This document shows positions 1 to 64,000 of a stretch of DNA of 64,000 nucleotides, in pieces (the first letter of the stretch is position 1; every line of letters begins with the position of its first letter). Source of the DNA: Sabellastarte sp. h YS-2021 (taxonomy: Eukaryota; Annelida; Polychaeta; Sabellida; Sabellidae); assembly GCA_964017235.1 (NCBI GenBank), contig OZ024931.1, positions 103,930,221 to 103,994,220 on the forward strand, read 5' to 3'. The notes under the pieces are model-generated. The model was not told the DNA's origin and did no database searches. It was given only the letters and a program-made list of their open reading frames with translations. A program made the position numbers and the translations under genes.

Positions 1-2530
1 ATATACTTGGGCAAACCTTTCCTATTAACACTCCCAACTATTGATGACATCACAAGAAAAATTATCAAACTTGGCAGAGGTTAATTTTTTTTTACTTTAC
101 AAGATAGATGTCTCTAGGTCCTTTAGGCATGTTAAGATGGACCCCAAAGGTTATTCCCTGCTAGGCCTTAGGCTCCAGGACTACTTCATTGATACCTGCC
201 TGCCGTTCGGATTTCGGCACGGATCAGCCATGTTTCAGCGTCTAAGTGATGCTGTGCGTACATTATGAGTCAGAAAGGTTACCAGGTCACCAATTATATT
301 GATGACGTCATAGGGCATGCCACAATAAGCCAAGCAGGTCCATCTTTTCAATTTCTTAGAGACTTGCTGCTAGAATTGGGATTTGCCCTTAGTGATAAGA
401 AAATTGTACCTCCAACCACTAAATGTGTCTGTCTAGGTATAGAGCTCGACACTGAAACATTCAGGGCTACTATTCCCCCAGATAAGCTAGAAAAATATTA
501 AAAATGTGTTTCCAATGGAGGGACAAAGTTAAATGCAAAAAACGTGAGCTTCAGCCCCTTTGGGCAGCCTCCTCTACATTTCAAAGTGTGTGCATTCATC
601 CAGATCTTTTCTTAACAGAATGCTGGACTTGCTTAGGGCCCCTCATAAGCATGAATTAGTCACCCTCAATGCTGAATTTAAAAGATACCTCAATTGGTTC
701 TGTGAATTTCAGCATTCTTCAAACATGACCCCATTCAGGGCGAAATTGAACTTGACGCCTCTTTGGAGGGCTTGGGGGCCATATACAATAACCAAGTTTA
801 TGCTGTCCCCCTTCCTAAAGGGTATATGAACATGGACATAGCTCAGATAGAAATGCTCAATATATTACTGGCCCTAAGATCTTGGGATTCTCAATGGGCC
901 ACTAAAACAATTCTAGTCCATTATGACAATGGAGCAGTAGTGACTATACTTCAAACTGGTAAAACAAAAGACCCAACTCTTGATGCTATTTGTCGTAATA
1001 TTGGCATAGAAACAGCCAAGGCTGATATCAGGCTAAAGACAGTTCATATACCAGGCAAGCTTAATGTTATGGCAGATTCCCTATCTAGATTCCATATATC
1101 AAATGTTCACAGAGATAAGGTTCACCAGTGGCTTCCACAGGCTACTTGGATATTTCCTCCCTGTGATAACTTGCTTATCAACTGGCATATTTAACTTTAT
1201 TCTGTAGGTCACCAACCTCAGTTCCAAAAATTGTTGTCATCAGCTTCACGTCGTCTGGGTGGGGCCTTCAGGAAATCTCTTCCTCTCCTTTTGCATCTTC
1301 TTCAGCATTGACATCATGCACCTTAACACAGACCACAGCCTGGCCTTCCTTGAGTTTTTGGTCTTCAATCGACTTTCCCAGGCCAGTATAAACAATTATC
1401 TTTCTGCGGTTAAAACTATGCTGCAACTCTATGGCATTCAGACTGTAGCCGTTAGAAATCATATGGTGTCCTATTTTACTAAGGCTTTGAAGCTTACGAG
1501 TGACCTTGAAATCTATCATTTATATTCCCTTATTATCTTTTTTCTCATTTGTAAGGATTTCTAACCTAGTTCCACACTCTCTTACAACCTTTGATCCATT
1601 AGAACAATAAGCTAGGGGATGATATTGTCTTTGCCCCTCCCCCCAGGTGCTCACATTTTGGTTAAATGGACCAAGACACTCCAATCTAAGAATGCAGTAA
1701 AAATTTAAAAAATTCCCTCTCTAGGTCGCTCACCCCTGTGTCCTGTCACTGGTTTGAAAGTGATTCTGGCTATTACCCCTGGTTCTGTTAATTCCCCTCT
1801 CTTTCAAATCAAGAAAAATGGTAAATGGTACCCACTAACTGATTCCAGGCTAAGGAAAAAATTGTCCATCATTTTGGCTAAACTTGGTATGTCCTAAACT
1901 TGGTATGCCCAAATATAACCTTTCATTCTTTCCGGCGTTCAGGTGCCACTCTGGCCTTTAATTCCAGCATCCTCTTACAAGACATACAAAGCCATGGCAC
2001 CTGGACTTCGGACTGTGTCTTGTCTTATATCACACAGGACCACAATGCCTCCCAGGTAGTAGCCCAGACTTTTTCCTCTTTGCTTAGGTCCTAACTACTT
2101 CTACTTGGTGGTTGGGCTCTTGATCTCAAGACTTAAAATAAAAACATCCATATGTTACAACTTATCTGTAACTCATTTGTAGTTTTCACTTCAAGTATTA
2201 GTTAAAATTTCAAATACTAAACCCTCTGTAAATCACAGAATTAATTCATCTTTAAGCTTGTACACAGGAACTACCTGTATCACAGAATTTTAATTTAGGG
2301 TCACCTCAACTCTTATGGTGACCTTATCTTACCTTACACTAAGGCCATCTTATATTGATTTGTTAAGTTAATTATTGTACAGCTATGTAAAAGTAATTGA
2401 TCTTCCATATGTAAATTGTTGTATCCACCTGTTAAGGTGGCCTTAGTTTATGATAAAATGTAATGTCAGTTTAAGATTGTATGTAAATAGTATTATTAGA
2501 GCCTAACATAGAATAAACTAATTTTATTCC
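1..2530 (+). mobile_element. DIRS-type tyrosine-recombinase retroelement, copy 1, broken, enters from the left edge
   Basis: Seen: a reverse transcriptase region lies from the window edge to about 500, with a YIDD active-site box near 297-308. An RNase H-like region lies at about 760-1190. A tyrosine-recombinase region follows at about 1300-2094; its tail has the HSFRRSGATLAF and HGTW blocks followed by a conserved Tyr. The AT-rich tail to about 2530 is non-coding and matches the layout after the recombinase in the longer copy at 8.76-14.0 kb. Known: DIRS elements pair RT/RNase H with a tyrosine recombinase rather than a DDE integrase. Its upstream half lies outside the window. It is a fossil with several breaks (at least five by eye) and looks older than the 9-14 kb copy. 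Confidence 0.88.
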
Positions 2531-2779
2531 CATCTGGGTGCATCATTTGTAAATAATATCTGGTATTTGGGGGGCACTGTTCATGATGTTACAAATTGTT
2601 TTTCTGCCAGGACTTACCCTTTGGCAGTAGGTAGTTATATTGACAAACAAACTCACCTGGTGGCCTTGTTTGGCCCTACTAACACTCTTTTTATACTTCT
2701 CTCCTTCTAATCCGTGTGAAAGATGTGAATAAGCATGGGGTGATTTTGGACTAGTCCTACTCCCTCTGGAAAATCATTA

Positions 2780-4566
2780 AATGGTTTAGTTTTCTGAGAA
2801 TTTCTTTGATAACCAAAAATATGATTTGATGTTCCCTTCTGTTGATCACGTAGTTCACACAATTGTGACAGTCAAGTCGGATCCAATGTTGTCTAAGATC
2901 CACATTCACATGCATTTCATGATCTTAGAATTGACCCTATGGATGATCTCACGTAAATCATTAAACGAGATAATGCCCATTACATCGACGCTGTGACAGG
3001 CACATGAAAGGGCTGCATTCCACAGAACTTCTGATGTGATTATGTTTATTGTAGCCCAAAAAGGCTTTCCCATCATCTGTTATATATTGATGATTATATC
3101 AGGGTTTTCCAGAGAGTTCTGGAACAAGATCGTACTTACTGAGGACTTTCATAGGGATCTGAATTGGTTTGGCCAGTTCTTGACCAAGTTCAATGGGGTG
3201 GCATTCTTTTCACACGAACCAGTTCATTTTCACATTGAGTTAGATGCATCACTGCAGGGCTTGGGAGCTGTGTGTGATAACGAGGTTTATGCTGTTCCAA
3301 TTGAGTTGGGTTTCAGAAATTACCAAATAGTTCACCTAGAGATGTTAAACATATTGGTTGCACTACGTCTATGGGCCCACAGATGGCACAAGAAAAGTAT
3401 AATAATACACTGTGATAACCAGGCAGTGGTCATAGTTATTAACTCAGGAAAGACCAGGGATCCCATCTTGGCTGCCATAACTAGAAGCATAGCAATGATC
3501 ACAGCCACTCAGGACATTAATCTTAAATTAGTACATATCCCAGGAAAACATAATACAATAGCTGATGCGTTATCTAGAATCAATATACATCCTCAGTATC
3601 AGATACAACTCCACCACCTCATACCCCACCACACGTGGCTTCAAGTCTCCCCTGAATTGCTTCAAATAGACGGGTCTATCAAATTTCAGATTCCAATCCA
3701 CAGATCCAAGTCCTGTCCAGAAATGCGACCTCTAGAGTTCGAGTTGCCCTTGCTGAATCTACCACATGGTCGTATGACAATATGTTTCGAAATGTTCTAG
3801 CATTTATGATCTTTGCTAAATTCCCTCTGGCCTCTCTTACTCCTGACCACGTTCTCTGCTTTCTTGAATTTTTGGCCTCAAACAAAATTTCCCACTCTGG
3901 CGTTGCAAATTATGTGTCAGCTATCAAAACAAAGTTGTCCATGTATGGCCTGTCAGTGACCAGCTTTAGTGACCCCAGATTAAGATATTTCAGTCGTTCT
4001 TTAGCTAGAAATGCATCTTTTAGGGTCAGTCTTAAAACCATAATTGATATCCCCATGCTTACACAAATCATGCAAGTCTGTGATTCCATGTATATGGGGT
4101 TTGTTTATAAGGCAGCTATAGTCCTATCATTCTTCAGTTTTCTTAGGATATCATTTTTGTTCCCCTGTTGCCGACATGTTAATCAAGTGAACTAAGACAC
4201 TGCAAGATCACAGGGCACATCATATAGTTCAAATTCCAAAGTTACCAAATGTGCTTCTTTGCCTTGTATAGCCCTGCAAAAATTGTTTCAATCCCGTCCT
4301 CTTCCAGAGGATACTTCACTTTTTGCTGGATCTCACTTTCCCCATAACACCAATATTGATACTCACTTGCGGGATGCCTTGAAGAAGATATTTCTTCATC
4401 GTAGGTTACCTCTTAATGGCATTGACTTCTATGCCTTTAGAAGATAGGGAGCCACCTTGGCATTAGACAATGGCATCCCCTTACAGGACATAATAGTCCC
4501 ACAGTGTGGACATATTTACAGAATGCTCCCCAAGCCCCTTCACATAACCCCATGATTTTTGTTTTC
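2780..4566 (+). mobile_element. DIRS-type retroelement, copy 2, broken and partly deleted
   Basis: Weak RT remnants occur at about 2800-3110, including a YIDD-like box. A well-preserved RNase H/connection region lies at about 3120-3780 and has the same order of blocks as copy 1 (HCDNQAVV, then HIPGKHN and ADALSR). A tyrosine-recombinase region follows to about 4510. Its closest relative in the window appears to be the minus-strand copy at 63 kb, not copy 1, so at least two DIRS lineages are present. Much of the RT is missing. It is a fossil with several breaks. The interval 2531-2780 between copies 1 and 2 holds nothing I recognise. Confidence 0.83.
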
Positions 4567-5432
4567 TTGGTGACTTTTTAAAACACCTTTAATTTATTAT
4601 CAAATCCGTTTAAAAGCCTCGTCATACTTATGTGGGTGTTCCACCACACGACTAAGGCTCCCGATTAAGGGTTTTTGAGGGTCGGTTTCAAAAATATGCT
4701 TAGTCCCAGGCTTCCTGTAAGGGTCGGTTGTGGTCGGTTGAGGCCGTGTGAGAAATCAAACATGTTTGATATTTCTCCCGACCTCAACCGATTATTTTTT
4801 CCCGCCATAAACAAAATGTCCAGTCCCAGGCTTCCTCAGGCCTCCTCAGATCAAATTTTGACAGTCCTATGCTGTCCCAGGCCGCCTGCGACCCTTAGTC
4901 GCCGACCCTTTTTCCCAGACCCTCTATTCTTAGTCCCAGGCTTCCTGCGACCCTTAGTCCCATTGCAAAGCAAAAATCGGCTATCTCGGTCTGGGGACGC
5001 CTGGGGACGCCTCAGGACACCTTGTGGGGTCGGGACTTAATCCTGGGTTAGTCGGGGCTTAGTCCCAGGAGGCCTGAGGCGTCCTGGGACCCAGTCGGTT
5101 TGTCTACGACAGGATCGTGGTTCAAACCGACCAGAAAAATGGCTTAGTCTGTTCTTAGTCCCAGACCAGTTAGGGACTGTCTGGGGCCTCCTGGGGCGTC
5201 CTGAGGCCGATCTGTAGTTAATCCCAGACCTTCATACCGATTCTGTCTTCCACCCCATTGGTCAATTTTTTTTCCATTTTTTCCAAGACTACCCACGATT
5301 AAGGGTCGCCGACAGGATCAGGGCTTAATCCTTTGGTGGAACAAGGGCATTACACGTATATAAACAAAATCTGCAAACGTATCTTGTTTAGCCTTGACTT
5401 TTCAACCTCAACCACCCAGTTATTTTGTCCGC
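4567..5432 (+). repeat. DIRS-type end repeat, split by an inserted MITE-like element
   Basis: The outer parts (4567-4638 and about 5343-5432) resemble the uninterrupted sequence at 5926-6062. Shared landmarks are TGGTGACTTTTTAAAA at the left and GTTT..CC..TTGAC..TCAACC at the right. Similar tail wording (GTAAATAAA..CACAAAC, then GTTTGACC-like words) follows the recombinase of the 63 kb copy on the other strand, and a looser version follows the 9-14 kb copy. I therefore infer terminal or internal repeat sequence of DIRS elements. The middle is a separate insertion, listed on its own. Confidence 0.55.
4638..5342. mobile_element. GC-rich MITE-like element with terminal inverted repeats and many TTAGTCCCAGG words
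   Basis: The ends are inverted: TTCCACCACACGACTAAG at 4639-4656 pairs with the reverse complement of GGCTTAATCCTTTGGTGGAA at 5322-5341. The interior is strikingly GC-rich for this window. It repeats the word CTTAGTCCCAGGC(T) near 4699, 4820, 4930, 5058 and 5155, mixed with inverted forms such as CCTGGGGACGCCT and CCTGAGG. No protein is encoded; the open frame at 4675-5040 follows the repeat words. The target-site duplication is not clear, so the exact ends are uncertain by a few bases. A non-autonomous DNA transposon is the likeliest reading. Confidence 0.6.
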
Positions 5433-5925
5433 TTGAAATTCGCTTACATTTTCTGTCTATCCCCACTACACAGTAATTCACGACAATTCATCTATAAGTG
5501 GCTGCATGTGAAGTTACCACTGCATTAGGGGTCACTTTGAACACAGCTATTGACCTGGAAGGATAAAGACATCTTGAAATTACCCATCTTCCACCCCGTT
5601 TTCCTCCACTTTCTGGTCCCTAGTGTGGTTCCACTTCTAGGAGTTCCCTTCAGGTCGATATGGATTGTGGTTGTATCAGCAACCAATTTTATGGCGACCC
5701 AGGCTGACCCTGGTAATCCTACCAATTATGACAGTAAACCTCTATCTGCATATTTTTATAGGTTGACCAAACCCGGTGTGCTTGGTTCATTGTACCTTAT
5801 TAGGCCTCTGCTGCAAGCAGTTATTGTCATGTTAGCATTTCCAGACATTTCTGTATTCAGGTCTGGTTTCTGTACAAGGTATGATGCTTAGGTTACTATG
5901 TCTTGTTGTATTATCTGTTTCATTG
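5433..5925. other. Unassigned interval between two DIRS-type end repeats
   Basis: A 113-codon open frame at 5550-5891 has no domain I recognise and no clear start context. Its position between two similar end repeats suggests it belongs to a DIRS remnant, but nothing in the translated sequence proves this. Confidence 0.35.
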
Positions 5926-6062
5926 TATGGTGACTTTTTAAAATACCTTCAATTATCATCAAGTCTGTTTTGAAAACCTCTTTATACTAACATGTAAATA
6001 AAAAGCCACAAACCTATCCTGTTTGACCCGTTGACCTCAACCTCATAATTACAAAGCAACTG
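5926..6062 (+). repeat. DIRS-type end repeat, uninterrupted copy
   Basis: This is the counterpart of the split repeat at 4567-4638 plus 5343-5432. It shows the order TGGTGACTTTTTAAAA, AACCTC..TATACT, GTAAATAAAAAG, TGTTTGACCC, TTGACCTCAACC. It acts as an approximate empty site for the MITE-like insertion. Confidence 0.55.
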
Positions 6063-6149
6063 TTCCCCCTCCACGATATTCAGAGGTTTTGGAGACATAC
6101 AAACTCAGCCAATACAGCCTGTGGTGTGACTGGTTTATTATTCTGTTTT

Positions 6150-6797
6150 TGTATGTATGTCTGTTACCAGGATTCAATCATTGGTTCCTACAGTGGTCAG
6201 CAGCAGATTGGACTACTGCAATTCCCTGTTTCTATCACTCACAGACTTTGAGCTAAGAAGATTGCAACTAGTGCAAAACTCACTCTGCAGGGTTGTCACC
6301 TCACTCAAAATGTTCTCACATCACCCCTCAACTGAAAAAACTCCATTGGCTTCCAGTTAGGTATAGGGTACAATTCAAAATAGGCCTCATTAGATATAAA
6401 ATCCTCAACCAAGGTCAGCCTGTTTACCTAAGAGAACTAATCCACCCCTACGCTTTCTTCAGAAATACTAGATGAAGTACCCCTAAACTCAAGTTCCTTC
6501 AAACCCCCACTTTTGACCGTAGAGTTCATAAATCAATTAAACACTTCTCAAATTCTTTTAGTCACTATGCCCCAGTTTTTTGGAACTCTCTCCCCTTCCA
6601 AATAAGAAACAGTCCCTCTGTCGCATCTTTCAGGAAACACCTCAAAACACACCTTTTCAACTCTAGCTTCCCAACTTAGTCTTCCTTCCTCGACTCTCCT
6701 TATAAGAAATGATTTTTGTTACTAGCGCACTGAGTTCCCCTTAGTGGGGAAGATATTGCGCCTGCAAAGCAGTAGATTAGATTAGATTAGATTATAC
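6150..6797 (+). mobile_element. CR1/L2-group LINE, subfamily B, 3' end only
   Basis: The end of a non-LTR reverse transcriptase is encoded at about 6175-6660. It includes SRLDYCNSLFLSLTDFELR, then LQLVQNSLCRVV and the HWLPV block, and ends with a frame that includes WNSLP-like and FRKHLKTHLF-like blocks. The untranslated end reads GGGGAAGATATTGCGCCTGC, then GCAGTAG, then short ATTAG repeats to about 6795. The same coding and terminal wording recurs on the minus strand at 54.9-56.9 kb. The copy is 5'-truncated, as is usual for LINEs, and its coding is split over two frames with stops. Confidence 0.85.
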
Positions 6798-8757
6798 TTG
6801 TTCTTTCAATCCAATCTCATTACACTTTCAAATACATTAATACGTTGCAGGTGCAAGAGTCATCAGAGACACTAAGACATAAAAGAAAAGTCACCGTAGA
6901 AAAGCTTTAATAAGTATGTAAACACTTCTCGGACACATGTTGGAAAGAAAGCAATAAAGATATCAAGAACTCAACTTTATGAAGCAAAAAAAAATTTTTT
7001 TTTTAAATCAAATGAAATGAAAATCTGCATAACGAATGTTTTTGTTGCATGGTGTAGTGCACCATGGTATAACAAGTATTATCAGTCATGTCAAACTGCT
7101 TAATTTCCCAGCAATAATGAAGCAACAGTTAATATAAACACACTACAATGTGTGAGTGTGGATTTACACTGAGTTGCCGCACCGAACGTTTCCACTGAGC
7201 AAAATGTATCAGGCAGAAATTGCAGGAATTGCCTAATTGAGCAGAAGAAGAGAAATTCATCCAACATCACCTTAATGCAATAAAATATTGTGTAAAATTG
7301 GTTATACATAAGGGTAATATACATGTATATTTTTAGATCTATACAAATACACACTTAACGAATCCAAACTTATGTCTACAAGTCCACTTCAGGGACTGGT
7401 TTCAAGAAAGCCTCCTTTGGAAAGGACCTCCTTTATTAAAGTCTTTTATTCCTTTGGTGAGGCCATCTTAAAATTCAGCTTCACGAAGCCTCCTTTAATT
7501 CTCCTTACCAAAGGTCTTCCATGAAACTTATGGACAGAGAAAATTTTGGATGACAGTTTATATCATGACGGTGGGCAACTGTAAAAAAATCCAAATTGTC
7601 AATTCTTGCGTTTTAATTTTATATCAAGAGGTCGCAGATTATAATTTTTTCTTTTTCAGAAAAAAAAAACCATTTGTACAAAAAATCCTTTTAGCGAATG
7701 TAGAGCAGATGAACTGTAACATTTCAGCAAGTAATTAATTCAACTAGAACTGATCTACTGTCTTGTATCCAGAGCTGTAAGTGTTCCTATCACATGAAAT
7801 GTGGTCTGACTTTCAGAGATAAACACATAAACAAGAGTATTTCTTACAAAAGCTTATCTGCTTTCACTATGTGTTTTATCTAAGGTAAGATGTTGGTTTG
7901 GCGCCCAACAAAAACATTGTTGAAACTCCAGTTTTCTGTAAAATGGTATCACATAAAAACTCTAAGGACACCATAGGCTTACAGAAAAATAATATTATAA
8001 TATATGCAGAATGTAGTTATATAATGGGCAGATCATGCATTCCTATAACGAATGTAACAAATACGTTACAGTGAAGACAACAGTATGACTATATGAACTA
8101 GAAGTACATGTTATAAAACAAAACCCAGTATCATACCTGACTTACCACACAATAAATAGATGGCAACAAGTTGTCTGCAACAAGTTTTCTTTAACTGATA
8201 CTTTTAACAGGGAATTCACCTGGATGCAGGTTTATTAAACTCGTGGTTTCCCATTACCCTGCCCTAACACAAAAAGAACCTATACTTAAACAATACAATT
8301 CTGGTTTCATTTGTCATGTGATTTTTTATAATTCAAGCACAGTAAAGTGTTATAAATTTGACAGGAATTTTTACGTAAAATAAAAAAGGAGTAAGCTGTA
8401 ATTACTGTGAGACCATAAGACTTTCTTGTTTGATTTATTTTTAAAAAGGATTGTGAACCACTTTCTTTTCCAGTGTATTTTTCTGGTCGTTCAAGACAGT
8501 GATTTTGTTACAATCAGCCAGGTATAGTGACTATTCAGCAACTGTGGACCTTCCTTTAGAAGCAGATGATGTTTGTTCCTTCTTCAGCGTTGACACAAAA
8601 ATTCCAATTCCTACCATTTCTTGTCAGAAAAACTGAATAACACCTAAATTTGATATTGCTATTTTCTTTAACATAAATTTTATGTAAAATTCAGTCGGGT
8701 AGTCTTTAGTAGTAGAGCTTTGATTTGGTTTGTTTGAATCCATTTGTCACCGTTTTA
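6798..8757. other. AT-rich interval without a recognisable gene
   Basis: No open frame here has a domain or composition I can support. The only structure I see is the possible small inverted-repeat element at 7397-7531. An 84-codon minus-strand frame at 7100-7354 looks like chance. Confidence 0.6.
7397..7531. mobile_element. Possible short MITE with imperfect inverted ends
   Basis: The left end TGGTTTCAAGAAAGCCTCC and the reverse complement of the right end, AAGTTTCATGGAAGACC, share GTTTCA and then the TTTGG-AAGG spacing further in. Inner copies of CCTCCTTTA occur in both orientations. The arms are short and diverged, and the call rests on the symmetry alone. Confidence 0.35.
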
Positions 8758-9039
8758 GGAAAGGCATATCATAGAATGGGGTGAAAAGTTTGGGGATATG
8801 ACCGCCTGGGGTCATAACTCTCAGTTCTGGCACCAGACCATTAAGATGCATTGTGGGAGGTTACGGTTAATAGATTTTGGTATAAAAGCCAGTCTTTGTG
8901 TGGATTTGGCGCCACACTCATTTGAATTTCATGGAAGCCACTTGTTTTGAACTGAGCTTCGTTTTATAAGTTTTATATTTTTAGTATTTTATCTTTTACA
9001 TGTTTTAAACTTTTGTATTTGCTCAGTTCAACAAACAAA

Positions 9040-10038
9040 ATGCCTAAAGTGTTTCACTGCTCCAAATGCCAAGAGGAACATGCTCGTCCGGTGGGAAAGA
9101 AATGCATGAAGACAGCAGGTGAGTCCTTTTCTAGTGCTGACCCTTTGCCTGCACCCCCCTCCCCTGGCGATGACATTACGGTTTCTGATCAGATTCTGTT
9201 ACAATTACACAAAATTGGCGAGAAAATGGAGGCCATGGACAGGAGGGTGCAGCGCACAGAAGCTGCACTTGAACAGGGTAGCTCACACGTAAGTCTGCCT
9301 GGCACTTCCCAAGTTCAATCACAGTATGATACAGTTTCACCCGGTACCGATACGGAACTGGCTTCTTCTCAGAGTGTGGTCCCCTCAATGTCGTTCTTGA
9401 GGACTAATGAATCCATACAGCATGAGGTTGAGAAACGCTTGACAGAATTACGCCATCTTAACGAATCAGCCAGTAAAGGTAGGGTCAAATCACAGAGAGG
9501 CGGTCCTGGCGAAATTTTTGTCAAAAAATCAGTAGATTGGCCACAACATTTCATACTAACAGGCACACACAAAACTCGTCCTAGTTACGACGATTTGACC
9601 ATCACCCAATGGGTTTCCGGATTCGTACGGTGTATGCAAGAGGAAAAGTCTGAACAGAATAGAACATGTATGCTGGACTACTTAGGCAATATTATGGAGG
9701 ACGCCTCTGACTTTGCATGGGATTCGGCTAAAGCCTGTCATGCTGTTATTTTAACCAACATGGAGGCTGATAGGCTTAACTGGACTGATACTGATAAGAT
9801 TGATCGGATACGTCGTGCCCATGCCCAAAGGCATACTTCTGTCAAACCTCTACCTCACGCTCAACGGTTAAGAAGCAAAAAACTTCTTACTCTAAGAATG
9901 GGGTTACTTGCAGGTACTTCCAGGAAGGTACCTGCAAGTACCCCACACACCACAACACAGCTGGTCAGTTTTTTAGACATGTGTGTGGTAACTGTGACGG
10001 TACACATACCACAAAGTCTTGCACTCAGAAAATTGTAG
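9040..10038 (+). CDS. Gag-like protein of DIRS copy 3
   Basis: The frame opens with a compact Cys/His motif (FHCSKCQEEHARPVGKKC) seen in first-frame proteins of DIRS-type elements. A Ser/Pro-rich linker follows, then a heptad-like Gln/Arg helix near residues 55-85 that could form a coiled coil, then a charged region. The Met at 9040 is preferred over the one at 9013 because the Cys motif follows it directly. The role as nucleic-acid-binding structural protein is inferred from position and motif, not from a clear family match. It belongs to a fossil element. Confidence 0.6.
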   Translation: MPKVFHCSKCQEEHARPVGKKCMKTAGESFSSADPLPAPPSPGDDITVSDQILLQLHKIGEKMEAMDRRVQRTEAALEQGSSHVSLPGTSQVQSQYDTVSPGTDTELASSQSVVPSMSFLRTNESIQHEVEKRLTELRHLNESASKGRVKSQRGGPGEIFVKKSVDWPQHFILTGTHKTRPSYDDLTITQWVSGFVRCMQEEKSEQNRTCMLDYLGNIMEDASDFAWDSAKACHAVILTNMEADRLNWTDTDKIDRIRRAHAQRHTSVKPLPHAQRLRSKKLLTLRMGLLAGTSRKVPASTPHTTTQLVSFLDMCVVTVTVHIPQSLALRKL

Positions 10039-11290
10039 CAAAAAACTGAGTAACCACTGCAGTAATGCAGTGGCTCAAAAAGTAGGTAAAATTGTACATA
10101 AAAGTAGGTGTATATATAATTCTAATTTTCATGACAATCATTTGTTTGAGATACAGTATGTCAATAGGTTGATGTCAGTGTACAAGGTAACTAAACCTCT
10201 AGTTTCTTATTCTGACATAGTAAAACGTGGCAGTGTTGCCAATGCCAAAAAATGTAAACCACAAGCCGTCACTGGTAATGTAGCCAAAATGGTTGGTGGC
10301 AAAAATTTACAGGTTTATGGTAAACACAGAGGTGTCAAAAAATCAAATCAGCGTGACAACACGCATACAAGTGTTAAAACATATTGTCAAGATGTCAATA
10401 TGGGCAATATGGGCTCACATCATACAATGAAACGTAGTGAACAAAGTCAAGGTGTTCACAATGTAGTTCATACGAACAGGTTTGCAATATTAGCTGAGGC
10501 AAATGCATGTAATGGTGTTGAAAGTAACTCTAACGATAGTGTCTTTGTAGAATTAAATGATGCAACAACTAGTAAAGGTGTGAATCTGGAAACTGTGAGT
10601 CAAAATGCTCATAAAGGTAAGAATGCCTCTTATTCTATAAATAAGACAGTCTTATTCGAAGAAATTCATGCATCAACTCCACCATGTTACACCAACAAAC
10701 TCGATTATGACTCAAATAGCCCTTGTTCTCCATCACATACAACTTCTGATGTAAAAAGTGAAGAGTGTCCGCGCCGGGTTCACATAGGTGATACGACCAA
10801 TTCTATACTGGGTGCTGTTGACAAATATTCGCTCGAGATGCACAGCAGTTGTGAGAAGTATTGCATGCGGGAGGCTAGAGGGGCCAAACAAAATAAAATA
10901 TTGCTGGCACAGAATAAACCACTGTTCGGCTTTATTCCTACTTATGGGTTACAAAGCCGTGTATATGACACAAATATAAATGAAGAAAGTACTGATCTAT
11001 TGCAGTTACATTCAAAGCTTAGGAGCGATGGTAGACACAATTACAGAGGGTTGCAAATACCTGTTCCTTCAAAATTAAACTCCCGGAAGTGGGAGGAGTA
11101 TTTGGTTGATTATTGGGACTGGGAACTTCCCATGCTCATTAAGTACGGATTCCCTCTTGATTTTAATAGAGAAACTGTGATCAGTACTGAGAAGATTAAT
11201 CATAAAAGTGCCTTACAATTTCCTAGCCATGTTGACACATATCTAGCCGAAGAAACTGAACATGGTGCCATGGGGGGGTCCTTACGCTGA
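10019..11290 (+). CDS. Middle frame of DIRS copy 3, RT-leading region at its end
   Basis: Most of this 423-codon frame is low-information, Ser/Asn/Lys-rich sequence with no domain I recognise. Its last about 75 residues (around DYWDWELP, YGFPLDF, then HKSALQFPSHVD) resemble the conserved stretch that precedes the RT core in DIRS polyproteins. It overlaps its neighbours by short stretches at both ends. I leave open whether that is the natural arrangement. Confidence 0.55.
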   Translation: MHSENCSKKLSNHCSNAVAQKVGKIVHKSRCIYNSNFHDNHLFEIQYVNRLMSVYKVTKPLVSYSDIVKRGSVANAKKCKPQAVTGNVAKMVGGKNLQVYGKHRGVKKSNQRDNTHTSVKTYCQDVNMGNMGSHHTMKRSEQSQGVHNVVHTNRFAILAEANACNGVESNSNDSVFVELNDATTSKGVNLETVSQNAHKGKNASYSINKTVLFEEIHASTPPCYTNKLDYDSNSPCSPSHTTSDVKSEECPRRVHIGDTTNSILGAVDKYSLEMHSSCEKYCMREARGAKQNKILLAQNKPLFGFIPTYGLQSRVYDTNINEESTDLLQLHSKLRSDGRHNYRGLQIPVPSKLNSRKWEEYLVDYWDWELPMLIKYGFPLDFNRETVISTEKINHKSALQFPSHVDTYLAEETEHGAMGGSLR

Positions 11291-12626
11291 CCCACCTATA
11301 CAGAACTTGCACATCAGCCCCTTTATGACCAGGGATAAGTCCAGCTCGGACAAACGTCAGGTTATTATGGATTTGAGCTGGCCCAAGGGCCAATCAGTGA
11401 ACTCAGGTGCTGAGTTAGATAAATACTTAGGCACACAGTTCGTTTTGACTTACCCATCGGTGGATAACATAACTGATCAGGTTTTACAACTAGGTAGGGG
11501 TTGTCATATATTCAAAGTCGATATTAGTCGCACATTTCGACATGTTCCCATTGATCCTGGGGATTTGGACCTTTTGGGCCTCCATTGGGGCCAGTATTAT
11601 ATCGATTTTTCGCTGCCGTTCGGCCTAAAACACGGTTCTTTGATTTTTCAACGATTATCCGATGCAGTTCGCTATATCATGAAACAGGAAGGTCACCAAA
11701 TTTTGAACTATATTGATGATTTTTTGTGTGTGGCCTTACCCTCAAAAATACAACACTCATTTGCTCGCCTCCAAAACCTCCTTCAGGAACTAGGCCTTAC
11801 TATTAGCCAGAAAAAGCTAGTGGCCCCTAGTACCAAGGTAGTATGCTTGGGTATCCTTGTAAACACAGAAGACTGTTCTGTTTCTATACCTGACGAAAAA
11901 TTAAGTTCCATTAAACAAATGTGTGCACAATGGTCCAGAAAATTGACCTGTACCAAAAAAGAGTTACAGTCACTTCTAGGCTCTCTATTGTACATAGCCA
12001 AATGTATCAAATATGCCAGATTTTTCTTGAATAGAATGCTCAGCTTATTGCGTGAACATTACTCTGAAAGTATTATTCAACTAAATCAGGAGTTTCACAA
12101 AGATCTGAAATGGTTTAATACCTTTTTATCCGTGTATAATGGTGTCTCATTCTTTCAATATCCCTATACAAAAACTGTACATCTAGATGCCTGTACAACA
12201 GGCCTGGGTGCTATCTATGAAAATCAGGTGTATGCATTACAGCTTCCCAATAACTGGTCACAACATAACATAGCACAACTAGAAATGATAAATATCTTAG
12301 TGGCACTAAAAGTTTGGCACAACCAATGGGCTGGCCAAAGAGTGGTCATAAATTGTGACAACCAGGCGGTAGTGGCAGTTCTAACCAATGGCAGGTCACG
12401 TGATGTAGTACTGGCCAAATATGCCAGAAATATTTTTATGTGGCTGAGTACATGTAACATAGATATGAAGGTTGTCCATATTGCAGGCAAGAAGAATTCC
12501 ATAGCTGACCTTTTATCTAGGTGGTTTACTGTAGCTAATAACGTTCAAAAATTACAACAGCTAGTTCATCCTGTGACCTGGATCCATACCAGCCAAGAAT
12601 TGCTGACTACTCATGATGGAATCTAA
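11262..12626 (+). CDS. Reverse transcriptase and RNase H of DIRS copy 3
   Basis: RT blocks appear in the DIRS order: DLSWPKGQSVN near residue 45, FKVDISRTFRH near 85, the LPFGLKHGS/QRLSDAV block near 125, and the catalytic YIDDF near 150. The RNase H half follows, with HLDACTTGLGA near 310, an E within QLEMINILVAL, NCDNQAVVAV and VHIAGKKNSIADLLSR. Function by family: copies the element RNA into DNA and removes the RNA strand. Similar blocks in copies 1 and 2 allow direct comparison. It is part of a fossil element. Confidence 0.88.
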   Translation: MVPWGGPYADPPIQNLHISPFMTRDKSSSDKRQVIMDLSWPKGQSVNSGAELDKYLGTQFVLTYPSVDNITDQVLQLGRGCHIFKVDISRTFRHVPIDPGDLDLLGLHWGQYYIDFSLPFGLKHGSLIFQRLSDAVRYIMKQEGHQILNYIDDFLCVALPSKIQHSFARLQNLLQELGLTISQKKLVAPSTKVVCLGILVNTEDCSVSIPDEKLSSIKQMCAQWSRKLTCTKKELQSLLGSLLYIAKCIKYARFFLNRMLSLLREHYSESIIQLNQEFHKDLKWFNTFLSVYNGVSFFQYPYTKTVHLDACTTGLGAIYENQVYALQLPNNWSQHNIAQLEMINILVALKVWHNQWAGQRVVINCDNQAVVAVLTNGRSRDVVLAKYARNIFMWLSTCNIDMKVVHIAGKKNSIADLLSRWFTVANNVQKLQQLVHPVTWIHTSQELLTTHDGI

Positions 12627-12685
12627 TAAGTGCAATTGTACTAATTGCTATGTGTTGTACATTGTAAATTGTAGGATTACAGCCT

Positions 12686-13657
12686 GTGGCAAGACACTTG
12701 ACGTTGTTGGCTACTTCCAGATTGTCACAAGCCTTTTGTGAGTCAACAAAGAGAGCTTATGCTGCCTTATTTCGTGTATTCCTAGCTTTTGTTACTTTCA
12801 TGAGCTGGGAATTGAATCAGGTGAATGTGTTTAATCTGCTTTGCTTTCTGGAATGTCTACATTTTAATGGTGTAAAAGTGTCACAAATGGCTAATTATCT
12901 GTCAGCCATAAAGTCAACGTTTATCATTTATGGTCTTGATGTGTCTTGTTTCACAGACCAAAGGTTAAAATTGTATCAGAGGGCAGTACAAATCCATGCC
13001 CCCCTTGCAGTTAAGCTTAATAAAATCATTGATATTGCTCTGTTAAAACAAATAGTTCACCAGTGTGATTTAACTTACATGGGCCAAATTTTTAAAGCAG
13101 TTTATCTTCTCAGTTTCTTCTCATTTCTGAGACTCTCTAACTTAGTTCCCCACTGTGTTGGGGCCTTCTCACCCCTCAGGCATCTAGCCAGAGGGGATTT
13201 AATTTTCAAACCCGAGAAGGTCATAATAATGATCAAGTGGTCAAAGACCATGCAGAAAAGCAATCAGTTGAAACTCATCTCTATACCTAGGCTTGCAAAG
13301 TCACCTATCTGTCCAGTCCGTGCATTGTCAAATGCCTTGGCCTTAACCCCAAGAGGGTCCAATTTGCCCCTATTTCAGGTCAAATCAAACACTGATTGGA
13401 TTCCACTTACTGATACCAAAGTTAGAAGGCACCTGTCCCTAGTTTTATCTAATCTTGGGTTATCAGGTGCTGGTTTCACCTTCCACACCTTCAGACGTTC
13501 AGGTGCCACCTTTGCTTTTAACAATAATGTCCAAATTCAAAATATTCAGAAACATGGCACCTGGACGTCTGACTGTGTGTGGAGGTATATTACAGATAGT
13601 ACTGATGCTGGTGACCAGGTTGCCAAGATGTTTCGTGAAAAATTGTCTGTCTCCTAG
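12686..13657 (+). CDS. Tyrosine recombinase of DIRS copy 3
   Basis: A 323-codon frame with an N-terminal SAM-like helical half (blocks around LSRLSQAFCES and NYLSAIKSTF). The catalytic half follows: an Arg-bearing block (SFFSFLRLSNLVPH), the HTFRRSGATFAF box (His-x-x-Arg), HGTW, and the late Tyr in CVWRYI. Known: DIRS elements integrate through this phage-integrase-like enzyme and so leave no classical target duplication. This arrangement, downstream of RT/RNase H on the same strand, fits DIRS elements. It is part of a fossil element. Confidence 0.88.
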   Translation: MARHLTLLATSRLSQAFCESTKRAYAALFRVFLAFVTFMSWELNQVNVFNLLCFLECLHFNGVKVSQMANYLSAIKSTFIIYGLDVSCFTDQRLKLYQRAVQIHAPLAVKLNKIIDIALLKQIVHQCDLTYMGQIFKAVYLLSFFSFLRLSNLVPHCVGAFSPLRHLARGDLIFKPEKVIIMIKWSKTMQKSNQLKLISIPRLAKSPICPVRALSNALALTPRGSNLPLFQVKSNTDWIPLTDTKVRRHLSLVLSNLGLSGAGFTFHTFRRSGATFAFNNNVQIQNIQKHGTWTSDCVWRYITDSTDAGDQVAKMFREKLSVS

Positions 13658-14012
13658 TACTATTCTACCATTGGGGTTTGGCTGATTCATGGTTTTATTG
13701 TAAAGTTACAAATACCATGTCATTCAATGTTATAATTTACATTAGTTTGAATCTTACTGGCATAGAGTCACCTACTTTCAGTAACACATATATATTGTCT
13801 TCCAAAAATCTACGGGGTTTTCCCCCCTTTACTTAAGGTCAACTTAAAATACCTTACCTTAAGGTTACCCTATGCCAGTCTTAATCTAACTACAGAACTG
13901 TAAATAAGAGTAGAAAAATTATTAGTGAATAAATATCATTACCCGCTTTGCTTGTTTAACCTTTGACCCCTTGGGGTCATTCTGAGTTGTCCAACTTCTG
14001 GGGCTCGAGGAA

Positions 14013-16185
14013 CTGATTAACATTCAACTAGTCCAGATTCTGCAAATTTAAAACACCAGACAATGATTACTATCCACTTCCCTACCTAATGGTATGATTC
14101 TAGCCTACAAATTCAAACATGTAATGTGACAGTGTTATAACTACAATATTAACCCCATCAAAACCCATTATAACTTTGTGTGTGGGTGTATCCTTATGCT
14201 CCCCTCCCACACTCGCCTGCCCTCACAGCGAGGGACAGTGTTTTGCCCCCACTATTGTCATCACACAATACTGGAGGAGATGTTTAAATGACAGGGTGGT
14301 CTTAACAAATCAGGTAATCCATTTCACAGTCCTGTGTTAATGACTGCATTGCATCTGTGTCCAGTAAATGTCAGATTACACAAATACCTATTGCGACAGG
14401 ACTTATGTATTTAATTAGATAATGTATGTTGTTAGACTAGAGTAAGCTACTGGCCCAGTGTTCTGTCTTTAGTTACCTATTGATAAATAACTATGACATT
14501 ATACATCTCACTCCTTTAGTTGTAGATGCACATCCAACTCATGATAAGAATGTTAAACCCAAACTGTTGACTATTTTGGTCTTTGATTTTTTTAATATTG
14601 ACCCTGTGTACAGAGCTGAAATGGCTGACTACTTTACAGGATTAAATATCTGATATTTCGTGAGTAATTAAAGGTTCTGACTACTTGTTACTGATGACAA
14701 TTTCTTCCCAAGATATCTGTAAAACAGCAATGCACAAATTCTTAGATATTCAAACCTACGTGGTGATGAGTAACTTGGTGAAAATGTTCACCTTATTGCA
14801 GAAATGAAGATATAAGGTATGTCAAACACCGGAAAACTGATAGAGCCACAACTGAATAGGGTTTGACTCAGATCAGCACAGACTGTTACATTTGCAAAAC
14901 AAAGTTGCAAAAATACAGTTTGTAAAATTCCCATAGAATCTTCCACCAAGAACCTAGCCACAGACGCCATCTATCACACTTTGATGCTTTGGTGTTTTTT
15001 TGCAGTTATTGTTAAAGGATATGTGTAGGATATAATCCACAAAAGTCATCACACAAAGCAATGGCTGCATACGACTGGGGGATTTCCTGCAGATAACACT
15101 TCAACAACTACGGACACAATGGATGTCAATCATATCTATTATAACTCCAGTTGCTGGCTTCAAATGGCATTATGCTGGCTGTTTGGAGCAATGGATCATG
15201 TTCTGGTGCTCAGATATTCAGAGATTCAAGCTAGGGATCATCTCTGGTGATTTTGGAACCTTCTCCACTTAACCATCTGTTAAATGATAACGGGCACTCC
15301 CCATTACCTCTGGGTTAGTGATGATGCAATTTGCCCTTTGTCCTGGATTATGGAATAAATTGCAATGTGACAGTGAGGAGATATTCTATGGGTTATCAGA
15401 AGCAAGAAGCCTAGATATCCTCACCCCTCAAAGGACAGGGTGGGTGTATTGTTCTCGGATCTGACTGTTTGACCATGCGTACAACTCAGAAACTACACAC
15501 TGGCTGTGGGTCATCTATTCACAAAGGTAGGTTCTATCTGTGGCCCAGTCCTTCTCAAAGATGATTCAGATCCGGGTGCAGGTAGGGACTCCAGAATATT
15601 TTGACAGCAAAGAAGGTTATATCTAAAAGACAAGATGTGTAGCGGGGTCATTTAGTAAACCAAATTTAAGAGGGAGAAATAAGAAGATTAGATGATGAAC
15701 ACAGTGACAGTCTATGTTCAAATTTCGAACCACTTGACCAGAGATTTATTTTATGGTTTTTTATTCAGCACTAGCCGCGGGTTAGGGTTCTCAAACAGTG
15801 CCTGTTGAAAATGCTTTTTTGTCTACTGGTAAGCATTTAGGTTTTATGTTCAAAATACTATTTACAAATTACTATTTACTTGCTAGTATATCCCACACAG
15901 ATCTGCGAGCGAGTGCTGTATGCTTTGTATACAAAGACAAAAAAGTATCTGCACACAGGAATAGCTTGTAGAAATAATAATTACCTCAAAATGAATGGAC
16001 TTGGGCAAGAAAGCTTCTACTTCTTTTCATACCCATAAAATGTACCCAACTTGACACATTTTTCGTGCTACATTATGCTTTGTAGATGCTGTTGTAACCA
16101 AGCTGCATAATTTAGTGTAGCAGTGTTACAAATCTGACATAAATAAATAAAGATTCTTTTGATCAAGACATTGACATTTTTCAAA
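14013..16185. other. Interval without a recognisable gene
   Basis: AT-rich sequence with short scattered frames only. I see no domain, tRNA-like head or clear repeat. Confidence 0.55.
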
Positions 16186-16189
16186 AATG

Positions 16190-16335
16190 AGCCTGGAGAC
16201 ATAGATCTCTTGGGCCTTCAAGATGACAACAAAGTTTACATTATGGTCCCACTTGGTTTTCATCACAGATCAGTTTTCCATAGGCTTGTTGGTGGACTGT
16301 GTTATGTGATGAAACAACACAATCATTTCTAATCT
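16190..16335 (+). mobile_element. Short relic of a DIRS-type RT
   Basis: Translation gives a block starting PGDIDLLGLQ, then VPLGFHHRS, then CYVMKQ. It lines up with PGDLDLLGLH, LPFGLKHGS and RYIMKQ of the 11.5-11.7 kb RT. It does not appear as a long open frame. It is only about 145 bases long and very old by its divergence. The SINE just to its right may have cut it off. Confidence 0.65.
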
Positions 16336-16371
16336 CTGTTACGATCTTTGCTGTATATAAGTGTAGCAATC

Positions 16372-16716
16372 TTTTTTTATTGTATTGTATTGTATTGTAT
16401 TGGGTTTTTATACTCGCCGCAATATCTCCATATACTACAGGATTCAAAGTGATATTTGACCCATCCGACTGAACAAAGTACAGTCCAAGCTCTTCAAGTG
16501 ACTTGAATTCCCCAAACTGAAAGACAGAAGCTCAAGGATGGCCATTTATCAACGTGCTTGAGGTTCTTTAGCCTGCCACTGGGGATAGGACCCAATGACA
16601 GAGGACCGCCATCTTAAGTGGTCATCCGAGCCACTATGTATCTGCCTGTACTTGGGTTTGAACCCACGTCCTCTGCGCTCCTAGGCGAGTGTGTTACCTG
16701 CTGGGCCACAGTAGCA
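16372..16716 (-). mobile_element. tRNA-derived SINE, family 2
   Basis: Read on the minus strand, the head has an A-box-like stretch (TGGCCCAGCAGGTAAC) and a B box (GGGTTCAAACCC), both features of a Pol III internal promoter. A body of about 250 bases follows, then a tail of short CAATA repeats (16378-16402). The body matches the copies at 60166-60450 (minus) and 29577-29770 (plus, partial). The 3' end includes GGAGATATTGCG, similar to the LINE ends in this window. Confidence 0.82.
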
Positions 16717-19700
16717 GATACTAATTTTAATGCTCAGTAGCATGCTTTAACACATTATAACAGAGCACTGCTATAAAACATTTATATATCTATTTAAAAT
16801 CCCTCTTCCTTCAACATCTGAATTAATTGAATTAGCATAATTGTATTGTGTTTTATGACAATTAATGATATTTTTAGTTCTTCCTTTAAAGGATATGTGG
16901 GTGTTTTTCTTCAAATTCAAATTCAGTGTATGACCCGGAATTTCCACGGGACTAAACAGGCTATTATAATTTTAATTATTGCAGTTTTCCCCAGTTAAAG
17001 ACAATATAAAAATATGCAGCATAGTCTGCATGCAAAACGATTTCCAAAAATCCATTAATTTAAATGAGAAAAGGCAAAAATGTCTGGGTTCTGTCACCAA
17101 AGAGGAATTCAAGGAAACACATTTAGAAATTTTACACACTAGTTTTTCCCGAAAAAAATATAGTGATAGAAAGCCTATCCTAAGACACTATCAGTGACAG
17201 AGTTTGTATAGTCGTTTGCCGCGAGGGACTTTGAAACCAACTTTTGAGGTTGTTTGGAACCTCAAAGTTTTTCATACCAAATCATACGTGGTGACTTCTT
17301 GTCAGATTAAAAAAAAAAACAAAAAATGTTAAATTTTTTTTCAAACACAGTAACAAGAGAACTCCATATCAGGAAATTGTGATGTATATTTAAATAGTTC
17401 AGGTTATGTCCTCAGTGTATCTCACATGTTACCATCAGTTGGATTCAGACCCAGGGTCATACAGGTAAGAACCAGTTGATTAAATGCTGCACTTTGTTTC
17501 ACAAGAAAATTTAAATTTCTCGCCTATATCTGGTTATGTGACTGTGCCTCTCTCTACCCAGGAGCAATGGGTACCTGGCTGCTAGTGGGTTCTTGGTGTG
17601 TGTACTGTATTGTGGCAGCACCTTAGTATGTTCCCTGAGGGAGCTGAGACAGATAACCTGTGTGAAAAAGTTCTGAAACCCAGGTCAAGGTGTAAATATG
17701 TAAAGTCGAGCGATAGTATATATATATATACACTGATACTAGACTAAAAACCATTACATTTACATTTACACCATGATACAAAAACAGGAAATATTTTTTA
17801 CTATGTAATAGAACCAAATGATGGACCAAGGATAGAGTTCGTTAATAGGTCTCAGACTCACTTTGGCGGTTTTAAGTTTCCTGTTTTGTAAGAATTTGCC
17901 CCTACATCCAACTGATTTCTTGATTTAGGTAAAAAGCTATACCAAATTATAAAAAAAGTTGAAAACATTCAGATCACTTTTACATTTGGTTGGGGATTTA
18001 GGTCCATTCAGACACAAATACAAAGACTTAATTCATGATTGTATGGATGAAGGGAAATGGCTGAACGCTTTAGTAACATGTACTGCCTGTAATACTGCCT
18101 ATTTTGTCTTGTCTTGGTTGGTTTGGGACAGGTTTTCTATGATGTGGTATTGTTTGCCCATGTGTGTGGCATAAAATCCAAGAAACTGAATCTTGTATAG
18201 ACTTATCATGCCAATGGCCACAAAGAATAGTGTTTTTGTCATAGAAATTAGTAGGAAAAGGGTTTTTATCCAAAAGTGTTTCAAATAAAAATAATATATG
18301 CACCAGAACTTGAAAAATTCAGATCACAAACAACTGATTTTCGGATCTGAAATATATTATAGTTAATCCTGGATCATTTCAGATGTGAGATCTGTTGCAC
18401 TACAGAAGTCTAATATAACTTTACTTATTGATTTTGGGGTACTCCGTTTAAATCAGCTGTTAAGCATGCAAGAGAAGATATATCATATCATTACTTAAAA
18501 TACCTAGTGAACATTTTCATTTTAGTAAACTGTAACAGTGTTTGAGTTGGAATGATAATTATATAGGAGTAACTCAATCATGACAAGGATCCGGGTTGTA
18601 TCATTGTAGATAGTACATTTTTATGCTGAAGAAGTGCAGCGCAACATATCAAAACCTGGGATTGATGAGACAAGCTATTTTGGTAATATATGCTGACAAA
18701 ACCATGTGGGTTATTATCTAACAAGGCGACAATCTGATTCTTCATTTTATGGTTCTTGTTTCCTATATACAAAGTTTACAACTCAAAGTAACAGAGATTA
18801 TTGATGTATTTTCTTTCACTCAAGAGGCACCATTGATTTGCCATAAAATGGGGAACTTTCTTAGATTTATGACCCCATAAATATTTATTGGTTAACAATA
18901 GCTACCATTTACTATAGTCTTAACAGGATAGATTAAGAAGACACTGTATCAAACAGGCAATAATCCAATGCTCTGCAGTCACACAAATTGTGAATTTGTA
19001 AACAATTTTGTTTTATCAGAATTTGCAACTGTACATATTTGCAACAGTGCTATGATAATACTCTATTAGTACAGTTCCTTCCCCTTCTGTTTCTTGGTGT
19101 AAATAAATGCCCTTTAAAAGAAAGGAGTGCCTTCAATCATTGCATAGTACTTCAAAAGTTCTAATAAATATTACAGTGCTATCATGTTTCCATTTCTGAA
19201 GATGATAATCTTTTTATAATGTGATTCAAATTTGTCTCCATAGAACTTATTTTTTTTAATTAAATAGTGCCTATGACATTCCATACTCCCATTTAAAAGT
19301 ATTAAAGATGGGTTTTTTTCATGAAACCGAAAATTGTATCAAATTTCTTATGGTATGTAACTGAATAGCAGTTTCTGCACCAATTGATCAACACAAAGTC
19401 CTTTTTATGTTAGACTATAAAATATTCACAGTCACAACAACGTATTGTTGCATGGTGATGCTATTTTAGATGAAGTTGTCCAGATGTTTTTGTCATGTAT
19501 GGTGTAAACGGTTTGTCTGTACCATGAAAAAATACCTAATTCTAAAATACTGCATCAAACAATGTTGCAATGTGCTAATAAAAATCCAAATGATTGGATT
19601 GAGAGTTTTTCAGTCTGAGAATTTCTAGCATTTTATATATCCCGGGTAACCTTCAGTGATGCAGGATTTTGCAATATTTTAGTATCCAACAAATTTTAAC

Positions 19701-19870
19701 ATTATAGTACATTCAAGGCTGTAACTTTACCAAAAGAAAAGACAGTTTTCAGACATTGCAAGGCAATGAACCAGGACCAGTGTATCACTTAAAGGGACAG
19801 ATTTGGTTCAAAGCCAGATTATTCTGATGTCCCTAACCGGTAAAGTGAATATCAATGTGGACAAATTTAT
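16717..19870. other. Interval without a recognisable gene
   Basis: AT-rich DNA holding a short TA run near 17716-17732. No frame here has recognisable domains. I see nothing else I can name. Confidence 0.55.
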
Positions 19871-19871
19871 G

Positions 19872-19903
19872 CCCCCCCCCCCCCCCCCAAAAAAAAAAAA
19901 AAA
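19872..19903. repeat. Poly(C) run followed by poly(A) run
   Basis: About 18 C followed by about 15 A. This is a homopolymer junction that is prone to length error in sequencing. Confidence 0.9.
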
Positions 19904-19914
19904 GAAGCTGATTA

Positions 19915-20165
19915 TACACACCAACAAATTTCTTCAGAGAGTGCATACCTCTTACATTCCTTAATAATAAGTAAATGGGAAAACCCGGTCATTTTTATCC
20001 ATACAGTAATCCAGGTGACTCTCAAAATTTGATAAGATGTTAGGTGGACCAAGGCCCTTCTTTTAATTTTTTTCAGGATGATCCAACCAGCACTATTTGT
20101 GTAATCCTGCCAACAAACAGACAAACAAATGGCCATGAAATAATACTTCCTTGGCAAAGATAATT
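19915..20165 (-). repeat. Dispersed non-coding repeat (CCGCCAAGGAGGTT type)
   Basis: On the minus strand it runs TTTGCCAAGGAAGTATTAT, then a T/G-rich GTTTGTCTGTTTGTTGGCAG, then GGATTACACAAA, then AAGGGCCTTGGTCCACC. The start and the TTTGTCTGTTT stretch recur near 27425 and more weakly near 50585. Similar non-coding repeats with this wording are widespread in invertebrate genomes. The transposon class is unknown to me. Confidence 0.55.
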
Positions 20166-20241
20166 AAATGCTTACTGTAAATGCTTACCTTAGACACAGA
20201 GAAAATTTGGTATCCAGTTAAACAATATTTATATATTGAAC

Positions 20242-20247
20242 TTTATT
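20242..20247 (-). terminator. Polyadenylation signal AATAAA for the GPCR gene
   Basis: TTTATT on the plus strand is AATAAA on the minus strand, 88 bases past the receptor stop codon. That spacing is plausible for a short 3' UTR. No experimental 3' end is available. Confidence 0.6.
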
Positions 20248-20334
20248 GAACAACAATTATATCTCAATGAAGCAACAATATTCAATGACAATATGAACCA
20301 TATAAATCACAAGGTGTTCATTGTAAAGAGGCTT

Positions 20335-21573
20335 TTAGACACACGTGTCTGAGTAACTGCTGGATTTGTGTCCTTCCTCAAAATTAGAGATATTAGCGTA
20401 GAGGTTGTAGTAGTGATGTCCATTTCCATTTCCGAGAGGCTGTAGAGTTTGATTGGGATGAGATTGGTGGGATTGTGAGGACTTGGTAAAGGTAAACCTC
20501 TGCACTGGTCTGGGTTGGACGTTACGACAGAGTATCGCCCTTTGAAAGCCTCTGCGAAAGTTGGCAGAGAGAAAGGCATATATGATAGGATTGACTGCAC
20601 TATTTCCATATGATAATGCGTGTGCAAAGAGTCTGATATAAAAGAAGGTGTACGTTTTGTTAATGGAGTCTGGATAGAAATTGGTCCAGATCCATATGAC
20701 ATGGTTCGGCAGCCAGGACAAACAGAACACAATCACTACCACGATGATGAGCCGTGTCACTTTACGCTTTCTGTTGATGGACTCTTTCATACGGGGCCCT
20801 TCTGGCTGCTTGGTCAGCCACAGCTGTCTTATAATGAGTATACTGAGCAGTAGGATGGTAAGAGACGGCAGGACATATCCTAGAATGAACAACACCAGAA
20901 AGTAGATCTTCCTGTGACCAACCATGCTCCAGTCATCATAGCAAGATGGACCAAACAGGTCCACCAGGTGAACATTGTAGACAATTGGTTGTGGTAGCGC
21001 AATGGCTAGAGCAACCAACCAGATTACACAGGATGTAATGAAAGCAATGAGTGGTGTACGCAGGTGCTTGGTTTCAAGTGAGAAGGCCAATGCTAGATAT
21101 CGATCTGCCGCCATGGCCACCAGTGTCAGAATGCTCGCTACCATACTGGAATACTGCACTAGATGCACAAATTTACACATGAATGTCCCGAACGGCCATG
21201 GGATGGTGTAGATGATAGCATGGAAAGGTACACAAAAAACTAAAAACAGTAGATCCGCAATAGAGAGATTTAAGATGAAGAGGTTTGTGGTATTCCGGAA
21301 ATGATCACGATTTCTGATGACTACTATTATCACGATGATATTTCCTATACAACCGAAAAAGACAATTAAGGAGGAGATCACTGGTATGATTATACCTTCC
21401 AGGCCTGGCTTCCAGTCCATTGCTTCACTCTCCATCATAGCACTGAGGTTAGGCTGTATGCTATCCATCACCAGGTCACCTGGTGTTACTGTGGGGATAT
21501 TGTCCAAATCCCCTCCACTCTGATTCTGCTCCAGGATTAGCTTCATCGTGCTTACACTATCATTTCCAGACAT
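20335..21573 (-). CDS. Galanin/allatostatin-A-type neuropeptide receptor (class A GPCR)
   Basis: A 412-residue seven-transmembrane receptor in one open exon. The N-terminus (1-58) has N-glycosylation sites at N4, N17 and N42. Helices lie at about 59-86, 95-120, 130-156, 172-193, 221-248, 270-298 and 309-335. Hallmarks: LNLSIADLL with Asp107 in TM2; Cys133 and Cys211 for the extracellular disulfide; DRY at 157-159; FCLSWLPNH in TM6 (Pro289); NPIIY at 328-332; and Cys349 as a possible palmitoylation site. The TTNLFILNL and FAHALSYGNSAVNP wording is closest to galanin type 2 and allatostatin-A receptors, so the likely ligand is a neuropeptide of that group, usually coupled to Gi/o. The start is supported by an in-frame TGA at 21595-21597, eight codons upstream; Met10 is an alternative. 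No frameshift or stop is seen. It stands alone among repeats. Galanin versus allatostatin-A assignment is not decided. Confidence 0.93.
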   Translation of the reverse strand: MSGNDSVSTMKLILEQNQSGGDLDNIPTVTPGDLVMDSIQPNLSAMMESEAMDWKPGLEGIIIPVISSLIVFFGCIGNIIVIIVVIRNRDHFRNTTNLFILNLSIADLLFLVFCVPFHAIIYTIPWPFGTFMCKFVHLVQYSSMVASILTLVAMAADRYLALAFSLETKHLRTPLIAFITSCVIWLVALAIALPQPIVYNVHLVDLFGPSCYDDWSMVGHRKIYFLVLFILGYVLPSLTILLLSILIIRQLWLTKQPEGPRMKESINRKRKVTRLIIVVVIVFCLSWLPNHVIWIWTNFYPDSINKTYTFFYIRLFAHALSYGNSAVNPIIYAFLSANFRRGFQRAILCRNVQPRPVQRFTFTKSSQSHQSHPNQTLQPLGNGNGHHYYNLYANISNFEEGHKSSSYSDTCV

Positions 21574-23825
21574 TGTAAATGCTTTATTGTAACATCAGCA
21601 TTTTATAATAAATGACAACTAATATTTTCAGTAGATATGAGATCCAACGACCCTAAATTTCGTAAAGGTTCCACCATTTTGCTGTGCCATGTCTGTACAA
21701 GAAAAATGCTTTCGCATTTCTTGCTGAAAGAAACTAAGTGTATATCAATATGTTATGTTTCAATTTATACTGTTTTATTTGATATGGCTATTTATGCAGT
21801 GAAAGTGCATATATAGTTCTTGTCATCCAATAAAATGTACAATATTGCTTAAATATTTCATATTTCCATATCCAGCATAAATATGCTTCCACTGCAATAA
21901 CTAGTCTCTATTAAATAAAATTCCAGATGTTTTTCACGAGATACACAAAAACGTATATATTCTTCATTACATCCAGATAACTGAAGCTTATCCTATAAGT
22001 GCTAACTTCCCTTAAATCCATCTCTCTGGAAAACTAGAAACACATTCTCCACAAGTATGCATCCCATTTGATGTAATTCCATAAGAACGTTCCTTGTGTG
22101 TTATTTGTCGATAGTATTCCTATCACTCGGAAGCAAATGAACTAATCCTATATTGCTGATCAACATCTCTTCCCGTTATTCAGATATGCAAAACTAATTT
22201 ATCCCACATGGGGATCCTATAGACAGCACCCTAATACTGGTGTGCATAGCACACTCGCATAAACTCCTTTAACAGTGCTCCCATTTCCAGTGCTTCCCAG
22301 TGATTTCTGCCCTCACCAAACTCTGTATTCTCAGTAAACACACTCACTCCCTCCTCTGCTAGTTAGCCAATATCCCTCCCCTTCCTCTTTTCCCCACACT
22401 TAATTCATTTCAACGGCTACATGCAAACCACAGTGGTTTTTGCAGAAGGCACAGAGAATGGGATACTAAATGAAAGTAACACATCCTTGGTATCTTGATC
22501 CTTGGTCTAGCCAATTAGACCAGAAGATGCTGACCACTTAATTAACACGTCTTTGCCACCCAAATGAAAGAACCATGCCTGCCACCCATACAAAACACTC
22601 GCAAACAAGATCCTATCATCTGCATAAAGATGACAGAATCTTTGTGTTCCTTTTACAAAGGGGGTCTCTTCCTATATACACACAGTGACATGCCTCATAA
22701 ACTAGGCCCCTAATGACCCCGGAGTGGACTTGTAATTCACCAGTCACGGAAATTTCCTAGAAAATTTATGGAATCCAAGCTGTAGTAATTACATCCACTA
22801 ATGAATACATTTTGTCCTGCATAACAAGAATAGTCAACTTTTTTGCTAATTATCAATCTTTTATTTTAGTCTTGTTTCTCTGTATTTATCACAAGTACTG
22901 AAGATAGCATAAGCACACAGTCCATTAGGAAGAAAGATGTAAAATTCTGTACTGGATTGCTTGATACTTAAATTTCAGCATATCCTTGTAATTTAATTAA
23001 CCCCGGGTTTAACTGTCATTGCCAAACAAATCTGCTTATCATAAAATTCATATTTTTACTGAAACATGTCTGTCACTGTATTTTAGATCGTGATACTCAG
23101 ATAATCATTGATTCATACCTGATTTATTACAGCTGCTGGAAAAGTCTAACCACCAGTCACTCAGTTCCTCTGCAGTTATCCTTTATTAAGAATATTTGTT
23201 TGGTACAATCTTAAATATTTGGCAAGCACTACTTAAATTCTGGCTGTTTTCCAAACTGTAAAACAGAAAACTGCAACAGAAGTAGCATATCTGTTCCACA
23301 CTCATGTATCTGGCCTTGGTATTAAAAACTCAATTAATTCTAACCTTCTGGGGGAAAGGCAGCAGCAGTTATCGAAGATTTCTCTTCTGCTTGGCAAAAT
23401 CCTTTAACTGCATCAGCTTCAGATCACTAACTTGCTTATGAAGAGGGTTTATATTCTCTGTGTGAAGTTTCCTGGGTTATCGCAAACGATTTTCACGTTA
23501 AAACCTTCATATCTTCAATAACTGGTGCTACTGTCCTCGTCTAATTGCGGAATAGTGTCAGGCGACAAAAGCCATCCATTGAGTTTTTGCGAGAGCTGTA
23601 ATCAGTTGACAAATGTCATTTAGAACCATTTAACAACCTTCTACTTGTGATCTGCATTGTGATTAAGCCAATTGGAACTGACTTATTGGAACAGACTGTG
23701 TGTCTCTGTGTGTATTTGAAGGCGGAAGTCAATACATTACTCTACCACAGCCTTCGGGACTTATTTGTAACCTTATAACTTTATATTTTTGTCGCCAGGT
23801 TGCCCTGTTTGTTTTGTTTATTTCA
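21574..23825. other. Upstream flank of the GPCR, no further exon recognised
   Basis: This should hold the 5' UTR and promoter of the minus-strand receptor. I could not identify a TATA box at a convincing distance or an upstream coding exon. The TATAAAA word near 21604-21610 is too close to the start codon to serve as a promoter TATA for this mRNA. Confidence 0.45.
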
Positions 23826-23827
23826 AA

Positions 23828-24075
23828 GGGGGGCTTGGGTAGTGTAGTGGATAACATACTCGCCTCCCGCTGCTGAGGTCAGGGGCTCAAACCCGGTCCT
23901 AGACAATATATGGGAAAGTTATTTGTTGTTCACCGGTGCATGGCAGTTTACAGTTCAGAATCTTGACCAACTAGTATAGTATGTACTGGTTTGCTCTGCC
24001 CTTAGAACTGCCCATCATTGTATAGCCTATACATTGTGTTGAAAATGACATGAAACCCAGTTAGATGACTAAATC
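23828..24075 (+). mobile_element. tRNA-derived SINE, family 1, diverged copy
   Basis: The head has a tRNA-like start (TAGTGTAGTGGATAACATAC) and a B box (GGGCTCAAACCC). The body (GCATGGCAGTTTACAGTTCAG, TATGTACTGGTTTGCTCTGCC) parallels the better-kept copy at 31672-31907. The tail is ATGAAACCCAG in place of GTAAAACCCC, showing age. Confidence 0.78.
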
Positions 24076-24229
24076 AATTTCAGTTGTTTTTCTCTCCTGA
24101 ATTCTCTTGTTTTTCCAGCAATTGCAATATTTGACTAAAATACTTGGAAGCAAAGGCTGGGTGACAGTTTTTTCAATCCATGGCTATTCTTTATATTTAG
24201 CATTATTAATGTATAAACATGCTCTTTGT

Positions 24230-24300
24230 GTTGCATTCAAATCTGTGAGGAGATAGTAGCTTTGTGTTGCATTTAAATCTATGAGGAGATAGTAGAGAAA
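24230..24300. repeat. Tandem duplication of about 37 bases
   Basis: CTTTGTGTTGCATTCAAATC..GAGGAGATAGTAG occurs twice head to tail with about three substitutions. This looks like a local slippage or unequal-exchange event. Confidence 0.85.
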
Positions 24301-24306
24301 TCTAAA

Positions 24307-26130
24307 GTTAAAAATTGTAGGTTACTTACAATTATCTGGTACTGTGGATACATATTTTTTGGAGGAAGGTAATTGTAAAATAACCCATTGATAAATATAT
24401 CTTGAAATTTGATAACCTGAGAAGACATAATGCAAAATCCACATACTACAGACTAGGATGGTTCATACTCATGATAAAATTTTAAAAAATGATTTGTACG
24501 GGTACACTACTTAAATAATTCTCTCTGCTATATGAAATACAATGTTCGTAGTAAACTACATTGATGAGGCGTTTCCAAGGTGTTTAGTGATTTCACGACA
24601 TATGTATGGATACGAGAAGTTACGAGATTTGGAACTAGTATTATTCTGTTGCAGATCTATTAAGATATAAGGCCTTTTCCAGATTACAAGATGGATTACT
24701 GAATAACTTCCACAATTCTAGGAGTATTCCTGCATTTCTGTAAATACTTTGGTGGTCACTCATCAGTCACAGATTCTTTATTCAGAATGTGTAATATTTC
24801 ACTTCATCTGTCAGTATGTCTACAACTCTTACTTCAGGCCTCTCTTATATACAAGTTATACCTAACCATTTTATGAAAAGCTGCCACTAATGCAGTTAAT
24901 CATGGTAGCAGTTTATCATCAGGTGTCAGTATTTCCAGCTCTGCTATAAGTGATATAATAGCATTGAAGAAGTAATTGTTTACACATAATGAACACAGAT
25001 TTGTGTAGCACAGGGTCTCAGCATCTCATTCATTATAGATTTCTGCTAAATTACCTTCATAACAGACTGCAGCCATTTTTGTATACCTCTCCTGTAACAC
25101 TGCAGAGGGTGATACATTACAGTCAACCATTGATAGTAAAAACTAAATACTGTTTTACTTGCATACTCCAGTGTAATGAGAGTTGCCTTCCCACTCTCTG
25201 TAACCTTTTTGATTGCCAATAAAATGGACTGTTTCTTTTGACAGCTTTCCCTGAGGTCCAAACAATTGTACTTGCAAAAACCCAAAAAAATGAAGACTGG
25301 TGAGGTTTTTTTCAAACTCTGCAGCTCCATGTTTATAGTTTACTCTGACCCCATGTGTACGCAAGAAGAAATTTAAAAGAATTCAACAGCCAGAGGAAAA
25401 TTGTCTGTAAAATTCAAAGAATGTAGGTGTTAAACTGATAGACCCAGGTCGAAAAATTAACAGTTAAAGTAAACAAAGAAACAAACTAATGAGGACACGC
25501 AACATTGGAAAATAGAAGAAACAGGATGAATTTGTCAGTGATGTATTTTATATTTAACTTAAAATGTTGCAAGGAAGTAGACATAGTCACAACATTATAG
25601 AGTGTACCGCTTACGTGAGCCACATATAGATATCCTAGCATTAACATATCCGCAAAGTACCAGTTAAGTCTTGTAACGTGCCTTAGACTCCTCTTGATAA
25701 AGGAAATATTTAGCACTGTAAAAGTCCAATTAGAATTAGAACGTGGTCTATGTTGGACAATAACAGCACATTTCGTTTTTTACAGAAGTTAAGCGGCGAT
25801 GGTCTATGTTAGTACTGGGATGAGTTACCACCTCAGTACATTACTCGTGTTTCTGATGGCTTTGCGCTCGTGCTAGGAGACCGAAACACCTTTGGCCTTG
25901 TTGACTACATATGCCTCCTTTCAGAGAATATTGACAACTCACTCTAGACTTCAGCTGGCAAGATAATGACAAGATTAACACTCAGGGGCATTCCCCATCA
26001 TGTCTGTAAACCTCCAAAGTTGTATTGTAATTGCTATCAATAAGACTACACACGCTAGGTTACAGTATTCCACGTTACTGATATATCATTTGTTCACAAT
26101 ATGTCCTATGCATTGAGTTATATATAAATG
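24307..26130. other. Interval without a recognisable gene
   Basis: Overlapping short minus-strand frames at 25046-25364 are out of frame with one another and carry no domain. I see no repeat I can name. Confidence 0.55.
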
Positions 26131-26137
26131 GTGGTTG

Positions 26138-26190
26138 TGGATAATAATGATAAAAATAACAATAATAACAATAATAATAATACTAATATC
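26138..26190. repeat. Imperfect AAT/AAC microsatellite
   Basis: A run of ATAATGATAAAAATAACAAT and then AATAATAATA units. It could be the 3' tail of an unrecognised retroposon, but no body is visible on either side. Confidence 0.75.
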
Positions 26191-26699
26191 CAGCCCTCTT
26201 TTGGGGCATATGTGTCACTTAGAATAAGTACAACAGTTCAATGACAGGAAAGATGTAAATAACAAACATAAAACCGAGGAGCAACATCAGTTTACAGGTA
26301 CTGATTGATAAAAACAAATACTGATGTATTACCTTATAATTGCAAGTAAAATAAAGTCATTGACGTGGCAGGATTGGACCAGCTTCTAGTTAAAGTGATA
26401 TGGATAAAGTGTAACATTTCATTAGTTTTCTCCACTAAATTATCCACTTTCTCTCACATTATGTGTACATGGAATATTTTTCCAACTTAATAAATGTGTA
26501 CATGTTCACCCCCATTACTGTTATGTTTGATGTACTTCTTTTAACTGAATATGTTTTAACAATGTCTCTGATGGTCTGTAAATATGTGAACCCCCCAGTC
26601 ATAATCAACAATCATATGCTATACTCTAATCATGTTTTTTCAGCCCCCATGTAGTATACCAATTTCAAAGTACATCTTTTTTGTCCTTTTCAACAGCAA

Positions 26700-26825
26700 A
26701 GGTCACACCAGACCCTTTGTGAATTTCAAGCATTGTCACTGGTTGGAATCGAACACACTACCACAATAATAATAGTATAGTGATAAGATCATAAACTTAT
26801 CAATTACCAAACCATTGGGGTTTAT
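26700..26825 (-). mobile_element. Possible tRNA-derived SINE head
   Basis: Read on the minus strand, GGTTTGGTAATTGATAAG resembles an A box and GTGTTCGATTCCAACC fits a B box with near-normal spacing, but an ATTATTATT expansion lies between them. No matching body was found elsewhere in the window. Confidence 0.4.
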
Positions 26826-27424
26826 AGCAAGGTAAGAATAAGATAATAACTTGGAGTTATGCCAAATTTCTTTTGGGTTGTTTTATTTATTTTTTTCAAC
26901 TCATTCAGAATATGATTAACAGATATTTGGGGTTCTTATGTAACAGGCTAAGTAAACTCTAAAAGTTTACAATAACAATAATTTTTCCACATGTTACAAG
27001 GGATGAGTAAACTCTTAAAATGTTTGCCATAAAATTGTTCAGCTGTCACACAGTATAAGCTTACTGACGCTTGTCTTTGGTAAATGTGTGTTTACTGATG
27101 GCCATATTTACCGAATTAATATATGACATGAACCATCAACCGCCCACTCAGTTGTTCGTGGAGTAAGTGGAAAAAGGTCAGTGGCCAGCAAGAAATATAT
27201 CTAATGAAAGGCTCTGGGACATCACTATATGTGAGGTGAATTAAATAGGAATGTAGTTATTCCTGAATACTTTTATTTTGTGTTGATCAATTTGAATAGC
27301 AATACTATAAAATTTATCAAAAGAAATAAACTCAAACAATACAACATAGTATCGTTATTTAGATATAAAATTTCATTTTTTAAAAATAAAATAGTCATTT
27401 TTATTGGTGCTCTTCTCAATCATT

Positions 27425-27602
27425 ACCTCCGCCAAGAAGGTTATGTTTTGAGTATTATGTGTTTGTTTGTCTGTTTACAAAATAAATGAAAAATAATGAA
27501 CAAAATTTCTAGGATATTTTTGGGAAATGTCAACAAGGGCTGGAGGAACAGATGATTTTATTTTGGCGGTGATCCGAATCACTGCCAGAATCAAGGGATT
27601 TT
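27425..27602 (+). repeat. Dispersed non-coding repeat (CCGCCAAGGAGGTT type)
   Basis: Begins ACCTCCGCCAAGAAGGTTAT, has the TGTTTGTTTGTCTGTTTACA stretch and later GGCGGTGATCCGAAT. It is the same kind of repeat as at 19915-20165 and about 50585-50830. It encodes nothing. Confidence 0.6.
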
Positions 27603-29180
27603 TCCAGTGCACTCACAAGAAATAATGGAGGTGTTTGAGCCTACTCCCACCACGTGTGTTCTGTGTGCTCTCTGATCTCTTCTTTATTTTATGCAACTGG
27701 AAAAGTCTAAATTTGAGCTGGCCAAAAAATTCACTTGTGTTAAATTTTAAGAAACTACAAATTGTCACCTCTCTTAAAGAGGTAAATATATTGTTATATT
27801 TCACTGGGAATTAATTTTGTTTCACAATCCAATATCATTAGCTAAAATTGCTAAAATTAACCCAAGATACTGGATAAAAAAGCCCTCTTTTGGGACTTAT
27901 GTCATGATAATTCTGCCCATTTTAGCAATCGCAGTGGTTTTTCAAATGTAACTGTAGGTACCACATTTGCATAGATTATTTTTTATTTGTAATGAACAAC
28001 CACAACCAAGTATTAATAATAACATACAAACAAGTATTAATAATACCCAATAGAAGGGTTTTTGTAAAATTAGTTAAATGGGTGTTGGTAAACCTTTTGA
28101 CAGTTGAAAAGATAACTTCCAGGGACTCTCTTTCTATTGCTTACAGTTATTGTAATGTAGTAATAATGGACACAGGGATAACAGGGTCGGGCAGGTCTGC
28201 TATATGCCCTTGTGAAACTTCGTTGTAATGGGAACAAAAGTGGACAGCCTGTAAGGGATGGTGGATGATACATCCAGTGTGTTTCCTTTGAATGTCAGTT
28301 CAAATATGTCTGGTAACTAAGACTGTATCAAAAGATGCCAGAAGCTGGCCAGTGATCGACTGGAGCTTGTCCATAAACTCACGCTGCGTTTTCATTAAGT
28401 AGAAGAGAAAATAAAGGAAATTAAGGCAGGTGAAATAAATAGATTTTAAAGGGAGCGACCAACATAGTAATCAGACCTGTGGCTGGTTGTACTCTCAACA
28501 ATTACAATAAGCATTGCTGCACAAATTGTTATAATTCTTACAGCCACAAGTGCTATAAATCTTGCTGTGATAATTGTCAAAATGATGTGACTATCACCGG
28601 CACTAAAGTTGTATTGTGCAAACTTTCAAATTGGTAATATAGATGTAGCAGCTATGAGAATTTTGTTTCTATTTTGGCAGTAGATAGAAATGAAAGGGTG
28701 GACGCTGTGCATGGCATGACTCCATTTCATTTAGGTCTGTTTAACATCCACCATTCACTAATAATGTCTTTTAGCAACGCATGAATTCAAAATGTCAAAA
28801 TCGTGGTAATTATAACTCGTAAAATTCTATTTGGTGTGGTTTATGTTGTTTCAGCAAAATTGGATATTTCTGGGGGACAAATGTGGGTTAATTGCAGGCT
28901 GTGAAGGACATTGTCCATTACTTAAGTAAAACGTTTATCTAAGAGTTCAGTAAATTGAGACGTGAAGTAAATCAAATCACTTCCACCGTGATACCTAAAT
29001 TAATAAAATGTCACATAACCACTGGAGACGAATGGACGAAAAAGGAAAGTTTCTGTTTTACTATTTAAATGACCTCACAAGATGGTGAGAAACAAGTGAA
29101 AATTAACTTTGTGCATTTAGTTTGTACATTGTTACAAATTTTAGGTTGGCAAGAAGCAATAGGCAATATGAGTTCTAACA
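27603..29180. other. Interval without a recognisable gene
   Basis: AT-rich DNA with a small local duplication (CAAGTATTAATAAT, twice, near 28007-28047). I see no domain or structural RNA. Confidence 0.55.
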
Positions 29181-29181
29181 G

Positions 29182-29233
<52 letters not shown>

Positions 29234-29234
29234 A
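29181..29234. repeat. (GTT)n microsatellite
   Basis: About 17 perfect GTT units. Open frames here that read as long valine or asparagine runs are products of the repeat, not genes. Confidence 0.97.
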
Positions 29235-29576
29235 ACCAATTTATTAACTTGAAGGGTTAAGGAATCGAATACGAAATTGAATGCATAGAATCCAGAATAC
29301 AAACGATTAATTGATTTAATATGCGTTAATGACGACAAACAGCCTCATTACCCTATTATTACCAATCTACCTCATCCAAAGTAGTTTGTTGATAACTCTG
29401 ATAATACCCTCATAAATTGCACAAACCCACACAAAAACATTTAACATTAAGGGGTCACTGTTTCTGTGAGTGTAAACCTCAACCTTCCACATTTCATTGC
29501 AAATTGCGATGTCACCAATTCTTCCTTTACCAGTGACAAAAAAGGCCTGTACGCTGTGTGTTATAATTAGTTTAAC

Positions 29577-29770
29577 TGCCACTATGGCCTAGTGAGTAAC
29601 ACACTTTCCTGTGAACAATGAGGACCTGTGTTTGACTCATATTATGACTTAAAATACCGCACCCTCGCCATTGGTTCCTATCCCCAGTGGTAGACTAAAG
29701 AACCCTAGGGACGTTGATAAAAGGTTTTCCTGGAGAGGCTATGTTTTTCTGTAAGGAAATGTCAGTCACT
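29577..29770 (+). mobile_element. tRNA-derived SINE, family 2, partial plus-strand copy
   Basis: The head (TATGGCCTAGTGAGTAACAC, then a diverged B box TGTTTGACTC) is followed by body words shared with the 16.4 kb copy: CATTGGTTCCTATCCCCAGT, ACTAAAGAACC and CGTTGATAAA. The 3' third is absent or too diverged to see. Confidence 0.72.
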
Positions 29771-31665
29771 AGAGAATTTGAGCTGTACTTACTCAGCCAG
29801 CACAGATCAAATAACACTTTGAGACCTCTTGTAAAAGAGATATTTGAGTGAGTATAAATGTAAAATACAAAAAAGATATAATTTAAGAACAACATTGTCA
29901 TACTTTGCGGAATACACTTTACAGGGTCTGTAATCTGGGACATATCCCAATCTGTTTAGCCTTTCTCACGATTTCTCCCACACTAAGAAGTCTGCTTTTC
30001 AATAAATATGTCTGGGTATTATAAAGTACAAGTGACCTCAATTAAATCTATAAATGTATGTTAACCTAACATGTTAAGAGCAGCTGTAAACAAATCTTCT
30101 AACGAAAAAAATGTTATATTACACCCTGTCTGTGTTGTATGTTATTCTGGATATAATGCAGATTTTAAGCTGCCACTAATGACAGAGACTCACTAAAATG
30201 AAAGGCAGGTTTGGTATTAATGTCAACATAAATATCAATCCTAAACACCTCTACACAGATGTATATGGCCAGTAATGGTTCTTTCACATTGATTCAGAGC
30301 TCATTAAGGTTTTAGCTAGCACAATAGATCCAGGATTAGCACTCTACACCATTCCCATCATTCTAATCAAGATCAAAAGTCAGAAAATGTGTTGCTACTG
30401 CAATTATTGATACTATTCTGTTGCTTATACGATTTCTTCAGTGCCTGATATGCAGTCAGTAACCCCTGTGACACAGAAAATAAAATCTTACAAAAAATAT
30501 GGTGGATTGAATATCAATCTGGAGATTTCTTCTATTCTGCACACCGCAAAAAGGCATGACTTATCACCGCTATGTGTAAAACCCTGCAAGGAGTTAACAA
30601 CAGAAAATCCAAGATATAACTATCCGTTAAAGGTTAATCCACACAGTACACTGACATCCAGTATAATGGCATCTTCAATAGGCTGTGTATGTATGAATAT
30701 TATAATTTCAAAACTGTATTTTTCTTCAGGATGTACTCGTAGAAAGTCTATTCTGAAAAACAGAGATTTTCATATTTCACTTTCACAACAAAAGGCATCG
30801 TCTATAGATACAGTGCATTCACCGCCATTTCCCCAGAGTAACAAAATAAACTTACAGAAATAAAGTTAGGTCAGATGTACAGCTTCTAACATTAAGGAGA
30901 TGGCTAATAAAAATAAAGCAATTTACGTGTTGCAATTATTATACAAGACAAGAACCCCAAGATTCAAAGTGAACAGAAGAAAGGTGAGGTAAAGCAGACC
31001 AAAGTAAAATGATAGGATTGAATAATTTAGTTTATGCGTTTATATTTATATACAAATATACATTTAAACATTTCCAAAGTTTCATTTAATTTAAGTTTTA
31101 ACCACAAAGCTCTAAAAACCATAGACGGAATGAGCAGCCAACCTCCTCCAAATATCATAAGCCTCAACATGCCGTTTTTGAACATTGAAGTAGCTGCAGG
31201 CCTCTTGGAACTATTAAAATTATTCCCATTGTAAGGTATGCATGTATGTGTAGAAAAAACATGGTGCCCGGGCAAAACTAGAGTTTAATAAAGTACTGAT
31301 ATACGAGGTGACAATTTGAGGTGACAATTTGAAGATACATAAGTTATAATGACTCAAGGGGAGATAACAAAGGAACACTCCTTTAAAACGAACGATGGAC
31401 ACCTTGGCTGGTGCCAGTTACCCTGAAACATGTCAGAATTAGAGGTGATATAAGCAACGTAGTCCCACTATAGAGGGCAAGGGGTGGATCTGTGGTGCTA
31501 CTGAACTAATCTTGTTAAATTTGCCTACATATGCCTGAGGTAATTGGAAGTTCTATGGATCAAGTAATGCTTTGCTTTTGTGCAGTCAAGGGTGCAATTA
31601 TCTGGCTCAATATGGTGCAAAAGGATGTAAAAGCCGACTTCAATTTCTACGATTGCATCAAGATT
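29771..31665. other. Interval without a recognisable gene
   Basis: A 140-codon plus-strand frame at 30441-30863 has no domain and ordinary AT-rich background composition. A 13-base tandem duplication (GAGGTGACAATTT) lies near 31306-31331. Nothing else can be named. Confidence 0.5.
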
Positions 31666-31671
31666 TTAAAA

Positions 31672-31907
31672 GGGGCCACGGTGGCAGAGTGGTAACACTC
31701 TCACCTCCCACCTCTGAGTCCGGAGTTCAATTCCCGGCATGGCCTCAAGTGGGAAAGGTGGTGGTTGCTTGCCGTTGGTCGGCAGTTTACAGTACAGAAC
31801 CCTGATGAACTGTATGTACTGGTTTCCTCTGCCTTTCCAACTACCCATCGTGATATGACCTGTACAGTGTTGAAAGCGACGTAAAACCCCAAATAAATAA
31901 ATAAATT
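31672..31907 (+). mobile_element. tRNA-derived SINE, family 1, best-kept copy
   Basis: The head includes an A box (TGGCAGAGTGGTAAC, 31682-31696) and a B box (GAGTTCAATTCCC, 31723-31735), as in Pol III tRNA promoters. The body runs through CGGCAGTTTACAGTACAGAA and TGTACTGGTTTCCTCTGCC. The 3' end is GACGTAAAACCCC followed by AAAT repeats (31890-31905). Other copies: 23828-24075, and 55819-56033 in reverse inside a LINE. Confidence 0.9.
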
Positions 31908-32321
31908 CAAAACTTTAAAAATATGAAAGTATAAAAGAAGAAGACAAAGGCTATGAGAAAATGTGTTCTTGATCATGACTTTCTAATTATGAACATTTCA
32001 AATCAGTTTCCTAAAAAAACTCGAAATATAAAACCAGTGTGTAGGCATTTCTTATAAGTTTACTGGCACAAGAAACTCCAAAAATAAAAATTCTCACTTC
32101 ATCACGATTGTCTATTCAGTCTGACAGCACAAAAATATCAATTCAACAATGGGCAAAAGAAGTCACATGACAGAACCATGGTACATTTATGGTTTCTTTT
32201 GATCTAGCAGGGTGAGGGTGACTTTAAAGTCTAAAAGTTTTTTCTTTTGGTCAAAAACCGTTCTCGGAAAATCGTAGCTTGTGTGCAGACATACTTCAAA
32301 CAAATGCCAACCTGGTCAAAT

Positions 32322-32470
32322 AGTAATGGTACAGTGATAACAAACTCACCTTACACCTTAAGGTTACAGGTTCAGACCTAGGCCCTTATCTAAGGAAGTT
32401 GGTAGTTGTCGAGGTTCAGACCTAGGCCCTTACCTAAGGAAGATGGTAGTTGTTGAGAGCAAGTAATTAA
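32322..32470 (+). repeat. tRNA-like retroposon head with internal duplication
   Basis: AATGGTACAGTGATAACAAA resembles an A box and GGTTCAGACCT a B box. The second half, GGTTCAGACCTAGGCCCTTA and about 27 more bases, occurs twice in tandem, so there are two B-box-like words. No SINE body follows. Confidence 0.45.
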
Positions 32471-35400
32471 TATATTCCTTGAAAAAAAACTATTTTTTAA
32501 ATATTTTTATGTGTTTTTTTAACTTCAAAATTTTCTTAATTTCAAAATTTTAGTAGAGCCTGAGAAGAGTTTTCCAAGAAGAGGAATGTTAGTACATATT
32601 GGCCCAGGGTATTTCATTTAACATCTGTAATTAGATTTTTATCCATAAATTTAACCACATATTATTATTTGACTTAATTACCTCTTAGTTTAGATTTGCT
32701 GATCTTGTAAGAATCTTGGTTAGGAAGTTTTACATCAGAACTGAGATTTTATGTTCCCTTTGATTTGAATCATTGTTCACATTAGTGTATGTTTATCATA
32801 TTCGCCCACACAGGTATTGACTTTTTTGTCTGTCTGGGTTTTGTCTGTACAATGCCCATAACATATGCGCCGCCATATCTAGGCTATAAAATATAATACA
32901 CATGCATTCAGACCTATCCAAAGTTCCCATCTTTTTGTAAATACTGATTGATTTGAATTTATCTCTCACAAGTATCTTTGTTCTGAGAAAGCATTTTGAA
33001 CTTCATTTTGCGACTGGAAGACATTTAAATAAAACCTTTCTGAATATATATTTCTTTGTTACTAATATAGTAACATTTAATGGCCAATAATTTCTGTCAA
33101 CTTCTGCCCTAGAAGATAAAACAAACTGTTTTCAGGTTTATCTCTTCTGGTGTATCATCCCACAAAAAGGTATAAAGCAAGCCATTGATTGATTCACAAA
33201 CGAATTTGTCGTTGGCAGAACCCAGAGGAGTTGAGTCAGCCTGGAAATTTTATTATATTTTTTTAATCAAGTTAATTTTCCAAAATTGTTAGACTTCTAT
33301 TTCCCAGTTTTCAATTTCTAATTTCATTTTATCTAAAGCTGCATAGTAATTGATTTCTTGATTTAAGAAAACGGTAGTCCCAGTAGCGTAACTTCAGTAT
33401 TATCCGAGTCAAGATTACCGAGACCTTTAATTTGTACTTTGAGTATCTTTTAATCCATGTAACTGCCTATTGCAGTTTAGAACTTAAGTGGAAAAATACC
33501 CCAGATCACAGAAACCCAGGACGTTTTTAGTTAATAGTCTTTATGACCACTCAAACATATTTAAATTCTACGATTAATATTAATTTCCCCTTGTTATAAA
33601 GTAGTTAGATTAGTTTTATAAATTCTATAAATTTTGTAGGTATGAGATATTTTAAATCTAATTATTTTAGTAAAGGTTAACCGACTTTAATCCTCATTAG
33701 TTGAACTTGATATTAAAAATGAACCTTTAAAGTTATGAGGCAATTCCCTCCCCGGCTGATGGTCCGTAAAGTAGCCCGGGAGAAATGTTTCCCCCCCCCC
33801 CCCCCCATTTAGTCTAGGGATGACAAAGGACCATCCCCAGTATCGTGAAGTATTGATTGGGTAGGTAGCTTGAACAGGTAACTTGCATTAAATTGGCTTA
33901 ATAACATATCCTTACATTGATTACTGTAAATAGAAATGCTAGATTATATCTAAAATCCAATGTCTGGTCAGCTTCACCGTTCTTTCATTTTGCAAGTACC
34001 TTTGTTAACTTTAAAATTGATCTAACAGTTCATTTAATTGAACTTATCCAGGAGGGGGGAAATGATTTGGTATGCATATAGGGGTAGATATCAGTGATAA
34101 ATAATCAGTCTGTTACAACTATCGCAGGAAATTGTGAAATGGTTGAAATAAAGACGGTGGAGTGTAGATATGGTTGAATGGGTCCTCATATAACAAAAAG
34201 AGTAAATCACTGATATGTAAGCTTACAACAATTTAACACTCATAAATATAAAAATGATGATTTTAAAAACTAGAAAACAAATGATTATGATTGAAATGAT
34301 TGAATTATCATGATTAAATACCAACAGCATATATGATCATGATTCAACAACCTACAATATCATGATTATAAAGACTGCTATATGCATAATAATGGTTAAA
34401 AAGCTATCACATAAATAATGATGATTATAAACTTAAATGTTTAAATGCTTTGAAGTAAAATGACAGTGGTCAAGTAGTTCTCTACAGATATTAATCAGAC
34501 TTTGATAAGATTATCGAATCCATAAATATTGTTTGTTCTTCCATTAACTGTTGGATTACATGGAGTTATCTTTTGTATCAATTGTACAAATATCTTTATT
34601 GCTTACAGGTGAATTTGGTACATCAAAGAACGGTGGCCTTTTGGTGACCAAAATCAGATACTTTCTAGAAATCTGTCCTCTGTACCCAATCATAATGTTT
34701 CAACAGAATCTATTGAAAGGGTGGTAATGTGCAAGGGTCACCTTGGGACAAAGAACAACTGAAAGCAAAGGGTGTCATCATAAAATATGGTGGCGTTTGG
34801 TGGTCATGGAACCTTCCACATCTAGTTCTGATATCCACGCGGTAGCTGGATGACTACTTCAGTATAAGATATTACTTTTTAGGGTTGGTATTCATTACAA
34901 ATTACACTCTCAATCTGAAAGTCAAATATAATCCCTGTAATTAAATGTTTAATCCTTATATTTGAGTTAAAACTCACATTTTACTTTAATCTCAAACTTA
35001 ATACTTATTCTCAAGTAAGTATATACTCAGATTCAGGCTCAAACTCTAGTTAAGTTAAAAACTTGTATAGTTTGTATTTCTAATTTATTATTGTATTTTA
35101 TAGGGTTATAATTTTGTTAAAATTAAGGTGCACCACATTTTATTTGTGACATTGTGCTGAACAGTTTTTAATGCACATGAAATATTCTCATTCTTCACGT
35201 TATATAGGAGATGATGATTCTAGACTATATTTAAAGTTAGATCTTAAATCATGCTCCTGAAAAAATAAGCAAAGATCCAGCTGTGATAATGATAGTCTTT
35301 TCAGCAAATGTGCATTGTACATGACTAGAATAATGTACTAGTTCTCACTCAAATGCAGCATTAATTGGCTGATTAAATGTGCTGCAGATCAGACGTCCTT

Positions 35401-35700
35401 ACTTTGTCTCAGTTCTATTCATTTGTGAGCACTGACTGTTTTAATTAATGCTACTAGTGTCATTAACTTTGCTTCATGTGGCTGAGGTGTAGCCATTTTT
35501 CATTGAACACATAGCTGTCATAAAGAGACGACACGATCGAATGATTCCATCACAATAAGATATTGAAGGATTACTAGATTAGAGCATAGCAGATCATTTC
35601 ACAGAGATTAGCTCACTAATATTTTACTTGATTTACTTGATCAGCTTACAGACTATATTGTGACAACAAAATAATTTTTTCGTCAATATTTGAAACCTGA
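32471..35700. other. AT-rich interval without a recognisable gene
   Basis: Contains a 16-base poly(C) run near 33791-33806 and a stretch rich in ATGATT words at about 34245-34440. No coding sequence, tRNA or known mobile element is apparent. Confidence 0.5.
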
Positions 35701-36284
35701 TGCACAGTGATGCATTTACGTCAGGTCATTTAATTTAAACCCCTGTAAAACCATCAAGGGCTGTGCCCAAGTGTCCAAGGAGACAACTCACTGTGTCCAG
35801 ATCAACACCTGCTGGTATCCACTAGTTTGCAGCTATGAGAGAAAATCAATCTCAAAATATTTGAAAAATACTTATGTTGGTCCTGGGTACACCACAGACT
35901 TATGGCGAGTGTCTGTGGATATCACCCCAAACTCCCTCCCTGGCCATCACCAAGGGGAAGTCCTAGGGCCCAGGATATACTGCATGTTCTCCCACTGAAC
36001 TGTAGTTGTTGCCCCAGGGCTGAAGGTCACTCAATAACAGCTAAAATGTACCTGTATTGATGAGAAGGTCACTCAGGATGAAACACTGGCTACCTGTTGA
36101 GGGCATCAGGTGCTGAATTAAATCACACTTATATTCTCCTTTGTTTCTCTGTCAATTTGTTAGTCTTTCTTTGGTGTAGTAAAAATAACAGTATAAAAGT
36201 GTAGTTTTAATGGATCCAGGCCTGAGATCTTCGTTTTAAAGAGAAGACATCCTTGTTTATAGAGAATTCAGATTTTCAGTAGCC
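35701..36284. other. Unassigned interval left of the Harbinger relic
   Basis: Slightly less AT-rich than its surroundings. It could be the left part of the same transposon, but no inverted terminus or coding block is recognisable. Confidence 0.35.
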
Positions 36285-37290
36285 GTGCCTGCCACAGTTT
36301 TGGTAGCAGTAAATATTGTGATAACTTTCTTGGCCATGATCCATGAGATGGTAGTTACCACGCAGCTGCGAAGGGAAGCTGATTCAGTGGTCAGGGGTCA
36401 TGCTGGGAGCAGGGCCAGAGCTAGGGTTGGTACTGTCATACAGAGATCCAGGAGTAAAGACGTGTAAAGGAGTAAAGCAGTTCTGGCTTCAAAAGTGAGG
36501 CACAAATGATCACTATGCAGTCTTACTGCAAGAGCTGGATACCAATGATATACGGGATTTCTGCAACTCACATACGTGGACCTAAACTATTCAATGGGAT
36601 GGCAGAGAATTGCAGGATGGACGGCAGAGGCCAGGACATGGTACCACGCCCCTTTGGAAGCTGGATGAAGTATACTGGCCATTGTAGAGCCATACCAAGA
36701 AGAGTGGTTGATATGCCTCACCACTCCAGGAATCTGGAAAGAGATCTAAGATGTCTTCTGGACCAGATGGAATCTGCCTAATGCGTTGAGGTTGCTTGAT
36801 GGCAAGTATTTGACCGTAAGATATACCAAAGATGGAAATCACTATATAATATTGCTATCCCTTGTACATGCCAGCTCCCACTTCCCCTGAGTGGATGGAG
36901 GCAGCAGAAGGTCATAGCCTGACTCACAGATCTTTGAACATCCAGTGTAACCTGAGGGATAAGATAGAATATAACTTTATTGGTTTCCCACTGCTGTAAT
37001 GACTCAGAGCATCGTGAACCTTCTTTCTCTTGACAGATAATGTATTTCCACTTAAGCCTTGGTTGATGAAACCCATTTCCCAATGAAGCATGTCTCCCAG
37101 TCAGAGGGTTTACAATTACAGAATAAGTAGGGGACGATGGTGGGTGATCATGCTTTTGGGATCCTCAACAACTGGTGATGGGTCTTCCCAACCACTAAAA
37201 ATAAAGATAACGAGCTGGCAGATACCATCATTATGGCATGCTGTGTCCTATATAACATTTTGGTGAGCAAATATAGCATCTGCTAGTTAA
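36285..37290 (+). pseudogene. Decayed PIF/Harbinger-type transposase
   Basis: No long frame survives, but translated blocks match the Harbinger transposase plan. Near 36512-36560 reads LLQELDTNDIRDF, like the conserved N-terminal block. Near 36640 reads TWYHAPLEAGMK, like the family's TRWRKALEPGLK block. At 37037-37140 reads DNVFPLKPWLMKP and then RVYNYRISRGRR. At about 37145-37265 reads AFGILNNW and then ACCVLYNIL, the usual ending. The frame at 36285-36467 (MPATVLVAVNIV..) may be the original N-terminus. A T-rich stretch plus TGACAG just before 37037 could be a former splice acceptor. Much of the catalytic centre is missing or unrecognisable. I did not find terminal inverted repeats. Frames shift several times and stops are present, so it cannot make transposase. 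Confidence 0.72.
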
Positions 37291-37624
37291 GGAATATATG
37301 GGAGAGCCTCAACTCTATGAAGTAGACCATGTAGTGTCCAGGCTAAACCACACCAGTGAGACCAAAGACCAGAGGGAGGTGGAGATCCAGTATCTATCCA
37401 ATAAGAGGGCAGTGCAATGGTAGCAGGGCAGAGATTGAATCAAACTCCAGTGAAGGATTTTAATCTTTTAGCCATTTTCAGGGCCACTCATTTGTTCCAA
37501 AATTGATTCAGTGCTCTGTGTTCACAGAAGTATTAAAAACTCTTACCACCATGTATAAACTGTCCCCACATGAAGCAATTCTCTGACACACAATATATAT
37601 TGCACAAGGTCCTGGTAAACATGG

Positions 37625-37835
37625 AGAAATGTATTTTGTAAACTTGACTGGGGATCAGGGTTCAAACTTTTGAAAATAGTTTCGAAATTATTTCGGGAGT
37701 CAGGGTTTGAGCCCAGTTTTTAAGTGTTGGGTGTTTAGGGTTCTAACCCTTTAACTTTAATGTTAAACTTTAGAGGGTTTATGGTTCAAACCCTTCAATT
37801 TAATTTTAAAATCTTGGGGGTTAAGGGCCCTTTTC
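37625..37835. repeat. Degenerate palindromic GGGTTCAAACCC-like words
   Basis: Repeated imperfect palindromes: GGGTTCAAACTTT, AGGGTTCTAACCCT, ATGGTTCAAACCC and a GGGTTTGAGCCC variant, spaced irregularly over about 200 bases. They resemble B-box cores, but no A box accompanies them. Confidence 0.5.
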
Positions 37836-40800
37836 AAGCCCTTTATTTCTTTGAATACTTCATATCGCTTATAGTATTTAGACGAATTGGGCAAATAGTG
37901 TGAATTGTTTTTGTATTGTGTTATTATGTGACTCAAAATATCAGACGGGGATGTCTGACCTAACTGAGGGGATGTCCCCAACCCAAAAGCAAAAAGACTA
38001 GGCGCTGGTGTCTTCTGCAGAGATGGATAAAGAATAAATGTTCCAGTTTCATGCCGTGTAACTACTTGTGGTACTGTTTGGGGTATTTACTGCTTTTGTT
38101 TCATTGGTGTTGCTGGGTGCTTTGGCCAATTTTTGTTGAGCTAATGCAGGTAGCTCTTGATGTTGATAACTACCCCAGATGAAAAACGTTACCTGGTGTC
38201 TACTTTGGGTGACTGTCTACACTACTAACTACTCGTGAAGCCACCAGGGTACTGGGAAGCCAATCCAAGTAGCAGACAACGAATCAGGGTGTGAGAGAAG
38301 CCACTCAGAACTGCTGCGGTGTACTTTTTAATCTTTGGGGAATAGTCACGCCCTACTGAGGGTGAATGTAGGTGATTCATGATGACAGTCCCAGTCACCG
38401 GAGCTGACCATGTATTATCAGAATCAGCAGGGGGCATTTTACAAAATCAGGGAGATACTAAACCTATTGTGATGTTTTTAGTACATGGATGGACTGAAAA
38501 ACACTGTATGGCTGCTGATTGCTCCCATGCTATTTGGCAGTGGAACAACTACTTTTTAAAAAATCACATCAGTTTAACTTGCATCTATTGTTGTCCGAAA
38601 AATCTTAAAATCAGCCAAGTCTCAGACTGCTCCACTAGCTCATATCTAAATTTAAATCTAGTTTGTTCTTCAAAACTTAAACTTTGGAATAGACATGATT
38701 TACAATTACAAATATAATCACAAATGATTGACAGAAAAGATTCTTGAGACTTTGGGCTCAAAGGCTGAGTCCATAGATTCCATAGACTTAGCCATGTAGT
38801 ATCAAATGTTAGAGCTAAAAGTTTTGAAATAATGTCTGTGACCAGGCTTGAACCCCTTTGTTAAAATTGGCAAAGTGAAAGAATTACAATACAATCTACA
38901 CATACACCACCATCTGGAACTGTTTGTCTTTCACTTGTGTTTATTCACAAGATTTCATGACTTGATGCAAGGCTATTTAATAAATGTGTTAAATTGTTAT
39001 GTTGCAAAAAAAAATCATCTGGAAAATAGTTTTTATTCATTCTTATCAATGTAACAGTCGGATATGGAGGCAAATGATAATGCAACATCCTTGGAAGGTC
39101 ATTTTTTCTTACAAACATTTGATAGTGCTTTTGCCAAACTAATCTGAAAATACCCATTATTAACACTCTCACAGAGAGGGTTTGAAACACTTGATTACAT
39201 CTAATCAAAAAAAATCCTTTCAGGCAGGATAACACATTCTAATAGAGATTAAAATGTAGGTGAGTTTCAGGCATGTTTTACTCTGCTAAACTAGCTTTAA
39301 AACACAGGTAAATAGCCTTCTGGTGACTGGTAATTAGGGGATAATTTTGACATCTTTCCAAAAGCACCACCCAAAAAACAAATTTACACTCTCTAATCTG
39401 TTTTCAGAATTCTTTCAAGACATTTACTATAGGGTCTGTGCACGCGTTAAATGGATATTGTCTGTCTGATCCTTTGATTCTTTAAAACCTTCCGAAGGTT
39501 CTTGTTTATCATTTAACACTGTGCTCTAGTTGCAAAGCATTGTCATGACTACAGGTTGTACAGGTGGTTTTCCTTACTGGTACAGTCACTCAAAGGCTCA
39601 CTTGTAAATTATAAACAATTCAAGTGAGAATACTTTACAAGTGGACGTTTTCACTGTTGAAGCAAAAGAAAATTTTATCTTGTGAACTTGAAAATAAAAA
39701 GTCCAAATAAAAGTGTAAATCTTTATCAATTTTTTTAAATACTAGTTGGCCCTCGATGAACCATGATTCTCGTGAATTCCTGTACACTAAAAGTTGAAGT
39801 TAACTTAGTGTGAAAAACAAGGTTTAAAGAAAGGTACTCTGTGTCATCAAACTTAATGTACAAATTTGCTTAGAAAGTGTTTCATAACAGCTACAACAGA
39901 CCGGATTATATAGAAATCCCTGGACAACACTACAACTTCAATAATTCAACAGAATGGCAAGCAACAAAAACTAAGTAAGTTAATACAAATAAACATTTCT
40001 TTCCAACAAACGATCATACCAATAAAACAACTAAAAATAACAGTGTTATGAAAAGAAGGCCTTGTGTAAACAATGGGGTGCAATAAACTGTGCTTTATAA
40101 GCTTAACATGTTATTCCACTAAATGCCAATGGATTAAGTCAACATTGGTTGTTGCTTGCTGTTACATATTACTGTTCTGTTCCCCCTTTTGTATCTACAT
40201 AAACAGATCACATATTATTACACAGAATAGCACGCTGGAGATGAAACAGAATTTTATATTTAGCCTTGACTTAAATTTTACTGGGCTTATTTTTGTTTCC
40301 AGTTATTTTAACTATACAAACAGCTTGTTTTGAAGGTGATTTTTCTGGACTAGATTAAAGATACTGGAAATGAGACCAGGGAGTTGGCCTGGAGTCACGT
40401 GTTTGTAGGTGGTGTATTAAAGTTAGAAATGTATGTGTGGTTTTTTTATGTTAAAAAGCGTGAAAATTTGAAAAAAAAATGATGTTTAGGTTTATTTTAA
40501 AATGTATTAAAACAAAGTGTCTTAAAACTAGTGGAATTTGTCACAATAAAAAACCCTCACCGAGTGGCCCACACCTGTAACTGTACTCATCCACAAAAGA
40601 AGACATTGGCAATGACAGGCAGGCTGTGGACCAAAGTGAAAGTTGCATCAATTTCTGACACTGCTACACAAAACACAAGACAATGCTAATTCACATTCGG
40701 ATTCAAACATTTCTGACAAACTCATAGTACAGATACTTTATTTGATAAAGGTGACATAATATCAACCATCTAGATAACCTCATCAATATTAGAATCTTTA

Positions 40801-42542
40801 ACGACAATGTTTTTGGAAAGTCTTAAGCAGGAAAGTCACAGCTCAAAGTCTCAAAATTAAGGTGACATTTTTAATCCCACATGTTGTCATATGTTAGTTT
40901 TTGCTATTATTCTTTCCCTTTTTTGGTCTTAATGTACACCTAATAAGGCAAACAACAAAATAGAGTGAGAACATAAAAATTGCTGTAATTATCATACTTT
41001 AATTTACTCTGTATATGAACAGATTATTTAATCATTTTAATTTATGTTACTATTGCCATAAGTTAGATGATTTTTTTTAATCCTCCACCAGTGACATGAG
41101 AGCAAACGTGTACACTACTGGTGCGCTAGTATTTTTCACAGTTTCTTAAAACACAGTAGGTTTAAGTAAATCTTTAAATACTTTTTTTGCTAAAAGAATT
41201 CTGTAGAAAAAACAGTGTCTTGGTCAGAAACACAGAAGTTATACATCTGTGATGCTCTGGGAAGGAAATAAAAAAATTCCTAAAAGGAAACTACACTGAT
41301 TGATCAAACTGTTGTTTCTGTACCAGTGAGGCTCACACATGGGTTATTAATAATTTATAAAGTAAATTAGTTTGAAATTGGGGCATCCATGTGGTGGCTT
41401 CAACAGTATTATGATGTGAGATGCATGTACATTACAAGAACAGATGATTCCTTCAACATAAGCTGTAAAAGAATATTTCCATTTCAGTTCTTTGCCTCCA
41501 GATACAAGTACAATGTACATTAATATACAAAAATAGTTCACACAGTACATGTGGTATTAATTACTATGTCAATTGTATGGTTTTGCGACTTAAAGTAATG
41601 CTACAATAAACTTGTACAATAACCCATTTACTGACTCTGATGATCCTTTTATGTTTTATTTTGGTTCGGGGTTGCAATAAAATCGTGTCTTTTGATCTGG
41701 AGTACATACAATCCATTGCCCTATAGAAATATGTAACAAATGTAGTAGTTAAACAACGAATCTGCTTATGGCTATTTTCAAGTTATCAGTATACAATTTT
41801 TAAATGTTTAAATTCTGATGAAGTATCCATCTATTATTTTCAAATTAATATAACTTAATATAACTTATGTTGTTTAGTGTAATACATTAAAAGTTTGTGT
41901 CACTCTTTTACACAAAAAATACATAGAGATTTGGAGTTTCGGTGTTTTGGTGTTAACTATGGAACATATTAATATTCATACATTCACACTAATTTCTGTG
42001 GATATCAGATGATGCTTTTTTTTAGAAAAATAGATAAAAGAGAGTTAGTTACAGAGGATGGAAGAGTATATAAAAATTGCTCAAAGGCTAGAGGTTTAGA
42101 AAACGAAACAAATATATATGTAGCTGATTGGGTTAATAAATGGCAAGCTTTTGTGTGACCAAAATGTCAATTGTTTATCATTTGTGACCTGATTGGATTT
42201 GAAAATTGACTCAAGATACTAAATATATGCGCCAGATTTGACAGAGCCTTATGAAAAGGCTTAGCATTGAAAAGAAATAATTGTTATTTATTTTTGGTAC
42301 TTTAACCATTATTTATATGTACTTTTCATTCACAGTTTTATTGGAAATTACTTCTCTCAACTCTTTAGAAAAGTGACAAAAAGCCTAACAAGTAGGGCAA
42401 AATGTCTTTGAATAGTTTCATATTTTATTGTATATTCTATAGAATTGTACAAAGTAGAAACTAGTTGTGTTAACAGGTGTGTAACTTTATCATAACACAT
42501 ATAACATATAAATTAAAACTTGTTGAAGATTATATGTGTATA
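37836..42542. other. Long AT-rich interval without a recognisable gene
   Basis: Frames up to 112 codons occur (for example 38379-38717) but none carries a domain, and none has composition different from the background. I see no tRNA, SINE head or inverted-repeat element. Confidence 0.5.
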
Positions 42543-42666
42543 TGTTACAGGCAATCTGTGTAACCAGACATTACGCGTAATGACTGAACATTTCAGTCAT
42601 TTCGCGAAATGCCTAAACTGTTTAGGCATTTCGCGAAATAGCTAGGCATTACGCGTAATGACTGAA
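42543..42666 (+). repeat. Left terminal inverted repeat with four CpG palindromes
   Basis: TTACGCGTAA at 42571-42580 and 42649-42658, and TTTCGCGAAA at 42600-42609 and 42629-42638. Measured from the outer end these start 28, 57, 86 and 106 bases in. The right arm has exactly the same order and offsets. Such regular sites are good candidates for transposase binding (inference). Confidence 0.88.
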
Positions 42667-42736
42667 ATATAAGGTTCAGTATTACACAGATTGCCTAAAC
42701 AAACATTGAAGGTTTCAGGCAATCTGTGTAATCATC
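42667..42736. repeat. Extra copies of the terminal motif next to the left arm
   Basis: ATTACACAGATTGCCT (42681-42696) is the terminal motif facing left, and AGGCAATCTGTGTAAT (42717-42732) is the same motif facing right again, 20 bases apart. Together with the outer end this gives a right-left-right series. Positions 42549-42696 would by themselves form a foldback MITE of about 148 bases. Confidence 0.75.
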
Positions 42737-43645
42737 TTTTTAATAATACAATATTGTTTTTCTCTCTTTTTACAGATATTTAATGTTGTATTTGGTGTAT
42801 TATTGTATGGAAATGCCAAAAGTGTTAGTATTTTACTTTTCAGTAACATGCTATTGTTTTTTTCTCTCATAAAAGACATTCAGAATGCTCTTACAATCAA
42901 ATGGTAATCTGTTGACTATATGGTGACATTGTATATTGTATGTTTTTCCTATGATTTTGTTTTTATGTTCTCATGACAACAATGCATATGCAGATATGTG
43001 ACAACTTTTCCTGCTAATTTTAATAGATGTATTTAATGTTGCATTTGCTATAGTTTGAAGGTGGACACATAAAATAATAGAATTAATTAAAATATATAAA
43101 GTATAACAGCTGCAGTCCTTGAAGTATTCAAAAGTATTCAAAAGTATTTCAAAAGTATTTATTTTTAAAAAATTTTAAAACAAATGCTGAAATCTTTTCT
43201 TTGATGTTAATTCTGTCACTGTGTCACAAGGCTGACTGCAATTAAGACTCCCCAATAAGTTGTGTGATCATTGGGTTAGCTAATCATACTGAATAGAGGC
43301 TCCCAGATGAAAGGTTCTTGATAAAACCTTTGATGTTAATCCTGTCTGGTGTAATAACTGCAATCAGGCTATTGTAATCCTTCCATTTTTTATTGCCTGA
43401 GCAATAAATTAGTGGAGTTCTCTAGACAATGGTACCCTAGATGAATGGTACTTGCATCTTTGATCCCTGACAATCACAAGATACTTTTGAAAACACAGAT
43501 GAAAGGTATTATTGAGTTATAACTCACTCCTGAGTACTATTTTGTCTTTAAATATCACTGCAGTTGTCTTGACAAACCATATTGGCTTACAAACTATTGA
43601 TAAGCACATTGGCAGATTCTTTCATTTTCAAGATGGCAGAAAGTT

Positions 43646-44597
43646 TTGAAGACAGATTTAAAAATGGACATTTTCCTTCTGATGGGTGCTCCGTCCATAC
43701 TACAGAGTGATAACGGCAGTGAGTTTACTGCAGAGGTGATCCGTGAATTGAAAGTTGTGTGGCTGCGTCTTGTGATGGTCCATGGAAAACCCAGACACCC
43801 CCCAGAGCCAAGGGTCAGTGGAGCGCGCAAATGGGGACATCAAGGATATGCTTGTTGCATGGATGGCAGATAACAACACAAATGATTGGTCAGTTGGAAT
43901 CAAGTTTGTACAATTCCTGAAAAACTCAAGCTTACATTCTGGTATCCAAAGATCACCATATAGTGCTCTGTTTGGATGTGATGCCAAAGTTGGTCTAACA
44001 ACATCTTCCCTACCAGAAGAGATCCTGGAAAGGATGCACAGCGAAGAAGATCTGCTGACAGCCTTCGCTACTTCAAATGCTGTCCCTGTAGAGAATGGTT
44101 CTACTGAAACAGAATCAGCCACTGAAGTTGAACCCACACCAGGCCCCAGCTTTGTGGAACTCTCCAGTCCAACCCATGATGACAGCCTTCAGGTGTTTTC
44201 CTCTGAAGAGACTCTGATCAGGTGTGATGATATGCCACTCCTCACCCCAGTTCGCCATGCTTCTGCCTCTGTCACTGAATATGATGAGCCACCAATCATG
44301 AGTCCCATTGTGACTGCAGCAGATCTTCTCAATGCAAGGCAAAACAACATTCTGGCTGAGAGAAATGCTGCCAATTCCTCGCAAGTCAATCAAGCTGAAA
44401 GAATGGTGAAAAGAAGTAGGCTTCATCTACCACCTGGGCAACCTGGAGACACTGTGGCAGTCCCCATCCCACTTGTGGACAGGGGCCGAGGTGATCCAAG
44501 AAACCTTCTTGGGATCATTCTCAACCGTGATGACAATGACCTGTACACGATTTGTGTCAGTTCAGGGATCTTAAAGTCTTACCAGGAATCAATTTGA
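43646..44597 (+). pseudogene. Ginger-type integrase, C-terminal half
   Basis: The region encodes LQSDNGSEFTAEVIRELK (second catalytic Asp of the DDE core) at about 43700-43760. After a change of frame it encodes HPQSQGSVERANGD-like sequence bearing the catalytic Glu (SVERANGD; frame 43782-44597, 271 codons). That frame continues through the SPYSALFGCDAKVG block into an acidic, Ser/Thr-rich linker and an LHLPPGQPGDTVAVP block with a GRGDPRNLLG element. By family, the enzyme cuts and joins transposon ends. The first catalytic Asp is not seen, so it is inactive as it stands. The frame change falls in a C-run near 43797-43803. Confidence 0.8.
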
Positions 44598-44616
44598 CCT
44601 ATGCCAACAAGCTATC

Positions 44617-44820
44617 TTGAAAGAAACTGATGTCAACAAAACCCGTACCATTACTCTACGTGCTGCTGTTGGTGAAGAGTCTGCCTCTGGTGGACAGGGT
44701 TATGTGAAGTGTAACTGTTTTGGATGCAAAAAATGTGAAACAAACAGATGCAAGTGTTACAAAAGTAAGCTCAAGTGTTCAAGTCATTGCCACAGTGGAC
44801 TCTCATGTAAAAATAAGTAG
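44617..44820 (+). pseudogene. Cys-rich C-terminal motif of the Ginger-type protein
   Basis: A 67-codon frame ending GQGYVKCNCFGCKK, then NRCKCYKSKLKCSSHCH and SLSCKN. The run of about twelve Cys plus His pairs resembles the Cys-rich tail of KRBA2-like and Ginger proteins, thought to bind zinc. It follows the integrase frame by 19 bases in another frame and was probably once continuous with it. Confidence 0.72.
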
Positions 44821-44950
44821 TTCCTTTCAGTAGTTAATAATGCTTTTGCTTTAATTAGTTTTCAATTTTGTCGTTTTTGAATGTATTTTATATTTATGTA
44901 TGATTTATATGTGTACACTGACACATTTTAATTGTTGTCATTAAAAGTTC

Positions 44951-44956
44951 AATAAA
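44951..44956 (+). terminator. Polyadenylation signal of the Ginger-type gene
   Basis: AATAAA lies about 130 bases after the Cys-rich frame and still inside the transposon, as expected for a transposase 3' UTR. Confidence 0.55.
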
Positions 44957-45103
44957 AGTGATAAAATACAAGTTTTGCTGTTGCTCTTCATTAATGGAAT
45001 AGCTGGTATATGCTCAAAACCTATCACAAGCAAGCTTATCAGTGTATTATACCAAGACACGGGTACCTTTCTGTCATATTTGATACAAAAGTATGTTCAG
45101 GCA

Positions 45104-45252
45104 TTACGCGTAATGCCTAGAGCTCACTTTTAGCCATTACGCGTAATGCCTAGCTGTTTCGCGAAATGCCTGAACAGTTTAGGCATTTCGCGAAATGACT
45201 GAAATGTTCAGGCATTACGCGTAATGCCTGGTTACACAGATTGCCTGTAACA
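45104..45252 (-). repeat. Right terminal inverted repeat with five CpG palindromes
   Basis: From the outer end inward: TTACGCGTAA (45215-45224), TTTCGCGAAA (45186-45195 and 45157-45166), TTACGCGTAA (45137-45146), plus a fifth TTACGCGTAA (45104-45113) with no partner in the left arm. Several sit inside perfect 20-base palindromes such as AGGCATTACGCGTAATGCCT. Confidence 0.88.
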
Positions 45253-46456
45253 TATATAAGATACAATAACACATAAAACACCGCACACAGTATTACTGTT
45301 TGTTCACCCACAGTAGGTCAGGTGATTTGTGAGTTCTCTAGATCAATATGGGGTTGGGGGTTTCAAAGCTGCATGTTCAAATGAAACAAAGGCTTCTGTT
45401 TCTTCCTGTTTATCACTCAGTGCTTGATTAGGTGTTAATTAAGGGAAACATTAATTCACCTTCTGAATAGAAATGGTTACATTCTCTGAGAATAATCTCC
45501 TAAAGATTCCACATGACACAAGAAGTAACAATCTAATGAGGTTTTCAGTTTCACTGAGAGAGCTGCCACTAATGTATATAACCTAAGAGCATGTCATACT
45601 TCTCCGTCCACACACTACAGTTAAAACCCATGTCACATTGTTATAGGTGTAATTCCGTCCCCATATGTAGTGCAATGATTGAAAATGTGGTGGGTTGAGA
45701 TTCATTCTTGAAGCTGCCAAAATTATTATGACACACCTCAAGGGGGACATTTTGGGGTCAACTGCTGCCATGTCCATGTTTTCACTACTTGACGACCCTA
45801 TATCTCTCACATTTGGGATATATAGTGTTATTGAGTAGGTCAAACCTTTCCTGCCAGTCGAATCAGTATTTATTTGATTTCAATTTGACGACCTTGTCCT
45901 TGTGACCCAGGAAATAGACCTTGTATGTTGACAGTACATATTGACCAATGAGCCACCATATGTGTCCATCACCCCTTTACACCTCTAGCATGTACAGTGC
46001 AGTACAGCCCATGATCAATTATTGGAGGTTTTTCAAACACTTTCAAAAAGTGGTATTAAGCACAAAATGTGTTCAATGTTATATTGGATCTCCCCTGAAA
46101 GTATTCCACCAAAAATGTCAATCCCAGCAAATGCATCCTTCCAAAATAAGAAAGTTCCTATTTGGTTGTAGCTCAATACTCTGACACAGAAAGGTGTGAC
46201 CTGGGTATTACAGCTTAAATACATTAAAATATGTGCATATACCCTCAGTTTTCTGCATTGTTTTGGTCTTGGTTCCAGTCTGCTACAAGTGAACCGGCTC
46301 ATCTACTTTTATTTCTGGTTCAATTCCCTTTGTACTTTTTGCTTTGTATTTTGGTAGGACATCTTGTTGGGACTTGCATTTGGGTCTGAAGTCTTTGTTG
46401 TCATTTCACACAACTTGGAAAGTGTTTTGTTTTTGTACCTCTTTTATTAAATGATT
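45253..46456. other. Interval without a recognisable gene
   Basis: Short overlapping frames on both strands only. No domain or repeat can be named. Confidence 0.5.
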
Positions 46457-46612
46457 GAGAGGTCCTCAGTGGCCTAGTGGTTAGCAAGTTTGGGATATCC
46501 CCTCTGGGTTTGAGCCCCACAACTGACAATGTTAAGGACCTGTCCCGGTATGACCCTGCCTGATGAACGGGATGTAAAACACCAACTTTGACCTTAATAA
46601 ATTATTGAAATG
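46457..46612 (+). mobile_element. tRNA-derived SINE, family 3
   Basis: The head has an A box (TGGCCTAGTGGTTAGCAAG) and a B box (GGGTTTGAGCCCC) at tRNA-like spacing. The short tail GATGTAAAACACCAACTTTG resembles the GTAAAACCCC end of family 1, so both may use the same LINE partner. The element is only about 155 bases long. Confidence 0.75.
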
Positions 46613-46939
46613 CCTCTCAGGAGGGGTGAAAGCAAGGCAGAATGGATATTTTGGGAAAATTCGTTTTTCAACGTTTGCTACCCTGATATAAAAAAGTTTC
46701 TGTTTGGATGCATAGGGCAAGATCGTTAAGGGAAAAGCAAACACATACAAATATGACAATATTAGGAAAGGTGACATAGCAGAAGAAGAGGCCATAGCAC
46801 ACTCACACATTCATGCAATGTTTTGTTGTGGTCAAATGTCAGAGTGCTATAGATAATGGCCAAGTGGCACTCCAGCACTTTCCTGAAAAAAATTAGATTG
46901 TATAGAAAATGTATAGAATTGTTTTGCTTAATAAGTCCC

Positions 46940-47105
46940 AATCTAATTTTATCTACAGTATCTACTGTTTTGCAGGTCCAGTATCTTCCCTACAATGAGG
47001 AACTGAGTGCATTAAATTCACAAAAGAAATTTTCAAAAAGTGATAATCGAGGGACGATCTAGGTTAATAAAAGTAAAGAAGAGACCACAGGTTTTAAGGG
47101 TACTG
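46940..47105 (-). mobile_element. CR1/L2-group LINE, subfamily B, 3' tail fragment
   Basis: ATCTACTGTTTTGCAGGTCC and CAGTATCTTCCCTACAATGA match the terminal sequence of the LINE at 54889 (ATCTACTGCTTTGCAGGCGC, AATATCTTCCCCACAAAGG). Only the untranslated end is present. Confidence 0.7.
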
Positions 47106-47339
47106 TTTCACAACTCTGTGACTTCACGGCTATACGAATGCTATGGAGTGACACTTCTTATCACATTAACAGTATCATAGAACACAGCTGACTTGTGACA
47201 TTATTACTCTTCACCATTGGTATTCTAATTCTAATTGGACTTTTATAGCGCTTAATCTCCCCATACAAGAGGACTCTAAAGCACAACAAAACCAGAAGAG
47301 CAGTAGACCAAATTTCAGTATCCAGAGACAGAAGAGGGG

Positions 47340-48149
47340 TCAAGCACCACGGAGAACACCAGGGGATGATCCAGACTTAGGTGGGTATACTTTGTTGTAC
47401 AGGTAGGTTTTAAACTGCTTTCTGAAAGAGGCCAAGGATGGAGAGGCACGAATCTCATCTGGAAGAGCATTCCACACAGTGGGAGCATCAAAAGCAAAAC
47501 TATAACCAAACTGTTTGATAGATTTATGCACAGAAGGGTAGAACTTTGGAATGACAAGGAAATTGCCACCACTTTGGCTGCGCCTGGTGCTGTAAGAACT
47601 GGTGTAAGAAGAAAGATATGGAGCAAAATATCTAGGAAACCCTGTGTGTGGAAACTTGTAAACAAGTGTGGCTGTCTTAAAAACCATGCACTTTTCAACA
47701 GGAAGCCAATGCAATTTCTTAAGCACAGGAGTTATACTGGTGTATCGACTGGTGTTAGATACAATTCTGGCTGCACTATTTTGGATGCACTGTAAGTTGC
47801 ATAGATTGAACTTAGAGAGGCTCCTGAAAAGTGAGTTGCAGTAATCCAACCGACTAATAAAAAGAGCATTAGCCACAAGTACAGAAACATCATGAGTAAG
47901 AAACCGCCTGACATGTCTGAAATCACAGAGTTTGACAAAACAACTTTTGCAGACATTCTGAACGTGCTTAGACAAGGAAACATCTGAATCGAACCACACA
48001 CCCAAATTCCTGACTGAGTCAACAGGGCAAAGTGGACTACCCAAGGTATCAATTGGAAAACAAGCTTTCAGCTTGTCCCTCTGTCTCTTCGAACCAAAGA
48101 TGATAAACTCAGTCTTGTCGGGATTCAGTTTGAGCTTGCTAGTAGACAT
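47340..48149 (-). pseudogene. C-terminal part of the subfamily A LINE reverse transcriptase
   Basis: A 269-codon open stretch. It starts in the RT thumb region (STSKLKLNPDKTEFIIFGS, VRNLGVWFDSD), continues through SRLDYCNSLFRSLSKFN, then NSAARIV and KKLHWLPV, and ends with the FRKQFKTYLY block common in CR1/L2 proteins. It is part of the larger element, not a free gene. The Met at 48149 is not a natural start; the protein would have continued upstream. Confidence 0.85.
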
Positions 48150-50082
48150 CCACTCTGTAACATCATTAACATCAACCTGTTCAGTTGTTCAAAGGCAGCA
48201 GATGCATTCTTCTGGGATAAATGGACATAAACTTGGCTGTCGTCTGCATAAAAATGAAACTTTATTCCTTTATGTTTACCAATAATCAAGCTGAGGGGGG
48301 TGGTGTACAATAAAACAACAAAGGGCCCAGGACCGAACCTTGGGGTACGCCAAATAGGACTTTACAAACATTTGACAAAGTAGAACCAATTTTTATTGAC
48401 TGATAATGGTCTGTCAGGTAGGAAGTGAAACATTTCAGAACAGAGCCACCGACGCTGAACCAAATATGGAGGCAACTGGGAAGAGTGGAATGATCTATGG
48501 TTATCAAAGGCGGCAGACATGTCTAGCAATACTAAGGCAGTGGGTTCACCTCTTGACAAAGATAAGTGAACTTCGTTTTTTTTTTAGAAAAGAGCTGTCT
48601 CTGTTAAGTGACCTGCTTTATATGCCAACTGGTACGGGTTGTCTAAGTTATGGACATGGATATGTTCTAACAGCTGCTTAGCAACCACACGTTCTACCAA
48701 TTTAGATATGAAACTGAGACCAGATACAGGGCGATAATTCTTGAGGTCGTCAGAAGGACGATTTGCCTTTTTAATAAGAGGAGTGACTACAGCAGTTTTG
48801 AAAGCATCAGGAACACATCCCTCCATGAGCGAACAATTGACCAGCTTAGTAAGAGATGGTAGCAATATATCAATGCATTTGTTGATAAGAAATATTGGCC
48901 AAGGATCTAACAGGCAGGATTTTGTTGGTGAGGATTTAATTATTTTACCGACATCATCTTCAGAAACTTGCCTAAAGACAGTAATTTTTGGAGGATCTGA
49001 TGGAGGGTGAACCTCATTTTCAGTGCCAGATGGAGCAAAAGTATCTTTAATTTTCTTGATTTTGTTTGAAAAAAGGAGACAAACTGGTCAGCCAATGACT
49101 TTTCAGACTCATGCGATGGAAGTGTCCCATCAGAGACCCTGTTCAAGGTTTTATGCAGCTCACGCCATAGTTTTCTGGAATCATGACTATCAGTTTGCTG
49201 TAATAGTCGGACTTATCATTGTTTACAAGTGCATATACAAGTGCATTGAAGCCAACTTCTGTTCAGTGGATTTTTGGCCCTACACCAAGTTCTCTCAAAT
49301 TGGCGCCTAAGGGACTTTGCACGTCGATAAGCATCAGATATCCAATCCGCAGAATATTTCTTTGTCAGTCTAGATATGAGAGGTGCATGCCTGTCAAGAA
49401 TATTGCCTAAATCATGTACATATTGTTCATAAAAATCAACTACAGCATCAGCAGGGGACTTAATGAAGGAAGTATTTTTGAGATCTGAGCGGAAATCAGT
49501 CATGTTGATATGGTGGTACCTTCTGTATTGAACTTTACTTTGAATATGAGCTACTTGATGAGGGAAGGCAATTAAGCATTTGACTAATGCATGATCAGAT
49601 ACAAAATCGCAAATTTTGATATCAACAATAGCATCCTGATCACTGGGAGATAGAATGAGGTCAAATATGTGGCCGTGCAGATGAGTAGGTTGATTGACTA
49701 ACTGTGTCAGATCACATGAATCAAGACAGGTCATAAATTTATAACTGTCACCAACTGGAACATCAACATGAATATTGAAATCACCACAGATATAATATGA
49801 AGAGTTAATAGATGACAGGAAACCAACAAATGACATGAATTCTTCGTAGATTTAGGCAAGCAACACTGAACGGCCATGAAGCCCAATTGACACAACCATA
49901 TTCTCAAATGACTGGTAGAGGGGAGATTCAATTTTATTGTGTCTATAGGAGGATCTAATGAAAAAAACAACACCACCACCAATACCTGAGGAATGAGGCC
50001 TGTGAGGAAAAATAAAATCAAGAGGAGTTATAGACCATCTAAAGCTGGATGAATCAAAGGGTTGAATATGGGTCTCCATAAT

Positions 50083-50244
50083 TCAGAGAAAGTCAAGGTC
50101 ATTTGAAGCAACTGTATCTGCTAGGAGTGGACCCTTATTCCTTACGGATCTGGCATTTAGCACACCAAGTGTGAGTGGACCAGGGTTAAGGGACACATCT
50201 CCTCCCAGTAGCAGTAATAACAAAAGCCCTCTTCTATTAACCAT
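50083..50244 (-). CDS. N-terminal leader of the LINE protein with a 2A-like motif
   Basis: The ATG at 50242-50244 opens a frame of 53 codons. It encodes a short basic start (MVNRRG), seven Leu in a row, then GGDVSLNPGP (motif codons at 50176-50202), then LTLGVLNARSVRNKG, the usual start of an APE endonuclease. The canonical 2A motif is D-V/I-E-x-N-P-G-P; here Ser replaces Glu. Known: 2A-like motifs sit at the N-termini of some APE-type LINEs in marine invertebrates and make the ribosome skip the Gly-Pro bond; a hydrophobic leader just before the motif can act as a signal sequence. The frame is closed by a TGA at 50083-50085, where the family has a Cys-Leu-Thr-Glu-Thr-like block, so the copy is broken here. 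Activity is inferred only. Confidence 0.72.
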   Translation of the reverse strand: MVNRRGLLLLLLLGGDVSLNPGPLTLGVLNARSVRNKGPLLADTVASNDLDFL

Positions 50245-50584
50245 GGTTGAAAATTTTCAACAGAAACAAATATATGAAAATTTTTTTGCAATTCTAATCA
50301 ATGGAGGACATGATGATACTCTAGTGTTGAACCACTCATACCTGTGAGCCAGGACAACAGTAAACAGTGCAATAAAGAAGAGTACCCAAAGACAAAACAT
50401 GACTGGTGGGATTGTTCATGAGTAAGAAGCCCTAAACCTACGCTCAACAGTGGGGGGCCTCAAGAAATATATCCCTACACCTCAACACAGTCGTGATTTT
50501 TTGTCCAGTGGGTTTATTGTACATTTAGTTCACACATTCAAACAGTGATGCAGGAAGCCCCCATTATGGGCATTTTAAAACTGC

Positions 50585-50830
50585 TACCTCTGTCAAGGAG
50601 AGTTTTTTTGGGGAGTATTCATTACTTTGTAATTTTTTTTTCAAAAGCATATTACTCAGTCTGTTTGCTTATTTGCAACTTTGTTTATTTACAGCATAAC
50701 TCCAAAATTACTACACAATTCGTTGTGAATTTGGGGGGAGCATCATAATTGTTACAAGGAAGAACTGATTCACATTTGGACCCGAGTGTGTCAATATCCT
50801 TGATTCTGGAGCATTTTAGTTAAGTTACCA
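50585..50830 (+). repeat. Dispersed non-coding repeat (CCGCCAAGGAGGTT type), diverged
   Basis: CCTCTGTCAAGGAGAGTTTT, then CTGTTTGCTTATTTGC, then ACAGCATAACTCCAAAATTA follow the same order as the 27.4 kb and 20 kb copies. The end is hard to place. Confidence 0.45.
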
Positions 50831-51150
50831 CAGAAATCAATGAGATCATTTACTTAATGTGGTGGACCTTACATATTGACCTCACAACCTATGCCTAGTG
50901 TGGCAACTTTGCAAAAATTTTGCAAAGTATGCATTTGGCTCGCCGCCGATAGCTCTTCTTTCTTTGTCTGACTGTTTGTCTCTGTGTGTGGTTATTCAAA
51001 ACTAATGAATGTATCTTTATAAAGAATTTAAGTTGAACGACTTGGTCTAAGGGAGAATTTATTGAATTTAGAGAAATATAAGAATCATGCTCTAAATACA
51101 AATAAATCATAACTTTTTAACATTCCTATTTTCAACAATTCGGGTTTTTT

Positions 51151-52222
51151 TATCTCCCGCCAGTGGCCAAAGACCGTGGTCGGGAGATTATAAAACTCCT
51201 TCCATATGTGAGTCTGTGGGTCCGTTCGTCACGTTTTTACATAAACCTTAATATCTCATTTATTTATCAAGATATCTTCACCAAATTTGAAGGGAATGTT
51301 TATGGCTATAAAAACCTCGCTGTGCAAAATTTTGGCCTCATTTTGAAAACACAATGGCCGCCATAGCCAATTGTTTCAAAATCATAAAGGTGCTCAAAAT
51401 CTTGAAATATTCCAGCTAGCTTCATCAAATGAGCACAAACGTTATATGGCTAGAAAAGCTAGCCTAATAGTAATTTTGGGCTAGTTCAAAAACAAAATGG
51501 CCGCTATATCAATGTTCAATGTCAAATGGGGTTATCCTATTAAAAACCCTTATATCTTCTCTAATATTACCCCTAGAGGTTCGGAATGTAAATACAAGTT
51601 ATAGGAAGTCATGGCCTGGGAATCTTTTTCCAGGTGTTAAATTTGACCTTTGACCCCTGCTTCAAGGTTAAATGGGGTCATCACACAAAAACGTCCTTAT
51701 TTCTCCCTTATTATTGGTGCTATGGCTTCAAAATATAAAGACAGACCATGAAAAGTCCTGGCCTACAAAGTTTTGCCTGAGAAAAAATTTGTCCTTTTTA
51801 AAAACAAAATGGCTACCATAGCCAATTATTTCAAAATCATTAAGATGCTCTAAAACTTTAAATATTGCAGCTAGGTTCATCAAATTTGCACAAATGATAT
51901 ATGACTAGGAAAGTTAATCTGATAGTAATTTGGCCTAGTTTTGAAAACAAAATGGCCGTCATATTACATGTTTATGTTAAATGGGATTATCCTATTAAAA
52001 AGGCCTTATATCTCCCTTATTATTGCTACTAGGGGTTCCGAATGTGAAAACAATTTATAGGAAGTCATGGCCTGAGACTCTTTTCCAATTGCTGACTTTT
52101 ACCTTTGACCCCTATTTCAATGTCAAGTGGGGTTATCTTACTACAAAGGCCTTATATCTCCTTTAGTTCTCCATTATTACTGATCCTAAGGCCGGAGATA
52201 ACCGCTGCGACAGTGGCCTTGT
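51151..52222 (+). repeat. Non-coding repeat element with two tandem units of about 455 bases
   Basis: Unit starts at 51346 and 51801 read AAAACACAATGGCCGCCATA and AAAACAAAATGGCTACCATA. They share many later words in order (CATAGCCAATT, TATAGGAAGTCATGGCCTG, TTTGACCCC). The left end folds (ATCTCCCG..CGGGAGAT, 51152-51188) and the right end folds (AAGGCC..GGCCTT). Elements of this wording are common in invertebrate genomes. No protein is encoded and I cannot assign a class. Confidence 0.72.
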
Positions 52223-54888
52223 TTTTGCTTGTGATTACTCCAAAAACAACAACTGATCTTTCTGACATATTTGTGTGCACATGACCAAAGGAAAAAATTC
52301 ATTACATTCACACAAGATGACGAGCATATTCTGCATAAACTGTCGTGGTGGAAGTCTGTGCTCTAGAAGTGCATATTTCCATCTGCTTATACCACAGATA
52401 TAACCTAAATCTCACCGTGGTTATACCAATCAAATATCTTCAACAGAAAGTCTATAGCACTTCAGTTAATAAAATAACCACCATCAATCTGTGTTTATGT
52501 TAAGTTACTGTTTCAACAAAGAATTCTGTATCTTATTGCCACTCTAGTGCATTAAGTCTGGCATACTTTTCATTAAGATGAGGTGAATAAGATCCCACGC
52601 TGAGCCGGGGGGATTAGGACGCAGACAATTGAATACCTGTTTTAATTACATAATGGGAAATTGGAACTGTCTTAAAAGTGAACTCCCCAGCCTAAGAATA
52701 CCAACACTTTTTAAGAACAGCATGACCCAGAGATGTTGGCTTTTACTCATAGCTAAAATAGACTTAAAGGTTTCCATGCAGGTATTTGAAACTTGGTAAA
52801 TGCTCCCTGGTTTTATCATAATTAAAAAGGGTCACTTAACTAGTTTGATATAAATTTCACAATAAAACCTTCCTTGCATTTATGTTTAAAAATCATTTGA
52901 GACAGAAAAAAACCAAAATGACCCGTTCTCATATTCTTGAGGATTAATTTATCCCCTTGCCCCCTTTTAACCGACAGTCACCAATGGACATGTGACATGA
53001 TAATGGCAATAAATATCAAGGAATGATGACCAAAGGTCTCTAATATGCGAATCCTGGACCAACAGACAACAGTTACCAAAATGGTTATTTGCATTATGTT
53101 GCCATTTGTTGCATCCGATTAATATGTTCTGGTGAGACAACAGCTTGTTGTGTTTGCTAGATATAAAGCAAAATAATAACTTACATGAAAGGGTGACTTG
53201 TTGATATATTGCATGCAATAGACATTGGATATTGCTAAACCAATGATTATCCATGGATATACTGTTGAGAGTGTGCGAAGGTTAAACGTATTCAGCGTAC
53301 AAAAGCAAACTATACATCACTAAATCTCCCCAAGAGGAAGGAATTTGCAAATAACAGCATCTGAGCTTGCTAACCCCAGCAAGATAGGACTAATGCCAAA
53401 ATAACAAATACCTATGCCCTAAAGTCCCTCCACAAATGCAATTTTGTGAAAATTGTTTTGCACAGTTTAAAACCCCTGTGATGGTTTGGCGAACATGACT
53501 AAACAACACATGGCATCCGCTAAGAAGAACCAACCTGAATCGTACATGAGGCTAACCCCCAAAAAGCCAACTAATATGTTTGCCACACACCTGTACCATA
53601 AATATATGTCATGTGTATTACAGGTTGTATAATTTGTACTGTAGAACATATTTAGAAGTCAGATATTCTTTTTAATGTAGGAACACACTTTGTCACTTCA
53701 ACATAATTTGTGTACATATTTGTCAATCTGTCAACTAAAGAGCAACATAGATGCACTAAGGAAAATGTCACTCCACATTGTAAGGATAAATTGCCTAGGA
53801 AATTGTCTGGGCGAACTAGCAGAACGTGTTTAGAATTTCCCCAAATGTATGCCACCCGTGAAATAAAAGTCAGAGCAATTTGGTAAAGGTCAACACATGA
53901 AAGTTGTATAACTGCTGCCCTTTGGATCAACTTTCCAGGTGACAAGCTGAATGCATCATTAGACATCAGTCACTTGTAGGGGCCTGCTGAGATGAAATCA
54001 CACAAATGAAGCAGAGATGAGTCAGTAAAGCCAATAGACAATAGATAAAATATAAATCTTTTCATTTATATTTGTTTGTAATAGTTGCATAAGTGCTTGG
54101 ATGACATCAGCCCAATACAAAATGGTCAACACATAAGCTTAATCTTTTCAAATATATAAGTTTTGTTGTGAATATACTTCATGTAGAATTTAACATTAAT
54201 TTCCCTGTGGCTTTTTACAGTTATGGTAACTGTTTTCTTATCTCATACACTAGCACCCTCTACCTCTGGAGATTTTTGAATGCATATACTATTCAGACTA
54301 TTCCATGGTGTAAAAATCAAACTCTACTGGAATTGTCTTCTTGTGTTTGTGTACAAAACATTGAACAAGACTGGTTATCTTTGCATTATGAAAGTTTTAA
54401 ATGTACATATTGCTTTACATTATCCGGTTCAACATTATCTTCAACCGGAAACAGCTTTAAAATATTGGTTCCATATTCAAGAACATTCAAGACAGAGGCG
54501 CCAGACTTTAAATAAGGAGGAACATAATAGAAAAGTTCCAAACTTTGCCAAAAAAATTGGGAAATTTCAAATGCATTCTGAACCTGGTGATCAGACAAGG
54601 AACTCTGCGATTCACTTGGGGACCCACTCAATTCCATCTGAACTTGTAGTACCCATGACTTTTAGCACAAACTATACGATTTCAATGTGATTAGACATAT
54701 TGGTGATAAGACATGACAGGCTCATATCCCAGATATGTCATCAATAAAAATGGTGAGTTTTAAGATTCTACACTCTGAACCACTGGGTTTTTCCAAGGAT
54801 TGTTTGAAAACATATATCACTGGAGCCTGGAGCACTTTCATGTAAATTCAAACTACATCACTTCTTAAGTACAAAGGAATCTAATGTA
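52223..54888. other. Interval without a recognisable gene
   Basis: The longest frames (104, 115 and 136 codons near 53652-54690) overlap each other and carry no domain. No repeat can be named. Confidence 0.5.
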
Positions 54889-56860
54889 ATCTACTGCTTT
54901 GCAGGCGCAATATCTTCCCCACAAAGGGGATCTCAGTGAGCTAATTAAACAAAATCATTATCACAGGGAGAGTCGAGGGGCATTCAAGGTCAGTAATCCA
55001 GTATTGTGGGTATTACCAGGAGGGAAGAAGACTAGCTTGGAAAACTATAGTTGAAGAGGTGGATTTTGAGGTGCTTCCTAAAAGATGCAACAGAGGGACT
55101 GTTTCTTATATGAAAGGGGAAAGAGTTCCAAAGGAATTAGAGAAGTGTTTGATTGATTTGGGAACTCTACGGTTGAAAGTGGGGGTTTGAAGTAACTTGA
55201 GTTTGGGGATGATTTGCCTTGTATTTCTGGAGGAGGTGGATTAATTCTCTTAGGTAAACTGTTTGACCTTGGTTGAGAATTTTGTATGTAATGAGGCCAA
55301 TTTTAAATTGTACCTTGTACCTGACTGGGAGTCAATGTGAGAGAATTTAGAGGAATGGGTGACAACCCTGCAGAGTGAGTTTTGGACTAGCTGCAATCTC
55401 CTTAACTCAAAATCAGTGAGCGATAAGAACTGTGAATTGCAATAATCCAATCTTCTGCTCACCAAAGCATTTGCTAACAGAACTGATGTATTCAGGTCTA
55501 GAAGGAGACGAATTCTGTAGCTTTCTCTCGCATGAACTCTAGTGGACTTTATGACCTGTGACACGTGGTCTGAGAAATTGAAATTAGAGTCGAACACCAC
55601 TCCGAGGTTCCTGACACTTTGTGCTGGCGAGACCTGATTTCCCAGAGTATTGATAGGGAAGTGAGGGAAGAGTTGTTTTGGGGGGAACCAATGAGAATAA
55701 ACTTGGTTTTGTCTGGGTTAAGTTTTAATTTATTTGTAAACAAGAAATTTTGAATGTTGTTTAGGCAGATCTTTAGTTTTTGTATAGAGTGTGAGAAACT
55801 TGCTGGTGAGAGTGTTATGTTATTTATTTATTTGGGGTTTTACATCGCTTTCAACACTGTACAGGTCATATCACAACGGGTAGTTGGAAGGACAGAGGAA
55901 ACCAGTACATACAGTTCATCAGGGTTCTGTACTGTAAACTGCCAACCAACGGCAAGCAACTACCAGCTTTCCCACTTGAGGCCATGCCGGGAACCGAACC
56001 CCGGCCTCAGAGGTGGGAGGCGAGAGTATTACTAAGAAGAATATCGTTGTGAATATCAAGGAGGGCACTTTCAGTAGAATGTAATTTTCTATAAGCTGAT
56101 TGGACGCCAGTCATAAGGCCGGCTTCATCAAGGAAAGTGGGCCAAGGGTCGAGGGAACATGATTTACTTGGAGAGTTGATAATAATTTTGGTAACTTGAT
56201 CCTCTGTTACAGTAGAAAAAGTGGAAAACATAGGGAGAGGGGAGTCTGGGGTGATGTGTTGCGAATTGAGGGAAGCAGGATATCAAGCATACTTTTTCAA
56301 TTTTTTCTGTGAAGAACTCCACAAATCTGTTAGCTAAAAGCTGGGGGGCTTTATCGATGGGAAGATATTGGCTGTAAGTCTGTGAAACACATCACCCAGG
56401 AAATGCCATAATTTTTGTGGGTTGTGGTGATTGTCCCGAATTTTTGCTTTAAGGAATTGAGATTTGACCTGCATGCAGATTCTGTTGTACTGGTGGACTT
56501 TCTGCATGTACTGGGATCTATTGAAGGTGGATTTATTTCTTCACCAAATGAGTTCAAACAAACGCTTGGTCTCTTTTGCTGCAATTGCGGTTTCGTTAAC
56601 CCATCCCGGGATGTACTTTGCCTTGGTGTGTTTGGTGTGTAGTGGAGCATGTTTGTTGATAAGAGTCAACAAGGTGGTGTGATATTGTTTGTAGAGAGTA
56701 TCAGGTTCTTTGGATGGATTATTAATCAGTTCAGAAGCAAGGAGATCTACTTTCATAGCATTATGAAATGTAGACAGAAGGTGGTGGTGGGAGGTCTGAA
56801 GGGGCAGAAACTGACAACATCAGGGCATTCAATCCCCTGAGTTACTATGGTGCTGGTATG
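54889..56860 (-). mobile_element. CR1/L2-group LINE, subfamily B, internally deleted and split by a SINE
   Basis: Read on the minus strand: the end of the endonuclease and linker (about 56350-56850); an RT start block (SKSCSLDPWPTFL) joined directly to QSAYRKLHSTESALLDIHND, so part of the RT is missing; the SINE at 55819-56033; then LNPDKTKFIL, RRLDYCNSQFLSLTDFELR and NSLCRVV (about 55250-55750); and the terminal GATATTGCGCCTGCAAAGC near 54891-54920. The YADD catalytic region is absent. It is the same subfamily as 6150-6797. Deletions and several frame changes make it inactive. Confidence 0.85.
55819..56033 (-). mobile_element. tRNA-derived SINE, family 1, inserted in the LINE
   Basis: The reverse complement matches 31672-31907 from within the tRNA-like head (GGTGGGAGGCGAGAG in place of GGTGGGAGGTGAGAG) to the AAAT tail. 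The first about 20 bases of the head, including most of the A box, are missing. GAGAGTGTTA just left of the tail resembles GAGAGTATTA at the head side, but that word also belongs to the SINE head, so it is not safe evidence of a target duplication. Confidence 0.88.
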
Positions 56861-57455
56861 CAGCAATGACTAGCTGGATTGCCAGTAAGATATGTAGGAA
56901 AAGTTCAGGGCGTTATATGTTAAAAACTAGACATAAAGTTTGGTGAATTATGTGGATAGTGGGTGTATATTGTAAAAGTGATAAAAGAGATCAAGGGATA
57001 AAATGTGCAGTTTAGATGTGTAATTATCGAGTAATAATGTTAAAAGGGGAGTAAAAGAGGAAAAGGTTATTTGTACTTTTCAACAATAATACTGAGGCAG
57101 AGGTAGGGTAAATTTAATGAGAATATTATGTTAACAGTAAGAATTTTGAAAAACGGTACTTTTTTTGGAAATTTTGGTGTGTATACTAGTAACCATTTTG
57201 TATTGTAACTGGGTCTGTTTGTTCGTCTGTTTCTGTCCTTAAACACAACACAATAGCTATAATTTTACTTAAGGTCATACTTTCACACAAGATAGGGTCT
57301 AACCATAGCTGAGCCCTACACAAATTAGGATCTTAATTAGGATCAGGATCGCAAATCAAGAACTGTTTTTGTAATTTTTCAGCACTACCTGTGGTTTGTG
57401 TGTTCTCATTTGCTAATCGTTTAACATTAATATACAAATAACAGAACAGTAAATT
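56861..57455. other. Interval between two LINE copies, nothing recognised
   Basis: AT-rich DNA without domains. Part of it may be the extreme 5' side of one of the neighbouring LINEs. Confidence 0.4.
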
Positions 57456-59885
57456 GATTGATTGGCTTCTGAATTCAAATCTGTGGTTGATGCCTGCAGT
57501 TTGACCCAATATGTAGACCTAACCATCTTCACGGTACTTTGGACTTGCTTCTTGCTCCTACAGAATTTTCATCTTATCAGAGGTGAACGGTTAATGCTTC
57601 ATCAGCGATCATAAAATTGTTTCTTGCCTAGTTGATTTTCCGTCTGTGGCAAACCATCAGGATAGAATAGTAACCTTATGTCAATATCACAAAATTAATG
57701 TTGATAGACTTAAGAAAGATCTAACGGCCTCTGCATTTCTTGCCTCTTCATCAGATGAGCTTGACACACTCTATGAACAATAAGTCTCTAGCCTGTCAAA
57801 TCTGGATATTAATGCTCCCTTGAAAACTAGGTGTTTCACCAAACCTGCAAACAAACCCACAGGAAACTGTACCAGGCTTAGATGGCAAATAAATAGATGT
57901 AACCATCTACTGAACAAAAATAAGGGGCAATACTATCAGGAGTTAGTCTAAAAGAATAGTTTAGATGACAAGAAGTTGTGGCGAGTATTGAGCAAGGTGT
58001 TGAGTAGTTCCCAGGTCTCTACCCTCCCATCTTGTACTGATGAAAAATCACTGGCTAATCAGTTTGTTACATTTTTCATAGACAAAATTAGAAACACTTT
58101 CAGAAATTGCACATCAAAGTGTGTCCCATTTGAAAAGAAACCACCCTCTTTCAGTTCATTCCAGTTGGTCTCTGAAAGTGAAAGTCCTTAAGTTCATTAA
58201 GGAATCCCGAACAAAAACATGCTCTTTAGACCCTTGGCCCACATTCCTGGTTAAAAGCTGTATTGACATTTTCATTCCATCATTAACTAAACTGATCAAT
58301 TTATCTCTCCAACAAGGTGTGTTTCCAAAACCTTTCAAAATATGCCATAGTTACACCTCTTATCAAGAAGACCTCTCTGCCCAAGGAGGCCCTCTAGAAC
58401 TATCGACCTCTCCGGGCTTAATTTTCTATCAAAACTGGTGGAGCATATAGTTGCTGCTCAAATAAGGTCTCACATTGACTCGAATGATCCTGGAAACACA
58501 TTCCAGTCAGCCTATAAAGCTGGACACTCAATGAAAACTTCCCTGTTGTGTATTCAGAATGAGATACACTTGTCGTTGTCCACGGGCATGCCCACAGCCC
58601 TGGTCCTCCTTGACCTATCGACCGCCTTGACACCATCGACCATGACACACTTCTGAGTTGCCTACTGACAACGTTTCACTTTACTGGCACTGTCCTTAGG
58701 TGGTTTTCCACATATCTCCTGGATCGTTCTTCATCTGTCAAAATTGGCTTAGTGATCTCCGAATGTTTCAAACTTAATTTGGGGGTACCCCAGGGCTCTG
58801 TTCTTGGTCCCTTGTTGTTCTCCCTATACACCTCCCCCTTAGTCTGGTAATTGCTAAATATTTGGATTTCAAATACCATTTTTATGCCGATGATTCCGAG
58901 TTGTACATCCATCTATTGTGCAAAATTACTTCATCAGATGAAGGCCTGTTTGAATGACATCCACACCTGGATGCTTGAAAATAAGCTTAACTTAAATCCC
59001 AAGAAAACAAAGTTTATAGTCTTTGGTTCTATGGATAAGTATAAATGGCTCAAAGCTCTTTCGCTGTGAACATTTTGGGTAACTGTCTCTCCCCAACAGA
59101 TGTTGTTCGTAATCTGGGTGTATTGTTTGACTCTAAATTTAGTTTTACCAATCATGTAAATTCTGTCATTAAATCCTGTTTTGCTAACTTTCGAGATTTT
59201 CATCATATTCAACGCTTCCTCTCATATGACAGTCATGGTATCAAATGCATTGGTCAGTAGTTCTTTGGATTATTGCAATTCTTTGTTTCGCAGTTTGTCC
59301 TTCAAGAATATCACAAGGCTTCAGAATTTCCAAAATTCTTTAGCACATATTGTCTCTGGTGCCTCCAGATTTTCTGACATCACTCCAGCATTAAAGTCTC
59401 TCCACTGGCTTCCTGTTAAACAATGTATCATTTTCAAAACTTTGGTACTAATACATAAGTACCTTACCATTGGCAAGCCAAATACTTTGCTCCTTATTCG
59501 TCTTTATATACATCTGCTGTTAAAACAAGATGTAGTAATCCAGAAAAGATGTTTCTCAAAATTCCCTTCTACATCTCTTCAGTTCATAAATCTAATATTC
59601 ATTTCAATAAGTGTTTCTTATATGCTACTCTTAAACTTTGGAATGATTTGCCACTGGAAATTCAAACTGCTCCTACACTATCATGTTCCAAAAGACGACT
59701 TAAAACTTTTCTGTTTCAGAAATCTTTTCCTCCCTAGGTTTTCTTACTACTGAACACCAATAGTCCACTGGTGATGACCTTATTATGTTTTACAACTTAT
59801 GATTTATGCATTATGATTTGGATGGTGTGCTTTAGAATCCGCGAGATAGGAGATTAAGCACTTGGATATCTGATACCTGATGTGG
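57456..59885 (+). mobile_element. CR1/L2-group LINE, subfamily A-like, 5'-truncated
   Basis: Starts within the endonuclease (SLTQYVD, then a THLHGTLDLLLAP-like block, 57490-57560). The linker follows (DINAPLKTR near 57810), then RT blocks: CSLDPWPTFL near 58220, FQSAYKAGHS near 58500, ALVLLDLSTA near 58600, LGVPQGSVLGPLL near 58780, the catalytic FYADDSE near 58880, LNPKKTKFIVFG near 58990, NLGVLFDSKF near 59115 and LDYCNSLFRSLS near 59265. The end is AGGAGATTAAGCACTTGG, close to the 47.2 kb copy. The missing 5' end is typical of incomplete reverse transcription. Several frame changes and stops make it inactive. Confidence 0.87.
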
Positions 59886-60165
59886 GGATTTTCATATGCA
59901 ATAATGTTCATTAATCAGCATAGAAACGGTTTCAAATCTTGGTTACTGCACCAAAAACATGAAAAGTACCCTATACACTAATTGTCAGTTCAAATGTCGA
60001 TCATTTATTGTTACCAACCAGTTAAAATAAGCCTAATAATTGATCTTTCTTTCTAAATAGACAATAAACTATGTACAGATGTCACCATGCTGCAGAATTT
60101 GACAATAAACTGTGTGCAGATGTCATTCTGCTGTCAAAGGTAAAAGTCCAGGTTTTGCATCCTGT

Positions 60166-60450
60166 CTTTGTATTTTCTGTATTTGTATTAATACTCAGCG
60201 CAATATCTCCATGTACTACAGTACTCAAAGAGCTATATGACCCATTTGACTGTACAAGTACAGTCCAACTCTCAAATTACTGACATTCCCCTAACTGAAG
60301 ACATAGGCTCAAGGATGACCATTTATCAACAATCTTGAGGTTCCAGTTTAAGTTGTCATCCGAGCCACTGTGTATCTGCCTGTACCTGGGATTGAACCCA
60401 CGTGTTCTATGTTCCTAGATGAGTGTGTTACCCACTAGACCACAGTAGCA
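60166..60450 (-). mobile_element. tRNA-derived SINE, family 2
   Basis: Minus-strand head TGGTCTAGTGGGTAACACAC (A box) and GGGTTCAATCCC (B box). The body shares CGGATGACA, GTTGATAAATGGTCATCCTTGAG-like wording and TGGAGATATTGCGCTGAG with the 16.4 kb copy. The tail is AATACA-type rather than clean CAATA repeats. Confidence 0.82.
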
Positions 60451-61199
60451 TGTCAAATGCCATATATTGCCATAAGCTGGCTTTGAACCCACCCCAATAG
60501 AAATGGGAGTGGAGCAAAAAAAAAATGTCAATCTATTTAACCACATGGACATTGCAACCTCTTGTTAATTATCTTCATTTACCAACTTCCATTAGGTAAA
60601 GAATAACTCACCATTTTTCATTTGGTACTCCTTCATTTTCAAAATATTGTCCCAGGTCGGGGCATGGTTCAGAATTCGTTGCGAAATTGTAATGTAAAAA
60701 TTGAAGCTGTATGCAATATTTTCCAAACAGTTACATAAGGTTAAGAATCAAGCAGAATTAACAAACATCAAACACAGTATACATTATATTTGTGATGTTA
60801 TTGAAGTTATTATGGCAGTTCAAGTCTTTGTTGTTATGAGATTCCAGATACAAAAGCTACAGCCCTGGCGAGTGTCTCATACAAAACTAATTTCATCATT
60901 ATTCAGATAAAGCACAGTTCATCAAATTGCCACACATTTACATTAGCTGGGGGGTGGTGAACTTTCCATTTGGACTGAAAAAAGTACTTGGCGTATTGAG
61001 TTGAGAGGATTTTGGCATTAGACCGCTGCTCAACAGTTTAGGGACATAAACTACTGACTGTTTTTGACATAGACATAGTTCTAAGGTATTGTCTGAACTG
61101 GTAAGCTTAATACAGGGTCATAAATTCCTGCTCACAATGTCTGGCTCAGTGCAGAAGTGGCACCAGCATATCATATTCCTCACAGCACCTCTCTTAGTC
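60451..61199. other. Interval without a recognisable gene
   Basis: Short frames only. I recognise no domain or repeat. Confidence 0.5.
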
Positions 61200-61690
61200 T
61201 CTCCTGACAAATACCACATTTACAAAACGTTTTTAAAACCTATCTTTGGGTTTACTAAACGTTTTAAAGGGTTCTGTTTACTTTTAATGTTTAAAAAAAC
61301 CTTTGAAAACATTCTCTATACAAATGGTTTTGCTGAATACAATGTATTAAATGTTTTTAAAATAGCTCAAGAAATTGAACTTTGACCAGAAACATTTTTA
61401 AAACATTAGTAAAATGACTCAAGAAATGTAGGTTATGCTGGAAATGTTTTTTGTAAAAAAGTATACATAAAACATTTAAATAACATTTGTTGACAATGTT
61501 TTGTAACTGTTCTCTGAAAACGTTTTACTTACATTCCATAGCAACTGGTTTTTATACTCATCATTTTAAAAGGTTTTTAAAATGTTTTCTATCAAATGTT
61601 TTGACAACATTCTGTTATAAACCGTTTTTCTACCCATATTTTCAGAATGCTTATTAATTAATGTTTACCTTCAAACATTTGAAAACAAAG
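61200..61690. repeat. Repeat built from AAACRTTT palindromic words
   Basis: More than ten words of the form AAAACGTTTT, AAACATTT or AAATGTTTT occur in about 490 bases, for example 61223-61233, 61256-61266 and near 61516. Spacing is irregular and the words occur in both orientations. The open frame at 61089-61385 follows the repeat and has no domain. It could be a decayed foldback or satellite element. Confidence 0.6.
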
Positions 61691-62039
61691 ATGGTGGTGA
61701 GCAATGACAGGGGATTTTAGAGAACTTTGTCAAAAATTGCCCCACATGCAATAGCTAAAAGTTCTTACAATTTTACACCGAAAAATAGTATTTTCATTGG
61801 TGAACAACGTACAAACAGTTTGAATTTTACCTCTGAATCCAATTCCCAAGGTTAATATTGGTGCTGGTCATTTTTACACTCATAACACTAATAAATTTAT
61901 AGGACTGTTATGAATCTTCACATTTAACCATGTACAATATACCACATGAGCAGCAACTTATATGACATTGCTTCTTGTAGAGTTATTGCCCATTAGCCTC
62001 ATCTAATAATGTGTTATATGTTACACCGCCCTAATTTGG
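61691..62039. other. Interval without a recognisable gene
   Basis: AT-rich sequence, nothing recognised. Confidence 0.5.
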
Positions 62040-62185
62040 TTAATGTTTAACTTTACCATGAAGTTAAGGGCAATATATTTTAATGTTAACCTGATCTTAA
62101 GATTGTAAAATCTATTTGAATATTTATTGTGTATTTTGAGTAATTATAATAAAGCGCTATAGAAATAATAATAATAATATTTGTA
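62040..62185 (+). mobile_element. Retroposon 3' end of L2/V-SINE type
   Basis: Ends TAATAAAGCGCTATAGAAAT followed by AAT repeats. An AAAGCGCTATA-like word before a short tandem tail is typical of L2-group LINEs and the SINEs they copy. The upstream body is too diverged to assign to a family. Confidence 0.55.
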
Positions 62186-63055
62186 TCCAACAGATACACT
62201 CAGATAATCTCTTTAGCTTGAGAGTGTTTAATGGGACTATGAAAATAAAACCCATCAATAGATATCACGAAAACTCCTTGCACTATCTGAGCACAGTGAC
62301 TTTATTAATGCAATATTTCTTGGAGACCATATTGGATTTGTATTTATTTGCTTGAATTCAATTTATTGCCCCAAAATCTGTTGTTTTTCGTTCTTGATTT
62401 CAAACACAAGGTCGACTCTGTAATCAAGAAATGAAACAGGTCTGTGGATGTCCTCATTATTGTCATCCATTATGACACAGTACTCCGCAGGGAAATGTTG
62501 TATTCCACTGATTTACGTCTTCATCAAAGGTCTTAGCCAGTTCTTAGGCTTAATAATGTTGTATTTTTATACAAAAGTGAAAAGCCTATAACTTAGCTCA
62601 GCCCCTTGAAGAATATCGTCCCATAAGAACGGGACTGATTGATGTGTGATCACGTTCAGAAATTATTTTCTGAGCTCTCTGCATAACTTTCTTTTTTTCA
62701 TATCTACAGCTCAGGTGATCGGTCAGACTAATAAGTTTGAATTTCCACGCAATTATCGGATAAATACGTAAGAAATAATTAAACATATTGTCATGCATTA
62801 TTTTTAAGGTAATCTGCTATACTTATTTTTGTAATAATTTATACACAATGCAGTGTGTTTTTTCAGTTCAATCAGCTTTTACTTATTCAATTATCATCTG
62901 ATACATGGACATCCTCATGGTGTCAATACAATTTATCTACTTCCCTGGAACTGGTGTGCTAACAGCCACCAGAATGACCAGTGCTCGTTGGGTCAAAGAG
63001 AGTATGGTTTCTGTTCTGCTTTTTTCTGTAAAAAATAGATCAGTTTCCTAGATCT
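62186..63055. other. Interval without a recognisable gene
   Basis: Short frames only. Nothing can be named. Confidence 0.5.
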
Positions 63056-64000
63056 AGAGGTCAAAGTAAAATAAGGTCAAAGGTCAAATGGGAATGAAGA
63101 TAGGTCAAATCAGTTTGTGACATTTTATTTACACATTAGTAAAAGATATAAGCATAAAAGAGGGGTTAAAACCTTTAAATTTTTCAAATTATTTTGTAAA
63201 TTTAAAGCCCAAACCCAACTAAAGTCGAGGAGGGATGATGGAAGCGAAGGTGGAGGAATAGAAGGTGCCAGAGAGGCGTTCTGGAGGTATGTCCAAACTG
63301 CCGAGCTCCTCCAGAGGCCATGGGCCATGATTTGCTGTAACTGGACATTATTGTCAAAAGCCAGGGTAGCTCCAGATCGCCGAAAAGCATGAAAACCATG
63401 ACCAATCAATGGTACACCAATCTGTTGCAAAACCTTCCTAAGGGCATCCCTAATGGTGGTATCTATAACTGGATGAAAGGGGGAAAAGAATGAACGAACA
63501 GGGGTGAAGATGGTGAAAAAGATATGGAATCTAAGAGTTTCCTTAAAGCCAGAACTGGGCAAAGTGTAGTATTCTGAAGAACTGGAATCTGGACAAAATG
63601 GTGAGCCAAAGTATCCTGTAAAGTTTTGGTCCATTTTATTAAAATGTGAGCCCCAGGTTCAGCAAAAATTATGTCTCGCCTCAAGAAATGTCTTTGCTTA
63701 TCAAATTTGAATCTTGAATGAGGTGCAATGTTAGACATTCTTAGGAAAGCAAAGAAAGCTAACAGGAAAATTGCCCGAAATAATGGTGGATCAGACAGGA
63801 TATCACATGCTTGAGATATTAAAGCCAAAGTTGTGAGATCAAAAATGCCCCTAGGGGTTGGGGCAAATCTGGTGTTAATAGAAATGCTCCTGAGATATTC
63901 TGAAACTAGTCTGTGTGAAAGGACCTCTGGATGTCACTGATATTTGATTGCCGCTTTCTTAATAGATGAGACATAATTCAAAATAACCTTGTGTGAAACA
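63056..64000 (-). mobile_element. DIRS-type retroelement, copy 4, recombinase end, leaves the window
   Basis: Read on the minus strand, the tyrosine-recombinase catalytic half lies at about 63200-63830. It includes FFAFLRMSNIAPHS, HAFRRSGATLAFDNN, AHGLWRSSAVWTYL with the late Tyr, and a Pro/Ser-rich ending. The tail after it (GTAAATAAAATGTCACAAAC, then repeated TTTGACC words, 63056-63130) resembles the DIRS-type end repeats at 4.6-6.1 kb. RT and gag, if present, lie beyond position 64000. It is a fossil with at least two breaks in the visible part. The closest relative here is copy 2. Confidence 0.85.

What the first reader, a model, noticed from the sequence alone, without database searches (positions are those of the whole stretch)
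42543..45252. Inverted repeats of a Ginger-like transposon carry mirrored CpG palindromes at identical offsets
Seen: both arms hold ACGCGT-, TCGCGA-, TCGCGA- and ACGCGT-centred palindromes starting 28, 57, 86 and 106 bases from the outer end, giving spacings of 29, 29 and 20. The right arm has a fifth at 139. Several extend to perfect 20-base palindromes. The spacing is kept while surrounding bases differ, and CpG words survive in AT-rich DNA where they would normally decay. Inference: an ordered array of binding sites for a dimeric transposase or a host factor, possibly sensitive to methylation. I do not recall this array being described for Ginger elements.
Basis: partly seen in the sequence, partly recalled or inferred. 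Interest (0 to 1): 0.8.

Follow-up and report, generated by a model that had tools for sequence, protein, structure and literature searches.

The report
Fixed-layout binding array in Ginger2 ends
The ends of this jumping gene carry a row of mirror-image DNA words at fixed positions, and related jumping genes in the same animal genome keep the positions while using quite different words, which suggests a docking array for each element's own transposase.

Summary
The element at 42543-45252 has TTWCGCGWAA palindromes at offsets 28/57/86/106 in both arms, plus 139 in the right arm. Within one element this mirroring is trivial, because the arms are 95% complementary. The element is Ginger2 (TGTTA ends, TATA duplication, RTATAY target, integrase-type transposase) and is non-autonomous.

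The host genome was searched. The offsets recur in family copies, and 12 Ginger2 tip families (seven transposases compared, 27-65% identical) keep one layout: a 10-bp half-site at offset 6, the same half-site at 23, and its mirror at 33 (34 in families K and M). In ten of the twelve, palindromes then follow about every 29 bp. The word itself changes completely between clades (AGGCATTACG, GTACAAGTTA, GTTGAATGTA, GACAGAATTT, AGGCGGATTT), and the tip half-site changes with it (0 of 50,000 shuffles; the identity is the only one of 720 permutations among clade representatives).

So CpG belongs to some families, not to the essence. A host factor or methylation sensor explains this poorly. Best reading: a transposase-binding array whose register is fixed and whose word co-evolves with the transposase. 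Binding itself is inferred. I found no description of it in the papers searched.

The parts
42539..42542 (.). target-site duplication TATA (left)
   Evidence: target GTATAT fits RTATAY
45253..45256 (.). target-site duplication TATA (right)
42543..42667 (+). left terminal inverted repeat, starts TGTTACAGGC
   Evidence: I1, 95% complementary with 45128-45252; arms reported together with the TSD
45128..45252 (-). right terminal inverted repeat
42549..42558 (+). left tip half-site AGGCAATCTG, offset 6-15
45237..45246 (-). right tip half-site AGGCAATCTG, offset 6-15
42566..42585 (+). left palindrome 1 (ACGCGT core), offset 23-42, centre 32.5
42595..42614 (+). left palindrome 2 (TCGCGA core), offset 52-71
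42624..42643 (+). left palindrome 3 (TCGCGA core), offset 81-100
42644..42663 (+). left palindrome 4 (ACGCGT core), offset 101-120
45210..45229 (-). right palindrome 1 (perfect over 22 bp, 45209-45230)
45181..45200 (-). right palindrome 2
45152..45171 (-). right palindrome 3
45132..45151 (-). right palindrome 4
45099..45118 (-). right palindrome 5 (perfect over 20 bp), offset 134-153
42682..42696 (-). left arm only: inverted copy of the tip (TTACACAGATTGCCT) at the position of palindrome 5
42717..42731 (+). left arm only: direct copy of the tip (AGGCAATCTGTGTAA), offset 174
43633..43665 (+). relic of transposase exon 1 (MAESFEDRFKN), joined by deletion to the middle of the catalytic domain
   Evidence: read by eye against L046
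43646..43873 (+). integrase core fragment with the second catalytic D (LQSDNGSEF)
   Evidence: rve E 0.028
43782..44597 (+). transposase fragment with the catalytic E (PQSQGSVERAN)
44617..44820 (+). C-terminal cysteine-rich (CXC-like) domain of the transposase, in another frame

Best explanation
The window holds a non-autonomous copy of a Ginger2/TDD cut-and-paste transposon. Each arm is an ordered array of binding sites for the element's own integrase-like transposase. Register (shown): one half-site 6 bp from the tip, the same half-site 17 bp further in, its mirror image directly after it (33, or 34 in two families), then in ten of twelve families further palindromes about every 29 bp. Mechanism (inferred): a transposase pair docks on each palindrome through a DNA-binding domain, possibly the conserved C-terminal cysteine-rich domain; the catalytic subunit takes the lone half-site at the tip, which sets the cut at TGTNR; the inner palindromes load further subunits and help pair the two ends. 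Family-specific words that change together at the tip and in the array (shown) would let each transposase recognise only its own ends (inferred).
For: Element identity: TGTNR ends, 4-bp TATA duplication in 13 of 14 complete A/B copies and RTATAY targets, rve domain in 5 of 5 relatives, H2C2 in 3 of 5; the one relative compared with the PDB matches PFV integrase at E 1.3e-10. Layout: own word scores 7.58/10 at tip offset 6 against 1.5-3.3 at offsets 0-5 and 7-15, and its mirror peaks at 33 (8.42), over 12 families. Tip word matches own palindrome word 91/120 against a shuffled mean of 51.9, 0 of 50,000; with six clade representatives only 1 of 720 permutations (the identity) reaches the observed value, in 12 of 12 choices of representatives. 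Word-free scan of 29 transposase 3' flanks chosen by protein similarity: the tip (TG after TATA or a 3-of-4 match to it) is the single best position in 17 of 29 and joint best in 3 more; in nine flanks not seen before the score was made, 5 of 9; in 80 background blocks 0 of 80. Genome scale: 567 tip-plus-array and 1476 paired 10-mer matches, 0 with the reversed pattern. Seven transposases compared are 27-65% identical.
Against: No binding was measured. The word-free scan failed in 9 of 29 flanks: L070 still has a palindrome at 32.5 and L053 one displaced by 3 bp, the other 7 show no recognisable layout. 20 of the 29 flanks had been looked at before the score was made. Family G's tip matches its word only 4/10. 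Families K and M keep 6/23/34 but not the 29-bp steps. Some C copies pair tip word AGTAA with palindrome word AGGGA. Words within the AG clade are related, and one genome only was available. Background blocks also reach layout scores of 16 and 17 (2 of 80 at 15 or more). Copying of the tip inward (seen at 139 and 174) could by itself make tip and array alike.
Confidence: 0.74

Rival explanations
1. The palindromes are sites for a host DNA-binding protein (a transcription factor or a methyl-CpG-sensitive factor) that regulates the transposase promoter or silences the element.
For: TTTCGCGAAA and ACGCGT resemble known host motifs (E2F/BANP-like and MluI-box words, recalled, no call). CpG is kept in the window arms (o/e 1.33-1.55) and lost in the interior (0.20).
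Against: The word differs completely between families in the same host while the register to the cut site stays; the words of H and I have no CpG. Copies of 885-1672 bp, too short for a whole transposase gene, keep the array.
Confidence: 0.1
2. Neutral array growth: the tip sequence was copied inward by slippage, hairpin repair or gene conversion, so tip and palindromes look alike for mutational reasons and have no function.
For: Tip copies at 139 and 174 in one arm of families A and B; arrays lengthen and shorten between copies; tail-to-tail TIRs in L049.
Against: It does not explain why unrelated words sit at offsets 6, 23 and 33 in clades with no shared sequence, nor why each inner site is a palindrome while the tip is only half of one.
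Confidence: 0.1
3. The palindromes act as folded single strands (hairpins or cruciforms) in DNA or RNA, as structural signals rather than protein-binding words.
For: Long perfect palindromes, e.g. 32 bp in L048.
Against: Centre-to-centre palindromes have no loop; many sites are imperfect in the middle (CACG, CGTG); the lone half-site at the tip cannot fold but keeps the word. No folding was computed.
Confidence: 0.04

Closest known systems
Ginger2/TDD DNA transposons (Bao, Kapitonov and Jurka 2010, PMC2836005)
   Same: TGTNR ends, 4-bp duplication, RTATAY target, integrase core with H2C2, TIR length in the 50-180 bp range, non-autonomous copies
   Different: The paper (part 1 of 5 of the text and section 6 read, term passages seen; 'palindrom', 'CGCG' and 'subterminal' occur 0 times) describes no site array, no fixed register and no tip-array word match in what I saw
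piggyBac / piggyBat ends (PMC11707139, passages read)
   Same: [quoted passage not shown] Ginger2 transposases also end in a conserved cysteine-rich domain
   Different: Unrelated transposase superfamily (recalled); 19-bp palindromes placed asymmetrically from the tips, not a periodic array; here the tip carries half of the same word
Tn7-like ends with TnsB site arrays (PMC10201428, passages read)
   Same: TG terminus, three binding sites per end in the element studied, critical spacing of about 8 bp from TG to the first site, left and right ends unlike; TnsB also has an integrase fold (recalled)
   Different: Bacterial; sites are not described as palindromes in the passages seen; no known set of relatives with replaced words on one register in one genome (recalled)
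P element ends (PMC7776569, passages read)
   Same: 10-bp transposase-binding sites internal to the 31-bp TIRs
   Different: Spacing from TIR to site differs left and right (9 and 21 bp); THAP-domain transposase (recalled)

Membership tests
Ginger2/TDD | TGTNR termini | tested here: met
   Window TGTTA at both ends; tips of 12 families TGTTA, TGTTG, TGTCA or TGTCG; one copy TGCTG (L058) and one TGTCT (L079)
Ginger2/TDD | 4-bp target-site duplication | tested here: met
   Identical 4 bp (TATA) on both sides in 13 of 14 complete A/B elements, and in the window copy
Ginger2/TDD | target RTATAY | tested here: met
   TATA before 66 of 71 unique arms, in those preceded by A 44 or G 22; window target GTATAT
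Ginger2/TDD | integrase-type DDE core | tested here: met
   rve in 5 of 5 relatives (E 1.7e-4 or better), 1 of 5 reaching the curated cut-off; D-E spacing 36 in 6 of 6. The window copy itself lacks the first D and is frameshifted
Ginger2/TDD | H2C2 zinc finger | tested here: met
   3 of 5 relatives at E 0.0051 or better, one above the curated cut-off; no match in 2 of 5
Ginger2/TDD | no GPY/F and no YPYY motif | not tested
   No call made for these motifs
Ginger2/TDD | groups with published Ginger2 transposases in a tree | not testable with these tools
   Repbase sequences not on hand; viral contigs gave no relatives; genome contigs gave one 58-residue bacterial match only
Ginger1 | CCGG or CCGT target duplication | tested here: not met
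   Duplication is TATA
Ginger1 | OTU or Ulp1 protease domain after the integrase | tested here: not met
   No such Pfam hit in 5 relatives at E up to 0.5
CXC (TCR/Tesmin, preSET, MSL2) cysteine-rich domain | profile match at curated cut-off | tested here: inconclusive
   TCR in 4 of 7 tails, best E 0.0016; preSET_CXC 3 of 7, best 0.0033; no PDB hit with the profile at E up to 1; single-sequence model of mean pLDDT 69 without a fold match

The most novel reading that the evidence does not exclude
Ginger2 transposon ends obey a fixed positional code (half-site at 6, half-site at 23, mirror at 33/34, then palindromes about every 29 bp) onto which each family writes its own word, with tip and array changing in lockstep with the transposase. 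A single animal genome thus holds a dozen mutually distinct transposase-end pairs that evolved by wholesale replacement of the recognition word without loss of architecture.
Probability: 0.6. Interest if true: 0.78.

Novelty: new variant of a known kind. Interest (0 to 1): 0.66.

Why it matters
How a transposase changes its recognition word while still finding both ends is, to my knowledge, an open question. Here one genome offers 12 tip families on one register, six with a transposase frame of 537-676 aa open from stop to stop, so the link between protein sequence and DNA word becomes directly testable. It also suggests that an integrase-fold enzyme related to retroviral integrase works with a Tn7- or piggyBac-like multi-site end, and it gives a word-free signature for finding Ginger2 ends.

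Tried and rejected
CpG or methylation as the point of the array: rejected because families H and I keep the layout without CpG in the word. Sites held only by TIR symmetry: true inside one element, rejected as the whole story because the register is kept between families. Simple tandem repetition with a free phase: rejected, the first palindrome is centred at 32.5 in 66 of 71 unique arms. Those 71 were left after merging arms with the same flank and first 100 bases (89 before). Families A and B there are chosen partly by the array itself: L001-L030 by similarity to the left arm, L031-L045 by two 10-mers; the arms of C-I and 1 of 3 of J come from loci chosen by transposase; K and M were examined afterwards and are not in the 71. 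Ginger1: rejected (target, domains). Relatives in viral contigs (none) and genome contigs (one bacterial 58-residue match) led nowhere. Rfam was not run. The cysteine-rich tail as a proven CXC fold: not reached. The count 5000 looks like a ceiling and was not used; its reversed control was 2404. The TDD-4 paper is not held. Searches for a prior description; none of the listings (titles and starts of abstracts), and none of the passages seen (PMC2836005, PMC10045372, PMC9587614, PMC10871703, PMC5753468), describes such an array for Ginger. Subscription papers, Repbase entries and supplements were not seen, so this is not proof of absence.

Full report
What is in the window. The element runs from 42543 to 45252 (TGTTACAGGC...GCCTGTAACA) between TATA duplications (42539-42542, 45253-45256); one search gives arms 42539-42667 and 45128-45256, 95% complementary over 129 nt. 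The 10-mer TTWCGCGWAA starts at offsets 28, 57, 86 and 106 in both arms and at 139 in the right arm. The interior carries a broken transposase: a relic of exon 1 (43633, by eye), an integrase-core fragment with the second D (rve E 0.028), a fragment with the catalytic E (43782-44597) and a cysteine-rich tail in another frame (44617-44820). It is a non-autonomous copy.

What it is. Ends TGTTA, 4-bp TATA duplication and target GTATAT match Ginger2 as defined by Bao et al. 2010 (PMC2836005; part 1 of 5 of the text and section 6 read, term passages seen), not Ginger1 (CCGG target). In 14 complete A/B elements the duplication is identical in 13, with RTATAY targets. Five relatives with long frames carry rve (5 of 5) and H2C2 (3 of 5); the one compared with the PDB matches PFV integrase at E 1.3e-10.

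Does the spacing hold across copies? The window lies in a 1.786-Gb genome. The left arm finds 40 full-length matches, the window's own included, among the 40 candidates scored (2221 in the first look). Tip plus two 10-mers with both gaps free over 31 values gives 567 matches and 0 for the reversed pattern; of the 100 listed, 92 have offsets 28 and 57 exactly. Two 10-mers 5-35 bp apart: 1476 matches, reversed 0; of 50 pairs listed, 45 are spaced 29, 4 are 33 and 1 is 28. These patterns contain the array, so a fairer test is the opposite arm in loci found with the left arm: 13 of 14 keep 28/57/86 when CpG-to-TpG/CpA changes are allowed; L003 does not. Change consistent with CpG decay is visible: at offset 106, 3 of 36 unique family-A arms have CGCG and 24 have CACG or CATG.

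The surprise: the layout outlives the word. Loci chosen only by transposase similarity (fetched) gave tips with other palindromes in the same register. Words: A AGGCATTACG, B AGTCATTACG (B), C AGTAATTTCG or AGGGATTTCG, D AGGCATTTCG, E AGTAAATACG, F GCCCATTTCG, G GTCCATTTCG, H GTACAAGTTA, I GTTGAATGTA, J AGGGAWTTCG, K GACAGAATTT, M AGGCGGATTT. In every family at least one arm has the word (or a near copy) at offset 23 and its mirror at 33 (34 in K and M). The same word sits at offset 6 with 1-4 of 10 letters changed, except in G (6 changed). Over 12 families the mean identity of the own word is 7.58/10 at tip offset 6 and 1.5-3.3 at the other offsets 0-15; the mirror peaks at 33 (8.42). Further palindromes follow in families A-J at steps mostly of 28-33 bp, with single steps of 20 (A) or 39-40 (F, H); in K and M they follow another pattern.

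Statistics. First palindrome centred at 32.5 with a score of 8/10 or more: A 34 of 36, B 10 of 11, C 2 of 3, D 1 of 2, E 3 of 3, F 2 of 2, G 3 of 3, H 4 of 4, I 4 of 4, J 3 of 3, in all 66 of 71 unique arms (D), against 0.00088 of window positions. Tip word against own word: 91 of 120 letters, shuffled mean 51.9, 0 of 50,000 shuffles; with one representative for each of six word clades the identity permutation alone of 720 reaches the observed sum, for all 12 choices of representatives. The clades are my grouping by word. In a scan of 29 transposase 3' flanks with a score that knows no word, the tip, directly after TATA (CATA in L052 and L064, TATG in L065), is the single best position in 17 of 29 and joint best in L057, L064 and L067. 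The register had been learned with 20 of these flanks in view (15 of 20); among the nine fetched later it is 5 of 9, all single best. In 80 background blocks the best position was never at such a TATA-like TG (0 of 80, with about 9 such sites per block), though scores of 16 and 17 occur (2 of 80 at 15 or more). Failures: L070 (palindrome at 32.5 present but a weak tip), L053 (array displaced by 3 bp), and L051, L055, L069, L077, L080, L081 and L082, where no layout was recognised; L080 holds one and L081 two F-type palindromes (29 bp apart) without a tip, and L077 has a TATA|TGTCACAGTGG tip and other palindromes.

Left and right ends differ. In families A and B one arm carries two extra tip copies (inverted at 139 or 148, direct at 174) where the other arm usually carries the fifth palindrome or a decayed or shifted form of it. 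Exactly one arm of each of 14 complete elements has them, although 11 of the 14 were found with such an arm as the query. By eye the direct copy follows the family word (AGGCA in the window and L042, AGTCA in L031).

How it probably works (inferred). A 20-bp palindrome is the natural site for two subunits. The lone half-site at the tip would place the catalytic subunit next to the cut; the palindromes would load further subunits and pair the ends. [quoted passage not shown] The Ginger2 transposases here end in a cysteine-rich domain with seven invariant Cys and one His over the 7 families aligned, weakly like CXC domains. In a Tn7-like element the distance from the terminal TG to the first site is critical (PMC10201428, passages), as the constant offset 6 suggests here. 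Which domain reads the word was not tested.

What would change my mind. Everything comes from one genome; no published Ginger2 end could be compared; no binding was measured; related words in the AG clade are not independent; transposase identities (27-65%) cover 7 of the 12 families; K and M keep the first three half-sites but not the 29-bp steps; G's tip fits poorly; some C copies mismatch tip and palindrome words. None of the papers listed or seen in passages describes the array, but Repbase and subscription papers were out of reach.

Noticed in passing
window 9013-13657 (also 3036-3800 and 63125-63634): DIRS-like retroelement: reverse transcriptase with RNase H at 11262-12626 (RVT_1 E 4e-11) followed by an open frame (12686-13657) that looks like a tyrosine recombinase by eye (no Pfam hit); similar-looking fragments elsewhere in the window.
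   Followed up: partly
window 20335-21573, - strand: Single open frame of 412 aa for a rhodopsin-type receptor (7tm_1 E 7.8e-59 over the whole profile), neuropeptide-receptor-like by eye; probably a host gene.
   Followed up: partly
window 47340-48149 (-), 49216-49836 (-), 59181-59753 (+): Open frames resembling CR1/Jockey-type LINE fragments by eye; Pfam found nothing convincing for the two tested, 47340-48149 and 49216-49836.
   Followed up: partly
L049 reverse complement, 4488 and 4495: Two family-G-like TIRs face each other 6 bp apart across TATATA: a second element or end right next to the first.
   Followed up: no
G000, family K (L072, L073): Many partial matches 97-99% identical in protein and one 676-aa frame without stops: looks like a recent expansion of a Ginger2 family whose transposase is only 27-33% identical to the others compared.
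   Followed up: partly
L048:3786-3845 and 4068-4127: A perfect 60-bp inverted repeat downstream of the transposase, perhaps the ends of another small element.
   Followed up: no
window 4755-4770 and L047 (reverse complement) 1550-1565: The same 16-bp palindrome ATCAAACATGTTTGAT occurs in both places; maybe part of an unrelated repeat.
   Followed up: no
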